Shown: positions 1-54,776 of the stretch, one piece after another
Numbering within the stretch: the first letter of the stretch is position 1
How the letters are laid out: each line of letters begins with the position of its first letter
NCBI GenBank assembly: GCA_004322015.1
Contig: SCQT01000131.1
Location: forward strand, 1 to 54,776
DNA: 54,776 bases
Source: Chitinophagaceae bacterium
Lineage (GTDB): Bacteria > Bacteroidota > Bacteroidia > Chitinophagales > Chitinophagaceae
Reading direction: 5' to 3'
The notes under the pieces: model-generated
Database searches by the model: none
Seen by the model: only the letters and a program-made list of their open reading frames with translations
Told to the model about the DNA's origin: nothing
Position numbers and translations under genes: made by a program

Positions 1-1
1 T

Positions 2-421
2 GTGTTTAATACGAATGCCGGCAAAGACAGCAGCATTACTTTTGATATCTCGCCCGACTCGGCCGCGAAAATGACCGGAAGTTTTCCTGATACCATTGTA
101 CTTAAAATGGATTCCACCGGTAAGATAGGATGGGATACCGGAGTTATTAAGCTGACGGATTTGCAACAGCAATTGCAAGATTCTTTGATCAATGTGTATC
201 TTAAAACAGGAGAATTACCCGTTACGCTGGATATTCAATACTTCGGAACGGTAACTATGGGTGTTCGTGGTGATGCGGATGACTTTATCAGGCAAGCGCA
301 AATAGTATTGAAAAATGTGATTTCGGTAAAGATATTCAATAAGCCCTTTAATTCCCTTGATCCGGCGGCACAAAAGAAGTTCCAAAAGCAGTATCCTGTT
401 TTGTTTCAGACTTATTATTAG
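2..421 (+). CDS. C-terminal part of an ExbD/TolR-like protein (5' end cut off)
   Basis: The reading frame is open to the left edge, so the GTG at position 2 is probably not the real start; 139 residues up to the TAA are visible. The fragment lacks the N-terminal membrane helix that would prove the family. What can be seen is a layout like the long Bacteroidota ExbD proteins: a beta-strand-rich core, a segment beginning VRGDADDFIRQAQIVLKNV, and a tail with LDPAAQKKFQKQYPVLF, comparable to the LPEDKQKEIRKEYP-type tail of those proteins. ExbD works with ExbB and TonB to energise outer-membrane receptors, which would suit the TonB receptors elsewhere in the window. It lies 123 bp upstream of dnaK on the same strand. 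The family call is tentative; a hypothetical protein is the fallback. Confidence 0.5.
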   Translation: MFNTNAGKDSSITFDISPDSAAKMTGSFPDTIVLKMDSTGKIGWDTGVIKLTDLQQQLQDSLINVYLKTGELPVTLDIQYFGTVTMGVRGDADDFIRQAQIVLKNVISVKIFNKPFNSLDPAAQKKFQKQYPVLFQTYY

Positions 422-544
422 ATGTCGTGAACAGTTATTTTCAGAAAACCTGCCAATATTGCATGACAACCTCCGTTGGCATAATGATTGGATACCTTCC
501 ACAGTCGAATTAAATCATCATAAAATAGGAGGAAACATATACTT

Positions 545-2461
545 ATGAGCAAGATTATAGGAATAGATTTAGGTACAACCAACTCCTGTGTAGCTGTTAT
601 GGAAGGGCAGGAGCCTGTGGTTATTCCCAACGATGAAGGCGCCCGCACGACCCCTTCTGTGGTGGCTTTTTTGAAAAACGGTGAACGCAAGGTAGGCGCT
701 CCCGCTAAACGTCAGGCTATTACCAATCCTGTCAATACCATTATGTCAGTGAAACGTTTTATGGGCCGCCGTTATGACGAAGTGTCCAACGAAATGCCCC
801 ACTGGAGTTATAAAGTGGTAAGAGGCGACAATAATACAGTTCGTATTGATATTGATGACCGCCAATACACTCCACAGGAAATCTCTGCGATGATATTGCA
901 GAAAATGAAAAAAACTGCCGAAGATTTTTTAGGTCAGACGGTTACTGAAGCGGTGATCACCGTGCCCGCATATTTTAATGATTCTCAGCGTCAGGCCACT
1001 AAGGAAGCCGGAGAAATTGCAGGACTGACAGTTCGCCGTATTATCAACGAACCTACAGCAGCCGCTTTAGCTTACGGGTTGGATAAAAAACACGTGGACA
1101 ACAAGGTGGCTGTATTCGATTTGGGGGGCGGCACTTTCGATATTTCCATCCTGGAGTTAGGAGATGGAGTTTTTGAAGTGAAGTCAACTAATGGTGACAC
1201 GCACTTAGGCGGTGATGATTTTGATAAAGTAGTGATGGACTGGCTGGCAGACGAATTCAAGAAAGATGAAGGTATTGATGTGCATAAAGATCCAATGGCA
1301 TGGCAGCGTTTGAAAGATGCTGCAGAAAAAGCGAAAATAGAATTATCTTCTTCCCAGGAGACGGAGATCAATCTGCCTTATATAACGGCGGTAGATGGTG
1401 TCCCTAAGCATTTAGTAAAAAAGCTGACACGGGCTAAGTTTGAACAGCTTTGCGATTCTTTGATAGAACGTACGCTGGAACCCTGCCGCAAGGCTTTGAA
1501 AGATGCCGGATACTCCACCTCTGATATCAATGAAGTGATTTTGGTAGGCGGTTCTACCCGTATCCCGAAAGTGCAGGAAGTAGTGGAAAAGTTCTTCGGA
1601 CGCAAGCCTCACAAAGGTGTAAATCCCGATGAAGTGGTAGCTATCGGTGCAGCTATTCAGGGCGGTGTGCTGACCGGAGACGTAAAAGATGTATTATTAC
1701 TGGATGTGACTCCGTTAAGCTTGGGTATAGAAACGCTGGGCGGTGTATTTACCAAGCTGATTGAAGCCAATACTACTATCCCGACCAAGAAATCGGAAAC
1801 ATTCTCTACGGCTGCCGATAGTCAACCGAGTGTGGAAATTAATGTGTTGCAGGGAGAACGCCCCATGGCTAAAGATAACCGGACTTTAGGGCGCTTTATC
1901 CTGGACGGTATTCCACCTGCCCCCCGCGGTGTACCTCAGATCGAGGTTATTTTTGATATTGATGCAAACGGGCTTATCCATGTAACAGCCAAAGATAAAG
2001 GAACCGGAAAGACGCAAAATATCCGTATTGAAGCCGGCAGCGGACTGACCAAAGACGAGATAGAAAAGATGAAAGCTGATGCAAAGGTCAACGAGGAAAC
2101 GGATAAGAAAGAACGCGAAAAAATTGAAAAGATCAATCAGGCAGACGGGCTGATATTCCAGACTGAAAAACAACTGAAGGAATATGGCGATAAGTTGCCT
2201 GCCAATAAAAAATCTGAAATCGAAGCTGCATTGAATAAACTGAAAGATGCTCATAAATCTCAGGATTTGTCCTCCATAGATGCGGCCATGGCAGACTTAA
2301 ACCAAAAATGGACCTCAGCTTCTGAGGATCTGTACAAGTCTGCGCAAGGCGCTCAGCAACCGGGTGGAAATGCTTCCAATGGTGATGCCGGCAATAATAG
2401 CCAGGGCGGTAGCGACGGGGGTGAACAGGTTACGGATGTGCCCTATGAGGAAGTAAAATAA
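545..2461 (+). CDS. dnaK: Chaperone DnaK (Hsp70)
   Basis: This is the ATP-dependent Hsp70 chaperone, which binds exposed hydrophobic segments of proteins in the cytoplasm with DnaJ and GrpE. The 638-residue length matches the family. The N-terminal nucleotide-binding domain starts [18 protein letters not shown], carries the phosphate-2 loop [14 protein letters not shown] near residue 195 and the adenosine motif [11 protein letters not shown] near 340; the substrate-binding domain follows, then a helical lid and a Gly/Asn-rich linker ending in the DVPYEEVK tail (EEVD-like). A strong AGGAGG sequence at about 529-534 precedes the ATG, which is unusual in this window where ribosome-binding sites are mostly absent. 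A hairpin terminator follows directly. Neither dnaJ nor grpE is adjacent. Confidence 0.98.
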
Positions 2462-2485
2462 AATGCCAGAAGTATAATATTTATC

Positions 2486-2516
2486 AAACCGGATGCGAAA
2501 GTATCCGGTTTTTTTT
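2486..2516 (+). terminator. Rho-independent terminator after dnaK
   Basis: A 9-bp perfect stem (AAACCGGAT / ATCCGGTTT) with an 8-nt loop is followed by a run of T, 24 bp after the dnaK stop codon. It separates dnaK from the promoter of malQ. Confidence 0.85.
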
Positions 2517-2535
2517 ATCCTGTTTTTAAAAATAG

Positions 2536-2569
2536 TTGTGTAAATAATACGCAAATTACCTTAATTTCG
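2536..2569 (+). promoter_or_regulatory. Bacteroidota-type promoter for malQ
   Basis: TTGTG at 2536-2540, a 21-bp spacer and TAATTTCG at 2562-2569 resemble the Bacteroidota -33/-7 consensus (TTTG and TAnnTTTG). The -7 box lies 28 bp before the malQ ATG, downstream of the dnaK terminator. Confidence 0.55.
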
Positions 2570-2597
2570 GGCAGGTAAAAGACTGACCATCCTGAAT

Positions 2598-5312
2598 ATG
2601 CACATATATTTTGAATTATCTTTTGATCCTCCCCCGGAAATTAAAGCAGAAGCGAAAGTATATTTGGCAATCAACGGTAATAAAAATGCCGGATGCGTAA
2701 ACCAGATGCTAAAAGTTGCTGCAAACCGGTGGTCTTTTGAAATGGAATTTCCCGGTAATCGTTCTTTCCCTTTGGAATATCATTATTTATGGCAGATAAA
2801 TGAACAGATAAAGATACCTGAAGAGAAAAGGCGCCGCGTAGTGAAGTGGATGAAGGGAATGCCGGAGATCCTTTATTTGGCAGATCAATGGAATCACCCT
2901 TCAGAGCCGCAGAATGCATTATTAAAAGCGCCCTTCACCAAAGCTTTTCTCCAGCGGAAACCACATAAAAAATTAAAAAGCAGGACCCCTTTTCCCCCGG
3001 CCTTTACACATCTGTTCAATGTGATGGCCCCGGGACTGGAACAAGGAAAATCTCTTTGTCTTTTAGGTAATAAGGATTCTCTGAATCATTGGGATATTCA
3101 ACACCCTGTGATCATGCAACAGGATGGAAATAAATGGTTTGCCGGGGTAAATTTTCAGAAAGAAGACAATGGGGTTGTGGAATATAAATATGGAGTTTAT
3201 GATACTGCTGCCGGGAATTTTTTATTTTATGAGGAAGGAGAGAACAGAAAATTTACTTTAAAACAGGAAGATCGGCCGTTCTTCGCTCTAATAACAGATA
3301 ATTTCTGCAGATTGACGAAGCACCGGTGGCGCGGAGGGGGGGTGTCCGTGCCTGTTTTCAGTCTGCGAAGTAAAGAAAGCATGGGAATAGGAGAATTTTC
3401 CGATATAAAATTACTGGTGGACTGGGCTGAAAGGACCGGATTGAGGATAATACAGATATTACCGGTGAATGATACCTCAGCTACAAAGACCTGGCGTGAT
3501 TCTTATCCCTATGCCGCTATTTCGGCTTTTGCCTTAAATCCCGTGTATATTAATTTGAGGAAGACAGGTACATTTCCTGCGGACCACCCTTTTGAGAAAA
3601 AATATAATAAAACAAAGGAACACTTAAATTTCTTACCGGAAATTGACTACGAATCTGTGCTGAGTTTTAAATGGGAATATTTAAAAGCCCTTTATAAGAT
3701 TTTCAGGAAAAGTTTTTGGGAGGATAAAAGATTTAAAAGTTTTTTTGAACAAAATAAAAGATGGCTGTTGCCCTATGCTGTTTTTTGCTGTCTGCGTGAT
3801 AGATCCGGCACAACTGATTACTCACAATTTGCTGAGTTAAGCATATTTGATGAAGAGAAAGTGAATGGTTTTGCTTCTCCAAAACAACCGTGGTTCGACC
3901 AAATCGCTATTCATTATTTTGTACAGTTTCATTTGCATCTTCAATTGGACGATGCGGTAAGATATGCTCATAAAAAAGGGGTTGCTTTAAAAGGTGATAT
4001 TCCTATCGGCATATACAGGTATAGTGCAGATGCCTGGATGAATCCGGGGCAATTTTTCCTGAATATGCAGGCGGGGGCCCCTCCTGATGGCTTTGCAATG
4101 AAAGGACAGAACTGGAGATTCCCTGCGTATAATTGGGAAAAGATGGAATCCGAGGGATTTGAGTGGTGGAAAAACAGGCTTCAGCATCTTTCATTGTATT
4201 TTGATGCCATGCGTTTTGACCATATTTTAGGCTTTTTCAGGATATGGCAAATACCTTCAGATGAGATAGAAGGCATTATGGGGCACTTTTATCCTTCCAA
4301 ACCGTTAAGTATTCACGAATTCAGGGAGAGAGGCATATCATTTAATGAATCCCGCTTCTGTAAACCTATGATCACTTCTCATTTATTGGATGAATATTTC
4401 AATCATGATGCTTTGGAAGTGAAGCAGATTTTTTTTGAAGAGGAGGATAAAGGACATTATAAACTAAGAGCTAAGTTTAATACACAGAGGGAAATTGATA
4501 ATTTTTTCAGGGAAAAAGAAAAGGAAGAACACCCCCTGCCAGGATATTGGAAGCAGGGACTTTTCGATTTAATATCTAATGTCTTATTTTTCCATGCCGG
4601 TATAGAAGGGACGCTGTTTCATCCACGATTTGGCATGATGGAAACACCTTCATTTTTAAATCTTCCGGAAGAACAGCAGCAAAGGCTTCGTAGCCTGCAT
4701 GATGATTATTTTTATCATCGTCATGAAAAGCTATGGCAGGAGGAAGCGTTGAGAAAATTACCTTCCCTGAAGGGAAGTACAGATATGCTTGTTTGTGGCG
4801 AGGATCTGGGCATGATGCCGCACAGTGTTCCCGAAACTATGCAATTCCTTGGTTTGTTGAGTCTGGAGGTACAGAGGATGCCGAAACAATGGGGTAGGGA
4901 ATTCATGAATATGAAAGAAGTTCCTTATTTATCAGTAGTTACTACGGGTACTCATGATATGAATACCCTTCGAAGCTGGTGGGAAGAAGACAGGGGTAAA
5001 ACACAACGATTTTATAATGAAATTATGTTACATCACGGTACTGCTCCTTATTTTTGTGAACCATGGGTAGTCAAAGAGATCATGATGCAGCATTTCCAGT
5101 CAAATGCCATGTTGGCCATCATACCTCTTCAGGATTTAATTGGGATGTCGGGAGCTATACGCCGTGAGAATCCCCATGATGAACGGATCAATATCCCGGC
5201 AAATCCGGAACATTACTGGCGATACAGGATGCACATCACGCTGGAACAATTGCTGTCGAATAATGAGCTGAACGAAACCATTAAGGGAATGATCGCTTCC
5301 TCAAACAGATAG
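2598..5312 (+). CDS. malQ: 4-alpha-glucanotransferase (GH77 amylomaltase) with two N-terminal starch-binding-like domains
   Basis: The enzyme moves alpha-1,4-glucan segments between maltooligosaccharides in the cytoplasm, in glycogen or maltodextrin turnover. The protein has 904 residues, longer than the roughly 500-700 residues of simple amylomaltases, because it starts with two CBM20-like modules (about 1-120 and 130-240; the second contains SLCLLGNKDSLNHWD). The GH77 barrel follows, starting near VPVFSLRSKESMGIGEFSD. Expected catalytic residues are present: nucleophile Asp541 in FDAMRFDHILGF, acid/base Glu735 in VCGEDLGMMP and Asp787 in TGTHDMNTLRSWW. This layout matches plant DPE2-type and Bacteroidota enzymes. 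It has its own promoter and is followed after 34 bp by the dipeptide epimerase, possibly co-transcribed but functionally unrelated. Confidence 0.95.
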   Translation: MHIYFELSFDPPPEIKAEAKVYLAINGNKNAGCVNQMLKVAANRWSFEMEFPGNRSFPLEYHYLWQINEQIKIPEEKRRRVVKWMKGMPEILYLADQWNHPSEPQNALLKAPFTKAFLQRKPHKKLKSRTPFPPAFTHLFNVMAPGLEQGKSLCLLGNKDSLNHWDIQHPVIMQQDGNKWFAGVNFQKEDNGVVEYKYGVYDTAAGNFLFYEEGENRKFTLKQEDRPFFALITDNFCRLTKHRWRGGGVSVPVFSLRSKESMGIGEFSDIKLLVDWAERTGLRIIQILPVNDTSATKTWRDSYPYAAISAFALNPVYINLRKTGTFPADHPFEKKYNKTKEHLNFLPEIDYESVLSFKWEYLKALYKIFRKSFWEDKRFKSFFEQNKRWLLPYAVFCCLRDRSGTTDYSQFAELSIFDEEKVNGFASPKQPWFDQIAIHYFVQFHLHLQLDDAVRYAHKKGVALKGDIPIGIYRYSADAWMNPGQFFLNMQAGAPPDGFAMKGQNWRFPAYNWEKMESEGFEWWKNRLQHLSLYFDAMRFDHILGFFRIWQIPSDEIEGIMGHFYPSKPLSIHEFRERGISFNESRFCKPMITSHLLDEYFNHDALEVKQIFFEEEDKGHYKLRAKFNTQREIDNFFREKEKEEHPLPGYWKQGLFDLISNVLFFHAGIEGTLFHPRFGMMETPSFLNLPEEQQQRLRSLHDDYFYHRHEKLWQEEALRKLPSLKGSTDMLVCGEDLGMMPHSVPETMQFLGLLSLEVQRMPKQWGREFMNMKEVPYLSVVTTGTHDMNTLRSWWEEDRGKTQRFYNEIMLHHGTAPYFCEPWVVKEIMMQHFQSNAMLAIIPLQDLIGMSGAIRRENPHDERINIPANPEHYWRYRMHITLEQLLSNNELNETIKGMIASSNR

Positions 5313-5346
5313 ATGAGTGAATAAAAAATTGTACATTTGAAATTAT

Positions 5347-6363
5347 ATGGATTTAACATTATATCCTTTCGAGCTTCCATTCCGTCATCCGTTTACAATT
5401 TCAAGGAAGTCAAAAAGCACACAACCTTTATTGGTTGTCAAATTGCAAGAGGAAGGATTATACGGACTTGGCGAAACGGCTGATAATAGTTATTACCGGA
5501 TGACAATTCCGCGCCTGACCGGAGATATTGAAAGAGTGGAGCCCATTTTGAAAGAATACGCTTTGCAGGAACCCGAGCAATTTTGGTCTGATTTACATAC
5601 ACATCTTCAGCATAATATGTTTGCATTATGCGCACTGGATATGGCGGGGTGGGATCTGTATGCAAAAAAGCAAAATAAAAAGTTATATGAAGTCTGGGGC
5701 CTGGATATTTCTCATAATCCGATGACTGATTATACAATTGGCATTGATACAATAGAAAACATGGTAACAAAACTAAAGGAGTTTCCTTGGCCTATTTATA
5801 AAATAAAGCTGGGAACCAAAGAAGATGTAGCCATTATTCAGGCTCTGAGAAAATATACCGACTCGATCTTTCGTGTAGATGCCAATTGTGCATGGAGATC
5901 GGATGAAGCTATAGAAAATTCAAAAATACTGGCCGATTTGAATGTAGAGTTTATCGAGCAACCTCTGCCGGCTGAGGACCTGGAAGGAATAAAAAAAGTG
6001 TATAAATATTCTGCGCTGCCGATTATTGCGGATGAAAGTTGTATCATGGAAGAAGATGTAACACAATGTGAAGGTCATTTCCATGGTATTAATATTAAAC
6101 TCACCAAATGCGGAGGAATTACCCCCGCGCTCCGGATGATAGCTCGGGCAAAGCAGTTAAACCTGAAAGTAATGACCGGCAGTATGAATGAAAGTACGGT
6201 AGGCACTTCCGCTGTGGCGCACTTGCTTCCCTATTTGGACTATGTGGACATGGACGGGCCGCTTTTGCTGGCAGAAGATACTGCCGAAGGAGTGACCTTC
6301 GATCATGGCAAAGTAATTTATGCAGACGGGCCCGGCACAGGAGCGATACTGAAAGAAAGATAA
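5347..6363 (+). CDS. Dipeptide epimerase (L-Ala-D/L-Glu epimerase type, enolase superfamily)
   Basis: The enzyme racemises the second residue of dipeptides by 1,1-proton transfer, classically L-Ala-D-Glu from murein recycling. The 338-residue protein shows the muconate-lactonising-enzyme subgroup layout: an N-terminal capping domain, then a barrel with the KxK motif (Lys152 and Lys154 in YKIKLG), metal ligands Asp178 (RVDANCAW), Glu204 (EQPLP) and Asp229 (ADESC), and the opposite catalytic Lys251 (NIKLTKCGG). The DxD motif Asp301-Met-Asp303, which in this family binds the dipeptide amino group, is present, supporting a dipeptide substrate over muconate or succinylbenzoate. Bacteroidota members differ in dipeptide specificity, so the exact substrate cannot be fixed from sequence. 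No other murein-recycling gene is nearby. Confidence 0.85.
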   Translation: MDLTLYPFELPFRHPFTISRKSKSTQPLLVVKLQEEGLYGLGETADNSYYRMTIPRLTGDIERVEPILKEYALQEPEQFWSDLHTHLQHNMFALCALDMAGWDLYAKKQNKKLYEVWGLDISHNPMTDYTIGIDTIENMVTKLKEFPWPIYKIKLGTKEDVAIIQALRKYTDSIFRVDANCAWRSDEAIENSKILADLNVEFIEQPLPAEDLEGIKKVYKYSALPIIADESCIMEEDVTQCEGHFHGINIKLTKCGGITPALRMIARAKQLNLKVMTGSMNESTVGTSAVAHLLPYLDYVDMDGPLLLAEDTAEGVTFDHGKVIYADGPGTGAILKER

Positions 6364-6454
6364 AGATACAGGATTTTTTTGACTCATTGATGATGTGACT
6401 ACTATTTAATTAGTTTATAATTCATCCTTTTTATAACTTTTAAAAATTATCATA

Positions 6455-6748
6455 ATGAGTACAAGTAAAGCGGCACAGTTAAAAGGCTTTTTTAAGCGGA
6501 ATGGTTATTATCGTATTCCTGACGAAAAAATGAGGGAGCAATTAAAAGCCGGATATAAGAAAGGCTATGAAGTCCGTTTGGTGGCCATGGATTACAAGGA
6601 GTATCTGTCTATCCGTAAGCTGTTAAAAGAATTGGGGTATTCCCCCGGAAAGGCCTATGCCAAAGGTAATCGCAGGATTGTCCCTTTATACGGCAGGGAC
6701 AATTATAAAGATTTCAAAGAGCTGATGACTAAAACGAAGATGGCATGA
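6455..6748 (+). CDS. Small basic protein of unknown function
   Basis: I do not recognise a family for this 97-residue protein. It is rich in Lys, Arg and Tyr, has no signal peptide or membrane segment, and looks like a compact alpha/beta fold with the repeated theme of KKGYEVRLVAMDYKEY and IRKLLKELGYSPGKAY. The second half reads like the end of a small regulatory or nucleic-acid-binding domain (GNRRIVPLYGRDNYKDF), but this is only an impression from composition. Codon use matches the neighbours and the frame is clean, so it is probably a real gene. It is separated from the epimerase by 91 bp and runs towards the Nudix gene, which is on the other strand. Confidence 0.7.
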   Translation: MSTSKAAQLKGFFKRNGYYRIPDEKMREQLKAGYKKGYEVRLVAMDYKEYLSIRKLLKELGYSPGKAYAKGNRRIVPLYGRDNYKDFKELMTKTKMA

Positions 6749-6879
6749 GGAAATGGCGGACTTTGTCTTTCTATGTCTGGAGGTGATTTTTCCAAGGCTT
6801 ATCTGATCACCCATCTGCCAATATGGGATTTTCATGGCGCTCTATATTGAATTGGTTATTCAGGCAACATGAGTAGTTC

Positions 6880-7506
6880 CTATATTCTATATCCGGCAGA
6901 TTCAAATACTGTTTTCAGGTTAGGGTAGGAATAACGCATATATTTTGAAATATTTTCGGGCTTTATCCATTGAATATCTAAAATATCTTCTTCAATCTGG
7001 GGAATAGTTAATTCCGTTCCGCTGAATTGCATTTTATACCAATGAGTTTGTTTCATAATTTCTTTTTCAAACAGGCGATAGGCGTGCCAGGTGTCTGTCA
7101 GCCTACTTTCAATATGAATGTGATGAAGACCCGTTTCCTCTTTCACTTCCCTTATGGCAGTCATTTCAGGTGTTTCATTGGCATCCATTTTCCCTTTGGG
7201 CAGGTCCCATTTTCCCCGCCGGAACATTAATAATACTTCTCCTCTCTCATTCACTATCAATCCGCCTGCAGCCTGGCAATGTTCATAATGCCTCATTAGT
7301 TCCGATAGAATGGATTCCGGATGAGAACTTTGCCATACATATCCGTGTATGGCATTGTCTTCCAAAGTGTGGAGTAAAGCGTCCATATTTTTTGTATCCG
7401 GTTCCTGCATCAGTATCAGTTGTTCGCTGCCGATTTGCAAGCGGATATTTTCGGTAACCTGGTCGCAAATAATAACCGGTTTTTCATGTATAAAAATATT
7501 GTGCAT
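6880..7506 (-). CDS. Nudix hydrolase
   Basis: This is a Nudix pyrophosphohydrolase of unknown substrate (nucleoside diphosphate derivatives in general). The Nudix box is intact: G-x5-E-x7-REVKEETG, starting at GKMDANETPE and preceded by RRGKWDLPKG. The N-terminal part of about 60 residues before the Nudix fold is an extra domain that I cannot assign. I prefer the ATG at 7506 (208 residues, MHNIFIHEKP) to the in-frame GTG at 7533, because it leaves 48 bp to the divergent pyrE start for two promoters, whereas the GTG leaves only 21 bp. Divergence from pyrE suggests a nucleotide-metabolism context but does not prove it. Confidence 0.88.
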   Translation of the reverse strand: MHNIFIHEKPVIICDQVTENIRLQIGSEQLILMQEPDTKNMDALLHTLEDNAIHGYVWQSSHPESILSELMRHYEHCQAAGGLIVNERGEVLLMFRRGKWDLPKGKMDANETPEMTAIREVKEETGLHHIHIESRLTDTWHAYRLFEKEIMKQTHWYKMQFSGTELTIPQIEEDILDIQWIKPENISKYMRYSYPNLKTVFESAGYRI

Positions 7507-7554
7507 CACAAAGGTGTTATTGTGCTTTTCCACTTTTTCACGTAGGTTTGCTGC

Positions 7555-8193
7555 ATGATAAGCAGAGAAAAATCCATTGCGGAAAAACTTTTACAAATTA
7601 ACGCCATCCGGTTGAATTTACAAACTCCTTTTCAATGGGCATCCGGATGGAAATCTCCGGTCTATTGCGATAACAGGCGTATTTTGTCGTTTCCCCATGT
7701 GAGGGATTTTGTGAAATCTGAAATGAGTAATGTCGTATTTGAAGCTTTCCCCGATGCGGAACTGATAGCCGGTGTGGCAACGGGAGGAATCGCGATGGGA
7801 GTATTAGTGGCAGATCAAATCAAGCTGCCTTTCGTATATGTGCGTGCTAAAGCCAAAGGTCACGGATTGGAAAACCGTATCGAAGGCTCATTGGAGAAAG
7901 GGAAAAAAACGGTCGTGATAGAGGATTTAATTTCCACAGGAGGAAGTAGCTTAGACGCCTGTGCTGCTCTGAAAGAGGCAGGGATGGAAATTGTCGGATT
8001 GGTTTCCATTTTTAACTATGAATTTCCGATAGCCGCGAAGGCTTTTGAAGAAGCGCATATACCTGTGAAATCATTGAGTAATTATAATGCCATGATCTCA
8101 TTAGCCTCTGAACGTGGCATGGTTTCCAGTGATCAATTAATATCTTTAAATGCATGGAGGGAAGCGCCGGAGAGGTGGGGACTGAATAAATAG
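7555..8193 (+). CDS. pyrE: Orotate phosphoribosyltransferase
   Basis: The enzyme joins orotate and PRPP to give OMP in de novo pyrimidine synthesis in the cytoplasm. The protein has 212 residues, as expected. The PRPP-binding signature VVIEDLISTGGSS begins at Val120, with Glu123-Asp124 as the acidic pair. Upstream, PFQWASGWKSPVYCDNRR is the typical OPRTase N-terminal orotate and PRPP region, and RAKAKGHGLENRIEG is the flexible catalytic loop. The ATG at 7555 opens directly next to the divergent Nudix gene. No other pyr gene is in the window. Confidence 0.95.
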   Translation: MISREKSIAEKLLQINAIRLNLQTPFQWASGWKSPVYCDNRRILSFPHVRDFVKSEMSNVVFEAFPDAELIAGVATGGIAMGVLVADQIKLPFVYVRAKAKGHGLENRIEGSLEKGKKTVVIEDLISTGGSSLDACAALKEAGMEIVGLVSIFNYEFPIAAKAFEEAHIPVKSLSNYNAMISLASERGMVSSDQLISLNAWREAPERWGLNK

Positions 8194-8248
8194 CGGCGGC
8201 AGGAAGCAGTGGGCAACAGCAGATCGGATAAATTTATACTCGCGTTAA

Positions 8249-8279
8249 CTTTAGTTTTATTGGATAAGTTGTAAATTTG
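8249..8279 (+). promoter_or_regulatory. Promoter before the HMA protein
   Basis: TAAATTTG at 8272-8279 is a good Bacteroidota -7 box, 32 bp upstream of the ATG at 8312; a weak CTTTAG at 8249-8254 could serve as -33 box with a 17-bp spacer. Confidence 0.5.
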
Positions 8280-8311
8280 GATAAATTGATTTCAGACAAA
8301 AGACATTATGT

Positions 8312-8695
8312 ATGAAAAAAATAATCTTTTTATTAGTAGCAATTATCTTTTCTTTCACATGCTGTCATAGTTATGCTCAATCTAATAACGGTATTGCCAC
8401 TATCAGGATCAAAACAAGCGTGCAGTGTACCATGTGCAGGAAACGTATCACGGATTATTTCCGGAGAGAGCCGGGAGTCCTGCATGTAGATGTCAATTAT
8501 TATAACAAGGTTGTGACTGTCAGGTATATGCCGGGCCAGATCCCTGCTTCTTATATCCTGACAGATATAGCTAATTTAGGCTACGATGCCGATACAGTAA
8601 AAGCCAACCCTGATTTTTACAAGTTATTGCCCAAATGCTGCCAAAAGGGGGGTGGTATGGAAATGATGAGGAAGATGGGGATCAGGGATTATTAG
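8312..8695 (+). CDS. Exported heavy-metal-associated (HMA) domain protein
   Basis: The protein of 127 residues starts with a signal peptide (MKKIIFLLVAIIFSFTCCHS, probable cleavage after YAQ), so it acts in the periplasm. Residues about 30-100 form one HMA ferredoxin-like domain with the metal-binding Cys-x-x-Cys in SVQCTMCRKR, where MxCxxC is replaced by VQCTMC, and the usual GVLHVDVNYYNKVVTVRY and LGYDAD strands. The C-terminus has a Cys-Cys pair (LPKCCQKGGGMEMM) and several Met, which could add soft-metal ligands. Copper or another soft metal is the likely cargo. It stands alone, without an adjacent P-type ATPase. An 8-bp-period repeat tract follows the stop codon. Confidence 0.82.
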   Translation: MKKIIFLLVAIIFSFTCCHSYAQSNNGIATIRIKTSVQCTMCRKRITDYFRREPGVLHVDVNYYNKVVTVRYMPGQIPASYILTDIANLGYDADTVKANPDFYKLLPKCCQKGGGMEMMRKMGIRDY

Positions 8696-8701
8696 TCCTA
8701 T

Positions 8702-8757
8702 TGTTCGATTGTTTTATTGTTTCACTGTTTGATTGTTGGGTTGTTAGATCGTTTGAT
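8702..8757 (+). repeat. 8-bp-period degenerate tandem repeat, seven units
   Basis: Seven consecutive 8-bp units run in perfect phase: TGTTCGAT, TGTTTTAT, TGTTTCAC, TGTTTGAT, TGTTGGGT, TGTTAGAT, CGTTTGAT. The reverse complement (ATCAAAC-type units) matches the tract in front of tsaD at 52205-52268. The tract fills most of the gap between the HMA gene and the GNAT gene. Confidence 0.85.
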
Positions 8758-8799
8758 AATATAATAATTTCTTTGCTGGTCAAAAACTGTCATTGCCAC

Positions 8800-9267
8800 A
8801 TGAGCGTTCATATCCGATATGCGGAAGAAACAGATGCTTCCATTCTCGCGGGTTTTCAATTGAAAATGGCTGAAGAAACAGAAGGATTGGAGTTAGAAGA
8901 AGAAGTGGTAGCGGATGGAGTTATACAGCTTATACGCGACCGCAACAAAGGTTTTTATCTGGTGGCTGAGAATGATAACGGTGATGTGGCCGGGTGCCTG
9001 ATTATAACCTACGAATGGAGCGACTGGCGCAACGGATGGATATGGTGGATTGGCAGCTTATATGTGGAAATATCTTATCGCAGGCAGGGTATTTTTCGCC
9101 TATTGTTAAATAAAGTGATCGAATTAGGCGCACAGCATGAAGTGAAGGCATTAAGATTATATGTGGATAAAGAGAACGAGTTTGCCCAGAATGTATATTT
9201 GCGAAATGGATTCAAATACTCCAACTATGCCCTCTTTGAATATGCTGAACTGCGGATAAAAGTCTAA
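8800..9267 (+). CDS. GNAT-family N-acetyltransferase
   Basis: This is a probable acetyl-CoA-dependent N-acetyltransferase with unknown acceptor. I chose the ATG at 8800 (155 residues) over an earlier in-frame start at 8635, because the earlier one would overlap the HMA gene and translate the repeat tract, and the GNAT fold begins at SVHIRYAEETDASILAGFQ. The acetyl-CoA loop is seen as SLYVEISYRRQGIFRLLL (the R/Q-x-x-G-x-G/A motif is the degenerate RRQGIF), followed by ALRLYVDKENEFAQNVYLRNGF, the standard last helix and strand. The start of the acetoacetyl-CoA synthetase gene lies only 5 bp after its stop, so the two are probably co-transcribed. Confidence 0.88.
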   Translation: MSVHIRYAEETDASILAGFQLKMAEETEGLELEEEVVADGVIQLIRDRNKGFYLVAENDNGDVAGCLIITYEWSDWRNGWIWWIGSLYVEISYRRQGIFRLLLNKVIELGAQHEVKALRLYVDKENEFAQNVYLRNGFKYSNYALFEYAELRIKV

Positions 9268-9272
9268 ATTAG

Positions 9273-11270
9273 ATGCAAAAATTGCTTCATGCCTTCACCC
9301 CTTCACCCCGTAAACTTTGGTCACCTTCTCTGACTTTTGTAAAGCATGCTAATCTTAACCGTTATTTGCAGTGGCTTCAAAATCACTATCAACTGAGGTT
9401 CAGTAATTACAGGTCTTTATGGCAATGGTCCATATCGCATCCTTCCGATTTCTGGAAAAGTATCTGGGAATTTTTTGAAGTAAAATCTTATACTCCCTAT
9501 AATGAGATCATGTCAGAAGATCCTATGCCTCATACGAAATGGTTTGAAGGAGCTACTCTGAATTATGCGGAACATATTTTTAGGAACAAAACCAGTCAAT
9601 ATCCTGCCCTTTTATTTGCATCTGAAAGGCGCGAATTGATAAAAGTCTCATGGACTGACCTGGAAAAGCAAACGGCCGCATTACAGCAATTCTTTGAACA
9701 AATGAGCCTGAAATCCGGCGATCGCGTGGCTGCGTACATGCCCAATATACCGCAGGCAACCGTCAGTATGCTGGCAACTATCTCCTTAGGTGGTGTCTGG
9801 AGTAGTTGCTCCCCCGATTTCGGAACAGAAAGTATTTTGGACCGTTTCCGTCAAATTGAGCCGAAGGTTTTAATGGCAGTGGATGGATACAGCTATAACG
9901 GGAAATCTTACGATAGAATGGAAGTCATTAAGGAAATAGCTGATCAGCTTCCATCCGTGGAGAAAGTGATTTTAATACCCTATTTAAAAGATGATCCTGA
10001 CATGACCGGATTTAAAAATGCGGTTTTATGGGATGAGGTAATGAGCGCTCCTTCACATACACTCACTTTTACTCCGGTGCCTTTTTCACATCCTATATGG
10101 ATACTTTATTCTTCCGGTACGACGGGTATGCCAAAAGCCATCACTCACTCTCATGGAGGCATGCTTTTAGAGCACCTGAAATATCTGTCTTTGCATAATG
10201 ATGTGCATCCGGGAGAGAATTTCTTTTGGTTTTCTACCACCGGTTGGATGATGTGGAATTTTGTGCAGGCATCGTTATTAGTGGGTGCGACTGCAGTATT
10301 GTATGACGGGAGCCCCGGCTTTCCGGACTTAAATGTTTTATGGAAACTGGCAGCAGAGGCGCCGATTCATCATTTTGGCACCAGCGCACCATTTATCATT
10401 GCTTGTATGAAAGCGGGTTTAAGGCCGGCAACTACTTATAATTTATTTGCCTTGCGTTCTATCGGCTCTACCGGGGCACCTTTGCCTTCTGAGGGTTTTG
10501 ATTATGTTTATGAAGATATTAAAGCAGATGTATGGCTGTGTTCGATGAGTGGGGGAACGGATATTTGCACTGCCTGGGTGGGGGGAAATCCCTGGCGTGC
10601 TGTTTACGAAGGTGAAATTCAGGGCCGCTGTCTTGGTTGTTCCATGTATGCTTATAATGAAGATGGAAAGCTATTATCTGCAGGGGAAGTAGGAGAGATG
10701 GTGGTGACAAAGGCTATGCCCTGTATGCCGGTATATTTCTGGAATGATCCGGATTTTAAGCGTTACGAATCCAGCTATTTTGAGATGTATCCGGGTGTCT
10801 GGAGGCATGGCGACTGGCTGATGATTACCCCAAGAGATGGAGTAGTCATTTTGGGAAGATCGGATACTACACTTAACAGGCAGGGAGTACGGATTGGCAC
10901 AGCAGAAGTTTACCGGGCTATGGATAAGATACCCGAAGTAAAGGATTGTTTAATTGTAAACATCGAGCTTCCTCACGGTGGCGATTATATGCCGTTGTTC
11001 GTACTGATGAAGGAGGGTATGATACTGACAGAAGATATCAAAAATAATATCAGGCAACAACTTCGGAAAGACTGTTCTCCCCGCCATGTACCGGATCTCA
11101 TCATGGTAGTTCCGGATATACCTTATACCATCAGCGGTAAAAAGATGGAGGCGCCGGTGAAACGGATTTTAATGGGGAAACCTCCGGAGAAGGCTGCCAA
11201 TAAGGGTGCTATGCGCAATCCCGAATCCCTGGACTTTTTTGTACAATACGCGAAAAGAGAAGGCAGATGA
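9273..11270 (+). CDS. aacS: Acetoacetyl-CoA synthetase (acetoacetate-CoA ligase)
   Basis: This is an AMP-forming ligase that activates acetoacetate (ketone bodies) to acetoacetyl-CoA in the cytoplasm. The length of 665 residues and the start (a long N-terminal region with PHTKWFEGATLNYAEHIF) fit the acetoacetyl-CoA synthetase branch rather than acetyl-CoA synthetase. The phosphate loop YSSGTTGMPKAITHSHGG, the adenylate motif TTGWMMWNF, WRHGDWLMITPRDG and the C-terminal catalytic Lys623 (TISGKKMEAPVK), the usual site of regulatory acetylation, are all visible. In a bacterium that makes isoprenoids or polyhydroxyalkanoates the product could feed several pathways; nothing nearby decides this. 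Confidence 0.92.
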   Translation: MQKLLHAFTPSPRKLWSPSLTFVKHANLNRYLQWLQNHYQLRFSNYRSLWQWSISHPSDFWKSIWEFFEVKSYTPYNEIMSEDPMPHTKWFEGATLNYAEHIFRNKTSQYPALLFASERRELIKVSWTDLEKQTAALQQFFEQMSLKSGDRVAAYMPNIPQATVSMLATISLGGVWSSCSPDFGTESILDRFRQIEPKVLMAVDGYSYNGKSYDRMEVIKEIADQLPSVEKVILIPYLKDDPDMTGFKNAVLWDEVMSAPSHTLTFTPVPFSHPIWILYSSGTTGMPKAITHSHGGMLLEHLKYLSLHNDVHPGENFFWFSTTGWMMWNFVQASLLVGATAVLYDGSPGFPDLNVLWKLAAEAPIHHFGTSAPFIIACMKAGLRPATTYNLFALRSIGSTGAPLPSEGFDYVYEDIKADVWLCSMSGGTDICTAWVGGNPWRAVYEGEIQGRCLGCSMYAYNEDGKLLSAGEVGEMVVTKAMPCMPVYFWNDPDFKRYESSYFEMYPGVWRHGDWLMITPRDGVVILGRSDTTLNRQGVRIGTAEVYRAMDKIPEVKDCLIVNIELPHGGDYMPLFVLMKEGMILTEDIKNNIRQQLRKDCSPRHVPDLIMVVPDIPYTISGKKMEAPVKRILMGKPPEKAANKGAMRNPESLDFFVQYAKREGR

Positions 11271-11350
11271 TTTACTTCCATGCTATCAAAAAATACTTTA
11301 TTTTCGATCATTGATTTTATCAACTTATTTAGTACACCAAAAAAAACAAA

Positions 11351-13387
11351 ATGAAAAAATTAATGTATGGCACTCCGTTTATTTTACTTGCTTTCGTATT
11401 GATGACAGGATGCAATTCTAAAACAGAAAAAAACGCGTACCATGATCCTTTGGACCTGTCAGGACGAGATACCGCTATCAGTCCGGCGCAAGATTTCTTT
11501 TTATACGCCAACGGCGATTGGTTGAAAAATACCAAAATACCCGCATCTCAGACAGGGTGGGGATCATTCTACATTGTCAGGGATCAGGCGCTTTCCAATA
11601 TGAAGATGATCCTGGATTCCTGTGAAGCCCTTAAAGATCCCGTTAAGGGATCTCCTGCGCAGCAAATAGGAGATCTGTATGCCGTGGCTTTGGATAGCGC
11701 AGCTATAGACAGCGCCGGCATTTCGCCTTTGGAGAATGATTTAAAACAAATAACTTCCATTAAAAATGTAAGCGATCTGTTAGCTGTAATCACCGCAGGA
11801 TATAAAAAAGGTAATGGAGTTTTATTCGGATTTTATGTGTCGCCGGATGACAAAAACAGCAATATAGAACGACCCCATTTTGATCAGGGAGGGTTAGGAC
11901 TGCCCAATAAAAATTATTATTTTAAGACAGACTCTGCGAGCAAAAATATTCGGGATGCTTATGTGAACTATATTACCAAAATACTAAGTCTGAACGGGGA
12001 CAATACAGCCCCCAGAGATGCATCCGGCATCCTGGCGTTGGAGACAAAATTAGCCACTGCATCCAAGACACCGGTTGAACTTCGGGATCCGCAAGCCAAT
12101 TACCATTTGCTTACTGCCAAAGAGATGGATAAAACAGCGCCCGATATCAATTGGCAGAATTTATTGCAACAATTCAATGTACGCGAGGATACTTTACAAG
12201 TGGGTCAACCTGAATTTTACAGTGCTTTGTCCGGTTTGTTGAAAAGTACACCCATCGCTGTATGGAAAAATTATCTGGCATTTCATTTGATCAGCAGCTA
12301 CGCTCCCTGGCTGAGCAAGCCCTTTGCTGATGCACGTTTTGATTTTTATAATAAATTGTTGAATGGACAACAAGAGCCGGAGGCCCGTTGGAAGAGGGCC
12401 TGTTCTTTAGTGAATGGCACCTTAGGGGACGCTTTGGGAAAGCTGTATGTGGCACGTTATTTCCCGCCTTCAGCCAAAGCTTATATGGAAAATCTGGTCA
12501 ATAACCTGCAGGAAACTTATCGTCAACGTATTCAGCAGGCGGATTGGATGAGTGATTCTACCAAGGCCAAGGCTATTGATAAGCTGAACGCTTTCACTAA
12601 AAAGATAGGATATCCCGATCATTGGAAAGATTATTCTTCCATTGATATTGATCGTTCATCTCTGATCGGTGATTTGCAGCGGATAGGACAGTGGCAATAC
12701 AATTATGACATTAATAAGTTGGGAAAACCTACCGATAAATCGGAATGGGGAATGACCCCGCCTACAGTCAATGCTTATTACGATCCATCCTTTAATGAAA
12801 TTGTTTTTCCTGCCGGTATCCTGCAGCCGCCTTTTTATTTTCAGCATGGCGATGATGCTGTCAATTATGGCGCAATCGGCGCTGTGATAGGACATGAAAT
12901 GACCCACGGATTTGATGATCAGGGAAGCCAATACGATAAGGATGGTAACCTGAAGAACTGGTGGACCACTGAAGACCGTGCCAAATTTAATGCGCATGCT
13001 GATCAGATCGTAAAGCAATATGATAACTATGTAGTATTGGACAGCGTACATGTAAACGGCAAATTAACGGAGGGTGAAAACATTGCTGATAATGGGGGGC
13101 TGGCTATTGCGTATGCTGCTTTTCAAAAAACCCCGGAGGCCCACAAGGATACTGTCATTGACGGATATACGCCCGATCAGCGGTTCTTTTTAGCATGGGC
13201 GCAGGTATGGCGTGTAAAGGACCGCCCCCAAAGACTGCTGTGGAGAATTAATAACGACCCGCATTCACCGGAGGAATATCGCGTAAATGGACCGGTATCT
13301 AATATGACCGCCTTTTACCAGGCTTTTAATATAAAGCCAGACGATAAGATGTACCGTCCCGATAGCATGCGGGTGAAGATATGGTGA
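11351..13387 (+). CDS. M13-family (neprilysin-like) metallopeptidase lipoprotein, copy 1
   Basis: This is a zinc endopeptidase of the neprilysin/PepO family, predicted to be a lipoprotein: the signal peptide ends in the lipobox LMTGC, with Cys near residue 21. Of 678 residues, the N-terminal M13 domain (DFFLYANGDWLKNTKIP) comes first and the catalytic domain lies in the last third: zinc site His515-Glu516-x-x-His519 in VIGHEMTHGFDD, third ligand Glu576 and Asp580 in GENIADNGG, and the substrate-binding NNDPHSPEEYRVNG near the end. The second M13 gene starts 146 bp downstream and has catalytic residues at identical positions, so the pair arose by tandem duplication. Likely role: periplasmic or surface peptide degradation. 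Confidence 0.95.
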   Translation: MKKLMYGTPFILLAFVLMTGCNSKTEKNAYHDPLDLSGRDTAISPAQDFFLYANGDWLKNTKIPASQTGWGSFYIVRDQALSNMKMILDSCEALKDPVKGSPAQQIGDLYAVALDSAAIDSAGISPLENDLKQITSIKNVSDLLAVITAGYKKGNGVLFGFYVSPDDKNSNIERPHFDQGGLGLPNKNYYFKTDSASKNIRDAYVNYITKILSLNGDNTAPRDASGILALETKLATASKTPVELRDPQANYHLLTAKEMDKTAPDINWQNLLQQFNVREDTLQVGQPEFYSALSGLLKSTPIAVWKNYLAFHLISSYAPWLSKPFADARFDFYNKLLNGQQEPEARWKRACSLVNGTLGDALGKLYVARYFPPSAKAYMENLVNNLQETYRQRIQQADWMSDSTKAKAIDKLNAFTKKIGYPDHWKDYSSIDIDRSSLIGDLQRIGQWQYNYDINKLGKPTDKSEWGMTPPTVNAYYDPSFNEIVFPAGILQPPFYFQHGDDAVNYGAIGAVIGHEMTHGFDDQGSQYDKDGNLKNWWTTEDRAKFNAHADQIVKQYDNYVVLDSVHVNGKLTEGENIADNGGLAIAYAAFQKTPEAHKDTVIDGYTPDQRFFLAWAQVWRVKDRPQRLLWRINNDPHSPEEYRVNGPVSNMTAFYQAFNIKPDDKMYRPDSMRVKIW

Positions 13388-13533
13388 TGAAATGATTTTG
13401 AATAATGAATAACGATTAACAAATGAAGAATGATGAAGTTGGGCTGCTACTTCTAAGATCGTAATTCATCGTTCTTTGTTCGATATTCTTTGCCTGATAT
13501 TCGATATTAGATTTTTTATTCAAAGATTTTCTC

Positions 13534-15573
13534 ATGTACCACTCATTAAAACCTCTTGCATTTATCCTCATTTTTGGAGCGATAGTTTCTTCTTGCAAAA
13601 ATAATCGCAGCTCAGTAAATAAAGATCCACTGGACCTTACGGGAATGGATACTTCTGTCCGTCCTCAGGATGATTTTTTTGATTATGCGAACGGCGATTG
13701 GCTGAAGAAAACAACAATACCCGCTTCCCTGCCTGCATGGGGCGGCATGCTCTCGCTGGCAGATAAATCAGTAGCGGATATGCGGATTGTATTAGATTCT
13801 GTGGCCAAAGATAAAAATATAATCCCCGGCAGTTACGCGCAAGAGGCAGGTGACCTGTACGCTGCAGGAATGGATTCTTCGCTGGTGGAGAAATTAGGCA
13901 TTTCTCCTGTTCAGGCGGATCTGGATCGTATCAATACTATTAAAAATACAGGAGACCTTATGAAGGAAGTGGCACTGGAATATTCTATGGGATTATCCCC
14001 TTTGTTTGATTTCGGTGTGAGTGGAGATGCGAAGAATAGCGCGGTAAATATCTGTTATTTTAATCAGGGTGGATTGGGATTGCCGAACAGGGATTATTAT
14101 TTTCAGAATGATTCCGCCGCCAAAAAAATAAGAGCGGGTTATACGCAATATATCACTAAGTTATTTGAATTAGCCGGAGAAGATTCAGTTGCTGCCATAA
14201 AAGTGGCGGCATCTGTATTGGCTACGGAAACAGCTTTGGCAAAGAATTCCAGGACACCTGTAGCCTTGCGTGATCCGCTCGCCAATTATCATAAAATGGC
14301 GGTGGCTTCCCTGGTAAAGTCCAATCCGAATGTCGGTTGGATTGATCTTTTAAGTGAGATGCAAATACATGCCGATACGGTAATTGTCGGACAACCGGAA
14401 TTCTATAAAAGCCTTAATAATTTAGTTAAATCTGTTCCCTTAAATGACTGGAAAAATTATTTAGAGTTCCATTTCATGGATCATTTTGCTCCCTATTTAA
14501 ATAACGCCTTTGTGCAGGCAAGATTTGATTATGCAAAATTATTAACCGGTCAACAGGCAATAGAGCCCCGGTGGAAAAGAATGTGTCGCATGATAGATGA
14601 CAATCTTAGCGATGCTTTAGGGCAGTTATACGTGCAACGGTTCTTTCCTCCCGAATCCAAAAAGAGGATGCTCGATTTAGTGAATAATCTGCAGGAAACC
14701 TTTGCTGAAAGAATAAAAGGTCTCGACTGGATGAGTGATTCCACCAAAACTAAGGCGCTGGAAAAACTGAATGCTATGGTGAAAAAGATCGGTTATCCGG
14801 ATAAATGGAAAGATTATTCCTCTGTGCATATTTCAAAAGATTCATTGGTTGCCGATCTCAGGAACTGCGGACATTTTGCTTATATGTATGCCATCGGCAA
14901 AATCGGCAAGCCTGTAGATAAGTCGGAATGGTATATGACTCCGCCAACGGTGGATGCTTATTATGATCCGACACAAAATGATATTAATTTTCCCGCCGGC
15001 ATCCTTCAGCCGCCATTCTTTTATAAAAATGGTGATGATGCCATCAATTACGGGGCTATTGGTATTGTGATAGGTCATGAAATGACACACGGATTCGATG
15101 ATGAAGGACGGCATTATGACTCCAATGGAAATCTGAAAGACTGGTGGACACCCCAAGATGCCAAACGATTTACACAACGCGCTGATTTAATTGTAAAGCA
15201 ATATGAGGGTTATACCGTATTGGATAGCTTGCATATAAATGGAAAATTAACCGAAGGTGAGAATATTGCGGATATCGGTGGTTCTATTATTGCGTATGCT
15301 GCTTTTCAAAGAACTCCGGAAGCGCATAAGGATACTTTGATAGATGGTTTTACTCCCGATCAACGCTTCTTTTTGTCATTAGCTGCAGGAGTGTGGCGCG
15401 TAAAATACCGCCCTGCAATTTTACGTACCATGTTGTTGAATAACCCACATTCACCCGCTAAGTACCGTGTCATTGGCCCCTTCTCTGATAATTCCGGATT
15501 CTATAAGGCATTTAACGTGAAACCCGGTGATAAAATGTATCGTCCGGATAGCATACGGGTAAGCCTGTGGTAG
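13534..15573 (+). CDS. M13-family (neprilysin-like) metallopeptidase lipoprotein, copy 2
   Basis: This is a tandem paralogue of the preceding gene with 679 residues and the same layout: lipoprotein signal peptide with lipobox IVSSC, N-terminal DFFDYANGDWLKKTTIP, zinc site His515-Glu516-x-x-His519 in VIGHEMTHGFDDEG, and Glu576 plus Asp580 in GENIADIGG. All catalytic residues are kept, so both copies should be active. The divergence between the copies is spread along the length, which suggests an old duplication and perhaps different peptide preferences. The stretch between the two genes (13388-13533) is AT-rich with degenerate direct repeats and no clear promoter; co-transcription is possible. 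Confidence 0.95.
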   Translation: MYHSLKPLAFILIFGAIVSSCKNNRSSVNKDPLDLTGMDTSVRPQDDFFDYANGDWLKKTTIPASLPAWGGMLSLADKSVADMRIVLDSVAKDKNIIPGSYAQEAGDLYAAGMDSSLVEKLGISPVQADLDRINTIKNTGDLMKEVALEYSMGLSPLFDFGVSGDAKNSAVNICYFNQGGLGLPNRDYYFQNDSAAKKIRAGYTQYITKLFELAGEDSVAAIKVAASVLATETALAKNSRTPVALRDPLANYHKMAVASLVKSNPNVGWIDLLSEMQIHADTVIVGQPEFYKSLNNLVKSVPLNDWKNYLEFHFMDHFAPYLNNAFVQARFDYAKLLTGQQAIEPRWKRMCRMIDDNLSDALGQLYVQRFFPPESKKRMLDLVNNLQETFAERIKGLDWMSDSTKTKALEKLNAMVKKIGYPDKWKDYSSVHISKDSLVADLRNCGHFAYMYAIGKIGKPVDKSEWYMTPPTVDAYYDPTQNDINFPAGILQPPFFYKNGDDAINYGAIGIVIGHEMTHGFDDEGRHYDSNGNLKDWWTPQDAKRFTQRADLIVKQYEGYTVLDSLHINGKLTEGENIADIGGSIIAYAAFQRTPEAHKDTLIDGFTPDQRFFLSLAAGVWRVKYRPAILRTMLLNNPHSPAKYRVIGPFSDNSGFYKAFNVKPGDKMYRPDSIRVSLW

Positions 15574-15584
15574 GCTGTCTCGAG

Positions 15585-15733
15585 TCGTCAATCAATGTCG
15601 TTTAATGAATTTTCTATTTCAGTTTGATTTAAGATTTTCGATCTGGTGAGCACTTCTGAATCCGAACTTTCGGATCAAAAATCGTTAATCTTAAATCTTA
15701 GATTCCTTAATTAAACGACATTGAATCGTCAAT
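15585..15733. mobile_element. MITE-like inverted repeat flanked by an 8-bp direct repeat
   Basis: A perfect 15-bp inverted repeat TCAATGTCGTTTAAT (15592-15606) pairs with ATTAAACGACATTGA (15710-15724). Inside it, GATTTAAGATT (15626-15636) pairs with AATCTTAAATC (15687-15697), and a small hairpin TCCGAA-CT-TTCGGA sits at 15661-15674. The whole is bracketed by the direct repeat TCGTCAAT (15585-15592 and 15726-15733), as expected for an 8-bp target-site duplication. At about 130 bp it has no coding capacity. A MITE is an inference; a folded 3' UTR of the peptidase transcript is the alternative. Confidence 0.5.
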
Positions 15734-16007
15734 GGTGAATAGTAAGTTAATAGTATGCAGTTGTAGCGGGCCGCTGCAGTAAGTAAGATAGCAAATATTC
15801 CCGAGGGGTACCTTGGACAAATCTGAAACTATTGGGATTTGGAACTCCTGGAACTTGGAACCCCAAACTGTCAATCGTCAGCCATTCCGAATATTCGGAA
15901 CGAACATTCGGAAGCCAGCAGTAAGATTTAAAATTTGGCAATTCCTCTGTTTTCCCCTGAAGATATGTTTATTTAAACAATCTCTTTAAATTTCTACGAA
16001 ATCTTAC
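15734..16007. other. Gene-free stretch before the hybrid regulator
   Basis: No gene is visible here. It holds short GGAAC direct repeats (around 15840-15863) and a perfect 16-bp palindrome TTCCGAATATTCGGAA at 15885-15900 followed by a second ATTCGGAA-type half at 15905-15911, then an AT-rich run towards the promoter of the regulator gene. The palindrome could be an operator. Confidence 0.5.
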
Positions 16008-16015
16008 TATCTTTA
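15984..16015 (+). promoter_or_regulatory. Candidate promoter of the hybrid two-component regulator
   Basis: CTTTA at 15984-15988, a 19-bp spacer and TATCTTTA at 16008-16015 resemble a Bacteroidota -33/-7 pair, 74 bp upstream of the ATG at 16090. No copy of the 17-bp direct-repeat element found downstream of the gene was seen here. Confidence 0.45.
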
Positions 16016-16089
16016 TCAAAGTTTTAGCATAACCTATTATCCTATAAAACTCCATATTTGACCGGCTCAACCACGGTCAGTTCTCCTCC

Positions 16090-19000
16090 ATGTTCGACCA
16101 GATTTTTAAAGGCATCCGCAGGCGTTGTCTTGTTGCAGGGGTTCTTTTTTTCATTGGATCCCTGTGGGTACTTCCTGTTTTTGGACAGCAAACTAATCTG
16201 AGGTTTACCAATTATACCATAAATAATGGACTTTCCGAAGGCACTATCTCTTCTATCACACAGGATCATCAGGGATTTATGTGGTTTGGAACCATGGACG
16301 GGTTAGACCGTTTTGACGGGTATGAATTTATGGTATTCAGACATGATCCTTTTGATTCCACCTCCTTATCGGACAATTCCATTACTAAGTTATTCATGGA
16401 TTCCCGCAGCCAATTGTGGGTAGGCACGCTTCATGGAGGACTTAATCTTTTTGATCCTCTTGATAATCGCTTTATACATTTCCTGGATCCTTCCACCGGT
16501 AATGAGAAAGATAATGGAAATTACATCAGGGCAGTAGCTGAAGATACAAAAGGGAACCTTTGGATGGGTACTTTCGGAAATGGTATTTATGAGTTTAAAT
16601 TCAGTAGTAAGAAAATGAGAGGCCTTTATTTACCCGAAAAAATAATTCATTATACAAAGCAGACCGGGAACGATAACGGATTGGGAAGTAATTTTATCAA
16701 TTATATTTTTTCTGATAAAGAAGACCGCCTTTGGGTTTCTTCGAGTGATGGACCTTTACAGGAAGTGGACATTAACAGTGATCACATTTATTTTTCTACA
16801 CCCCGTTTTTCAGACTTGAATCCGGAGATCACTATCAAGGATCAAACTGTCCGATATGATTTTAAAAATGTCATTTGTTCCAAACTGAAAAAACCTCATC
16901 CTTATATTGTATATGATATGTATGAAGATGAGAACCGGAACTTGTGGATGGCAGGAAACGGTGGACTTTATATACTGAAGGCTAAAAGTGATACGCTGAT
17001 CAATATCCAACCTACTTTGGGCCCAATTCATGTAAAAAATGTTACGTTATCTGTGACACAAGGAATGAAAAGCCATATCTTTTGGCTGGGTATTTGGGCG
17101 GGGTTAGGAATATTCAATACTAAGAATTTTACACTTCAATTGATCGGTCATAGGGAGGGAGATAATACAAGCCTGCTGGGCGGAGTCATCTCCTGCATTT
17201 ATAAAGACAGATCCGGCTGTGTATGGCTGGGTACTAATGGTTATGGAGTGAGTAAATACACCCCCAGGTCTTCTTTGTTCAATAACCAGATATATTATTC
17301 TCAAAACAGAGATACCAGCACTAAAAGCTTCAGTGTAATTTCCATTTTAGATACAAAAAAATTCCTTTTGCTCGGGACTTATGACAGTTTATGGATAGTT
17401 AATAAAAGTACCGGGATACTATCTATGGTAAGTGGGGGCTTAACGACAGATGACATGGTTCCGGCAGATTCAGGTAAAATATGGCTTGCAGGAGTAGACG
17501 GACTGGGTTTATACGATCCGGAGAATGGGAAATCAGTGCTTTTTTCACCGCATATTGTATCGAATGGAAAGGAAGATAACCGGGTCATCAAAATATTCAA
17601 CGAGGGTCATGGTGATTTATGGCTGCTTACTACGTTGGCATTCTGTCGTTTTGATTTAAAAACCAAAACCTTTACGAAATATTTCTACAGGAAGATCCTT
17701 CTGAATCAAGCATACAACTTTCATGGGGATATATACCAGGACGATGAAGGGAATTTCTGGTTAGGCACGGAAGTAGGATTATTATATTTTGATGCGCGGA
17801 AAAAAGCATTTAAGCAATATGTAAATGATCCAAAAGATACCTCAAGCCTTAGTTTTAATAACATAGAATGTATAGTGCCGGACCCGAAAATAGCTGCGAA
17901 ATACTTATGGATAGGAACTCAGGGTGGAGGTCTTAATAAATTCAATTTAATCACAAAAAAGTTTACTCGTTTTACTATTAAAGATGGGTTACCAAATAAT
18001 ACCATCAACGGTATATTAGCCGATGATAGAGGAAATCTTTGGATCAGTACCAATAATGGGCTTTCAAGATTTAACCCGGTTAATCAAACCTTTCATAATT
18101 ATGATATTCATGAAGGTTTCTCCAGTAATGAATTTAACCACGGTGCCTATTATAAAAATGACGAAGGTCAGTTCTTTTTTGGCAATATTTCAGGTTTCAA
18201 TTCTTTTTACCCTGACAGCATACAAGACAATCCGTACCTCCCTCCGGTTGTATTCACTGATTTTCGATTGTTTAATAACTCAGTTCGTGCCGGAATAAAT
18301 AATTCTCCTTTGAAAGAACCTATCACTCAGACTCATTCTATTACACTACCCTATAATGATAATCTGATCAGTTTTCAGGTGGCTTCCATGGATTACACTG
18401 AACCGGAAAAGAATCTGTATTCTTATCTCATCAAAGGGTTAAGCGACCACTGGATTGATTTAGGTCATGACAGACTTATCACTCTGGGTAATCTGCTTCC
18501 CGGCCATTATGTATTAGAGGTCAAGGCTACTAACAGTGATGGGATCTGGAGCGGAGAGCCTGTTTTGATGAATATCCGGATCACGCCACCCTGGTGGAAA
18601 ACCTGGTGGGCCTATTTGTGTTACGCGGTCATCCTTTTTGTCCTGATAATGTTGATACGGGAAGAAGAATTGATAAGGATCAGGTTACGGAACAGGCTTC
18701 AGTTGGAACGTTTTGAAGCTGATAAGCTGAAGGATGTGGATCGTATGAAATCCCGCTTTTTTGCTAATATTTCCCATGAATTCCGCACCCCGCTTACTTT
18801 GATCATTGGCCCTTTGAAAGATATGTTGCAAGGTGGCAGCCAGGAGAAATTCAAAGCCATCATACCTGCTATGTACCGTAATTCTCAACGCCTGCTGCAA
18901 TTAGTCAATCAATTACTCGACCTATCGAAACTGGATTCCGGATATTATAAGATCAATACTACCAGAACTGACATCGTTTCTTATGTAAAGCAGGTCACCA

Positions 19001-20319
19001 GTATATTTTTAAATTTAGCGAAGCGGAAAAACATTCAGTTAAGCATTCGGACGGAAGATGCTTTATTGAAAGAATTGCATAGTGGGAATAACTATTTTTA
19101 TTTTGATGAAGATGTGGTAGAAAAAGTATTGACAAATTTGATTTCCAATGCTTTTAAATTCACTTCTGAAGGTGGTGAAGTGACGGTTTCCTTAGAACTT
19201 GCCGGAGACAGGCAAAAGTATGTGGCCCTCAGGGTGAGCGATAATGGAGATGAAATACCTGCAGATAAATTGCCCTTTGTGTTTGACCGTTTTTATCAGG
19301 CGGATGATTCTTCAAACAGAAAATTTGAAGGGAGCGGCATAGGCCTTGCCCTGGTAAAAGAGTTGATAGAGCTTCATGGAGGAAGAGTGATGGCAGAGAG
19401 CAACCGCGAGAAAGGAACTGTTTTTTCCTGCTGGTTTCCTTTTAATAAAAGAGTGATTGCGGTGGATAAAACGCCACCTGAAGCAAAGCCGGATAAAATA
19501 AAAATGACTATTGAAACCGAGCCCGTTATGAAAGGTGAAGAGGTAGCCGCAAACGGCAGTCCTACCATATTAGTAATAGAAGATAATCAGGACGTCAGGA
19601 AGTACATTTGTGATAAACTGGGTGATGATTACCGGATCAGGGAATGTAAAGATGGAAAAGAAGGATTGTTGGCCACATTTGAAGAAATACCCGACCTGGT
19701 AATAAGTGATGTGATGATGCCGGAAATGGACGGGTTTGAGTTGTGTAAGAAATTGAAAACAGATAATCGCACCAGCCACATACCCATTATACTGCTGACT
19801 GCAAGAGCCGAAGATGCGGATAAAATGCAGGGATTAACTACAGGTGCAGATGCGTACATGATCAAGCCGTTTAATACCCATGAATTGCAAATACGGATTA
19901 CCAAGCTTATTGAGCTGAGGAATAAGATGCGCGCTAAATTCAGTGAAAAATTAGCGGTGAAACCCAGCGAGATAGCTGTTTCCTCCTTTGACAGAGATTT
20001 CATTTCCAAACTGGAAAGCACTGCGGAAAAACACATGGATGAAGTGGATTTCACCGTAGAACAATTGAGCAGGGAAATGAATATGAGTGTTTCACAATTA
20101 AACCGGAAATTGAAAGCGATTATTAACCAAACATCTTCACAGTATATCACTTCTCTCAGGATGCAACGGGCTATGGATTTGTTAAAAAATAACGGTGGCA
20201 ACATTGCAGAAATATCATGGAAAACAGGTTATGAAGATCCCGGATATTTCAGTAAAGTATTTAAAGCCTATTACGGATTTCTTCCCTCGGAAAAAGAGAG
20301 ATTCAAGCCTGATGCCTGA
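16090..20319 (+). CDS. Hybrid two-component system protein (sensor kinase, receiver and AraC-type DNA-binding domain in one chain)
   Basis: This is a one-protein signal-transduction system spanning the inner membrane. Order in 1409 residues: N-terminal signal anchor (about 13-32), periplasmic two-part beta-propeller (Reg_prop repeats such as GFMWFGTMDGLDRFDGYEF), a Y_Y_Y domain (about 735-820), a transmembrane helix (about 838-855), a histidine kinase with His896 in SHEFRTPLTL, an ATPase domain with the GSGIGLALVKELIELHGG box, a receiver with Asp1207 in VISDVMMPEMDG and Lys in YMIKPF, and a C-terminal AraC helix-turn-helix (SREMNMSVSQLNRKLKAI, GYEDPGYFSKVFKAYYG). Such proteins usually control polysaccharide loci, but no SusC/SusD pair is present. 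Its last codons overlap the first copy of a direct-repeat element that recurs before the following genes, so these are its probable targets. Confidence 0.95.
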   Translation: MFDQIFKGIRRRCLVAGVLFFIGSLWVLPVFGQQTNLRFTNYTINNGLSEGTISSITQDHQGFMWFGTMDGLDRFDGYEFMVFRHDPFDSTSLSDNSITKLFMDSRSQLWVGTLHGGLNLFDPLDNRFIHFLDPSTGNEKDNGNYIRAVAEDTKGNLWMGTFGNGIYEFKFSSKKMRGLYLPEKIIHYTKQTGNDNGLGSNFINYIFSDKEDRLWVSSSDGPLQEVDINSDHIYFSTPRFSDLNPEITIKDQTVRYDFKNVICSKLKKPHPYIVYDMYEDENRNLWMAGNGGLYILKAKSDTLINIQPTLGPIHVKNVTLSVTQGMKSHIFWLGIWAGLGIFNTKNFTLQLIGHREGDNTSLLGGVISCIYKDRSGCVWLGTNGYGVSKYTPRSSLFNNQIYYSQNRDTSTKSFSVISILDTKKFLLLGTYDSLWIVNKSTGILSMVSGGLTTDDMVPADSGKIWLAGVDGLGLYDPENGKSVLFSPHIVSNGKEDNRVIKIFNEGHGDLWLLTTLAFCRFDLKTKTFTKYFYRKILLNQAYNFHGDIYQDDEGNFWLGTEVGLLYFDARKKAFKQYVNDPKDTSSLSFNNIECIVPDPKIAAKYLWIGTQGGGLNKFNLITKKFTRFTIKDGLPNNTINGILADDRGNLWISTNNGLSRFNPVNQTFHNYDIHEGFSSNEFNHGAYYKNDEGQFFFGNISGFNSFYPDSIQDNPYLPPVVFTDFRLFNNSVRAGINNSPLKEPITQTHSITLPYNDNLISFQVASMDYTEPEKNLYSYLIKGLSDHWIDLGHDRLITLGNLLPGHYVLEVKATNSDGIWSGEPVLMNIRITPPWWKTWWAYLCYAVILFVLIMLIREEELIRIRLRNRLQLERFEADKLKDVDRMKSRFFANISHEFRTPLTLIIGPLKDMLQGGSQEKFKAIIPAMYRNSQRLLQLVNQLLDLSKLDSGYYKINTTRTDIVSYVKQVTSIFLNLAKRKNIQLSIRTEDALLKELHSGNNYFYFDEDVVEKVLTNLISNAFKFTSEGGEVTVSLELAGDRQKYVALRVSDNGDEIPADKLPFVFDRFYQADDSSNRKFEGSGIGLALVKELIELHGGRVMAESNREKGTVFSCWFPFNKRVIAVDKTPPEAKPDKIKMTIETEPVMKGEEVAANGSPTILVIEDNQDVRKYICDKLGDDYRIRECKDGKEGLLATFEEIPDLVISDVMMPEMDGFELCKKLKTDNRTSHIPIILLTARAEDADKMQGLTTGADAYMIKPFNTHELQIRITKLIELRNKMRAKFSEKLAVKPSEIAVSSFDRDFISKLESTAEKHMDEVDFTVEQLSREMNMSVSQLNRKLKAIINQTSSQYITSLRMQRAMDLLKNNGGNIAEISWKTGYEDPGYFSKVFKAYYGFLPSEKERFKPDA

Positions 20320-20349
20320 TTTTTCCTATTTTATGCCTGATTTTTCCTG
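20312..20349 (+). promoter_or_regulatory. Direct-repeat element, copies 1 and 2 (putative operator)
   Basis: ATGCCTGATTTTTCCTA (20312-20328) and ATGCCTGATTTTTCCTG (20333-20349) start exactly 21 bp apart, two helical turns. Copy 1 overlaps the last codons of the regulator gene. Direct repeats at this spacing suit AraC-type DNA-binding domains. There is no -7 box at the expected distance behind copy 2, so this pair may act from further upstream on the promoter at 20445. Confidence 0.75.
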
Positions 20350-20384
20350 TAAGAAAATGTTCAGGTAAGAGAGTAAGTAAAAAA

Positions 20385-20452
20385 TTGATTGAAAATTGCC
20401 GGAAAATGCTTGTTTTTTCCTAACACCTTGTCTCACCTCCACCTTATCTTTG
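20385..20452 (+). promoter_or_regulatory. Promoter of the PepSY-like gene with element copy 3
   Basis: Element copy 3, ATGCTTGTTTTTTCCTA, lies at 20406-20422, with a degenerate copy (TTGATTGAAAATTGCC) 21 bp upstream at 20385. A good -7 box, TATCTTTG, lies at 20445-20452. The distance from the end of the element to the -7 box (22 bp between) is identical to that in the promoter at 21206-21273. The ATG of the gene is at 20600, giving an untranslated leader of roughly 140 nt. Confidence 0.75.
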
Positions 20453-20599
20453 AGGCGTTATCTGATAAAGCCAGACTTTCGAAAGAATTCGGGCTATCCG
20501 GATGAAGAACCTCTCTGCCAGCAGGCCTGCGATCAAAAAGTTCTCAGTATAAATCCATTGTTCATTATAAATTTTTTATTCATCTCAAAATTCCCCAAA

Positions 20600-21088
20600 A
20601 TGAAAAAATCCATCGTAATGTCTGCAGCAGCCATCATATCGGCTATGACACTCAGCTTTACCGGTTCCTATGCTGCCAATGGCCGGAAAACAGCTCCTAC
20701 ACATTCTAAAGCTATGATTACCGTTCATCGGGATTTTCCACAAGTGCAAAATGTAACATGGCTTAAAGAAGGGAAAGATCAGATTGCCCTGTTTACTGTG
20801 GAAGACAGGCATATGCAATTCACCTTTAATGGAAACGGCAACTTGGAATCTACCATGATCACCACTTGTAATGCATGGTATCTGCCTTTTGAATTACAGA
20901 CTTCCTTAAGTAAAAAGTATCCGGGCTATGTTCCGAAAACTATTTCGGAATACATTGGTCCCAACGCTCATACTTTTTATGTTTTATTGAAGAAGAAGCA
21001 GGAAAAGGAGGTAACGTGGATGAGAGTGAAGGCTGATGAAGATGGAAATGCTATTGAAGTTATCCAGCAGTTGCATCAAAATGTCTGA
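20600..21088 (+). CDS. Small exported PepSY-like protein
   Basis: The protein of 162 residues begins with a clear signal peptide (MKKSIVMSAAAIISAMTLSF, cleavage after SYA) and is therefore periplasmic or secreted. The rest looks like the PepSY-like / beta-lactamase-inhibitor-like fold common in Bacteroidota: HRDFPQVQNVTWLKEG, FTVEDRHMQFTFNGNGNLES and LSKKYPGYVPKTISEY, giving two strand-helix units. Function in this family is unknown. I chose the ATG at 20600 because an earlier in-frame ATG at 20406 lies inside the promoter element and before the -7 box. It is the first gene after the hybrid regulator, carries the element in its promoter and ends at a terminator, so it is likely a strongly regulated single-gene transcript. 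Confidence 0.8.
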   Translation: MKKSIVMSAAAIISAMTLSFTGSYAANGRKTAPTHSKAMITVHRDFPQVQNVTWLKEGKDQIALFTVEDRHMQFTFNGNGNLESTMITTCNAWYLPFELQTSLSKKYPGYVPKTISEYIGPNAHTFYVLLKKKQEKEVTWMRVKADEDGNAIEVIQQLHQNV

Positions 21089-21121
21089 TAACGAACTTTA
21101 CCCATTGTTTGCTTTCTCACA

Positions 21122-21187
21122 AATCTCCCTCTCCGGAGATTGAGTTTTGGTTGATAAAAGGACCCCGCACTTATATGCGGGGTTTTT
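21122..21187 (+). terminator. Terminator after the PepSY-like gene
   Basis: A first hairpin AATCTCC / GGAGATT (21122-21141) is followed by a strong one, CCCCGCA / TGCGGGG (21163-21182), and five T. This ends the transcript just before element copies 4 and 5, so those belong to the next promoter. Confidence 0.85.
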
Positions 21188-21205
21188 CTGTTCATATCTT
21201 CAAAA

Positions 21206-21273
21206 ATGCCTGATTTTTCCTATAAAATGCCTGATTTTTCCTAACAACCCGTCCCTTGCGGCCGGTATATTTG
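21206..21273 (+). promoter_or_regulatory. Promoter of the membrane/cAMP gene cluster with element copies 4 and 5
   Basis: Two identical copies of ATGCCTGATTTTTCCTA at 21206-21222 and 21227-21243 start 21 bp apart. The -7 box TATATTTG is at 21266-21273, with 22 bp between the second copy and the box, exactly as in the promoter at 20385-20452; in both, the element continues into CCTAACA. There is no recognisable -33 box, which fits an activator-dependent promoter. The first intact gene downstream is the FAD oxidoreductase at 21749. Confidence 0.8.
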
Positions 21274-21350
21274 TAGAGAACGGGATTATTTTCTTTAGTG
21301 GCAATCAGCCTTTCCTTTGGAAACCTTCCATCAACCTTAACTTATTTTTT

Positions 21351-21737
21351 ATGTGCCGTTATTTTCCCAGGCTGACATCTTTCAGTTCTATTTTACGGAC
21401 ATTCCTTTTTTTAATAACTAATTTTCTTAAAAAGGGTAATAATGCCTTAGCGGCTGCCATTGAAATGCAACAAGCGGTTCGGGAGGTCAACCGGCAACGG
21501 GGGACCTTTCCCGTCCGGATCAGTATTGGAATGCATACCGGTCTGCTCACTATGGGAATTACAGGCGATGAAAACCGCCCGGATGCCTGCACCATTTCCG
21601 ATACAGTCAATACTGCTTCCGGATTAGAGAGCCTGACCAGGCATTTTAAAGCGGATGTCCTGATCAGTGAAAACTGCCTCAGCAAATCAATGATAAAGGG
21701 AAATTTTATTCGAACTAATAATTCTTCATCCAAATAA
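21351..21737 (+). pseudogene. Remnant of a class III nucleotide cyclase
   Basis: Residues about 30-110 of this 128-residue frame clearly derive from the C-terminal half of a class III adenylate/guanylate cyclase domain: AAAIEMQQAVREVN, VRISIGMHTGLLTMGITGDE and ATISDT-like CTISDTVNTASGLESLTRHF. The front half of the domain, with both metal-binding aspartates, is missing, and the Arg normally found in NTASRLE is Gly (Ser90-Gly91). The first 30 residues and the Ser-rich end do not look like the family. The product cannot be an active cyclase. It is of a different cyclase subgroup from the two intact cyclases downstream. It lies just after the regulated promoter, so it is probably transcribed as leader of the FAD gene, 11 bp away. 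Confidence 0.65.
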
Positions 21738-21748
21738 ACTAAAATTTT

Positions 21749-23488
21749 ATGAATCCGAGCGTCATTATTATGGGAGGCGGCGTAGCTGGAATGAGTGCCG
21801 CGCATGAATTGGTGGAGAGAGGGTTTAAGGTGACCGTTTTTGAGAAACAAAAGGAAATTCCCGGCGGGAAAGCCCGTTCTGTTCCTGTACCTGATTCTGC
21901 AACTGATGGAAGATTGCCACTGCCGGGCGAGCATGGTTTTCGCTTTTTCCCCGGTTTTTACAGGCATGTAACCGATACAATGAAACGCATTCCCTACCAG
22001 AATCCGGTAACGAAGCGATTTAATAAAACGGGTGTTTATGATAATCTGGTTGATTGCCCTAAAATGATGCTGGCACGTTTTGGCAAGGCTCCTCTCGCAA
22101 TGTTTGATCATTTTCCCAAATCCTTGGAGGACGTAAATAAAATGCTGGCGATAAAATATGGAGATAGCGGGCTTAGCGAGGAAGAAAAGCAACTGATTGC
22201 GATGAAAATATGGCAATTAATGACCAGTTGTGAAGATCGCAGGTTGAACGAATATGAACATGTAGGGTGGTGGGAATTTACTGATGCCAACAATCAAAGC
22301 AAAAGCTATCAGATGCTCTTTGCACAGGGATTAACCAGAACACTGGTGGCCGCTAAGGCAAAAGCAGCCAGTACAAAAACGGGGGGAACCATCTTTTTGC
22401 AATTATTATTTGATATGATTAATCCGGAAAAGCAGACCGATCGGGTATTATGCGGACCGACGAATGAGGTGTGGCTGCTCCCATGGCTGGAATACCTGCA
22501 GAATAAAGGAGTGGATTACAGGTTTGGCTGTGAGGTGGTAGAAATGTCTTGTGAAAAACGCAGGCTTTCAGGGGTCTGGGTTTCCAAAGATGGGGAGGTA
22601 AAGGAAAAATTTACCGCCGATTATTACGTCTGTGCTGTGCCGGTAGAAAGGGCGGCAAAGCTCATTTCCAAAGAGATTTTAGATATTGATCCCTGTCTGG
22701 AGGGAATTCAAAAACTGGCTCCGAGTGTCGCATGGATGAATGGTATCCAATTTTACCTGAAAAGAGAATTAGATATTGTACAAGGACATATCATCTTGTC
22801 TGATTCCCCCTGGGCGCTGACTGCCATTTCACAAATACAGTTTTGGAAGGATTTTGATATAACTAAATACGGGAACGGGGAAGTAAAAGCTATTATATCG
22901 GTAGATGTTTCTGATTGGGACACTCCCGGCGTAATTCAGTATAAAGATGAAAACGGGAAAGTATATTATAAAGCGGCGAAAGATTGTACAAAGCAGGAAG
23001 TCTTTAATGATATTTGGGAACAGATCAAGATGAGCTTTAATGTGGATGGGGCTAAAGTTTTTGAAGATGAAGATATTTATATGATTCATTTGGATGGAGA
23101 TATTCAATTTGGATCTAACAGGGTGGTAGGGGATGAAGAACCCTTGCTTGTCAATCAAACCTATACCTGGGATCTGCGTCCCGAACCTTATACAGATCTG
23201 CCTAATTTGTTTTTCGCCTCTGATTATGTACAGACTTATACTGATCTGGCGACGATGGAAGGGGCTAATGAAGCTGCCAGACGGGCGGTTAACTGCATCA
23301 TAGACGAAAGTGGTGTGGATGTCCCTAAATGTAAGATTTGGAAATTGCGTGAACCGGATCTTCTGTTGTATTATAAAGCTTTGGACAATAAACGGTATGA
23401 CGAGGGTCTTCCATGGAAATATGACAGGCCCTTTTTTGCAAGTATTTTAAGTTGGATTTATAAGGTGATGACAAAGGTTATAAAATAA
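21749..23488 (+). CDS. FAD-dependent oxidoreductase of the phytoene desaturase / hydroxysqualene dehydroxylase type
   Basis: The 579-residue protein is a flavin amine-oxidase-superfamily enzyme. The FAD-binding Rossmann motif is at the N-terminus (IIMGGGVAGMSAAHEL, with Glu in VFEKQKEIPGGKA), and the C-terminal FAD motif is seen as NLFFASDYVQTYTDLATMEGANEAAR near residue 490-515. The loop GEHGFRFFPGFYRHVTDTM and the overall length resemble carotenoid desaturases, CrtU-like proteins and hydroxysqualene dehydroxylases, so a hydrophobic isoprenoid substrate is likely but not proven. The C-terminal hydrophobic segment FASILSWIYKVMTKVIK may anchor it to the membrane. It is followed after 11 bp by a polytopic membrane protein and leads a tightly packed run. 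Confidence 0.8.
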   Translation: MNPSVIIMGGGVAGMSAAHELVERGFKVTVFEKQKEIPGGKARSVPVPDSATDGRLPLPGEHGFRFFPGFYRHVTDTMKRIPYQNPVTKRFNKTGVYDNLVDCPKMMLARFGKAPLAMFDHFPKSLEDVNKMLAIKYGDSGLSEEEKQLIAMKIWQLMTSCEDRRLNEYEHVGWWEFTDANNQSKSYQMLFAQGLTRTLVAAKAKAASTKTGGTIFLQLLFDMINPEKQTDRVLCGPTNEVWLLPWLEYLQNKGVDYRFGCEVVEMSCEKRRLSGVWVSKDGEVKEKFTADYYVCAVPVERAAKLISKEILDIDPCLEGIQKLAPSVAWMNGIQFYLKRELDIVQGHIILSDSPWALTAISQIQFWKDFDITKYGNGEVKAIISVDVSDWDTPGVIQYKDENGKVYYKAAKDCTKQEVFNDIWEQIKMSFNVDGAKVFEDEDIYMIHLDGDIQFGSNRVVGDEEPLLVNQTYTWDLRPEPYTDLPNLFFASDYVQTYTDLATMEGANEAARRAVNCIIDESGVDVPKCKIWKLREPDLLLYYKALDNKRYDEGLPWKYDRPFFASILSWIYKVMTKVIK

Positions 23489-23499
23489 TATTTTTCTCT

Positions 23500-24183
23500 A
23501 TGCCATTAGCTATTGCCCATACTATCAGAAAGATCGAATTTTGGTTCATGCTGGCTACCTTAGCCATTGTGCTTGCAGTGGGCTTTATAAGTGATCTGTT
23601 TAGCCTGGGCTGGAAGTCTGGATGGGCGTTGGCTGTAGGGATGTATTTTATTATCCTTGTTTTTGCTTTTATCACTGCTGATAACTTTTTGAAAAAGCTG
23701 TTGATCTTCGGACTCACAGCCGGCATTGTGGAACTGTTGGCCGATGCCTGGCTGGTGCATTTTACGGGTACACTGGTATATACCCGGGGAGAGCCGATGA
23801 TTGCCCTTTCTCCACAATACATGCCATTCGCGTGGGCAGTCATTCTGATACAGGTTGGGTATATCGGATGGCTAATCGGTGGAATAGAGAAGATCTCTGT
23901 TACGATATTAATCACGGCTGTTTTGGGCTTCGCAGTGATACCTTTATTTGAGTTTTGGGCTAAGGGTGCAGGATGGTGGTATTATAGGAATACACCTTTG
24001 TTTATGGAAACTACTCCTTATTTTATTGCATTCGGCGAAGCATTATTGTGCGCCGTACTTCCCTTATTTTTTAAGATTATTATTAAAAGAGGAGTGCTGT
24101 TTGCAATCTTGTTTGGGGTTTTAGAAGGCTTGTGGATATGGGTTGCTTACTTTTTGTTTTATAAGCTATTTCAATTTTTATAA
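23500..24183 (+). CDS. Polytopic membrane protein of unknown function
   Basis: The 227-residue protein has about seven predicted membrane helices and no signal peptide. Conserved-looking polar residues sit at membrane borders: ELLADAWLVHFTGTLVY, LSPQYMPFAWAV, FEFWAKGAGWWYYRN and GEALLCAVLP. The acidic residues buried between aromatic ones recall small integral-membrane isoprenoid enzymes such as CruF/lycopene-cyclase-like proteins, which also tend to sit next to FAD desaturases; this is a resemblance in style, not an assignment. It is 11 bp behind the FAD enzyme and 9 bp ahead of the first cyclase, so it is co-transcribed with both. A partner or second enzyme of the FAD oxidoreductase is my best guess. 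Confidence 0.75.
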   Translation: MPLAIAHTIRKIEFWFMLATLAIVLAVGFISDLFSLGWKSGWALAVGMYFIILVFAFITADNFLKKLLIFGLTAGIVELLADAWLVHFTGTLVYTRGEPMIALSPQYMPFAWAVILIQVGYIGWLIGGIEKISVTILITAVLGFAVIPLFEFWAKGAGWWYYRNTPLFMETTPYFIAFGEALLCAVLPLFFKIIIKRGVLFAILFGVLEGLWIWVAYFLFYKLFQFL

Positions 24184-24192
24184 AAACAGTCC

Positions 24193-25455
24193 ATGTTTAG
24201 CAAATTGGTTATGTATTTTGTTCCGTCTGGTATAGACAGGGATCCGGAAGATTTAAGAAAGTATAAGCTTATTATTTCTACTATCATCATTACTTTTCTT
24301 TTCTTGCTGGAATATTTAGTATTATGCTGGATTATCAGGTTCCCCATAGCTATATTAGTACATGCTTTGGTCATGCTGTGGTTCCTTCCCGTACTCTTTA
24401 TGATCCGGAATGGAATGAACAAAACGACTGCATCCAATCTCTATATCCTTGCCGGTGTCATAGATATTAATGTATCCATCTACTTTTCCGGTGGGATGTA
24501 TTCTCCGGTGATCCCTTTTCTTGCTTCTTCACCTATTGTGGCATTACTGCTTGCCGGGAAACCCAGTGGTTTTTTCTGGATGTCGGTAAACACGCTATGC
24601 GCAGTTGCTTTTTGCATCATGAGTTATTTTCACTTTCCTTTTCCGGATGATTATGATTTAAACAGAAAAACGGTTTTTTTTCTATTATGTTTTATCGGCA
24701 TCATCCAGCTTATTTTTATCCTTTCACTCGTTTTTGAAAATGGTAAAAATGCGGCATTGAATAAGCTTGCAGAACGGAATAAGATGATCGTGGCTGAAAA
24801 ACAGAAATCTGAAATGTTATTATTAAATATTCTGCCGGAAGAGATTTCCAACGAATTGAAACAAACCGGCAAAACCAGGGCGCACAGTTATGATATGGCT
24901 ACCGTGATGTTCTCTGATTTTGTAAATTTTACCAGTATAGGAGAAAAGCTGACACCTGAAGAATTAGTTTCTGCCATTGCAGAGTATTTTGAGACCTTCG
25001 ATCATATTATAGAAAGATATGGGATAGAGAAAATTAAAACGGTAGGCGACGCCTATATCTGCGCATCGGGATTGCCTATCCCCACCACCGATAATGCACT
25101 TATTATGATTCGGGTAGCTTTTGATTTTTTAAAGGCTATGGAAGAATTGAATGAAAAAAGGCATATCAGGGGACATGTCGTTTTCAACATTCGGATTGGT
25201 ATCAATACCGGTCCTTTAGTCGCAGGAGTAGTAGGTATTAAAAAGTTTGCCTATGATATTTGGGGAGATACGGTCAATACGGCGGCCAGACTTCAGGAGA
25301 AAGGCGAAGCGGGGAGGATCAATATTTCAGGCAGTACCTATGATCTGATTAAACAAATATTTCCCTGTACTTATCGTGGCAAAATAGAAGCAAAAAATAA
25401 GGGGCAGATTGATATGTATTTTGTCGAAGGACTGCGGCAGAATGTATTGGTTTAG
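24193..25455 (+). CDS. Membrane-bound class III adenylate cyclase, copy 1
   Basis: The 420-residue protein predicts synthesis of cAMP from ATP at the inner membrane. About six N-terminal helices (residues 25-185) are followed by a short linker helix (NAALNKLAERNKMIVAEKQK, ILPEEISNEL) and a class III cyclase domain. Metal-binding Asp242 (FSDFVNFT) and Asp286 (TVGDAY), the adenine-selecting Lys/Asp pair (KIKTVGD and AYDIWGD) and the transition-state Asn/Arg (NTAARLQ) are all present, so it should be active and make cAMP rather than cGMP. The membrane part resembles sensory domains and has no match I can name. From the linker on, the sequence is nearly identical to that of the second cyclase at 26224. 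Confidence 0.93.
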   Translation: MFSKLVMYFVPSGIDRDPEDLRKYKLIISTIIITFLFLLEYLVLCWIIRFPIAILVHALVMLWFLPVLFMIRNGMNKTTASNLYILAGVIDINVSIYFSGGMYSPVIPFLASSPIVALLLAGKPSGFFWMSVNTLCAVAFCIMSYFHFPFPDDYDLNRKTVFFLLCFIGIIQLIFILSLVFENGKNAALNKLAERNKMIVAEKQKSEMLLLNILPEEISNELKQTGKTRAHSYDMATVMFSDFVNFTSIGEKLTPEELVSAIAEYFETFDHIIERYGIEKIKTVGDAYICASGLPIPTTDNALIMIRVAFDFLKAMEELNEKRHIRGHVVFNIRIGINTGPLVAGVVGIKKFAYDIWGDTVNTAARLQEKGEAGRINISGSTYDLIKQIFPCTYRGKIEAKNKGQIDMYFVEGLRQNVLV

Positions 25456-25553
25456 TGATAAGGTGTAAGATTGAACAAATGCTTTTGAGTCCAATGGACA
25501 TTAAGATGGTGGATGGGATCATTCCATGAAATATTAAAATCTTCTTTTCTGAT

Positions 25554-26240
25554 ATGACCATTTTCGAATATTTCAGATCACCGCATCCTTGGTTTGATAC
25601 CGGTAACTATGCGCCTTACCAGATAGTTTTATTCCTTACAGGCGCTCTGTTATGGGTGGGAGTTTATGTTGATACGATCAAAAGTATTACAAAAAAACGC
25701 ACACTCAATATTCCTTTAATAGCTATTTGCCTTAATTTTGGCTTTGAGGTGACCACTTCATTCACTTTCGTTCCTGATATGGGTAATGTTTTGGTCATGG
25801 CTTACTGGGCGTGGATGATACTGGATATCTTTATTGTTATTTCCATGTTTAAATATGGATACAAGCAGATCAGAATTAACTATATTCTTAAAAATCTGAC
25901 ATCATTCCTGATATTGGGGCTTTTAGCCGGCTTTTTTACCCAATTCTTTTTTATTCACAGGTATGATCTGCCGATGGCGCCCCTGGCAGGGTATATGATC
26001 AATTTGGTCATGTCTGTTTGTTTTATCTATCTGGTTTTTATTCCCGGTTATGAAGGTAATTCATTAGTGACGGCCTGGGCAAAATTTCTTGGTACAGGAC
26101 TCATCAGCATTATGTTTTTTACTAAATATCCGGACAATAACTTTCTGACATCTTTATATGTCTTTACCGCAATTTTTGACATCTCGTATATTTATTTGTT
26201 ATATAAAGTAAAAATTACCTTGCGTGAAAAAGCGCATTAA
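25554..26240 (+). CDS. Pyr4-like transmembrane terpene cyclase
   Basis: The 228-residue protein has seven predicted membrane helices. It resembles the transmembrane terpene cyclases known from fungal meroterpenoid pathways (Pyr4) and from bacteria (DmtA1): the motif NIPLIAICLNFGFEVTTSF puts Glu65 where Pyr4 has its essential Glu63, MAYWAWMILDIFIVISMFKYG matches the next conserved helix, and Asp209 in the last helix (FTAIFDISYIYLLY) corresponds to the essential Asp218. Such enzymes protonate an epoxide or double bond of a prenyl chain inside the membrane and start ring closure. It lies 98 bp behind cyclase 1, and its last 17 bp overlap the start of cyclase 2. The family call is from motif and topology only. 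Confidence 0.7.
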   Translation: MTIFEYFRSPHPWFDTGNYAPYQIVLFLTGALLWVGVYVDTIKSITKKRTLNIPLIAICLNFGFEVTTSFTFVPDMGNVLVMAYWAWMILDIFIVISMFKYGYKQIRINYILKNLTSFLILGLLAGFFTQFFFIHRYDLPMAPLAGYMINLVMSVCFIYLVFIPGYEGNSLVTAWAKFLGTGLISIMFFTKYPDNNFLTSLYVFTAIFDISYIYLLYKVKITLREKAH

Positions 26241-27501
26241 CAGCGTTCAGGATTATTTTTTACCTGTAAGGGCTTTTAAAAATAATAACAGACTTTACAG
26301 GTATAAGATGTTTATTATGATTTCTTTCGTTACTGCTTTATATGCTGCTGTCTTTTTTCCCCTCTCCTATCTGATTCACTATGATGTAGCTTTTGTACCC
26401 ATTTACATTACAGTCGTTTTATGCGTAGCCTATCCTTTTCTAATGAAAAAAGGAGTCAGACTGGTTATTTTGGTAAATGTTTATTTAGCCGGCACCTGCG
26501 GCCTTATGGTATGGTTGATGCTGACTACCGGCGGATTGGTACGGTGCCCGGAAAACCCGGTCTTTCTGGCTGTTTTACCTGTTATTGCTCTATTGTGCAT
26601 TAACAGGAAAGCTGCTGTCATCTGGCTGATCATTACATTGGGGATACTTTGTGCTTTTGGCATAGCCACCATTTACGGATATCAATTCCCAATGGCTATG
26701 GAGAAGAAATTTGTCCCCGTATTTGAAACATTTTCATTCCCTGGATTAGCCGTTTTGCTCTTTGTGTTTGTCGTGATATTTGATAATGCTAAGAATGCCG
26801 CTCTGGGAAAATTGGAAGAGCAGAATAAATTAATAGAAATAGAGAAGGAGAAATCGGAGACCTTGTTACTAAATATTCTTCCGGAAGAGATATCCAATGA
26901 ATTAAAGCAGACGGGCAAAACCAGTGCACATAGCTATGATATGGCTACTGTGATGTTTTCTGATTTTGTAAACTTTACCAGTATAGGAGAGAAACTGACA
27001 CCGGAAGAATTAGTTTCAGCAATAGCCGAATATTTTGAAACCTTTGATCGGATTATAGAAAGATACGGAATAGAAAAGATTAAAACAGTGGGAGATGCCT
27101 ATATCTGTGCGGCAGGATTACCTATTCCTACTACGGACAACGCCTTGATCATGATCCAGGTGGCCTTTGATTTTCTGAAAGCATTAGATGAGTTAAATGA
27201 AAAAAGAAATTTCAGGAGAAATGTTGTTTTCAATATACGGATTGGCATCAATACGGGCCCCCTGGTGGCCGGCGTGGTAGGGATTAAGAAATTTGCTTAT
27301 GATATTTGGGGGGATACCGTTAATACTGCAGCCAGGCTACAGGAGAGGGGAGAGACTGGCAGGATTAATATTTCCGGCAGCACTTATGATTTAATAAAGC
27401 AGACTTATCCTTGCACCTATCGTGGAAAGATTGCTGCAAAAAATAAGGGACAGATTGACATGTATTTTGTTGAAAATATTCCCCAGGGTGTTTTAAGCTA
27501 A
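26224..27501 (+). CDS. Membrane-bound class III adenylate cyclase, copy 2
   Basis: The 425-residue protein has the same layout as copy 1: about six membrane helices (30-200), a linker helix (LEEQNKLIEIEKEKSE) and the cyclase domain with Asp247 (FSDFVNFT), Asp291 (TVGDAY), the adenine-type Lys/Asp pair and NTAARLQ. The catalytic domain differs from copy 1 at only a few positions, while the membrane domain is clearly different, so the two probably answer different signals with the same output. The GTG start at 26224 overlaps the terpene-cyclase-like gene by 17 bp, which points to translational coupling; the next in-frame ATG would remove the first cytoplasmic stretch. The next gene starts 13 bp downstream. 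Confidence 0.93.
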   Translation: MKKRINSVQDYFLPVRAFKNNNRLYRYKMFIMISFVTALYAAVFFPLSYLIHYDVAFVPIYITVVLCVAYPFLMKKGVRLVILVNVYLAGTCGLMVWLMLTTGGLVRCPENPVFLAVLPVIALLCINRKAAVIWLIITLGILCAFGIATIYGYQFPMAMEKKFVPVFETFSFPGLAVLLFVFVVIFDNAKNAALGKLEEQNKLIEIEKEKSETLLLNILPEEISNELKQTGKTSAHSYDMATVMFSDFVNFTSIGEKLTPEELVSAIAEYFETFDRIIERYGIEKIKTVGDAYICAAGLPIPTTDNALIMIQVAFDFLKALDELNEKRNFRRNVVFNIRIGINTGPLVAGVVGIKKFAYDIWGDTVNTAARLQERGETGRINISGSTYDLIKQTYPCTYRGKIAAKNKGQIDMYFVENIPQGVLS

Positions 27502-27514
27502 AAAATAAAATGAG

Positions 27515-30256
27515 ATGTCACAGGCGCTGTTAAGATTATTAAATATCAGGTCATACGAATGGAAGCTGGTAAGGCAAATGTTTATCGTACAGTTTTTCCT
27601 TGTAATCGGGACATCTTTTCTTTTTATTTCTGCCGATGCTATCTTTCTTTCGCAATATCATATTATTGAATTACCTAAAGCATTTCTCATCGCCGGAATT
27701 TTCCTTCTTTTGTTCAACCGGATTTACAGCCGAATAGAACATAAGATCTCTACAAAGAGACTTCTGTTTACTGTCATCATATTCAGTATTGTGCTCACCT
27801 TATTGATTCGCATCGGGTTTATGTTCCCTGAGCTCGGGTGGATGCCGTATATACTCCTGATAGGTTATAACATTATATATTTACTTACTGCTCTGATCTT
27901 TTGGGGAGTAGCCGCCATGCTGTTTAATGTGAGGGAAAGTAAGCGATTGTTTACCATTATCGGCGCCGGGGATCTGCCTGCTAAATTATTGGGCTATTTG
28001 TTAGTGCCATTAACAGGAAAGTACATCGGGTTAAATAATACCATTTGGCTGGCAATTCTTGCCTTTATCATTGCCATACCTTTTGCATGGAAAATGTTTA
28101 ATATGAGACAGGTGGCTTTACTTAACAGAGAACAGGAAGAACATAAGATCAATCGTTTTGTCAATAGTAATGTGAGAAAGGTAAAAAAGGTTTTCGGGTC
28201 TGATTTAATTATGGCTATTTCCATCCTCTCTTTAATTACTTTTACGGCCATCATATTAATTGATTTTACTTTTCTTGCAGAGGCACAGGTAAAATACCGC
28301 ACTGATATTGCCCTGGCCTCTTTCCTGGGTATATTCTTCGCAGCCGGCAGAATACTGGCAATTATACTAAAATTTACGTTAAGTAGCCGGATCATTGCCC
28401 GTATGGGATTGGTGTGGTCCTTGTTGTTGTCACCTGTGAGCTTACTGATTTTAATCGTCATTATTTTCTCCATTATTAAAGCGGATAATACCTTAGAACC
28501 TTTTATCTATTTAGTGGGTATCATGGCGTTGATGACTGAAATCCTGAAGTCTCTTATTCAGGAACCTGTGTTCCTTGTTTTATTTCAACCTTTAAAACAA
28601 TCTCTGCGCTTGAAAGGTCATGTGATCGCGAAAGGGTATATGCTGGGGACAGCTATGATACTGACGGGCGGCTGGTTGATATGGTATTTATGGCATACTG
28701 CTTATCTGTCCCTCGCCGTCTTCTGCTCTGTGCTTACATGGATTCTTGCAGTGTGGATCCTGAGTATTTTTTTAGTGAAAAAGGAATATTTAAAAACGCT
28801 GTTTGAGGCTATCAAAGGCGGCTTTTTCAGAGGGAATGAATTATATCTTCAGGACAGGTCCATCAGGGATCTCCTGGTGCAAAAGACGGAAAGTAAGAAA
28901 CCCCTGGAAGTGATCACCGCCCTGGATTTATTGGAAAGGGAGGATCATGAAAATATCGGCAAATTATTGGCCGCACAATTGAAAAAGAAGGATCCGTTGA
29001 TCTTAAAATATGCACTTGCAAGAATAGCTGAAAAAAAATACAGGCCGGCTTTAGACGCTGTGAAACAGTTATTGCAAAAAGGAGAAACCCGGATCCGGCC
29101 GGAGTGTATCCAGGCAATAAGTTTATTAAATGAGGACGATTTGTCTGCCTTAGGACCTTTCATGGACAATGAGGATGAACCTTGTCGGCTGGCAGCCATA
29201 GCGGGAATGCTGAAAAGCAACGATCTGGAACTATTTGTGCTGGCAGGTCAGCGATTGCTGCAACTGGCCCGTTCTGCTGAGGCTTCTGACCGGGCCGCTG
29301 CTGCCAGGATTATTAAGGATACGGGTGAGGTTAAATTTCATAAAGTACTGGCAGATCTTTTAAATGATACGGATATACAAGTGCAAAAACAAGCTATTAC
29401 CGCGGCCGGAGTTATTCATTGTGATGCGGTTATTCCGATATTGTTCACGAAGCTGAGGCAAAGAGAGACGCACAGTGAAGCTGTTTCAGCGCTGATAGCA
29501 TATGGTGATAAAGTATTGGAAAATTATGGCGGGAGTATAAAGGAATCCACTGAACTATTGCCTCAGTTTATTGCGATTGCGGGAGGTATTGCAAATGATA
29601 AAGCAGCAGATTTTTTAATTTGCAAATTGACAGATGTTCCTTCATTCAGGACTATTATTTTAGAACAATTATGGAAAATAAGATTTTCGGCTCCACCTGT
29701 CAAAAGGAATTTGTTGCTGCAGATCATTAATGAAGAGCTGCAAAGATCGGAGGAAACCTTGGGTTTTATATATCATCTTCATGCCGGAAAACATCATCCC
29801 GAACTCTATCATGCCTTGCAAATGGAATTAGGCATACGGATCAATAATATATTGAAGATATTGGGATTTTTATACGAGAGAAGCAAGATGAGTGATGCGT
29901 TACATGCGGTGACGACAAATGATCGTCGCAAAATTTTCAACGCCTTGGAAATGCTGGAAATGATGATCCCGAGGAATATTTTTAAACGGCTGAATACATT
30001 GATAGAAGAAAGCTTGCATCCCGGTGCAAAAGTCAAACAACCCAAAGAACGCATCAATATTCAGGCTATCATAGGAGCTATCCTGCAATCTGCTTCAGGC
30101 AGCTTTAATTCATGGACCAGATCTGTTGCTATAGCTTCTATTCCAAAGCTTAAAGATAAATCTATGTTTCTCTTGTTAAAACATTTGTCCCTGATTGAAT
30201 CTGACCCTATTGTGGAAGAAACCATGCAGTATGTTATTTTGCACGAACCGGTGTAA
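27515..30256 (+). CDS. ATP/ADP-carrier-like (NTT) membrane protein with a HEAT-repeat C-terminus
   Basis: The 913-residue protein has two halves. Residues about 15-425 contain eleven or twelve membrane helices in the arrangement of the nucleotide-transporter (NTT, Npt) and related major-facilitator proteins; the segment FGSDLIMAISILSLITFTAIILIDFTFL marks the second half. Residues about 445-913 are soluble alpha-helical repeats of HEAT type (for example LNDTDIQVQKQAITAAGVI and NEDEPCRLAAIAGML). Related proteins elsewhere carry NTT, HEAT and a cyclic-nucleotide-binding domain in one chain; here the binding domain appears as a separate gene directly downstream. In free-living bacteria these proteins are not proven nucleotide exchangers, so transport of ATP/ADP is not claimed. 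It is 13 bp behind cyclase 2. Confidence 0.78.
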   Translation: MSQALLRLLNIRSYEWKLVRQMFIVQFFLVIGTSFLFISADAIFLSQYHIIELPKAFLIAGIFLLLFNRIYSRIEHKISTKRLLFTVIIFSIVLTLLIRIGFMFPELGWMPYILLIGYNIIYLLTALIFWGVAAMLFNVRESKRLFTIIGAGDLPAKLLGYLLVPLTGKYIGLNNTIWLAILAFIIAIPFAWKMFNMRQVALLNREQEEHKINRFVNSNVRKVKKVFGSDLIMAISILSLITFTAIILIDFTFLAEAQVKYRTDIALASFLGIFFAAGRILAIILKFTLSSRIIARMGLVWSLLLSPVSLLILIVIIFSIIKADNTLEPFIYLVGIMALMTEILKSLIQEPVFLVLFQPLKQSLRLKGHVIAKGYMLGTAMILTGGWLIWYLWHTAYLSLAVFCSVLTWILAVWILSIFLVKKEYLKTLFEAIKGGFFRGNELYLQDRSIRDLLVQKTESKKPLEVITALDLLEREDHENIGKLLAAQLKKKDPLILKYALARIAEKKYRPALDAVKQLLQKGETRIRPECIQAISLLNEDDLSALGPFMDNEDEPCRLAAIAGMLKSNDLELFVLAGQRLLQLARSAEASDRAAAARIIKDTGEVKFHKVLADLLNDTDIQVQKQAITAAGVIHCDAVIPILFTKLRQRETHSEAVSALIAYGDKVLENYGGSIKESTELLPQFIAIAGGIANDKAADFLICKLTDVPSFRTIILEQLWKIRFSAPPVKRNLLLQIINEELQRSEETLGFIYHLHAGKHHPELYHALQMELGIRINNILKILGFLYERSKMSDALHAVTTNDRRKIFNALEMLEMMIPRNIFKRLNTLIEESLHPGAKVKQPKERINIQAIIGAILQSASGSFNSWTRSVAIASIPKLKDKSMFLLLKHLSLIESDPIVEETMQYVILHEPV

Positions 30257-30452
30257 AAAATCGAGGGTCAATCACAATGCTGTTTCAAATCTTAATTTAA
30301 ACAACGGATATTAATTTTTTCGATGACGTATTCTTGATAACTGTAATTTATTTATTTTTGAAAAAGTATTATTTTGATATTTTGAGGATCGGATTATAAT
30401 TTATTGTTCTCTTTTTTAAAACTTACGGATAGAGGCAAAACATTTAACTGAT
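30257..30452 (+). other. Intergenic stretch before the cNMP-binding gene
   Basis: No gene or convincing terminator was found in these 196 bp. The sequence is AT-rich and has no clear TAnnTTTG box at a normal distance from the ATG at 30453. Whether the cNMP-binding gene is read from the cluster or separately cannot be decided. Confidence 0.5.
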
Positions 30453-30908
30453 ATGTTGCTAATTGAAAAGGTATTGTTGTTAAAATCCACACCCATATTC
30501 AGGGAAACCCCTGAACCTGATTTAATAGATACGGCCGCCATTGCGGAGGAAGTGCAGATGGATGCAGGGGCTATAATTTTCAGGAAGGGAGAGCTAGGGA
30601 AATGTATGTACATTATACAAAGCGGTAAGGTTAATATTCATGACGGTGATCACATATTGGCAGTTCTGGAAGAAAACGATATATTTGGAGAATTATCCTT
30701 ATTGGATGAAGAAAACCGCTCTGCGGGGGCGGTCTGTGCAGAGGATTGCTTATTGTTAAAATTGGATCAGGAACCGTTTTATGAAATATTGGCGGATAAT
30801 ATCAATGTATTGAAAGGAATATTAAAAACACTTTCCGGGCGGCTGCGTGCGCTAGACGAGCAGAATACTTTATTAAACGCACGGGTTAAAGTGCAGGATA
30901 CGCCCTAA
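30453..30908 (+). CDS. Stand-alone cyclic-nucleotide-binding domain protein
   Basis: The 151-residue protein consists almost entirely of one CRP-type cyclic-nucleotide-binding domain: the beta-roll GAIIFRKGELGKCMYIIQSG, then the phosphate-binding cassette FGELSLLDEENRSAGAV, with the Gly-Glu and the Arg-Ser that contact the ribose and cyclic phosphate, and a C-terminal helix. No helix-turn-helix or kinase domain follows, so it is not a CRP transcription factor and probably acts by protein contact. Its neighbour is the NTT-HEAT protein, which in some relatives is fused to such a domain, and two adenylate cyclases lie upstream; sensing their cAMP and controlling the carrier is my inference. The 3' end overlaps the convergent HD gene by 23 bp. 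Confidence 0.88.
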   Translation: MLLIEKVLLLKSTPIFRETPEPDLIDTAAIAEEVQMDAGAIIFRKGELGKCMYIIQSGKVNIHDGDHILAVLEENDIFGELSLLDEENRSAGAVCAEDCLLLKLDQEPFYEILADNINVLKGILKTLSGRLRALDEQNTLLNARVKVQDTP

Positions 30909-31503
30909 CGATCTTTTCCAATGCCGCCAGATGGACAGCTTCTTTTTCACTTCTTAATTTGACCGAACTGACAGTAAAATAATGATGTGATGATAAAAAT
31001 CGGACCTGAATACGATTCCATTCCTTTTCATTCTTTATCATTTTCAGGGTCAATAATTCCTGATAAAGTAAATTGGCAATAGGGATAAAATCCTCCCTGC
31101 CTAAATAATCAAGATCTGCATCGCAGATCACCTGTTCCAGGTGATTCATTGGCGTTTGAGGAATATGAGTAGCAGCTATTAATCCATGGATTCTGTTTAA
31201 TTGTTCAGGGGTGACCCCAAATTGGGGTAATTCTTTTTCTGCAAGTTCCCAACTCTTTTCTTCGTGTCCTTTGTAAGTGGCGATAAATCCGCTGTCATGA
31301 TACAAAGTCGCCACTTTAAGAACAAACATATCCTGTTCGTCAGTTATATCTTCTTCTCCTGCTATCCTGATCGCCTGACCCAGTACATCAATAGTATGTT
31401 CCACACAGTGATAAGTGAGTTGGGAAGATAACTTTTCCCCCAGCATTTGTAAGACATGACGATGAATGAGTCCGTATTGTTTACTGAGCAGCAAGGAATC
31501 CAT
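30886..31503 (-). CDS. HD-domain phosphohydrolase
   Basis: The 205-residue protein is a cytoplasmic metal-dependent HD-superfamily hydrolase. Visible metal ligands are His36 (YHCVEHT), His69-Asp70 (LYHDSGF), probably His113 (AATHIPQTP) and Asp128 or Asp130 (ICDADLDYLGR), in the usual order and spacing. Related proteins are annotated only as predicted metal-dependent phosphohydrolases; substrates vary from nucleotides to cyclic nucleotides. Its gene converges on the cNMP-binding gene and overlaps it by 23 bp at the 3' ends. A role as a phosphodiesterase in the same cAMP circuit is attractive but rests on position alone. Confidence 0.87.
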   Translation of the reverse strand: MDSLLLSKQYGLIHRHVLQMLGEKLSSQLTYHCVEHTIDVLGQAIRIAGEEDITDEQDMFVLKVATLYHDSGFIATYKGHEEKSWELAEKELPQFGVTPEQLNRIHGLIAATHIPQTPMNHLEQVICDADLDYLGREDFIPIANLLYQELLTLKMIKNEKEWNRIQVRFLSSHHYFTVSSVKLRSEKEAVHLAALEKIVRAYPAL

Positions 31504-31644
31504 AAATGATGCGCAAGTGATTATAGACTGTATGTCACTATAAAGATAAAGTTATTTCCGAACTTTTAAATGAAAAATCCTGAGAATATTATAATTTTTC
31601 AAATCTCCTTTTCCGTAATATTCACAATACAGGAAGTTTATGTT

Positions 31645-31652
31645 TATTTTTG
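31645..31652 (+). promoter_or_regulatory. -7 box of the secreted multi-domain protein gene
   Basis: TATTTTTG at 31645-31652 lies 25 bp before the TTG start codon at 31678. A weak TTCAC at 31621 could be the -33 box. Confidence 0.5.
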
Positions 31653-31677
31653 AGTGGTATTTTAATTCTTCTGCCCA

Positions 31678-33576
31678 TTGAAAAGGCTATGTAGAAAAAT
31701 TATAGGATTATCGGTTGCCTGTCTGGGATATACCATTATAAATCTGGCGCCGGTTTGTGCTCAGGTATGCACCGGTTATGAGCTTTATAAGCAGGATTTC
31801 GGAGGTGATGCATCATCTCCGGATATTGGGATTCCTTTACCTGACAGCGTAACCTCTTATATTTACACTACAGGTCAAATTAATGACGGAGATTATGGCA
31901 TCAGGAAAACAATACCCCATACTTTCTCACACTGGCTTTCGGGAACAGACCACACAGGAAATGGATATATGATGGTTATTAACGCGAGCTATGATCCGGG
32001 ATTATTTTACCAAACCAGGATTGACCGGCTTTGCCAGGGGAGTTCTTTTTATTTTTCTGCCTGGATCGCTAATCTCCTGCGTGCAGGCTCTTCGGATCCT
32101 TTAGATCCTGATATTCGTTTTGTGATCAGAAGTGTGGTGGACAGCAGTATCATTGCCGATACAACCACCGGGATTCTAAGCCGTTACAGCACGCTGACCT
32201 GGGTGCAATATGGTATTCATTTTAAGCTTCCTGCAGGAGAGTCGTCCGTGCTTTTACAAATGTTTAATAATCAGACGGGCGGTGCTGGAAATGATCTGGC
32301 TATGGACGATATCACTTTTTCTTTATGCGGGCCACCAATTAATATTGGTATGGCAGGAACTTACCAGCAATCAGAGGATGCCTGTGTGGGAGATCAGGTT
32401 TCTTTTAACGCGGGGATTCCCGCAGGTTATTATAAGAATCCTCAATATCAATGGCAGTTTGGTAAAGATACCCTCAATTGGCAGGATATACCTGGGGCGA
32501 CTGCAACTTCTTTGAGGATATCGGATGCCAAAGAAGCCGATTCAGGTTGGTACAGGATCCTGGTGGCTGAGCAGGGAAATATTACTTCACCTCATTGCAG
32601 GATAGCTTCGAAGGCCATCCCTCTTCATGTGTGGACGCCCCAGGCCTTTTCTATCGAAGGTAAAGACTCTGTTTGTCAGGGTACATTTTTTTATTTAACT
32701 GCCCCCCCCGCAGCCGGATATCTGTGGACAGGTCCAAATGGCTTTACCAGTACACTGGATTCGCTCGTTTTTAATCCGGCTTCAATTAATCAGGGAGGAA
32801 TCTACCAACTGAGGTTAACCACAAACGGGGGATGCACCAGTGAAGCGCAAAAAACAGTAGTGATACAAGCGGACGATCTCCTTGTTTCCATCCACCAGGA
32901 TTCCGTCTTTTGCCAGGGCAATGCGGTCACCTTAAATGCATTTAATAATGACGCCGCCTATCTATGGAATTCAGGGCAACAAATTCCTGCCATTAACGCA
33001 GATACATCCGGTTTTTACAAAGTAACCGTCAGTAAAGGTGCTTGCACGAAGTCAGATAGCGTTACCCTCAGGGAAATTTTGAGGCCGGTCGTCAATTTGG
33101 GGAATGACACAACTATTTGTATAGGGGAGCCTTATGTTTTAAATGTGGCCATTCCCCAGGCTGACAGTTATCTATGGCAGGATGGATCGGCCGATACGGT
33201 TTATCAGGTTTCAGAGTCGGGCACTTATTCGGTTGTCGTCAGGAACCAGTGCGGGACTGCAACCGGCACGGTTCACGTCAATACGGAAGAATGTGCAAAC
33301 CGGTTACTTTTCCCGACAGCGTTTAGTCCTAATGGAGATGGAATGAATGATGTTTTCAAACCGAAGGTACTTCTCCGGATATTACAATATCAGTTAAGAA
33401 TATTTGATCGCTGGGGAAATCAGGTGTATCAAAGTACTAACCCCTCTACCGGATGGGATGGTACTTATAACGGGCATCTGTTGCCTGTCGGCGCCTATGT
33501 TTGGTCAGTGCATTATGTAAGGGTCAGAGATGAAAAATCCATTTCTCAGCAGGGAACGATTACTTTGATCAGATAG
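31678..33576 (+). CDS. Secreted Ig-like protein with gliding-motility-type C-terminal sorting domain
   Basis: The 632-residue protein has a signal peptide (start TTG at 31678; KRLCRKIIGLSVACLGYTII, cleavage after CAQ), chosen because no other start keeps the signal peptide. The N-terminal part (about 35-220) looks like a jelly-roll carbohydrate- or surface-binding domain (LYKQDFGGDASSPDIG, MDDITFSLCG). Several Ig-like or PKD-like repeats with paired Cys follow (DSVCQGTFFYLTAP, DSVFCQGNAVTLNAF, DTTICIGEPYVLNV). The last 90 residues, starting LLFPTAFSPNGDGMNDVFKP and containing IFDRWGNQVYQS, are the type-B (CHU_C / gliding motility-associated) C-terminal domain used by the type IX secretion system. 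An adhesin-like surface protein is likely. The stop codon is followed by a repeat tract. Confidence 0.88.
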   Translation: MKRLCRKIIGLSVACLGYTIINLAPVCAQVCTGYELYKQDFGGDASSPDIGIPLPDSVTSYIYTTGQINDGDYGIRKTIPHTFSHWLSGTDHTGNGYMMVINASYDPGLFYQTRIDRLCQGSSFYFSAWIANLLRAGSSDPLDPDIRFVIRSVVDSSIIADTTTGILSRYSTLTWVQYGIHFKLPAGESSVLLQMFNNQTGGAGNDLAMDDITFSLCGPPINIGMAGTYQQSEDACVGDQVSFNAGIPAGYYKNPQYQWQFGKDTLNWQDIPGATATSLRISDAKEADSGWYRILVAEQGNITSPHCRIASKAIPLHVWTPQAFSIEGKDSVCQGTFFYLTAPPAAGYLWTGPNGFTSTLDSLVFNPASINQGGIYQLRLTTNGGCTSEAQKTVVIQADDLLVSIHQDSVFCQGNAVTLNAFNNDAAYLWNSGQQIPAINADTSGFYKVTVSKGACTKSDSVTLREILRPVVNLGNDTTICIGEPYVLNVAIPQADSYLWQDGSADTVYQVSESGTYSVVVRNQCGTATGTVHVNTEECANRLLFPTAFSPNGDGMNDVFKPKVLLRILQYQLRIFDRWGNQVYQSTNPSTGWDGTYNGHLLPVGAYVWSVHYVRVRDEKSISQQGTITLIR

Positions 33577-33621
33577 TGCCGGTCATTGATTCCCGTCTGC
33601 CCCTCCCCCAGATACACAAAC

Positions 33622-33657
33622 TATAACGTCATAGAGCCATAAAGCCATAAAACCATC
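33622..33657 (+). repeat. 8-bp-period repeat tract after the secreted protein gene
   Basis: Units CATAGAGC (33630-33637), CATAAAGC (33638-33645) and CATAAAAC (33646-33653) follow in phase, preceded and followed by weaker units. They match the units at 34451-34482 and resemble those before tsaD. The tract lies in the gap where rpmI and rplT would normally follow infC. Confidence 0.75.
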
Positions 33658-33782
33658 ATTATCTTCCGCAATAACGTACAGTTCAGCACCATCCGTTTTC
33701 TCTGCCGGATCTAAATCCTGAACTTCCTATTCACCGCAAAATAAAGGGGTGATATTTTTTTGAACTGTTAAGAAGGGATGTC

Positions 33783-34343
33783 CTACTTTTTCTTAATGGT
33801 CTTCGGTGCAAAAATAGCCAACATACGTTTCCCTTCCATTTTGGGCATGCTTTCCAATTGGCCAAATTCAGCCAGACGTTCGGCAAATTTCAGCAATAAT
33901 AGTTCTCCCCGGTCTTTAAACACAATGGCGCGTCCACGAAACTGGACATAAGCCTTCACTTTATTCCCATCCTTCAGGAATTTTTCTGCATGCCTGGATT
34001 TAAAATCGAAGTCGTGGTCATCGGTGTTAGGAGTGAAGCGGATCTCTTTCACCTCTGATTTAGCAGACCGGGCTTTAATTTCTTTTTCCCTTTTCTTTTT
34101 CTCGTACAGGAATTTGTTATAATCAACAATCCTGCATACGGGAGGATCTGCGTTAGGCGAAATTTCTACCAGATCAAGTCCGGCTTCTTCAGCCATTCTT
34201 AGCGCTTCCTGAATAGGATATACATCGCTTTCGATGCGTTCTCCTACCACTCTTACTTTTGGTGCCCTGATACGATCATTGATACGATGTTCAGGCTCAT
34301 GTATTCTCCGGGGACCCCGGGTAAAATTTGGTCTTCTCTGCAT
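33783..34343 (-). CDS. infC: Translation initiation factor IF-3
   Basis: IF-3 binds the 30S subunit, prevents premature 50S joining and proofreads the start codon. The 186-residue protein has both domains: the N-terminal one with NDRIRAPKVRVVGE and YNKFLYEKKKREKE, and the C-terminal one with EIRFTPNTDDHDFDFKSRHAEKFLKDG and PKMEGKRMLAIFAPK. It starts with ATG (MQRRPNFTRGP). It lies 138 bp downstream of thrS in the usual thrS-infC order, but the ribosomal protein genes rpmI and rplT, which normally follow, are absent. The gaps on both sides hold 8-bp-period repeats. Confidence 0.97.
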   Translation of the reverse strand: MQRRPNFTRGPRRIHEPEHRINDRIRAPKVRVVGERIESDVYPIQEALRMAEEAGLDLVEISPNADPPVCRIVDYNKFLYEKKKREKEIKARSAKSEVKEIRFTPNTDDHDFDFKSRHAEKFLKDGNKVKAYVQFRGRAIVFKDRGELLLLKFAERLAEFGQLESMPKMEGKRMLAIFAPKTIKKK

Positions 34344-34368
34344 TCAGTATTTATTAGTTAAGAAATAT

Positions 34369-34400
34369 TGTTTCTTTGTTATATTGCTACATTGTTTTAT
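34369..34400 (+). repeat. 8-bp-period repeat tract between infC and thrS, TGTT orientation
   Basis: Four units in phase on the plus strand: TGTTTCTT, TGTTATAT, TGCTACAT, TGTTTTAT. They belong to the same family as 8702-8757 and point opposite to the neighbouring tract at 34451-34482. Confidence 0.65.
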
Positions 34401-34450
34401 TTAAATTATCTTTTTTTATTCACAAGGAAGCCTCTACGAATTTTCGAGAC

Positions 34451-34482
34451 CATAAAGCCATAAAACCATAAAACCATGTAAT
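34451..34482 (+). repeat. 8-bp-period repeat tract between infC and thrS, CATA orientation
   Basis: Units CATAAAGC, CATAAAAC, CATAAAAC and CATGTAAT run in phase and end at the thrS stop codon. Together with the oppositely oriented tract at 34369-34400 they form an inverted arrangement in the transcribed thrS-infC spacer. Confidence 0.75.
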
Positions 34483-36431
34483 TATTCAAACATTTTTTTA
34501 CTATCCACTTCCTCCTGAAGTATTTTTAAAAAATGTTCCGGATCCATTTTGCCGAGATCTCCATGCAGGCGTTTCCGCACCGACAGTTTATTTTCTTCTG
34601 CTTCTTTTTCGCCGATCACGATCATGTATGGAATTTTCATCAGTTCCGCCTCCCGGATTTTTTTACCAATCTTCTCGTTTCTCTCGTCTATTTCAGCACG
34701 AATTTCAGTATTTTTTAATAATTGAAATATTTTTTTCGCATATTCCATGGATTTATCACTGATGGGCAGCACTTTTACCTGAACAGGGGTCAGCCAAAGG
34801 GGGAAATTCCCCGCACAATGCTCTATCAAAACAGCTACGAACCTTTCCAGAGAGCCGAAGGGCGCCCGGTGGATCATTACCGGACGATGTTTCTGGTTAT
34901 CGGAGCCTATATACTCCAACTCAAACCGCTCAGGCAGGTTATAATCAACCTGAATAGTTCCTAACTGCCATTTTCTCCCGATCGCATCTTTTACCATAAA
35001 ATCGAGCTTAGGCCCGTAAAAAGCGGCTTCACCGTATTCTATAGTGACAGATTTTAACCCTTTTTCCCTGACCGCTTCAATAATGGCCTGTTCCGCCAGA
35101 TTCCAGTTTTCATCTGATCCTATATATTTAGTTCTATCCTCCTTATCGCGAAGGGATATCTGCGCCGTATAATCTGTGAAGTGAAATACACTGAACACAT
35201 ATAACACTAAATCAATCACTTTAATGAATTCTTCTTTCACCTGATCAGGGCGGCAGAACAGATGTGCGTCGTCTTGTGTAAATCCGCGTACCCGTGTCAA
35301 TCCGTGCAGTTCGCCGCTTTGCTCATAACGATACACCGTGCCGAATTCCGCCAGCCGGACCGGAAGGTCTTTGTAAGAATGCGGCGATGATTTATAAATT
35401 TCACAATGATGCGGACAATTCATCGGCTTCAGCAGAAAAGCTTCTCCTTCCTGCGGGGTGGTGATAGGATGAAAGCTATCTTTTCCGTACTTTTCGTAAT
35501 GCCCCGAAGTAATATAAAGATTGATGTTCCCGATATGCGGGGTAATGACAGGAAGATACCCTGCCTCCACTTGCTTTCGTTGCAGGAACTGTTGTAATTT
35601 TTCACGCAGTTGTGCGCCTTTGGGCAGCCATAAAGGAAGTCCGGCGCCCACTTTTTCCGAAAAAGTGAATAGCTCAAGTTCCTTTCCCAGCTTACGGTGA
35701 TCTCGCTTTTTAGCTTCCTCCAGCATCGTTAAATATTCCTCCAATTCTTTTTGCTGGGGAAACGTGATTCCGTAAATGCGGGTGAGCATCTTATTGTGTT
35801 CGTCACCACGCCAGTAGGCCCCGGCTATGTTAGTGAGTTTGATGGCTTTAATAAAACCCGTATCCGGAATATGCGGGCCGCGGCAGAGGTCGGTGAAATG
35901 TCCCTGGGTATAAAAAGTTATTTCGCCGTCTTTTAACCCGTCTATTAATTCCAGCTTATATTCATCACCTTTCTTTTGAAAATAATCAATGGCCTCTTTT
36001 TTGGAGACATCCTTCCTGATGTAAGGATTTTTTCCCTGAGCAAGCATCTTCATTTTTGCCTCTAACTTCACTAATTCCTCATCGGTAATTTGCCGGTCAC
36101 CCAAATCAATATCATAATAAAATCCGTTTTCAATGGCAGGCCCGATCCCGAACTTTACGCCCGGATATTCAGATTCTAATGCTTCTGCCATCAGATGGGC
36201 TGAAGAATGCCAGAAAGTAGATTTTCCTTCTGCATCGTCCCAGGTCAGTAATTTTACTTCCGCATCGTCATGGATCGGACGGGTAGCGTCCCAAACCTTT
36301 CCGTTTACTTTAGCTGCCAACACTTTGCGCGCCAGCCCCTGGCTGATAGAATGTGCAATATCCAAACCCGTAACCCCTTCGTTATATTCTTTTACCGTGC
36401 CGTCCGGAAGGGTAATATGTATCATTTTCAT
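34482..36431 (-). CDS. thrS: Threonyl-tRNA synthetase
   Basis: The class II synthetase charges tRNA-Thr in the cytoplasm. The 649-residue protein shows the N-terminal TGS domain ([19 protein letters not shown]), the editing domain with [11 protein letters not shown] and the [16 protein letters not shown] zinc-type motif, the class II core ([50 protein letters not shown]) and the anticodon-binding domain. The ATG at 36431 directly follows a -7 box (TACTTTCG, then CACCTT, then ATG), so the mRNA may have almost no leader; the alternative ATG two codons later is less likely. The upstream TonB receptor gene ends 30 bp before, so thrS seems to have its own promoter there. No T-box-like leader is possible in so short a space. 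Confidence 0.97.
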
Positions 36432-36437
36432 AAGGTG

Positions 36438-36445
36438 CGAAAGTA
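36438..36445 (-). promoter_or_regulatory. -7 box of thrS, six bases from the start codon
   Basis: On the minus strand TACTTTCG is followed by CACCTT and the ATG. A TTTT lies 18 bp upstream, inside the end of the TonB receptor gene, as a possible -33 box. Transcription would start at or next to the ATG (leaderless). Confidence 0.55.
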
Positions 36446-36461
36446 AGAAAAATTGGTATGC

Positions 36462-38861
36462 CTAAAACTTAAAATTCCACGTAACTGAAGGTATCACGGG
36501 AAACAGCGCCACCTTTTTGGCCTGTATTTTTAAGGTGCCGTTCAGATAATCTCCCTGCTGGTTAAAATAAATGAAATAAGGATTTAAACGGCTGTAAGCG
36601 TTGTAAACGGAAAATGACCAACTGTGGGAAAACTTCCTGTTGGGTTTGGGTGTGGGCCGATAAGTAGCGGAAAGATCAAGCCGGTTATATGGTTTCATGC
36701 GATAAGCATTTAACCGGCTGTATTGCTCCGATAGCACTCCTTCCATAAAATAGAATCTTTCGGGAAGAGTGACAGGGTTACCGGTATTGAATACAAAATC
36801 TCCTGCAAGGGTCCATTTATCACTAAGCCGGTATGCGACCACTACATCAATATCGTTTCTCCGGTCAAACCGGGAAGGATATTGTTGTCCGTTATTCAAG
36901 GCCGGAAATTGGCGCCATACCCAGGATAAGGTATAGCCCACCCAGCCTGTAAGCCTCCCCCTTTGTTTATGCACAAATAGCTCCGCACCATAAGCCCATC
37001 CTTTACCGAATACGAAAGAATTTTCCGGATCGGCTAAAGAGGGGATGTAGCCTTCAGCAAATTCAATTTGATTCTGTAAGCTTTTATAATAGACTTCTAA
37101 GGAAGTCTCAAATTCGTTTTCTCTAAAATTTCTGAAGTACCCTAATGAATATTGCCATACCATTTCCGGTTTCACCTTGTAGGTGCTCGGAACCCAAAGG
37201 TCAGTAGGTAATGTAGTTGTATTGCTGCTGACTAAATGAACATATTGGTAATTCCTGGTGACAGAGGCTTTCAAAGAACTGTTCGTATTTAATTCATAAC
37301 GTGCTATCAGCCTGGGTGCCAACCCTGAATAAATTTTGACAGGTTGAAATGATTTGTAAACTGTACTGTCAATTTTATTGCCTTCATTATCCTCCCGGTA
37401 TATTTTGTATGGGCCTGTCTGCACAAAAATGCTGTAACGCACTCCGGCGTTTACTTTTATCCTCTTGCTCACAGTCCAGTTATCTAAAAAATACACTGCG
37501 CCTTCATTGGCTCTTTTTACAAAAGGATTTTCGGGATTAAAGGAGTTATTTCCTGAATTACCTGAAAGTGTAGAGGGAGTAAAAGTATGGTAGGTATATT
37601 GTCCCCCAAATTTTATCTGATGTTTCGGACTGGCAAAATAGTCAAGGTCGCTGCGAATGCTTTCATCCCGGATGCCTGAATGCAAGCCGATGGTAAGGTT
37701 ATTTTGTGTGGCGTTAAAGTCAAAATTATAATCATTGTACAGCAGCATGGTATTGGAGAAAAGCTTTGGTCCGAATAAATGATTCCACCGCAAAGTGGCT
37801 GTGGCATTGCCCCAGGGGATATTGGTAGAGAATGACCTTTCACTGCTGGTGAAATTAAAAACATCCCTTCCAAAATAACCGCTCAGATAAAGCCGGTTTT
37901 TATCCGAAAAAATGTAATTGGCTTTGGCATTTAAATCATAAAAATAATAACCGGACCCGTGAAAGGAACTGCTTTTAGGGACGAAAGGCTTAGTTAACAG
38001 ATCCGCATAAGTGCGCCTGGCGGAAATGATGTAGGAAGATTTATTTTTTTTGATTGGGCCTTCAATGGAAAGCCTGGATGCAATTAACCCGATGCCGCCT
38101 TCGCCGTGAAAAGATTTATTATTCCCTTCTTTCATATTCACGTCAACCACAGAAGATAATCTCCCGCCGTAATTGGCAGGCATACCGCCCTTTATTAAAG
38201 TGACATCATTAATGGCATCGCTGTTGAATACGGAAAAAAAGCCGAATAAATGTCCGGGATTATAAACCGGGGCGTCGTCCAATAAAATCAGGTTCTGGTC
38301 CGGACTCCCCCCTCTGATATAAAGCCCTGCAGTGCCTTCATTTGATTGCACTCCCGGTAATAGCTGTAATGCTTTCAGGATATCCACTTCACCGAATAAT
38401 GCAGGCAACTCTTTTATTTTCTTCACAGACAGATCAATTTTCCCCATTTCAGTAGCGGTTACATTTTCATCCTTTCGCTGTGAAGATATCACCACTTCTT
38501 TGCCTGCTAATGGTTTCGTATGCAACTGGATATTTAAAGTCAGATTATGGCTTAAAGAAATTGTCTGCTCCAGGCTTTCATATCCCAGGTAAGAAAATGT
38601 AATCGTGTAATTCCCCGCCGGAAGTGAAATAGAGTAAAACCCGAAAGTATTGGTGGTTACCCCTTCATTCATCCCGTTTATAGCTACACTGGCTCCTATT
38701 AATGATTCGCCATTGGCAGAATCACGCACGTAGCCATTGATGGTAAAACGGGTTTGTGCGAAAAGCAAATTGCTGAAAGCAGAAAGCAGGATAGTAACAC
38801 CAACTAACCCGATGTACTTATATAAATTCTTTAAAAAAAACCTTTTAACCACAACGTACAT
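36462..38861 (-). CDS. TonB-dependent outer-membrane receptor with carboxypeptidase-like N-terminal domain
   Basis: This is a predicted active importer in the outer membrane, driven by TonB-ExbBD; substrate unknown. Order: signal peptide (LYKYIGLVGVTILLSAF, cleavage after FAQ), a carboxypeptidase-regulatory-like domain (FTINGYVRDSANGESLIGAS), the plug (LPGVQSNEGTAGLYIRGGSP, LLDDAPVYNP) and a roughly 550-residue beta-barrel ending in an aromatic residue (SVTWNFKF). I start it at the ATG at 38861 (799 residues): an earlier in-frame TTG at 38870 falls inside the -7 box TAACTTTG. There is no SusD partner gene, so it is more like the siderophore/peptide type than a glycan SusC. thrS follows 30 bp later with its own promoter. 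Confidence 0.92.
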   Translation of the reverse strand: MYVVVKRFFLKNLYKYIGLVGVTILLSAFSNLLFAQTRFTINGYVRDSANGESLIGASVAINGMNEGVTTNTFGFYSISLPAGNYTITFSYLGYESLEQTISLSHNLTLNIQLHTKPLAGKEVVISSQRKDENVTATEMGKIDLSVKKIKELPALFGEVDILKALQLLPGVQSNEGTAGLYIRGGSPDQNLILLDDAPVYNPGHLFGFFSVFNSDAINDVTLIKGGMPANYGGRLSSVVDVNMKEGNNKSFHGEGGIGLIASRLSIEGPIKKNKSSYIISARRTYADLLTKPFVPKSSSFHGSGYYFYDLNAKANYIFSDKNRLYLSGYFGRDVFNFTSSERSFSTNIPWGNATATLRWNHLFGPKLFSNTMLLYNDYNFDFNATQNNLTIGLHSGIRDESIRSDLDYFASPKHQIKFGGQYTYHTFTPSTLSGNSGNNSFNPENPFVKRANEGAVYFLDNWTVSKRIKVNAGVRYSIFVQTGPYKIYREDNEGNKIDSTVYKSFQPVKIYSGLAPRLIARYELNTNSSLKASVTRNYQYVHLVSSNTTTLPTDLWVPSTYKVKPEMVWQYSLGYFRNFRENEFETSLEVYYKSLQNQIEFAEGYIPSLADPENSFVFGKGWAYGAELFVHKQRGRLTGWVGYTLSWVWRQFPALNNGQQYPSRFDRRNDIDVVVAYRLSDKWTLAGDFVFNTGNPVTLPERFYFMEGVLSEQYSRLNAYRMKPYNRLDLSATYRPTPKPNRKFSHSWSFSVYNAYSRLNPYFIYFNQQGDYLNGTLKIQAKKVALFPVIPSVTWNFKF

Positions 38862-38867
38862 AAGGTG

Positions 38868-38875
38868 CAAAGTTA
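38868..38875 (-). promoter_or_regulatory. -7 box of the TonB receptor gene
   Basis: TAACTTTG on the minus strand is followed by CACCTT and the ATG at 38861, the same arrangement as in front of thrS. It decides the start codon, because the upstream TTG lies within the box. Confidence 0.6.
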
Positions 38876-38957
38876 AGAAGGGACAAACGAGAAAAGAATA
38901 AATAATAATAATATGAAATTGAAGTAGCAGGTTTTATTTTAGAACATGCCTAAAAAA

Positions 38958-39548
38958 TTAAAACTGCAGCGTTTTGCTGATTTCTCCGCAACCCAGCATT
39001 TCATCTCCGTAATATGGATTGTTGATCCGTTGAATGCTGCTTAGCCAGTAAGCGCCGTTGCCGTCGTTGAACATCGGACAAAAATCACGATACACTTTCT
39101 GGCCTTTTAATCCGGTAGATGTGATAAGGTCATAAGTAATATCAGAGATCATTTGAAATTCACGGCGTTTGCCAAGGATGGTCTTTTCTCCCAATAATCC
39201 TGCTATTTCTCCGCTCAGGCTAACTAAAGATTCATGAGCCTTATTGTACCGGGCTGTGTCTGATTGCAGTTCATTCAGAGAAATGGCCTGCGCATTTTGA
39301 AGGAGGTTACCCGCAGCTTCATCAGCAGCCGTAGTATCTGACTTTACAAAAGCATCCTTCAACTGATAATAGGTATTCAGAAAAGTATTTACCCGGGCGG
39401 ATAATGTATCCGAAACTTTTACATTCATTTTTACCAGCGTAGTATCGGCGGTATTGTCTCCGGCCTGATTTTTTTGTTGGGAAGAATGGCAGGAGACTAA
39501 AAATGCAAATGAGCCCGATACCGATAACGCAAACATTAACTTTTTCAT
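38958..39548 (-). CDS. Lipoprotein with DUF3347-type domain (probable copper-related)
   Basis: The protein has a lipoprotein signal peptide with lipobox FLVSC (start at the ATG at 39548, 196 residues). An earlier in-frame start at 39710 is rejected because it lies upstream of the -7 box at 39564-39571 and would bury the signal peptide. The mature part matches the DUF3347 pattern: an antiparallel helical region (FLNTYYQLKDAFVKSD), then FCPMFNDGNGAYWLSS and NNPYYGDEMLGCGE. The Cys-Pro-Met and Cys-Gly elements in this family are linked to periplasmic copper handling and are also found at the end of CusB-like efflux adaptors. No efflux pump is next to it. Confidence 0.8.
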   Translation of the reverse strand: MKKLMFALSVSGSFAFLVSCHSSQQKNQAGDNTADTTLVKMNVKVSDTLSARVNTFLNTYYQLKDAFVKSDTTAADEAAGNLLQNAQAISLNELQSDTARYNKAHESLVSLSGEIAGLLGEKTILGKRREFQMISDITYDLITSTGLKGQKVYRDFCPMFNDGNGAYWLSSIQRINNPYYGDEMLGCGEISKTLQF

Positions 39549-39563
39549 AAGGTTGCTTTGGTG

Positions 39564-39571
39564 CAAAGATA
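39564..39571 (-). promoter_or_regulatory. -7 box of the DUF3347 lipoprotein gene
   Basis: TATCTTTG on the minus strand, followed by CACC and 15 bp later by the ATG at 39548. It supports the shorter start. Confidence 0.6.
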
Positions 39572-39736
39572 AGATTTCCATCCTGAAAATCGTACCTTTG
39601 CAGCCTTTATGACTTTGGCTGTCTTGATTGGATCGTTTTGGAGCAAGACTTTGCAGTGGGCTGTGGCTCAGGGATGAACTATTTCTGATTCGGTAATGAT
39701 GATTGACCATTGATAATTCACTATTGACCTCTTTTT

Positions 39737-41704
39737 ATGCTGATAGCTTTAAACCATATCACATTTGAATTTGGCGCTCATACAATTTTTAAGGACGCTT
39801 CCTGGCATATTATGCCCAATGAACGGATCGGTTTGATTGGTGTAAATGGTGCCGGAAAATCCACTTTACTGCGTATTATCAATCAGGAATATGCTGTTTC
39901 TGAGGGCAGTGTGGAACGGGCAGGTAGTGTGTCTGTAGGGTTTTTCAATCAGGATTTGCTGAGTTTTGAAAGCAATGAGTCTATTTTGCATGTAGCGATG
40001 ACTGCCTTTGAAAAAGCCCTGAGACTGGAAAAGGAAATGGAGGCTATTACAGAAAGACTTAGTCATTCGCAGGATGAAAAATTATTGATGGAATACAGTG
40101 AAAAGTTACATGAGTATGAAGCATTGGATGGGTATAATATTCAGCATCGTACGGAAGCATTGCTGGAAGGCTTAGGATTCAGCACGAGCGATTTACAACG
40201 GCCATATAACGAATTTTCCGGAGGCTGGCGCATGCGTGTATTGCTCGCACGCATGATGCTTCAGCAACCGGAGGTGCTGATGCTGGACGAGCCTACCAAC
40301 CATTTGGATTTGCCTTCAATTGAATGGCTGGAAAGATATTTACAACGTTACCGGGGAACCGTTATCATCACTTCTCATGATCGTTATTTTCTTGACAGGA
40401 TGGTCACTAAAATTGTAGAAGTTTATCAACAACAACTTATTCAATATTCGGGAAACTATTCCTTTTATCAGTCGGAAAAGGCTTTGCGGTTGGAGCAGCA
40501 GCAACGGGCTTATGAAAATCAACAGGAATATATCCGACAACAGGAAAGATTTATAGAACGTTTCCGTGCCAAAGCCACTAAAGCGGCGCAGGCGCAAAGC
40601 GCCATGAAACGATTGGAAAAATTAGACAGGATTGAAGAGGTGGATGGTGGTCCGGATAAAATCAGGATAAGATTTAATATTAGTACTGTACCGGGGAAAA
40701 TATTATGCACACTGAAGGATGTACACAAACAATTTGGAGAGCATATTATTTTAGATCATGCTGATGCAGAGATCAACCGGGGAGATAAGATAGCGCTCAT
40801 AGGAGCAAATGGGAAAGGAAAATCCACTTTGCTGCGTATTATAGCAGGCACCGGGAAATTCCAGGGAGAAAGGGTTCCGGGGCACAATGTGCAGACCAGC
40901 TTTTATGCCCAGCATCAATTGGAAGCACTGAATTTAAATAATGATTTAGTCACCGAATTGCAACATTGCGGCAGCAGTTATACGGAACAGGAATTGAGAA
41001 CCTTGTTGGGTTGTTTTCTCTTTTCAGGTGATGATGTGTTTAAGAAAATAAGGGTACTGTCAGGTGGTGAAAAAGCACGCGTGGCGTTGGCAAAAACGAT
41101 TATCAGCAAAGCAAATTTCTTATTATTGGATGAGCCGACCAATCATCTGGATATTAATTCGGTTGAAATGCTGATAGATGCGCTGAATCAATATACAGGC
41201 AGCTACGTGCTGGTTTCACATGATCGTTATTTTGTCAGTAAAACAGCCAATAAAATCTGGGAAATTACAGATCACCAGATCAAAGAATTCACCGGCACTT
41301 ATGAAGAATGGGAAGAATGGAAAAAAAGGATGACTGATAGAAATGATATTCTTCAGAATAATAAGGATATAGAGATAGAAAAGGAGAAAAGGGAGGAAAT
41401 ATATTCGGAGCAGGAACCTGCCTCTTCCAATGGAAAGAAAGTGATCAATAAAGAAGCCCAAAAGGTATTGGCCAAACAGAAAAAGAAGTTTGAACAGTTA
41501 GAGACATCTTTAAATAGAATCAAAGAAGAAAAATCAATGCTGGAGACTGCATTAGCGGACCCGGCTACTTATGCGGATAAAGACAAGTTTTTAAATACTG
41601 AAAATGAATATAGACGGGTATCTGATCAGTTGGAAAAAGTGAATGCCGAATATGAATCGGCTTTTGAAAAAATGATGCAAATGGAGGCACAGATTACTGC
41701 CTGA
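39737..41704 (+). CDS. ABC-F family ATPase (ribosome-associated)
   Basis: The 655-residue protein has two ABC ATPase domains in one chain and no membrane segment, the mark of ABC-F translation factors that act in the ribosomal E site. Walker A motifs are GVNGAGKSTLL and GANGKGKSTLL, signatures FSGGWRMRVLL and LSGGEKARVAL, Walker B MLDEPTNHLD and LLDEPTNHLD. The basic linker between the domains is short to medium (YENQQEYIRQQERFIERFRAK) and the C-terminal extension (about 540-655) is a charged coiled coil (LAKQKKKFEQLETSLNRIKEE), as in the Uup/YdiF-like subgroup. Antibiotic resistance is possible for ABC-F proteins but nothing here indicates it. Confidence 0.93.
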   Translation: MLIALNHITFEFGAHTIFKDASWHIMPNERIGLIGVNGAGKSTLLRIINQEYAVSEGSVERAGSVSVGFFNQDLLSFESNESILHVAMTAFEKALRLEKEMEAITERLSHSQDEKLLMEYSEKLHEYEALDGYNIQHRTEALLEGLGFSTSDLQRPYNEFSGGWRMRVLLARMMLQQPEVLMLDEPTNHLDLPSIEWLERYLQRYRGTVIITSHDRYFLDRMVTKIVEVYQQQLIQYSGNYSFYQSEKALRLEQQQRAYENQQEYIRQQERFIERFRAKATKAAQAQSAMKRLEKLDRIEEVDGGPDKIRIRFNISTVPGKILCTLKDVHKQFGEHIILDHADAEINRGDKIALIGANGKGKSTLLRIIAGTGKFQGERVPGHNVQTSFYAQHQLEALNLNNDLVTELQHCGSSYTEQELRTLLGCFLFSGDDVFKKIRVLSGGEKARVALAKTIISKANFLLLDEPTNHLDINSVEMLIDALNQYTGSYVLVSHDRYFVSKTANKIWEITDHQIKEFTGTYEEWEEWKKRMTDRNDILQNNKDIEIEKEKREEIYSEQEPASSNGKKVINKEAQKVLAKQKKKFEQLETSLNRIKEEKSMLETALADPATYADKDKFLNTENEYRRVSDQLEKVNAEYESAFEKMMQMEAQITA

Positions 41705-41742
41705 ACATTTGTATAATATCGTTACCACTTTAAGTAAAATGA

Positions 41743-42318
41743 ATGAATGATTTGAATCTTACTATCGCTGCCATAAAAAACCTTAAGCAGGTAGGCAGCA
41801 TAGTCCCCAGCAGTCAATTTTTGGTTCGGAAAATTATAAAAAGGATTGATTTCAGCAAGCAGACTAATATTTTGGAATTAGGAGCAGGTAGTGGGGTCAT
41901 TACCAAAGGAATTCTGAGCCAAATGTCTGATAATTCTGTTCTCTATTCTTATGAAAATAACACCAGATTGATAGCTTTGCTGGAAGGGATTGATGATGCC
42001 AGGCTGATCGTGAAAGGAGAAAGTGTCTCAAACCTGAGTGCGCTTCAGGATGATTATTTTGATGTGGTTATTTCCAGTTTGCCGTTGGCTAATTTGAAGA
42101 ATGAATTTAAAAACAGTATTTATAAAAATGTCCGGTCCAAGTTAAAAAAGTCGGGTACTTTCATTCAGTACCAATATCTGCTTTCTGATTATAAAAAAAT
42201 AGAAAGATATTTTCGTAATTGCCATCTTGGTTTTTGCCTCTTTAATATTCCTCCTGCTTTTATCTATAAAATAGAGATGATAAGCGATGGACATACGATG
42301 AAAGATCTATCCTCCTAG
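41743..42318 (+). CDS. Class I SAM-dependent methyltransferase, PmtA-like
   Basis: The 191-residue protein resembles phospholipid N-methyltransferases and related rRNA-dimethylase-like enzymes: an N-terminal helix with VGSIVPSSQFLVRKI, the SAM motif I ILELGAGSGVITKGIL, an acidic residue ending strand 2 (LYSYENN), and YFDVVISSLPLANL in place of the catalytic motif, with a C-terminal NIPPAFIYKIE. Phosphatidylethanolamine is the typical acceptor of the group, but Bacteroidota homologues are not characterised as far as I can say. An overlapping ATG at 41739 is followed at once by a stop, so the ATG at 41743 is used. It lies 38 bp behind the ABC-F gene. Confidence 0.78.
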   Translation: MNDLNLTIAAIKNLKQVGSIVPSSQFLVRKIIKRIDFSKQTNILELGAGSGVITKGILSQMSDNSVLYSYENNTRLIALLEGIDDARLIVKGESVSNLSALQDDYFDVVISSLPLANLKNEFKNSIYKNVRSKLKKSGTFIQYQYLLSDYKKIERYFRNCHLGFCLFNIPPAFIYKIEMISDGHTMKDLSS

Positions 42319-42373
42319 TATGAATGGAGTTATTCTAATATTGAACATAGGGCATTAATTGAGATTCAGATAT

Positions 42374-43408
42374 TTATGATCTCTCCAGCAGATCCTTCAT
42401 CCTGTCTCTCGATTTATTAAAGATCTTTTGCCCGTTCTGCCTCCCCTTGCGGATTTGTATCCTTTCATCTTCCGGCAATTCCAATTCATGCATACAATCT
42501 GTACTGCAACAGCCCTTAAACTTTCCTGCGCATTCCTCACATTGAATGAAAAGCAGGTGGCAGCCCTCATTTTTGCAGTTCACATGTCTGTCGCAGGGCT
42601 TGCCGCATTGATGACACCGGCTGATAATTTCGTCCGTGACTTTTTCTCCCAGGCGTTCATCAAATACAAAGTTTTTACCATGGAATTTCACCGGTAAATG
42701 TTCCCCTTCCGCCTGGTGCACATAATTGATAATGCCGCCTTCCAGATGAAATACATGTGTAAAGCCGTTGTGCTTCATCCACGCGCTGGCCTTTTCACAA
42801 CGAATGCCTCCGGTACAATACATTACAATGTTTTTATCTTTCTGATCCTTCAGCATATTCACTGCCATAGGTAGTTGTTCTCTGAAAGTATCGGAAGGTA
42901 TTTCAATGGCGTTTTCAAAATGCCCGACTTCATATTCGTAATGATTGCGCATATCCACCACAATCGTAGTTCTATCGTCCGTTAATTGATTAAATGCTTT
43001 TGCATCCACATATTGCCCCTTACGGAACATATTAAAAGTAGGATCATCAATACCATCTGCCACGATCTTTCCCCTGACTTTTATTTTCAGCAACCAGAAA
43101 GATTGACCGTCGTTATCCACAGCGATATTTAACCGGATATTTTTTAAAAAAGGGATGGTATCCAGATAATATTTAAAGGCGTCCATATTGAATTCGGGCA
43201 CGCTTATCTGTGCATTGATGCCTTCATGAGCCACATAAATTCTTCCGAAAATCTTTAATTTTTCCAAGTTGACATAGAGCTCATCCCTGAATTGGGAAGG
43301 ATCCTTTATCTCAGCATATTGATAAAAGGAAATGGTAATCCTTTTGAAGCTCTCAGCCAGCATCCTGGCTTTCATCTCTTTGGATGATACGCGGTTGTGT
43401 AATGCCAT
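42374..43408 (-). CDS. trhO: tRNA uridine(34) hydroxylase, rhodanese-domain protein
   Basis: TrhO (YceA) hydroxylates U34 in the tRNA anticodon, giving 5-hydroxyuridine. The 344-residue protein has the N-terminal acylphosphatase-like domain ([17 protein letters not shown]), the rhodanese domain with catalytic Cys198 in [21 protein letters not shown], and a C-terminal Cys-rich part with several Cys-x-x-Cys pairs ([24 protein letters not shown]). All of this is as in Bacteroidota and gammaproteobacterial TrhO. A -7 box, TACCTTTG, lies 49 bp upstream on the minus strand. Confidence 0.92.
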
Positions 43409-43457
43409 CTTCTCTGAAATTTTAAGAATGTTTGCATGACAAGCAAAATTTCAAATG

Positions 43458-43465
43458 CAAAGGTA
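43458..43465 (-). promoter_or_regulatory. -7 box of trhO
   Basis: TACCTTTG on the minus strand at 43465-43458, about 50 bp before the ATG at 43408. Confidence 0.5.
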
Positions 43466-43483
43466 AGCATTGAAACAGAATCA

Positions 43484-44383
43484 TCATCTGTATCCCGGGT
43501 GAAACCTTTGTAAAGTATCTCTCAGATATTCCCTGTCAATATGCGTATAGATCTCTGTAGTAGTGATGCTTTCATGCCCCAGCATTTGTTGAACAGCGCG
43601 CAGATCAGCTCCGCCTTCGATCAAATGGGTAGCAAAGGAATGACGAAAAGTGTGCGGAGATATATTTTTGGTAATGCCAGCTTTGGCTGCCAAAGCTTTA
43701 ATGATGTAGAAGATCATCACCCGGCTTAAAGGATTTCCTCTTTTATTTAGAAAAAGGATATCGGGAAATGTAGGATTGACAGGTAAATGCACCCGGATAT
43801 CTTTTTGATAAAGAGCTATATATTTCAACGCCATGGTGCCGACCGGTACTAAACGCTCTTTATTACCTTTGCCAATAATGCGTATAAAACCCGCTTCATG
43901 ATAAATATTGGAAATGCGCAGGCTGATGACCTCGCTGACACGCAGGCCGCAACTGTACATCGTTTCAAGAATGGCTTTATTCCGTCCGCCATCCGGCTTG
44001 CTGAGATCAATAGCAGCTATAATCTTTTCTATTTCTTCAAAGGTTAACACTTCAGGCAGTTTTCGTTTTAATTTCGGCGCATCCAGCAATTCTGCAGGAT
44101 TATAATCTATCATATTTTCGATTAACAAGTATTTATAAAATGCTTTTACCCCCGATATGATCCTTGCCTGAGAAGTGGTGGTCATCCCTAACATGGCAAT
44201 TTCATAAACAAATTGCTGTAACTCTTCTTCCGAGATTTTTTCCGGAGACTTTTTTTCACCGCTGGAATTAAGATATTCCGACAATAAAGTGACATCATGC
44301 AGGTATGCAGAAATAGAGTTTTCAGATAAAGACCGCTCTAATTGTAAATATGCTTTGAAACCATTTAAATAGGATGTCCACAT
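43484..44383 (-). CDS. xerD: Tyrosine recombinase XerD
   Basis: This site-specific recombinase resolves chromosome dimers at dif together with XerC. The 299-residue length and the N-terminal SAM-like core-binding domain (YLQLERSLSENSISAYLHDV) are as in XerD. The catalytic set is complete: Arg in YSCGLRVSEVISLR, His/Arg in SPHTFRHSFATHL, His in MLGHESITTTEIY, and the Tyr nucleophile in the same segment. The housekeeping context and family-typical length argue against an element integrase. XerC cannot be formally excluded without a tree. It diverges from asnB. Confidence 0.9.
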   Translation of the reverse strand: MWTSYLNGFKAYLQLERSLSENSISAYLHDVTLLSEYLNSSGEKKSPEKISEEELQQFVYEIAMLGMTTTSQARIISGVKAFYKYLLIENMIDYNPAELLDAPKLKRKLPEVLTFEEIEKIIAAIDLSKPDGGRNKAILETMYSCGLRVSEVISLRISNIYHEAGFIRIIGKGNKERLVPVGTMALKYIALYQKDIRVHLPVNPTFPDILFLNKRGNPLSRVMIFYIIKALAAKAGITKNISPHTFRHSFATHLIEGGADLRAVQQMLGHESITTTEIYTHIDREYLRDTLQRFHPGYR

Positions 44384-44599
44384 AATAACAAAATAACATG
44401 ATAAAAGTCAAAAGATAAAGGAAAAATGGCTAAATCCGCGAATTCGTGTACCCTGATATTATAATATTGAGAATCAACACGTTCTAAAATCCGAAACTCC
44501 GCTGGCGATCAACCTCATTCCGATTGTTTGTTATAAGTTCGTTGTTTTTAATTAATTCCCCCCAATTTGTTATCATTATCTAAGGCTTAACAAATATTT
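44384..44599. other. Divergent spacer between xerD and asnB
   Basis: No gene is visible. The stretch is AT-rich and contains no repeat tract of the 8-bp family; no convincing -7 box for xerD was found on the minus strand. Confidence 0.5.
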
Positions 44600-44630
44600 T
44601 TTGATAATATCTAAACATATTTTAATTTTG
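44600..44630 (+). promoter_or_regulatory. Promoter of asnB
   Basis: TTTG at 44600-44603, a 19-bp spacer and TAATTTTG at 44623-44630: an almost perfect Bacteroidota -33/-7 pair, 32 bp upstream of the ATG at 44663. Confidence 0.8.
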
Positions 44631-44662
44631 CAAGGAATTATTAAAGCAAAAAACTTGTTTTT

Positions 44663-46351
44663 ATGTGTGGTATTATCGGTGTTTTTGATTTAAAGACAGA
44701 TGCGGCAAAGTTACGCCCGCAAGTGTTGAAAATGGCAAAAAAAGTTCGTCACCGGGGTCCGGACTGGTCAGGTATATTCAGTTGTGACAAAGCCATTCTG
44801 GCTCATGAGCGGCTGGCTATTGTGGATCCTGCCTCAGGAAAACAACCTCTGAAAAGTAAAGATGGAGGTTTGGTGTTAACGGTAAACGGCGAAATATATA
44901 ATCATCAGGAACTGCAAAAGCAGACACCTGATTATGAATTTCAAACACATTCAGATTGTGAAATTATTCTGGCTTTATACAAGAAAAAAGGCATTCATTT
45001 TTTGGAGGATCTGAACGGGATTTATGCTTTTGCCTTATATGATGCGGAAAAAGATGCCTACCTGATCGCCAGGGATCATATTGGCATTATACCATTATAC
45101 ATGGGTTGGGACGAGGCCGGTAACTTTTATATATCATCTGAATTAAAATCGCTGGAGGGTGTTTGTATAAAATTCCAGGAATTTTTACCCGGCCATTATT
45201 TATACAGCAAAGAGAGTAACACACCCAAAAGATGGTATAAGCGCGACTGGGAAAAATATGACTATGTAAAGGATAATCATTCAGATATCGCTGCTTTACG
45301 GGTCGGACTTGAAAAGGCCGTTCATCGCCAACTGATGTCCGATGTGCCTTATGGTGTATTGCTTTCGGGTGGGTTGGATTCTTCTATTATTGCGGCTGTG
45401 ACAAAGAAATTTGCTGCCATGCGTATTGAATCGGGTGATCAGGAGCAGGCCTGGTACCCGCAATTGCACTCATTTGCCGTGGGATTGGAAGGCTCCCCTG
45501 ATCTGGCGGCAGCCAGAAGGGCGGCAGAACATATCGGGACTATTCATCATGAGATTCACTTCACGATCCAGGAAGGACTGGATGCCGTCTCAGATGTGAT
45601 CTACCATCTGGAGACGTATGATGTGACAACGGTGCGCGCTTCTACGCCTATGTACCTGATGGCGCGTGTTATTAAATCCATGGGAATAAAAATGGTACTC
45701 TCAGGCGAAGGTTCAGATGAATTATTCGGCGGGTATTTATATTTTCATAAAGCGCCCACCCCCAAAGATTTTCATGAAGAAACCGTAAGAAAGCTCAGCA
45801 AGCTGCATCTGTATGATTGCCTGCGTGCCAATAAATCATTGGCTTCATGGGGTGTGGAAGGACGGGTGCCTTTTTTAGATAAAGAATTTATGGACATTGC
45901 CATGCGTCTGAATCCGAAAGATAAGATGGCAAAAGATGGTAAAATGGAAAAATGGATCCTGCGGAAAGCTTTTGAAGATTATTTACCTGAAGATATCGTA
46001 TGGAGACAAAAAGAGCAATTTTCTGATGGAGTGGGGTATAGCTGGATAGATACGTTAAAGCAAATTGCCGACGAAAAGGTGAGTGATGAGGCCTTGATTC
46101 ATGCGGCTGAAAAATTTCCCATCAATCCGCCGATGAATAAGGAAGAATATTATTACCGTACTCTCTTCTACGAGCATTTTCCTTCAGATTCCGCTGCACT
46201 GTGCGTACCTTCCGTACCCTCGGTAGCCTGCAGTACGGCAGAAGCGCTGGCATGGGATGCTTCTTTCAAAAACCTGAATGATCCTTCAGGAAGAGCTGTA
46301 TCCAAAGTGCATCACGACAGCTATAAAAAGGAAATGACACCGGCATTGTAA
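44663..46351 (+). CDS. asnB: Asparagine synthetase B (glutamine-hydrolysing)
   Basis: The enzyme makes asparagine from aspartate, ATP and glutamine. The 562-residue length is close to the E. coli enzyme. The class II amidotransferase domain opens with the catalytic Cys2 (MCGIIGVF), followed by RHRGPDWSG, HERLAIVDP and NGEIYNH; the synthetase domain has the pyrophosphate loop LLSGGLDSSIIAA, then SGEGSDELFGGY and VEGRVPFLDKEFMD, as in AsnB of the housekeeping type. A well-formed promoter precedes it. The pseudouridine synthase gene starts 70 bp after the stop. Confidence 0.97.
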   Translation: MCGIIGVFDLKTDAAKLRPQVLKMAKKVRHRGPDWSGIFSCDKAILAHERLAIVDPASGKQPLKSKDGGLVLTVNGEIYNHQELQKQTPDYEFQTHSDCEIILALYKKKGIHFLEDLNGIYAFALYDAEKDAYLIARDHIGIIPLYMGWDEAGNFYISSELKSLEGVCIKFQEFLPGHYLYSKESNTPKRWYKRDWEKYDYVKDNHSDIAALRVGLEKAVHRQLMSDVPYGVLLSGGLDSSIIAAVTKKFAAMRIESGDQEQAWYPQLHSFAVGLEGSPDLAAARRAAEHIGTIHHEIHFTIQEGLDAVSDVIYHLETYDVTTVRASTPMYLMARVIKSMGIKMVLSGEGSDELFGGYLYFHKAPTPKDFHEETVRKLSKLHLYDCLRANKSLASWGVEGRVPFLDKEFMDIAMRLNPKDKMAKDGKMEKWILRKAFEDYLPEDIVWRQKEQFSDGVGYSWIDTLKQIADEKVSDEALIHAAEKFPINPPMNKEEYYYRTLFYEHFPSDSAALCVPSVPSVACSTAEALAWDASFKNLNDPSGRAVSKVHHDSYKKEMTPAL

Positions 46352-46421
46352 ATTTCCTTCTAAGGATATTCTGTCCGATGCTGATAAAGCGGTTAGCGCT
46401 GAATCCTTTATTTTTGCTCCT

Positions 46422-47465
46422 ATGAAAGGCGCGCAATCTATATCATCTGTTCAGGATACGGAAGAAAGTGAGGAACTGTATGAACGGTTAAACATAAAAG
46501 TGGACAGAAGGCAGGAACCGTTACGTATTGACAAATTCCTGACGGGCCGGATTGAAAATGCCACCCGTAATAAAGTACAGCAGGCGGCAGATGCAGGGTT
46601 AGTTCTGGTAAATAATAATCCCGTCAAATCAAATTATAAAATTAAGCCGGGGGATGATATTGCTATCTATACGTATAAAGCTCCGGAAACAACAGAGATC
46701 ATTCCCGAAGAAATTCCTTTACAGATTGTTTATGAAGACGAAGATGTTTTGGTGGTGAATAAGCCCGCAGGCATGGTGGTGCATCCCGGCAGCGGCAATT
46801 ATACAGGGACTTTAGTGAATGGCCTTGCCTGGTATTTGGGAAATCGGGGTCATGACGCCGTCGAGCCCGTAATTCCCCGATTTGGATTAGTGCATCGTAT
46901 TGACAAGAATACAACGGGGTTATTAGTGATTGCCAAAAGTGAGAAAGCAATGAATGATCTGGCCAGGCAATTTTTTGAGCATACAGTTAAACGCCGTTAT
47001 GTGGCTTTGGTTTGGGGAGATTTTGAAGAGGATGAGGGAACTATTATTGCTCACGTGGGGCGCCATCAGCGGTACCGGAAAAAAATGGATGCTTATCCCG
47101 AAGGAGAACATGGGAAGGAAGCGGTTACCCATTATAAAGTGTTGGAAAGGTTTCATTACGTTACGCTTATAGAATGCAGGCTGGAAACAGGACGTACACA
47201 CCAGATCAGAGTACACATGCAACATGCGGGACATCCTTTGTTTAACGATGAAACCTATGGCGGAAATTATATCGTAAAAGGAACCGTTTTCAGCAAATAC
47301 AAGCAGTTCGTAGAAAATTGTTTTGCCATCCTGCCCTACCATGCCTTGCATGCCAGGTCATTAGGATTTATACATCCCCAATCCCGAAAGGAAATGTATT
47401 TTGAAAGTGAATTACCCGATAACTTTAAGGAAGTGATTGAGAGGTGGAGGAGGTATGGGGCCTGA
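46422..47465 (+). CDS. rluD: RluA/RluD-family large-subunit rRNA pseudouridine synthase
   Basis: The enzyme isomerises uridines in 23S rRNA, probably those of helix 69 if it is the RluD orthologue. The 347-residue protein begins with an S4 RNA-binding domain (RIDKFLTGRIENATRNKVQQA, VNNNPVKSNYKIKPGD) and continues with the RluA catalytic domain: VVNKPAGMVVHPG, catalytic Asp161 in LVHRIDKNTTGLLVIAK, then TGRTHQIRVHMQHAGHPL. Which RluA member it is cannot be settled without a tree, but the S4 domain and length favour RluD. Directly behind the stop codon is a 7-bp-period GGTTT repeat. Confidence 0.9.
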   Translation: MKGAQSISSVQDTEESEELYERLNIKVDRRQEPLRIDKFLTGRIENATRNKVQQAADAGLVLVNNNPVKSNYKIKPGDDIAIYTYKAPETTEIIPEEIPLQIVYEDEDVLVVNKPAGMVVHPGSGNYTGTLVNGLAWYLGNRGHDAVEPVIPRFGLVHRIDKNTTGLLVIAKSEKAMNDLARQFFEHTVKRRYVALVWGDFEEDEGTIIAHVGRHQRYRKKMDAYPEGEHGKEAVTHYKVLERFHYVTLIECRLETGRTHQIRVHMQHAGHPLFNDETYGGNYIVKGTVFSKYKQFVENCFAILPYHALHARSLGFIHPQSRKEMYFESELPDNFKEVIERWRRYGA

Positions 47466-47500
47466 GGTTTGGGGTTTCGGGTTTGAGGTTTCAGGTCGCG
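47466..47500 (+). repeat. 7-bp-period GGTTTNN tandem repeat behind rluD
   Basis: Units GGTTTGG, GGTTTCG, GGTTTGA, GGTTTCA and a degenerate fifth, GGTCGCG, follow each other without a gap directly after the rluD stop codon and before the converging gene. The period is seven, not eight as in the other tracts. Confidence 0.8.
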
Positions 47501-47508
47501 ATACCCGA

Positions 47509-48444
47509 TTAATTTCCATTTAAAGCGAAATCATAAAACTTTGCCGTAAAAACTGCATGTTCTCTTTTATGAAAAGGTACTTTCCAGGAACCGTTGTAAA
47601 AGAGGACTGCCGGTACCATCAGATTATCGAAATGAGTCATTTGTACTCTCATATTTACATTAAAGTCGAAAATAAACGTATTATAGGAAAGTGAATAGTC
47701 GCGATAAATAATCTCCAGATCATCTTTGCTGAAATAAGTGACTAATTTATTAATAACAACGCTATTACTGTATTCCGGTTTGGACTGAGCGGTGAAGACA
47801 TAGCAGGGAACTTTGCCATAATCTGCGGAAGTAATGGAGAAATTATACATAGGCGCCACTTTATCATCAAAAATGGCCACTTTTCTGCTGATCAGCGGGA
47901 CGCCCGGAACGGGCTGACCGGGATTAAAGATCAATTTCTTCAATTGGTCTATATGTTTTTCCATTTCGGGATTGTCCACTTTGGTATCGTGCCCCCCCTT
48001 CACGATATTGGTTTCTCCGCACACTTCTCCTTTGGTAAAAAAGAGGCTGGCATATAATTCCGCGGTATAATAATTATATTGTTTTTTATGATTGTAAAAA
48101 TCACCCGTCGTTTTTTCAGACAGCACGCTCATTGTGCGGCACCCCTCATGCCGATGCTGTCTGGTCGTGCTTTCCAGCGATGCCTTGGCTTTATTTTTTT
48201 TATCCAGAATTTCAATATTATTTTCCGCCGTATAGGCTAAGATCCTGAGGTTTTTGAATGCTTTGTAAAACGTAGTATCTTCTTCTACCATTTTGATGAA
48301 TCCGGGGATATCGAAATTGACCCTGCTGGCGCTGATCACTACTGAATCTAATTGCAAATGATGAGCGATATACCCGGTATCCTGTCCAAATCCCATTCGA
48401 AAACATCCCGATAAAACTAACGAAAAGAATAATTTTTTTAACAT
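47509..48444 (-). CDS. Exported protein of unknown function
   Basis: I do not recognise a named family. The start at the ATG at 48444 gives 311 residues with a clear signal peptide (MLKKLFFSLVLSGCFRMGFG, cleavage near GQ) and is fixed by the -7 box TACCTTTG four bases upstream; an earlier in-frame start at 48516 lies upstream of that box and overlaps the BtuB-like gene. The mature protein is rich in Tyr, Lys and Phe, starts with a segment like VVISASRVNFDIPGFIKMVEEDTTFYKAFKNLR and looks like an outer-membrane-associated beta protein. It lies behind the BtuB-like receptor on the same strand but seems to have its own promoter. Confidence 0.75.
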   Translation of the reverse strand: MLKKLFFSLVLSGCFRMGFGQDTGYIAHHLQLDSVVISASRVNFDIPGFIKMVEEDTTFYKAFKNLRILAYTAENNIEILDKKNKAKASLESTTRQHRHEGCRTMSVLSEKTTGDFYNHKKQYNYYTAELYASLFFTKGEVCGETNIVKGGHDTKVDNPEMEKHIDQLKKLIFNPGQPVPGVPLISRKVAIFDDKVAPMYNFSITSADYGKVPCYVFTAQSKPEYSNSVVINKLVTYFSKDDLEIIYRDYSLSYNTFIFDFNVNMRVQMTHFDNLMVPAVLFYNGSWKVPFHKREHAVFTAKFYDFALNGN

Positions 48445-48448
48445 CGTG

Positions 48449-48456
48449 CAAAGGTA
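48449..48456 (-). promoter_or_regulatory. -7 box of the unknown exported protein gene
   Basis: TACCTTTG on the minus strand, followed by CACG and the ATG at 48444. With four bases between box and start codon the mRNA would be leaderless. The box lies next to the stop codon of the upstream BtuB-like gene. Confidence 0.6.
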
Positions 48457-48484
48457 CTCCTTCCTTTCAGAAAACAAGCCAGGT

Positions 48485-50431
48485 TTAGAACAATGACCAC
48501 TGTACCCCTGCATCAAAGTTGAAACCTTTCGTGGTAAAGCCGGTAGTTTCTATATAATGACTGTTAGTGATATTTTGCAGGCTGATAAATAATTTATATT
48601 TCTTTTTCAGGTCATATTGAGCGTATAAATTCATCAATATATATCCCTTCAGCTTTTTTACTTCTTGCGTATAACCTGCATACACTAAATCGTTTCGTGT
48701 GCCGGTATATTTACCATCCAATCCAAGATAAAGGGACTTTGTGATCTGAAGAGAAGCAGATGCTCCTGCAGAATTTTCGGGGCGCCTGAATAAATTATTG
48801 TAAGTGGAGTCTGTTTTGGCATGATCGTTTTTCACTGTTACTTTCCCGTTTACATAGGCATAATAGGCGGAAAGCTGCAGCCGGTCATTCACCGCATAAT
48901 TTAGTTCAATTTCTCCGCCATAATCATGCTGATAATTGTAATTCATGTATTGATAGCTATAGGTGACAGGATCAGTTAGTTGAAAAGCTATTACCTTACG
49001 CAAATCTCTGTCGAAAGCGGTTACTCTTAGCCTTAATTTTTGACCGGCTAACAGCGATTCTGCACCCGCTTCATAGCTCATTCCTGATTCCGGACTTAAT
49101 TTTTTATTGCCGTAAACTGAATATAACTGATATAATGAAGGAGCAGTATAAGAGGAAGAAATGTTCGCAAATACCTTTATACGATCCTTAATAAGCCAGG
49201 AAGGATTAATTGAAAACACGGGATAAAAACCATACAATTTATCCTGGTTTAATCTTCCTCCTATTTCTACGTGAAAACCATTATTGGATTGGAGAAAGAG
49301 AGAGCCATATATATTCAGGACGTCCGTTTGCGCAGAATCGGCCCCAAGCATGCTTTTGGAAACATACGATCCGCTGATATAATCGCTGTTTTGATTCGTT
49401 CTCTCGATCTTGAATTCATTGCCTATTAAAAAGGAGATATGCGGATCAACTACAAAATGGGCATACGCATCTGCCAAATGGACCCGGCTTTGATAGTATT
49501 CTTTCAGATAAGCGAATCCATCGGTGGAATCATTCAGGTAATGCCTCACAGTGGGGCTGTAACTATAATTTACGTTCAAGTCACCATTTTTAAATTCATG
49601 CCTGACCTGGATTCCCGTTTGAAAAAAAGTGGAATTGTAAGTATAATCCTTGGCATCTGTAAAAGCGCCTTCGTCCAGGTCGCCTTTTTCATAAGCAAGA
49701 TGCAGGAAGGGACTGATTGTCCATTTTTCAGAAGGGTGGAAGCCTATATTGGCATATACTGACTGACGATGAAAACCATCCTTGTCAAATCCAGCGTGCC
49801 CGGTGGTATCTAAGGCAGAAGAAAACCCTTTACTGTCAAAATTTTGTAATTGTATGTTGTAATCAATATGCTTGCTGTGTCCGTTAATACCTGCTTGTTC
49901 ACGAAAAGTGCCATAGCTTCCGGCGCTGAATCCGGCAGTGACATTAAAGGGCCTGAGGTCGCTTTTGTCGGTAATAATATTGATAACGCCGGCAGTGGCG
50001 CCTGAACCGTATAAGGCAGCATATCCCCCCCTCATGATTTCTATTCTCTCAATGGAAGAAACGGGTATAAGGTTCAGATCAAATTCATAATTAATATAAG
50101 ATACATCGTTGACAGGGATACCGTTGATCATGATAAGCGTGTATTTCGGATCAGCGCCTCTCAAATAAACAGTCTGATTGGTGCCCGGCGATTCGCCGAC
50201 GCCGTTTATGGTGATCCCGGGTTGCTCATTCAGAATAGCAGTTAACGTTTTACCGCTGTTGTGTGCCAATTCTTTTTGGGTGATGACGGTCATCACCTTT
50301 CCGGTCTGGGATGCTTTTTGCTCAAATTTGTTGGCAGTAACGACTACTTCATTCAGGGTCAATTTTTTTTGCTGGGCAAACAGGAGTGCCGGGCTAAAGG
50401 CAATCCCTGCCAACAGAGTAATTCTTTTCAT
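48485..50431 (-). CDS. TonB-dependent receptor, BtuB-like (probable cobalamin transporter)
   Basis: The 648-residue outer-membrane receptor has a short signal peptide (MKRITLLAGIAFSPALLFAQ), a TonB-box/plug region (LNEVVVTANKFEQKASQTGK, VYLRGADPKYTLIMINGIPVNDV, RIEIMRGGYAALYGSGATAGVINI) and a barrel ending in a terminal Phe (DAGVQWSLF). Size and plug resemble BtuB rather than the large SusC-like receptors. The cobalamin riboswitch in its leader makes vitamin B12 or another corrinoid the likely substrate. No btuF, btuC or btuD gene is next to it. Confidence 0.92.
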   Translation of the reverse strand: MKRITLLAGIAFSPALLFAQQKKLTLNEVVVTANKFEQKASQTGKVMTVITQKELAHNSGKTLTAILNEQPGITINGVGESPGTNQTVYLRGADPKYTLIMINGIPVNDVSYINYEFDLNLIPVSSIERIEIMRGGYAALYGSGATAGVINIITDKSDLRPFNVTAGFSAGSYGTFREQAGINGHSKHIDYNIQLQNFDSKGFSSALDTTGHAGFDKDGFHRQSVYANIGFHPSEKWTISPFLHLAYEKGDLDEGAFTDAKDYTYNSTFFQTGIQVRHEFKNGDLNVNYSYSPTVRHYLNDSTDGFAYLKEYYQSRVHLADAYAHFVVDPHISFLIGNEFKIERTNQNSDYISGSYVSKSMLGADSAQTDVLNIYGSLFLQSNNGFHVEIGGRLNQDKLYGFYPVFSINPSWLIKDRIKVFANISSSYTAPSLYQLYSVYGNKKLSPESGMSYEAGAESLLAGQKLRLRVTAFDRDLRKVIAFQLTDPVTYSYQYMNYNYQHDYGGEIELNYAVNDRLQLSAYYAYVNGKVTVKNDHAKTDSTYNNLFRRPENSAGASASLQITKSLYLGLDGKYTGTRNDLVYAGYTQEVKKLKGYILMNLYAQYDLKKKYKLFISLQNITNSHYIETTGFTTKGFNFDAGVQWSLF

Positions 50432-50567
50432 TGGAAAAACAATTAAGAGGTTAATGAATTTATTTATTCATAACCCCGGAAAATTAACAGCCATGCAGTA
50501 AAATAAATGGGAAATCCCCTCTGCATGCATGCTTCTGATCCCGGAAGCTATGGCATTTAAAACGGCT

Positions 50568-50750
50568 GAGGCAGGTCTTCTGACTTACTCCTTTTTCCAG
50601 CTTGCCTTCCCGTCTCTATGGAGGCAGAGACAGTGGCTGAGGTTTGCCAAAAAAATAATGAAGATCACAGCATCGGGTAATGTCCGGGGTTTACACCCGG
50701 TTCCCTTTTCATCTTTCCTGCCAACTGCAGGATAAGAACCTTAACCGGCG
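50568..50750 (-). ncRNA. Cobalamin riboswitch controlling the BtuB-like receptor
   Basis: Read on the minus strand, the leader contains GGGTGTAAACCCCGG (50699-50685 region), the core AGCCACTG at 50638-50631 and the B12 box AAGTCAGAAGACCTGCC at 50586-50570, in the order and spacing of the AdoCbl riboswitch class. A -7 box, TACCTTTG at 50758-50751, sits just before it, and the BtuB-like ATG is at 50431. Binding of the cofactor should shut off expression of the receptor. Confidence 0.92.
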
Positions 50751-50758
50751 CAAAGGTA
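50751..50758 (-). promoter_or_regulatory. -7 box of the cobalamin riboswitch transcript
   Basis: TACCTTTG on the minus strand directly upstream of the riboswitch; it sets the 5' end of the leader near 50745. Confidence 0.6.
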
Positions 50759-50807
50759 TATAAAAAAGTATTCCGGGAACATTTTTCAAAAATTCATATC
50801 CGCGACG

Positions 50808-50815
50808 TAAATTTG
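50808..50815 (+). promoter_or_regulatory. -7 box of the MacB-type permease gene
   Basis: TAAATTTG at 50808-50815, 10 bp before the ATG at 50826. It diverges from the riboswitch promoter with about 50 bp between them. Confidence 0.5.
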
Positions 50816-50825
50816 TGTTTGTGTG

Positions 50826-52076
50826 ATGCTGAAATCCATAAAAATATTCTGGCACAGCCTGCTGATGGCACTGCAGGAGTTACGGGTAAATAAGCTCCGT
50901 ACTTTTCTCTCTTTGTTGGGGATTACTATAGGTATCTTTTGCATTATTGCGGTTTTTACTTTGACAAAGAGCCTGGAGATGAATGTGAAAAGTGAATTGT
51001 CTGCTTTAGGCAGTAATGTGGTGTATGTCCAACGCTGGCCCTGGGGAAATACAGGCAGCAATTGGTGGAAATATATTCAGCGTCCCGAGACGAATTATGA
51101 TGAGTTTCAGGAACTCAGACAACGTATTCATAATGCCAGTGCGTTTGCTTATGTATATGATTTGAATAACAAGACTATTACGCTGGGCGATAATTATATG
51201 CAGAACGTAACTATGCTGGCGGTAACGGATGGATTTGACAGGATACAACAGATCAATTTAGCGGCGGGACGTTTTTTTACCCCGGTGGAATCGGGAAGCA
51301 GCAGCATGACGATCATTCTCGGCGCTAATATCTGGCAGGGATTGTTTAGTTCGGCACAACAGGCCATAGGCAGCCAGGTTCAGTTTGCGGGAAGGGTATT
51401 TACGGTTATCGGTGCATTGAAAACTTATGGTGAAAGCATGATCGGGGGTTTTGATTATGACAACAGTGTTATCCTGCCTTATGCTTCCGCCAGGCAAATA
51501 GCCAATGACCGCAGCATGTTTGTAGAGCCTTTTATTATGGTGAAAACTGCCTCTAATGTAAGCGTTCTCGAATTGAAAGATGAATTACGCGGCGCCATGC
51601 GCGCGATACGCAGGTTAAAGCCCACACAGGAGGATAATTTTGCGCTGAATGAGCTTAGCATGACCGCCGGTGACACACAGAAAATATTTTCCAGCATCAA
51701 TCTGGGCGGATTAGTGATAGGTATTTTCGCATTAATTGTGGGCGCTTTCGGCATTGCCAATATTATGTTCGTAACCGTTAAAGAAAGGACTAATATTATA
51801 GGTCTAAAAAAAGCAATAGGCGCTAAAAGGAGAGTGATATTGCAGGAGTTCCTGATTGAATCTGTATTATTGTGTTTAATTGGGGGAGTGCTGGGAATGG
51901 TTTTTGTGTTTATTGTAACCAAAATGATATCTTCCTTTGTATTTTTTAAAATATATATGACGACAGGGATCGTTATCATGGGTTTAACTATATCAATTAT
52001 AACGGGCATCATCGCCGGCTATATCCCCGCTTTTTCTGCCTCTAAATTAGATCCTGTGGTAGCGATAAGATCATGA
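50826..52076 (+). CDS. MacB-type ABC transporter permease (FtsX domain)
   Basis: The 416-residue inner-membrane protein has the MacB layout: one N-terminal helix (LRTFLSLLGITIGIFCIIAVFTL), a large periplasmic domain (about 60-280, with GFDRIQQINLAAGRFFTPVE), then three C-terminal helices of the FtsX domain (GGLVIGIFALIVGAFGIANI, VKERTNIIGLKKAIGAKRRVI, GVLGMVFVFIVTKM). Such permeases act with a MacB-type ATPase and a MacA adaptor in export or mechanotransmission; neither partner is adjacent. I prefer the ATG at 50826 to the GTG three bases earlier. The substrate is unknown. Confidence 0.9.
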   Translation: MLKSIKIFWHSLLMALQELRVNKLRTFLSLLGITIGIFCIIAVFTLTKSLEMNVKSELSALGSNVVYVQRWPWGNTGSNWWKYIQRPETNYDEFQELRQRIHNASAFAYVYDLNNKTITLGDNYMQNVTMLAVTDGFDRIQQINLAAGRFFTPVESGSSSMTIILGANIWQGLFSSAQQAIGSQVQFAGRVFTVIGALKTYGESMIGGFDYDNSVILPYASARQIANDRSMFVEPFIMVKTASNVSVLELKDELRGAMRAIRRLKPTQEDNFALNELSMTAGDTQKIFSSINLGGLVIGIFALIVGAFGIANIMFVTVKERTNIIGLKKAIGAKRRVILQEFLIESVLLCLIGGVLGMVFVFIVTKMISSFVFFKIYMTTGIVIMGLTISIITGIIAGYIPAFSASKLDPVVAIRS

Positions 52077-52204
52077 TAACCTGTTATGACTGCAGATGAC
52101 GGTTCAAAAATTTCATTAGTTCCATGAACTTATAATAATGGAATAATGCAGGAACTAATCAAAACCGTTTAAACTATGGAACTATCCCGGAACCATCCTG
52201 GAAC
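52077..52204 (+). other. Intergenic stretch with spaced GGAAC repeats
   Basis: No gene is visible. GGAAC occurs at 52151, 52178, 52189 and 52200, the last three exactly 11 bp apart (units TGGAACTATCC, CGGAACCATCC, TGGAACAACAG). Just downstream the 8-bp-period tract begins. Confidence 0.6.
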
Positions 52205-52268
52205 AACAGAACAGTAAAGCAGTAAAACAATAGAACAGTAAAGCAATAAAGCAATAAAACAATCAAAC
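52205..52268 (+). repeat. 8-bp-period repeat tract running into the tsaD start codon
   Basis: Eight units in perfect phase: AACAGAAC, AGTAAAGC, AGTAAAAC, AATAGAAC, AGTAAAGC, AATAAAGC, AATAAAAC, AATCAAAC. The next unit begins AATG, whose ATG at 52270 is the tsaD start codon. The units are the reverse complement of those at 8702-8757. The tract forms the immediate 5' leader of tsaD. Confidence 0.9.
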
Positions 52269-52269
52269 A

Positions 52270-53283
52270 ATGAACACCAGCATATTAGCCATTGAATCTT
52301 CCTGCGATGAAACAAGTGCGGCTGTTATTCGAAACGGGGAGGTACTGTCCAACTTTATCGCCAATCAAAAAGTGCATGAACAATACGGTGGAGTGGTTCC
52401 CGAACTGGCGTCCCGGGCACATCAGCAAAATATTATTCCGGTGGTGGAAGCCGCATTGAAAAAAAGCGGTATTACAAAAGAGGAATTAAATGCCATTGCA
52501 TTTACCCAGTCTCCCGGTCTGATAGGTTCTTTATTAGTAGGCTGTTGCTTCGCTAAATCTCTGGCATTAGGATTAAATGTACCGTTAATTGCGGTGCATC
52601 ACATGCAGGCGCATGTGCTGGCTAATTTCATCGGTAGCCCTAAACCGGTTTTTCCATTCCTTTGCCTGACCGTCTCAGGAGGTCATACCCAAATCGTATT
52701 GGTAGAAGATTATTTAAAGATGAAAGTCATCGGTGAAACTTTAGATGATGCAGCCGGAGAAGCTTTTGATAAAACGGCTAAGATATTAGGTTTGCCTTAT
52801 CCGGGCGGGCCTCTGATAGATAAATACGCAAAAGAAGGTGATCCCAGAAGGTTTTCTTTTCCGGAACCCCGAATTCCGGGATTAAATTTCAGTTTTAGCG
52901 GGTTGAAAACTGCCATACTTTATTTTGTGCAGGACCAAACTGAAAGAGATCCTGATTTTATTCAAAATAATATGGCAGATATCTGTGCTTCCGTACAGCA
53001 CAGGATCATTACCATCCTGATGAATAAATTAGTGAAAGCTGCTAAGGAAACCGGCATCAAAGAGGTGTGCATTGCAGGGGGAGTAAGCGCGAATTCAGGA
53101 TTAAGAAAAGCCATAGCAGATTATAGCCGGAAATACGGATGGAATTATTATATCCCTGAATTTCAATACTGCACCGATAATGCAGGAATGATATCCATGA
53201 CTGCTTATTATAAATATCTTGCCGGAGAATTTGCTGATCTGACGGTAAGCCCCAGTGCGAGAAGCAGCATGGAGAGGGATTAG
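52270..53283 (+). CDS. tsaD: tRNA N6-adenosine threonylcarbamoyltransferase
   Basis: TsaD transfers the threonylcarbamoyl group to A37 of ANN-reading tRNAs, with TsaB and TsaE; it is universally conserved and essential in most bacteria. The 337-residue protein starts MNTSILAIESSCDETSAAV and shows the two metal-binding His in HHMQAHVLANF, SGGHTQIVLV, the GETLDDAAGEAFDKTAKILG motif and the C-terminal GGVSANSGLRKA and DNAGMISM motif. The start codon is fixed by the conserved N-terminus and lies in phase with the repeat tract upstream. Confidence 0.97.
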   Translation: MNTSILAIESSCDETSAAVIRNGEVLSNFIANQKVHEQYGGVVPELASRAHQQNIIPVVEAALKKSGITKEELNAIAFTQSPGLIGSLLVGCCFAKSLALGLNVPLIAVHHMQAHVLANFIGSPKPVFPFLCLTVSGGHTQIVLVEDYLKMKVIGETLDDAAGEAFDKTAKILGLPYPGGPLIDKYAKEGDPRRFSFPEPRIPGLNFSFSGLKTAILYFVQDQTERDPDFIQNNMADICASVQHRIITILMNKLVKAAKETGIKEVCIAGGVSANSGLRKAIADYSRKYGWNYYIPEFQYCTDNAGMISMTAYYKYLAGEFADLTVSPSARSSMERD

Positions 53284-53338
53284 CATGAGCAAGGCAGCGT
53301 TATGGGTAATCTGTAATCAGTAATCGGTGTTTTGTGTC

Positions 53339-53872
53339 TTAAAAGTTGAAACTGAAATTTAATAAATGTGAGTTGATCTCTCCGATTTTAGTCTTCATTT
53401 GTTCGAAATGATCGTTGATTAGAGAGAAGCCCTGAACGGAATGAATTCCCGGTTCGACGATCCAATATTCCTTGACGCCAAAACGTTCATAGATATCTTT
53501 TTTTTCTTCCAGATCATATTTTGCCGTAGCAGGAGATAGGATTTCAATAACTAAATCCGGCGCTCCATGTAAACCGTCTTCATGGATGATTGACAAGCGT
53601 TCGTTAATGATAAACAGGATATCAGGCTGAAAAACATTTTTCTTTCCGAGGAAGACATCCATGGGCGCTGTCAATACCTCTCCTAATTGATGCTTTTTAA
53701 CATATTTGTGAAGTTGTGAGCTGATCTCCATCAGAATACTTTGATGATAATAGGTTGGAGAAGGCTCCATAACAATATTGTTTTCAATTAACTGGGCAGG
53801 AGTTCCCTCGGGAAGGTTTTTGAAAACCTCCGCTATAGTGCGGGGCGGATGAACTGTATATCCGGAAGTCAT
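53339..53872 (-). CDS. Uma2-family (DUF820) putative nuclease
   Basis: The 177-residue protein has the Uma2 restriction-endonuclease-like fold: the motif SPTYYHQSILMEISSQLHKY, then VFQPDILFI (the Asp of the PD-(D/E)xK core), GAPDLVIEILSPATAKYDLEEKKDIYERFGVKEYWIVEP with the Glu-x-x-Ser and the Lys-Tyr-Trp motif. The family is widespread in cyanobacteria and Bacteroidota; a nuclease activity is inferred from the fold and mostly unproven. It is encoded alone, convergent with tsaD and divergent from trmN6, without a restriction-modification partner. Confidence 0.9.
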   Translation of the reverse strand: MTSGYTVHPPRTIAEVFKNLPEGTPAQLIENNIVMEPSPTYYHQSILMEISSQLHKYVKKHQLGEVLTAPMDVFLGKKNVFQPDILFIINERLSIIHEDGLHGAPDLVIEILSPATAKYDLEEKKDIYERFGVKEYWIVEPGIHSVQGFSLINDHFEQMKTKIGEINSHLLNFSFNF

Positions 53873-53925
53873 GTGGCATGAGGTTTTGTGTAAAGTTAAG
53901 TTTTTCGGACATTTATGCCAAAAAA

Positions 53926-54651
53926 TTGTCCAATACTTATTTCCAGTTTAAGCAATTCCGCATTGAACAGTCCCGCTGTTCCATGAAGGTATGCACGGAT
54001 GCCTGCGTGCAGGGAGCATATGCAGCCGACTGGTTGACGCAAAGCAATAAGGACATGAAGCGTATATTGGATATCGGCACAGGTACGGGTTTGCTGGCAT
54101 TGATGCTGGCACAAAAGAATCCATCGGTTCATTTCGATGCGATAGAATTAAATCAGCAGGCTTATCTTCAGGCCAAAGAGAATTTTATAAGGTCTCCCTG
54201 GTCCGGAAATATTTCTGTTGTACAGGGAGACATAAAAACTGCAGAAATTCATCCGCGCTATGATTTTATAATATGCAATCCGCCCTTTTATGAAAATGAG
54301 ATGAAAAGCGACAAGCCTCATAAGAACCAGTCGAAACATAGCAGCGCATTAAGTCACCGGGAATTGAGAGACAGCATCACAAGATACCTGACTGAAAACG
54401 GCACAGCCTGTATTATGTTACCCCGGAAACAATTTGACTGGTTCAATCAGTTAATGGTGAACGATAATTTCAGTGTCAGGTATCTTTTGAGGGTAAGACA
54501 AACACCCGCACATCCATGTTTCAGAATGATCGGTTTTTTCAATAAAAACATTACATCCACAGTGACTGAAGAATTGTGTATATGTCAGACTGATCAGGAG
54601 TATTCACGGGAATTTAAAGCGCTTTTAAAGGATTATTATCTTTATTTATAG
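53926..54651 (+). CDS. trmN6: tRNA1(Val) (adenine(37)-N6)-methyltransferase
   Basis: TrmN6 (YfiC) methylates A37 of tRNA-Val. The catalytic motif NPPFYENEMKS and the SAM-binding RILDIGTGTGLLALMLAQ are present, and KVCTDACVQGAYAADW near the N-terminus is typical of the family. I place the start at the TTG at 53926 (LSNTYFQFKQFRIEQ, 241 residues), because it matches the family's usual N-terminus and length; the upstream ATG at 53878 would add 16 unusual residues and leave only 5 bp to the divergent Uma2 gene. The 3' end overlaps the next, convergent gene by 10 bp. Confidence 0.88.
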   Translation: MSNTYFQFKQFRIEQSRCSMKVCTDACVQGAYAADWLTQSNKDMKRILDIGTGTGLLALMLAQKNPSVHFDAIELNQQAYLQAKENFIRSPWSGNISVVQGDIKTAEIHPRYDFIICNPPFYENEMKSDKPHKNQSKHSSALSHRELRDSITRYLTENGTACIMLPRKQFDWFNQLMVNDNFSVRYLLRVRQTPAHPCFRMIGFFNKNITSTVTEELCICQTDQEYSREFKALLKDYYLYL

Positions 54652-54776
54652 GCGTAATCTTTTAAATAGGCAAACGGTGCCGTCAATTGACCTTCTTTGA
54701 CGATCATTGCCCGTTCTATGATCGTATCTTCATGCAGAGAAGTCTCTTTTATTAAATCATCCAGGACATATTTTAC
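54642..54776 (-). CDS. C-terminal end of an unidentified gene (5' part outside the window)
   Basis: On the minus strand an open frame of 44 residues runs from the window edge to a TAA at 54644-54642: it reads KYVLDDLIKETSLHEDTI, IERAMIVKEGQLTAPFAY and LKDYAYK. Composition and frame look coding. I cannot name the family from so short a piece. It converges on trmN6 and overlaps its end by 10 bp. Confidence 0.6.
   Translation of the reverse strand, partial: VKYVLDDLIKETSLHEDTIIERAMIVKEGQLTAPFAYLKDYAYK

Follow-up and report, generated by a model that had tools for sequence, protein, structure and literature searches.

Paired 21-bp-spaced repeats as probable operators of a hybrid two-component system in a Chitinophagaceae bacterium

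Operators of the AraC/XylS type, such as that used by AraC at araI, consist of two direct half-sites about two helical turns apart, situated beside the core promoter. AraC at araI is a cytoplasmic, sugar-binding regulator, whereas the regulator of the locus described here is a membrane-anchored hybrid kinase, although the half-site arrangement is alike. Bacteroidota genomes can carry dozens of such hybrid two-component systems (HTCSs), many with unknown targets. Bacteroides thetaiotaomicron carries 36 HTCSs, and operators have been described for 16 of them (Ravcheev et al., 2013; PMC3878776). As set out in that study, Bacteroides HTCS operators are direct repeats whose tandem sites average 21 bp apart, HTCS_Man having two 16-bp sites with a 5-bp spacer; related HTCS paralogues have similar motifs, and regulons can take in distant genes. 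Promoters of the sigma-ABfr type have been described as carrying TAnnTTTG at -7 and TTTG near -33 (PMC7366714), while inhibition of the HTCS receiver/DNA-binding domain is reported to involve an S/CHIP-DK motif (PMC11253607).

A regulator gene and the paired repeats beside it

The window, i.e., the whole stretch of 54,776 bp analysed here (contig SCQT01000131.1, positions 1-54,776), comes from a genome labelled G000, and a second species of the genus, G001, was used for comparison. Since the genus sample consists of these two genomes (~9.5 Mb together), the conservation argument amounts to one species pair and one paralogue pair. Features of the locus are collected in Table 1.

Table 1. Coordinates of features, most of them predicted, around the regulator gene and promoters P1 and P2
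Feature	Position	Strand	Basis or remark
Hybrid two-component system (HTCS), 1409 aa	16090..20319	+	Pfam scan
Repeat copy 1, distal half of upstream auxiliary pair	20312..20328	+	Overlaps regulator stop codon
Repeat copy 2, second half of upstream auxiliary pair	20333..20349	+	21 bp past copy 1
P1 degenerate distal half-site, TTGATTGAAAATTGCCG	20385..20401	+	Same AAAATTNCC type as other distal halves
P1 proximal half-site	20406..20422	+	17-mer match, 2 mismatches
P1 -7 box, TATCTTTG	20445..20452	+	22 bp after proximal half-site
P1 target, DUF2874/PepSY-like (BLIP-like fold) protein, 162 aa	20600..21088	+	AlphaFold model, PDB fold matches
Hairpin, conserved GAGTTTTGGTTGATAAAA, then GC-rich hairpin and TTTTT	21122..21190	+	By eye; conserved in G001
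P2 distal half-site	21206..21222	+	17-mer match; conserved in G001
P2 proximal half-site	21227..21243	+	17-mer match; conserved in G001
P2 -7 box, TATATTTG	21266..21273	+	22 bp after proximal half-site
128-aa ORF, class III cyclase fragment (profile positions 79-145 of 183)	21351..21737	+	Pfam scan
P2 target operon	21749..30256	+	Pfam scan, gene spacing

The Pfam scan of the regulator showed a Reg_prop propeller, Y_Y_Y, HisKA, HATPase_c, a receiver and an AraC-type HTH_18 domain, so that a periplasmic-type sensor, both kinase domains, the receiver and the AraC-type HTH of an HTCS are joined in one protein. The regulator has a 63% identical orthologue in G001 (contig C344) and a 57% identical paralogue in its own genome (G000:C103). 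Among the 59 relatives searched, 36 of them from the same family (the genome G149 was searched in addition), full-length matches of at least 56% identity occurred solely in the two genus genomes. The H-box, N-box, G2 box, receiver Asp motif and T(S/C)HIP were present in all four HTCSs compared, T(S/C)HIP being the part of the published S/CHIP-DK motif (PMC11253607) on which the comparison was made. The G1 box, however, reads DNGDEIP in the window HTCS versus DNGAGIP, DNGTGIP and DTGTGIP in the three relatives, a G-to-E change in the ATP-binding site that could impair its kinase.

Allowing up to three mismatches, we recovered the 17-mer ATGCCTGATTTTTCCTA in the window at all five positions given by the original prediction, namely 20312 (no mismatch), 20333 (one), 20406 (two), 21206 and 21227 (none in either). 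These five matches compare with 0.41 expected, and none of 100 shuffles reached five. The claimed pair spacing is exact, with 21 bp from start to start for both 20312/20333 and 21206/21227, and the regulator gene does end within copy 1, its TGA (20317-20319) lying inside 20312-20328. In G001, a single homologous copy overlaps the stop codon of the regulator orthologue, and the alignment has a gap at copy 2. No -7 box stands at +22 from the 20312/20333 pair, and we therefore regard it as an upstream second pair and not as a promoter core.

The degenerate partner proposed at 20385 looks like chance when taken alone, since it has nine mismatches to the 17-mer (the best other offset within 45 bp has eight) and agrees with its proximal partner at 20406 in 8 of 17 positions. 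It gains credibility, however, from distal halves of the same type, WTG....AAAATTNCC, found at the same 21-bp offset at P1 of G001 and at the sites on G000:C262 and G001:C406. Across sites, the distal halves have diverged while the 21-bp spacing has been kept.

A -7 box had also been placed exactly 22 bp past the proximal copies, whose last bases are 20422 and 21243, and TAnnTTTG is present there at both promoters. The same box stands at exactly +22 at 7/7 promoter sites, whereas its frequency over the five stretches that contain these sites is 4.3e-4 per position. TTTTCCT occurred 69 times in nine stretches from the genus; six occurrences had the box at +22, and all six were these promoter sites. 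TTTG at -33 was not seen by eye at any of the seven (P1 and P2 included), and the promoters therefore look weak without an activator. They resemble the sigma-ABfr promoters described in PMC7366714 in the -7 box and, as judged by eye, differ in the -33 element. A scan for sigma-70 consensus promoters was uninformative for this phylum, giving 40 sites versus 34.9 in shuffles. Between P1 and P2, the element at 21122-21190 is a probable terminator; a hairpin program listed its first hairpin on the plus strand and the second only in the minus-strand reading.

Occurrence of the pair in the genus and family

Over the whole of G000, the 17-mer alone gave 50 matches with up to three mismatches versus 31 for the reversed pattern. 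Being barely above its control, the single 17-mer was dropped as a marker, as specificity resides in the pair. Near-matches with two mismatches on G000 contigs C49, C162 and C175 were likewise not accepted as sites, their 21-bp partners having at least 10 mismatches, which is chance level.

The pair pattern, used without requiring a -7 box, returned eight matches in G000 and G001 versus none for the reversed control, which shows that the pair is not spread over many unrelated promoters. Seven of the eight carry the box at exactly +22. The C262 site was first picked up with a pattern requiring the box, so that on a strict count four sites were first found without it. A scan of 195 family genomes (G000, G001 and 193 others) with up to two mismatches gave four matches in G000, two in G001 and one in the remaining 193, while the reversed pattern gave none. 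The expected co-occurrence with the regulator was therefore found, since both genus genomes have pairs and the regulator, and 1 of the 193 others has a pair. That match, in G149 (two mismatches), lies by eye before a PLP-enzyme-like gene, with CATCTTTG off register by a single base, and the receiver/DNA-binding part of the regulator finds its closest match in that genome at 34% identity; we took it to be probably a chance match.

The positions of P1 and P2 are kept beside the regulator orthologue on G001:C344. On G000:C103, a pair lies directly 3' of the stop codon of the paralogous HTCS and is followed by a DUF4440-like gene and then a cytochrome c gene. Upstream of the orthologue of the C103 target in G001, a pair was recognised through the pair pattern (G001:C406), and this site was also among the 3-mismatch matches of another pattern scan. 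With the pairs on C344 (P1 and P2) and C406, the operator is conserved in one other species of the genus. A further pair, on G000:C262, precedes a distant gene for a secreted alpha/beta-hydrolase; since a search of G001 with this hydrolase returned nothing at E 1e-30, it is a predicted regulon member not common to both species. No such pair was found in 18 and 20 kb around a third G000 HTCS (C156) and a related G001 HTCS (C486), respectively, nor in the 4.6-kb locus of a G029 HTCS whose receiver/DNA-binding part is 62% identical. The pair pattern singled out a small predicted regulon in two genomes, which takes in a distant gene as well as an orthologue parted from its regulator.

We also surveyed 106 other HTCS loci for 15-mer repeats just upstream of TAnnTTTG, with five scrambled boxes as controls. 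With up to three mismatches, 21 bp was the commonest spacing (six matches, versus 13 over the remaining 30 spacings together), and the scrambled boxes gave 0, 2, 0, 0 and 0 at 21 bp. Enrichment at 21 bp was weaker with up to four mismatches (10 versus 1, 3, 6, 1 and 2). Since the spacing also appears in other HTCS loci, with modest statistics, this regularity could be of use in predicting targets of orphan HTCSs.

Operator function and competing explanations

These comparisons argue that the pairs are tandem operator half-sites through which an HTCS switches on P1, P2 and one or more distant genes, a reading to which we assign a probability of about 0.86. The original prediction that the geometry suits a regulator with an AraC-type DNA-binding domain agrees with the 21-bp direct repeat published as an HTCS operator form (PMC3878776), and by this analogy the paired operator is a known type of HTCS switch. 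The pairs are like the B. thetaiotaomicron operators described in that study in having two direct half-sites ~21 bp apart near HTCS-linked genes, a likeness of geometry. They are unlike them in the absence of SusC/SusD or glycosidase genes from the targets scanned and in the overlap of one pair with the regulator stop codon; the constant distance of 22 bp to the -7 box is, relative to those operators, a feature measured here.

In the proposed mechanism, a ligand sensed by the periplasmic propeller/Y_Y_Y part would lead the HTCS to phosphorylate its own receiver, which would free the DNA-binding domain. Two protomers would then occupy neighbouring half-sites on the same face of the DNA, separated by two helical turns. 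The proximal protomer would cover the -33 region and recruit RNA polymerase to a promoter with a -7 box only. P1 would drive the DUF2874/PepSY-like gene and P2 the FAD oxidoreductase/cyclase/HEAT operon, with the C262 alpha/beta-hydrolase gene and the C103 DUF4440-like and cytochrome c genes added to the regulon; the pair overlapping the regulator stop codon may act as an auxiliary upstream site for P1.

Which HTCS does this is less certain. Direct control of the PepSY-like gene and the P2 cluster by the window regulator is supported in that the pairs go with this regulator and are conserved in G001, but a paralogous HTCS adjoins the same motif, and the two apparently share one operator, which is unusual. 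Consequently, the pairs could be bound mainly by the C103 paralogue, or by both interchangeably, in which case the window HTCS would control P1 and P2 neither alone nor as the principal regulator. The last 112 residues of the two HTCSs have 67 identical positions, and the altered G1 box of the window HTCS points in the same direction. However, P1 and P2 remain beside the window-type (C109-type) HTCS in both species and the two loci have slightly different variants of the half-sites, so that we consider control by the paralogue possible but doubtful. It is improbable that a different DNA-binding protein (AraC, LuxR, NtrC-type or other) uses the sites and that adjacency to an HTCS is incidental. 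Around the C262 site, no HTCS was found among the ORFs of at least 120 aa read there, but a stand-alone sensor kinase and an NtrC-type response regulator were noted by eye 2.5-5 kb upstream of it; the paralogous HTCS of G001 (C420), which is on another contig than its target, shows no pair within the 9 kb examined, ~1.25 kb of that downstream of the HTCS. Against this stand the two paralogous HTCSs that adjoin pairs, one case being conserved in the second species, as well as the published HTCS pitch of 21 bp and the near absence of the pair from the other 193 family genomes.

The pairs could also act in the opposite sense, as sites of AraC-like repression that block a constitutive promoter, and the proximal copy does abut the core promoter. 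Considering that the seven promoters look weak without an activator and that BT1754 has been described as an HTCS that activates its target genes (PMC11501099), repression seems unlikely. A small mobile element or a tandem duplication in place of operators, with the near-identical pairs at 20312 and 21206 stemming from a recent duplication, would account for the identity of copies 20312, 21206 and 21227, and copy 2 does resemble a 21-bp tandem gain relative to G001. This explanation is very hard to reconcile with eight pairs in ~9.5 Mb, seven of them with the box at exactly +22, with distal halves that diverged at constant spacing, and with orthologous positions retained in G001; many dispersed copies away from promoters were looked for in the two genus genomes and not found.

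Predicted target genes of P1 and P2

The P1 target begins with a signal-peptide-like stretch (by eye). Its AlphaFold model (pLDDT 85.9) had 4k61, 4hbr, 4ipb and 4fr9 as best PDB fold matches, with E of 5e-8 to 1e-6 and TM of 0.55-0.58 by query length. A PepSY paralogue on G000:C1 has no pair within its 10.5-kb contig and is therefore not a regulon member by the pair test.

Pfam scans of the window targets, the C262 hydrolase, the first gene past P2 in G001 and, for the two C103 targets, their G001 orthologues found no susC/susD or glycoside hydrolase gene, and the system is thus not classed as a polysaccharide utilisation locus (PUL). The presence of secreted proteins and of a cyclase operon among the targets suggests that HTCS control reaches beyond sugar foraging. 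Far more speculatively, this HTCS clade may have left polysaccharide use to become a two-paralogue envelope/second-messenger regulator with a shared operator code and possible cross-activation, in which the window HTCS might need phosphorylation in trans by its sister and the cyclase operon would convert an outside signal to cyclic nucleotide signalling; we think it rather unlikely that this whole scenario holds.

The P2 operon encodes, in order, a FAD amine-oxidase-like protein, a DUF6989 protein, a class III cyclase, a Pyr4-like membrane protein, a second class III cyclase and a HEAT-repeat protein. Its gaps are 9-13 bases, except for 98 before 25554 and an overlap at 26224-26240. The order amine oxidase, membrane protein, cyclase, HEAT-type protein is kept on G001:C344 (by eye, from translations). 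There, the first gene past P2 encodes an S10 serine carboxypeptidase, whose homologues in G000 are only 40% and 35% identical and located elsewhere. In the window, the 128-aa cyclase-fragment ORF ahead of the operon is probably a remnant rather than a working gene.

The repeat pairs and their predicted targets

The original prediction held that direct repeats of a 17-bp element mark two promoters downstream of the hybrid regulator gene, and that this regulator directly controls the PepSY-like gene and the membrane/cAMP cluster. Here the regulator is called an HTCS (hybrid two-component system), and the promoters P1 (PepSY-like gene) and P2 (operon extending to 30256). The observation was right, and the interpretation was right in kind. 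All five copies were found with the mismatches proposed, starts were 21 bp apart in the 20312/20333 and 21206/21227 pairs, and the 1409-aa regulator has its stop codon within the first copy. Allowing 3 mismatches or fewer, the window held 5 matches where 0.41 were expected, a number that none of 100 shuffles reached. The -7 boxes, TATCTTTG and TATATTTG, follow at a distance of exactly 22 bp from the proximal copies (i.e., those next to the box), which end at 20422 and 21243. Since the 20312/20333 pair is without a -7 box at this distance (+22), we call it auxiliary.

Coordinates of the features discussed (mismatches are to the 17-mer)
Feature	Location	Strand	Remark
HTCS regulator gene	window 16090-20319	plus	1409 aa
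17-mer copies	window 20312, 20333, 20406, 21206, 21227		mismatches 0, 1, 2, 0, 0
G1 box (ATP-binding)	window 19240-19260		DNGDEIP
PepSY-like gene	window 20600-21088		downstream of P1
128-aa ORF	window 21351-21737		first after P2; fragment only of class III cyclase
Membrane-protein + class III cyclase unit	window 23500-27501		twice consecutively
Conserved 3' element	window 21108-21190; G000:C1 ~8138; G001:C344 ~12600; G000:C270 ~1020
M13-family peptidase genes	window 11351-15573		tandem pair directly upstream of regulator
Cobalamin riboswitch	window 50553-50758	minus	Rfam RF00174, 100.5 bits
Sole family match outside genus	L132 (G149:C46) 1501-1540
HTCS with different multi-helix sensor (by eye)	L056 (G029:C3) 208-3700

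The PepSY-like protein gave no Pfam or NCBIfam match. Its structural model (pLDDT 85.9) resembled the Bacteroides DUF2874/BLIP-like periplasmic proteins 4k61, 4hbr, 4ipb, and 4fr9 in the PDB, and these matches make the name a reasonable one. Past the 128-aa ORF, which is probably a remnant, the P2 operon encodes, in order, an FAD oxidoreductase, DUF6989, a cyclase, a Pyr4-like protein, a second cyclase, and a HEAT protein; the consecutive units in the table are DUF6989 + cyclase and Pyr4-like + cyclase. Since SusC, SusD, and glycosidases were all absent among the predicted target genes scanned, we do not class the region as a polysaccharide utilisation locus.

Sites in the second species and elsewhere in the genome

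Conservation was compared with one other species of the genus (G001). Its contig C344 carries a regulator 63% identical to that of the window, followed by a PepSY-like gene (46% identical), and one repeat copy lies across the regulator's stop codon, as in the window. A pair followed by TATTTTTG at +22 precedes the PepSY-like gene (G001 P1), and another, with TAAATTTG at +22, lies past the hairpin region and upstream of the operon (G001 P2). The first gene of that operon encodes an S10 carboxypeptidase, at the place of the window's 128-aa ORF, after which the same order of oxidoreductase, membrane protein, cyclase, and HEAT-type protein was read by eye; the membrane-protein and cyclase unit occurs there once, also by eye. 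In a search of 59 relatives (36 of the family), full-length regulator matches of at least 56% identity were confined to the window genome (G000) and G001; in family genome G149, searched in addition, the best match to the regulator's receiver/DNA-binding part was 34% identical.

A paralogue of the regulator (57% identity) is encoded on contig C103 of G000, where a pair with TATCTTTG at +22 immediately follows its stop codon and precedes a DUF4440-like gene, the start of which resembles a signal peptide, and then a cytochrome c gene. These names come from Pfam matches of the G001 orthologues, that to DUF4440 (21.7 bits) being below the Pfam cut-off of 25.2. In G001, a pair-pattern site with TAACTTTG at +22 lies upstream of the DUF4440-like orthologue on contig C406, and the two loci have in common, by eye, an epimerase-like gene and a cytochrome gene. 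The G001 orthologue of the paralogue is on a different contig, C420, and the 9 kb read there contain no pair. Lastly, on G000 contig C262, a pair with TAAATTTG at +22 lies upstream of an alpha/beta-hydrolase gene, which likewise begins with a signal-peptide-like stretch; no HTCS was found among ORFs of at least 120 aa read around it, and a separate sensor kinase and NtrC-type regulator were seen by eye 2.5-5 kb upstream.

A degenerate partner of the 20406 copy had been proposed at 20385. Taken by its sequence alone it looks like chance, matching its proximal copy at 8 of 17 positions and differing from the 17-mer at 9, where another offset gives 8 mismatches. The partner is nevertheless credible because the distal (upstream) halves at C262, G001 P1, and G001:C406 are of the same type, WTG....AAAATTNCC.

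Specificity of the pair and the -7 box

TAnnTTTG followed the 17-mer at a distance of exactly 22 bp in 7/7 promoter sites, its background in the same five stretches being 4.3e-4 per position on both strands. Four sites (C103, G001 P1, G001 P2, and G001:C406) were picked out independently of the box, both window boxes belonged to the original prediction, and the C262 site came first from a pattern including the box and was also recovered without it. Among 69 occurrences of TTTTCCT in nine stretches from the genus, 6 had a box at +22, all of them these promoter sites. The sigma-ABfr promoter is described as TAnnTTTG with TTTG near -33 (PMC7366714); by eye, TTTG was absent at the -33 place in every site.

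Exact 17-mers number three in the whole 4.5-Mb genome, all within the window. With 3 mismatches or fewer allowed, a single 17-mer did little better genome-wide (50 matches) than its reversed control (31), whereas the pair pattern without a -7 box gave 8 matches in the two genus genomes (five in G000, three in G001) and its control 0. At up to 2 mismatches across 195 family genomes, the pair pattern matched four times in G000, twice in G001, and once in the other 193 genomes (control, 0). The specificity signal is in the pair, not the single 17-mer. The proximal half plus -7 box pattern gave 6 matches at 0-1 mismatch, 0 at 2, and 36 at 3, the last including the G001:C406 place; under the same limit of 3 mismatches, its reversed control gave 24 matches in G000 and 26 in G001. 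Because known sites had served to build the patterns and match them by construction, their new information is the absence of other matches, plus C262 and G001:C406. The one match outside the genus, in G149, lies between a short divergent gene (PepSY-like by eye) and a PLP-enzyme-like gene, and we took it as chance.

The regulator and known HTCS operators

Judged from its Pfam domain set (Reg_prop, Y_Y_Y, HisKA, HATPase_c, receiver, and HTH_18), the window regulator is a hybrid two-component system. The promoter type and the HTCS are among the features that point to Bacteroidota as the phylum. Over the C-terminal 112 residues, the regulator has 76 identities to the G001 orthologue, 67 to the C103 paralogue, and 57 to C420. 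All four HTCSs compared have the H-box, N-box, G2 box, receiver Asp motif, and T(S/C)HIP. The window G1 box has glutamate where a glycine is normally conserved (vs. DNGAGIP, DNGTGIP, and DTGTGIP in three close relatives), which could possibly harm kinase activity.

Ravcheev et al. (2013) predicted motifs for 16 B. thetaiotaomicron HTCSs, all direct repeats with tandem sites 21 bp apart on average, and deduced that dimers sit on a single face of the DNA, spaced by two helical turns (PMC3878776). In geometry our sites fit this operator form, a kind already described. A further 106 HTCS loci (26 from relatives, 80 retained out of 590, own clade excluded) were scanned for repeated 15-mers lying 16-24 bp before any of 1137 TAnnTTTG boxes, wherever in the locus these stood. 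Allowing 3 mismatches or fewer, a spacing of 21 bp was the most frequent, with 6 matches vs. 13 across the other 30 spacings combined; five scrambled boxes (745-1434 boxes each) gave 0, 2, 0, 0, and 0 at 21 bp. At up to 4 mismatches, the counts were 10 vs. 1, 3, 6, 1, and 2. From these counts the 21-bp geometry looks general among HTCS loci, with modest statistics. In genome G029, the locus (L056) of an HTCS whose receiver/DNA-binding part is 62% identical lacks a pair of this kind; the gene after that HTCS resembles, by eye, one near the C103 paralogue (L089 2547-2993). What is added here is the operator sequence, a small predicted regulon over two genomes, two paralogous HTCSs that apparently share the operator, and predicted targets that lie outside sugar uptake.

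The conserved 3' element consists of a small hairpin, an exact GAGTTTTGGTTGATAAAA, and a GC-rich hairpin with a T run. It has no Rfam match at the gathering threshold, and an exact 18-mer of it occurs three times in G000 and once in G001, and is absent from the 115 remaining genomes among 117 of the family. It follows three PepSY-like genes and is found at one other place. In G001, the gene upstream of the regulator was read by eye as Obg-like.
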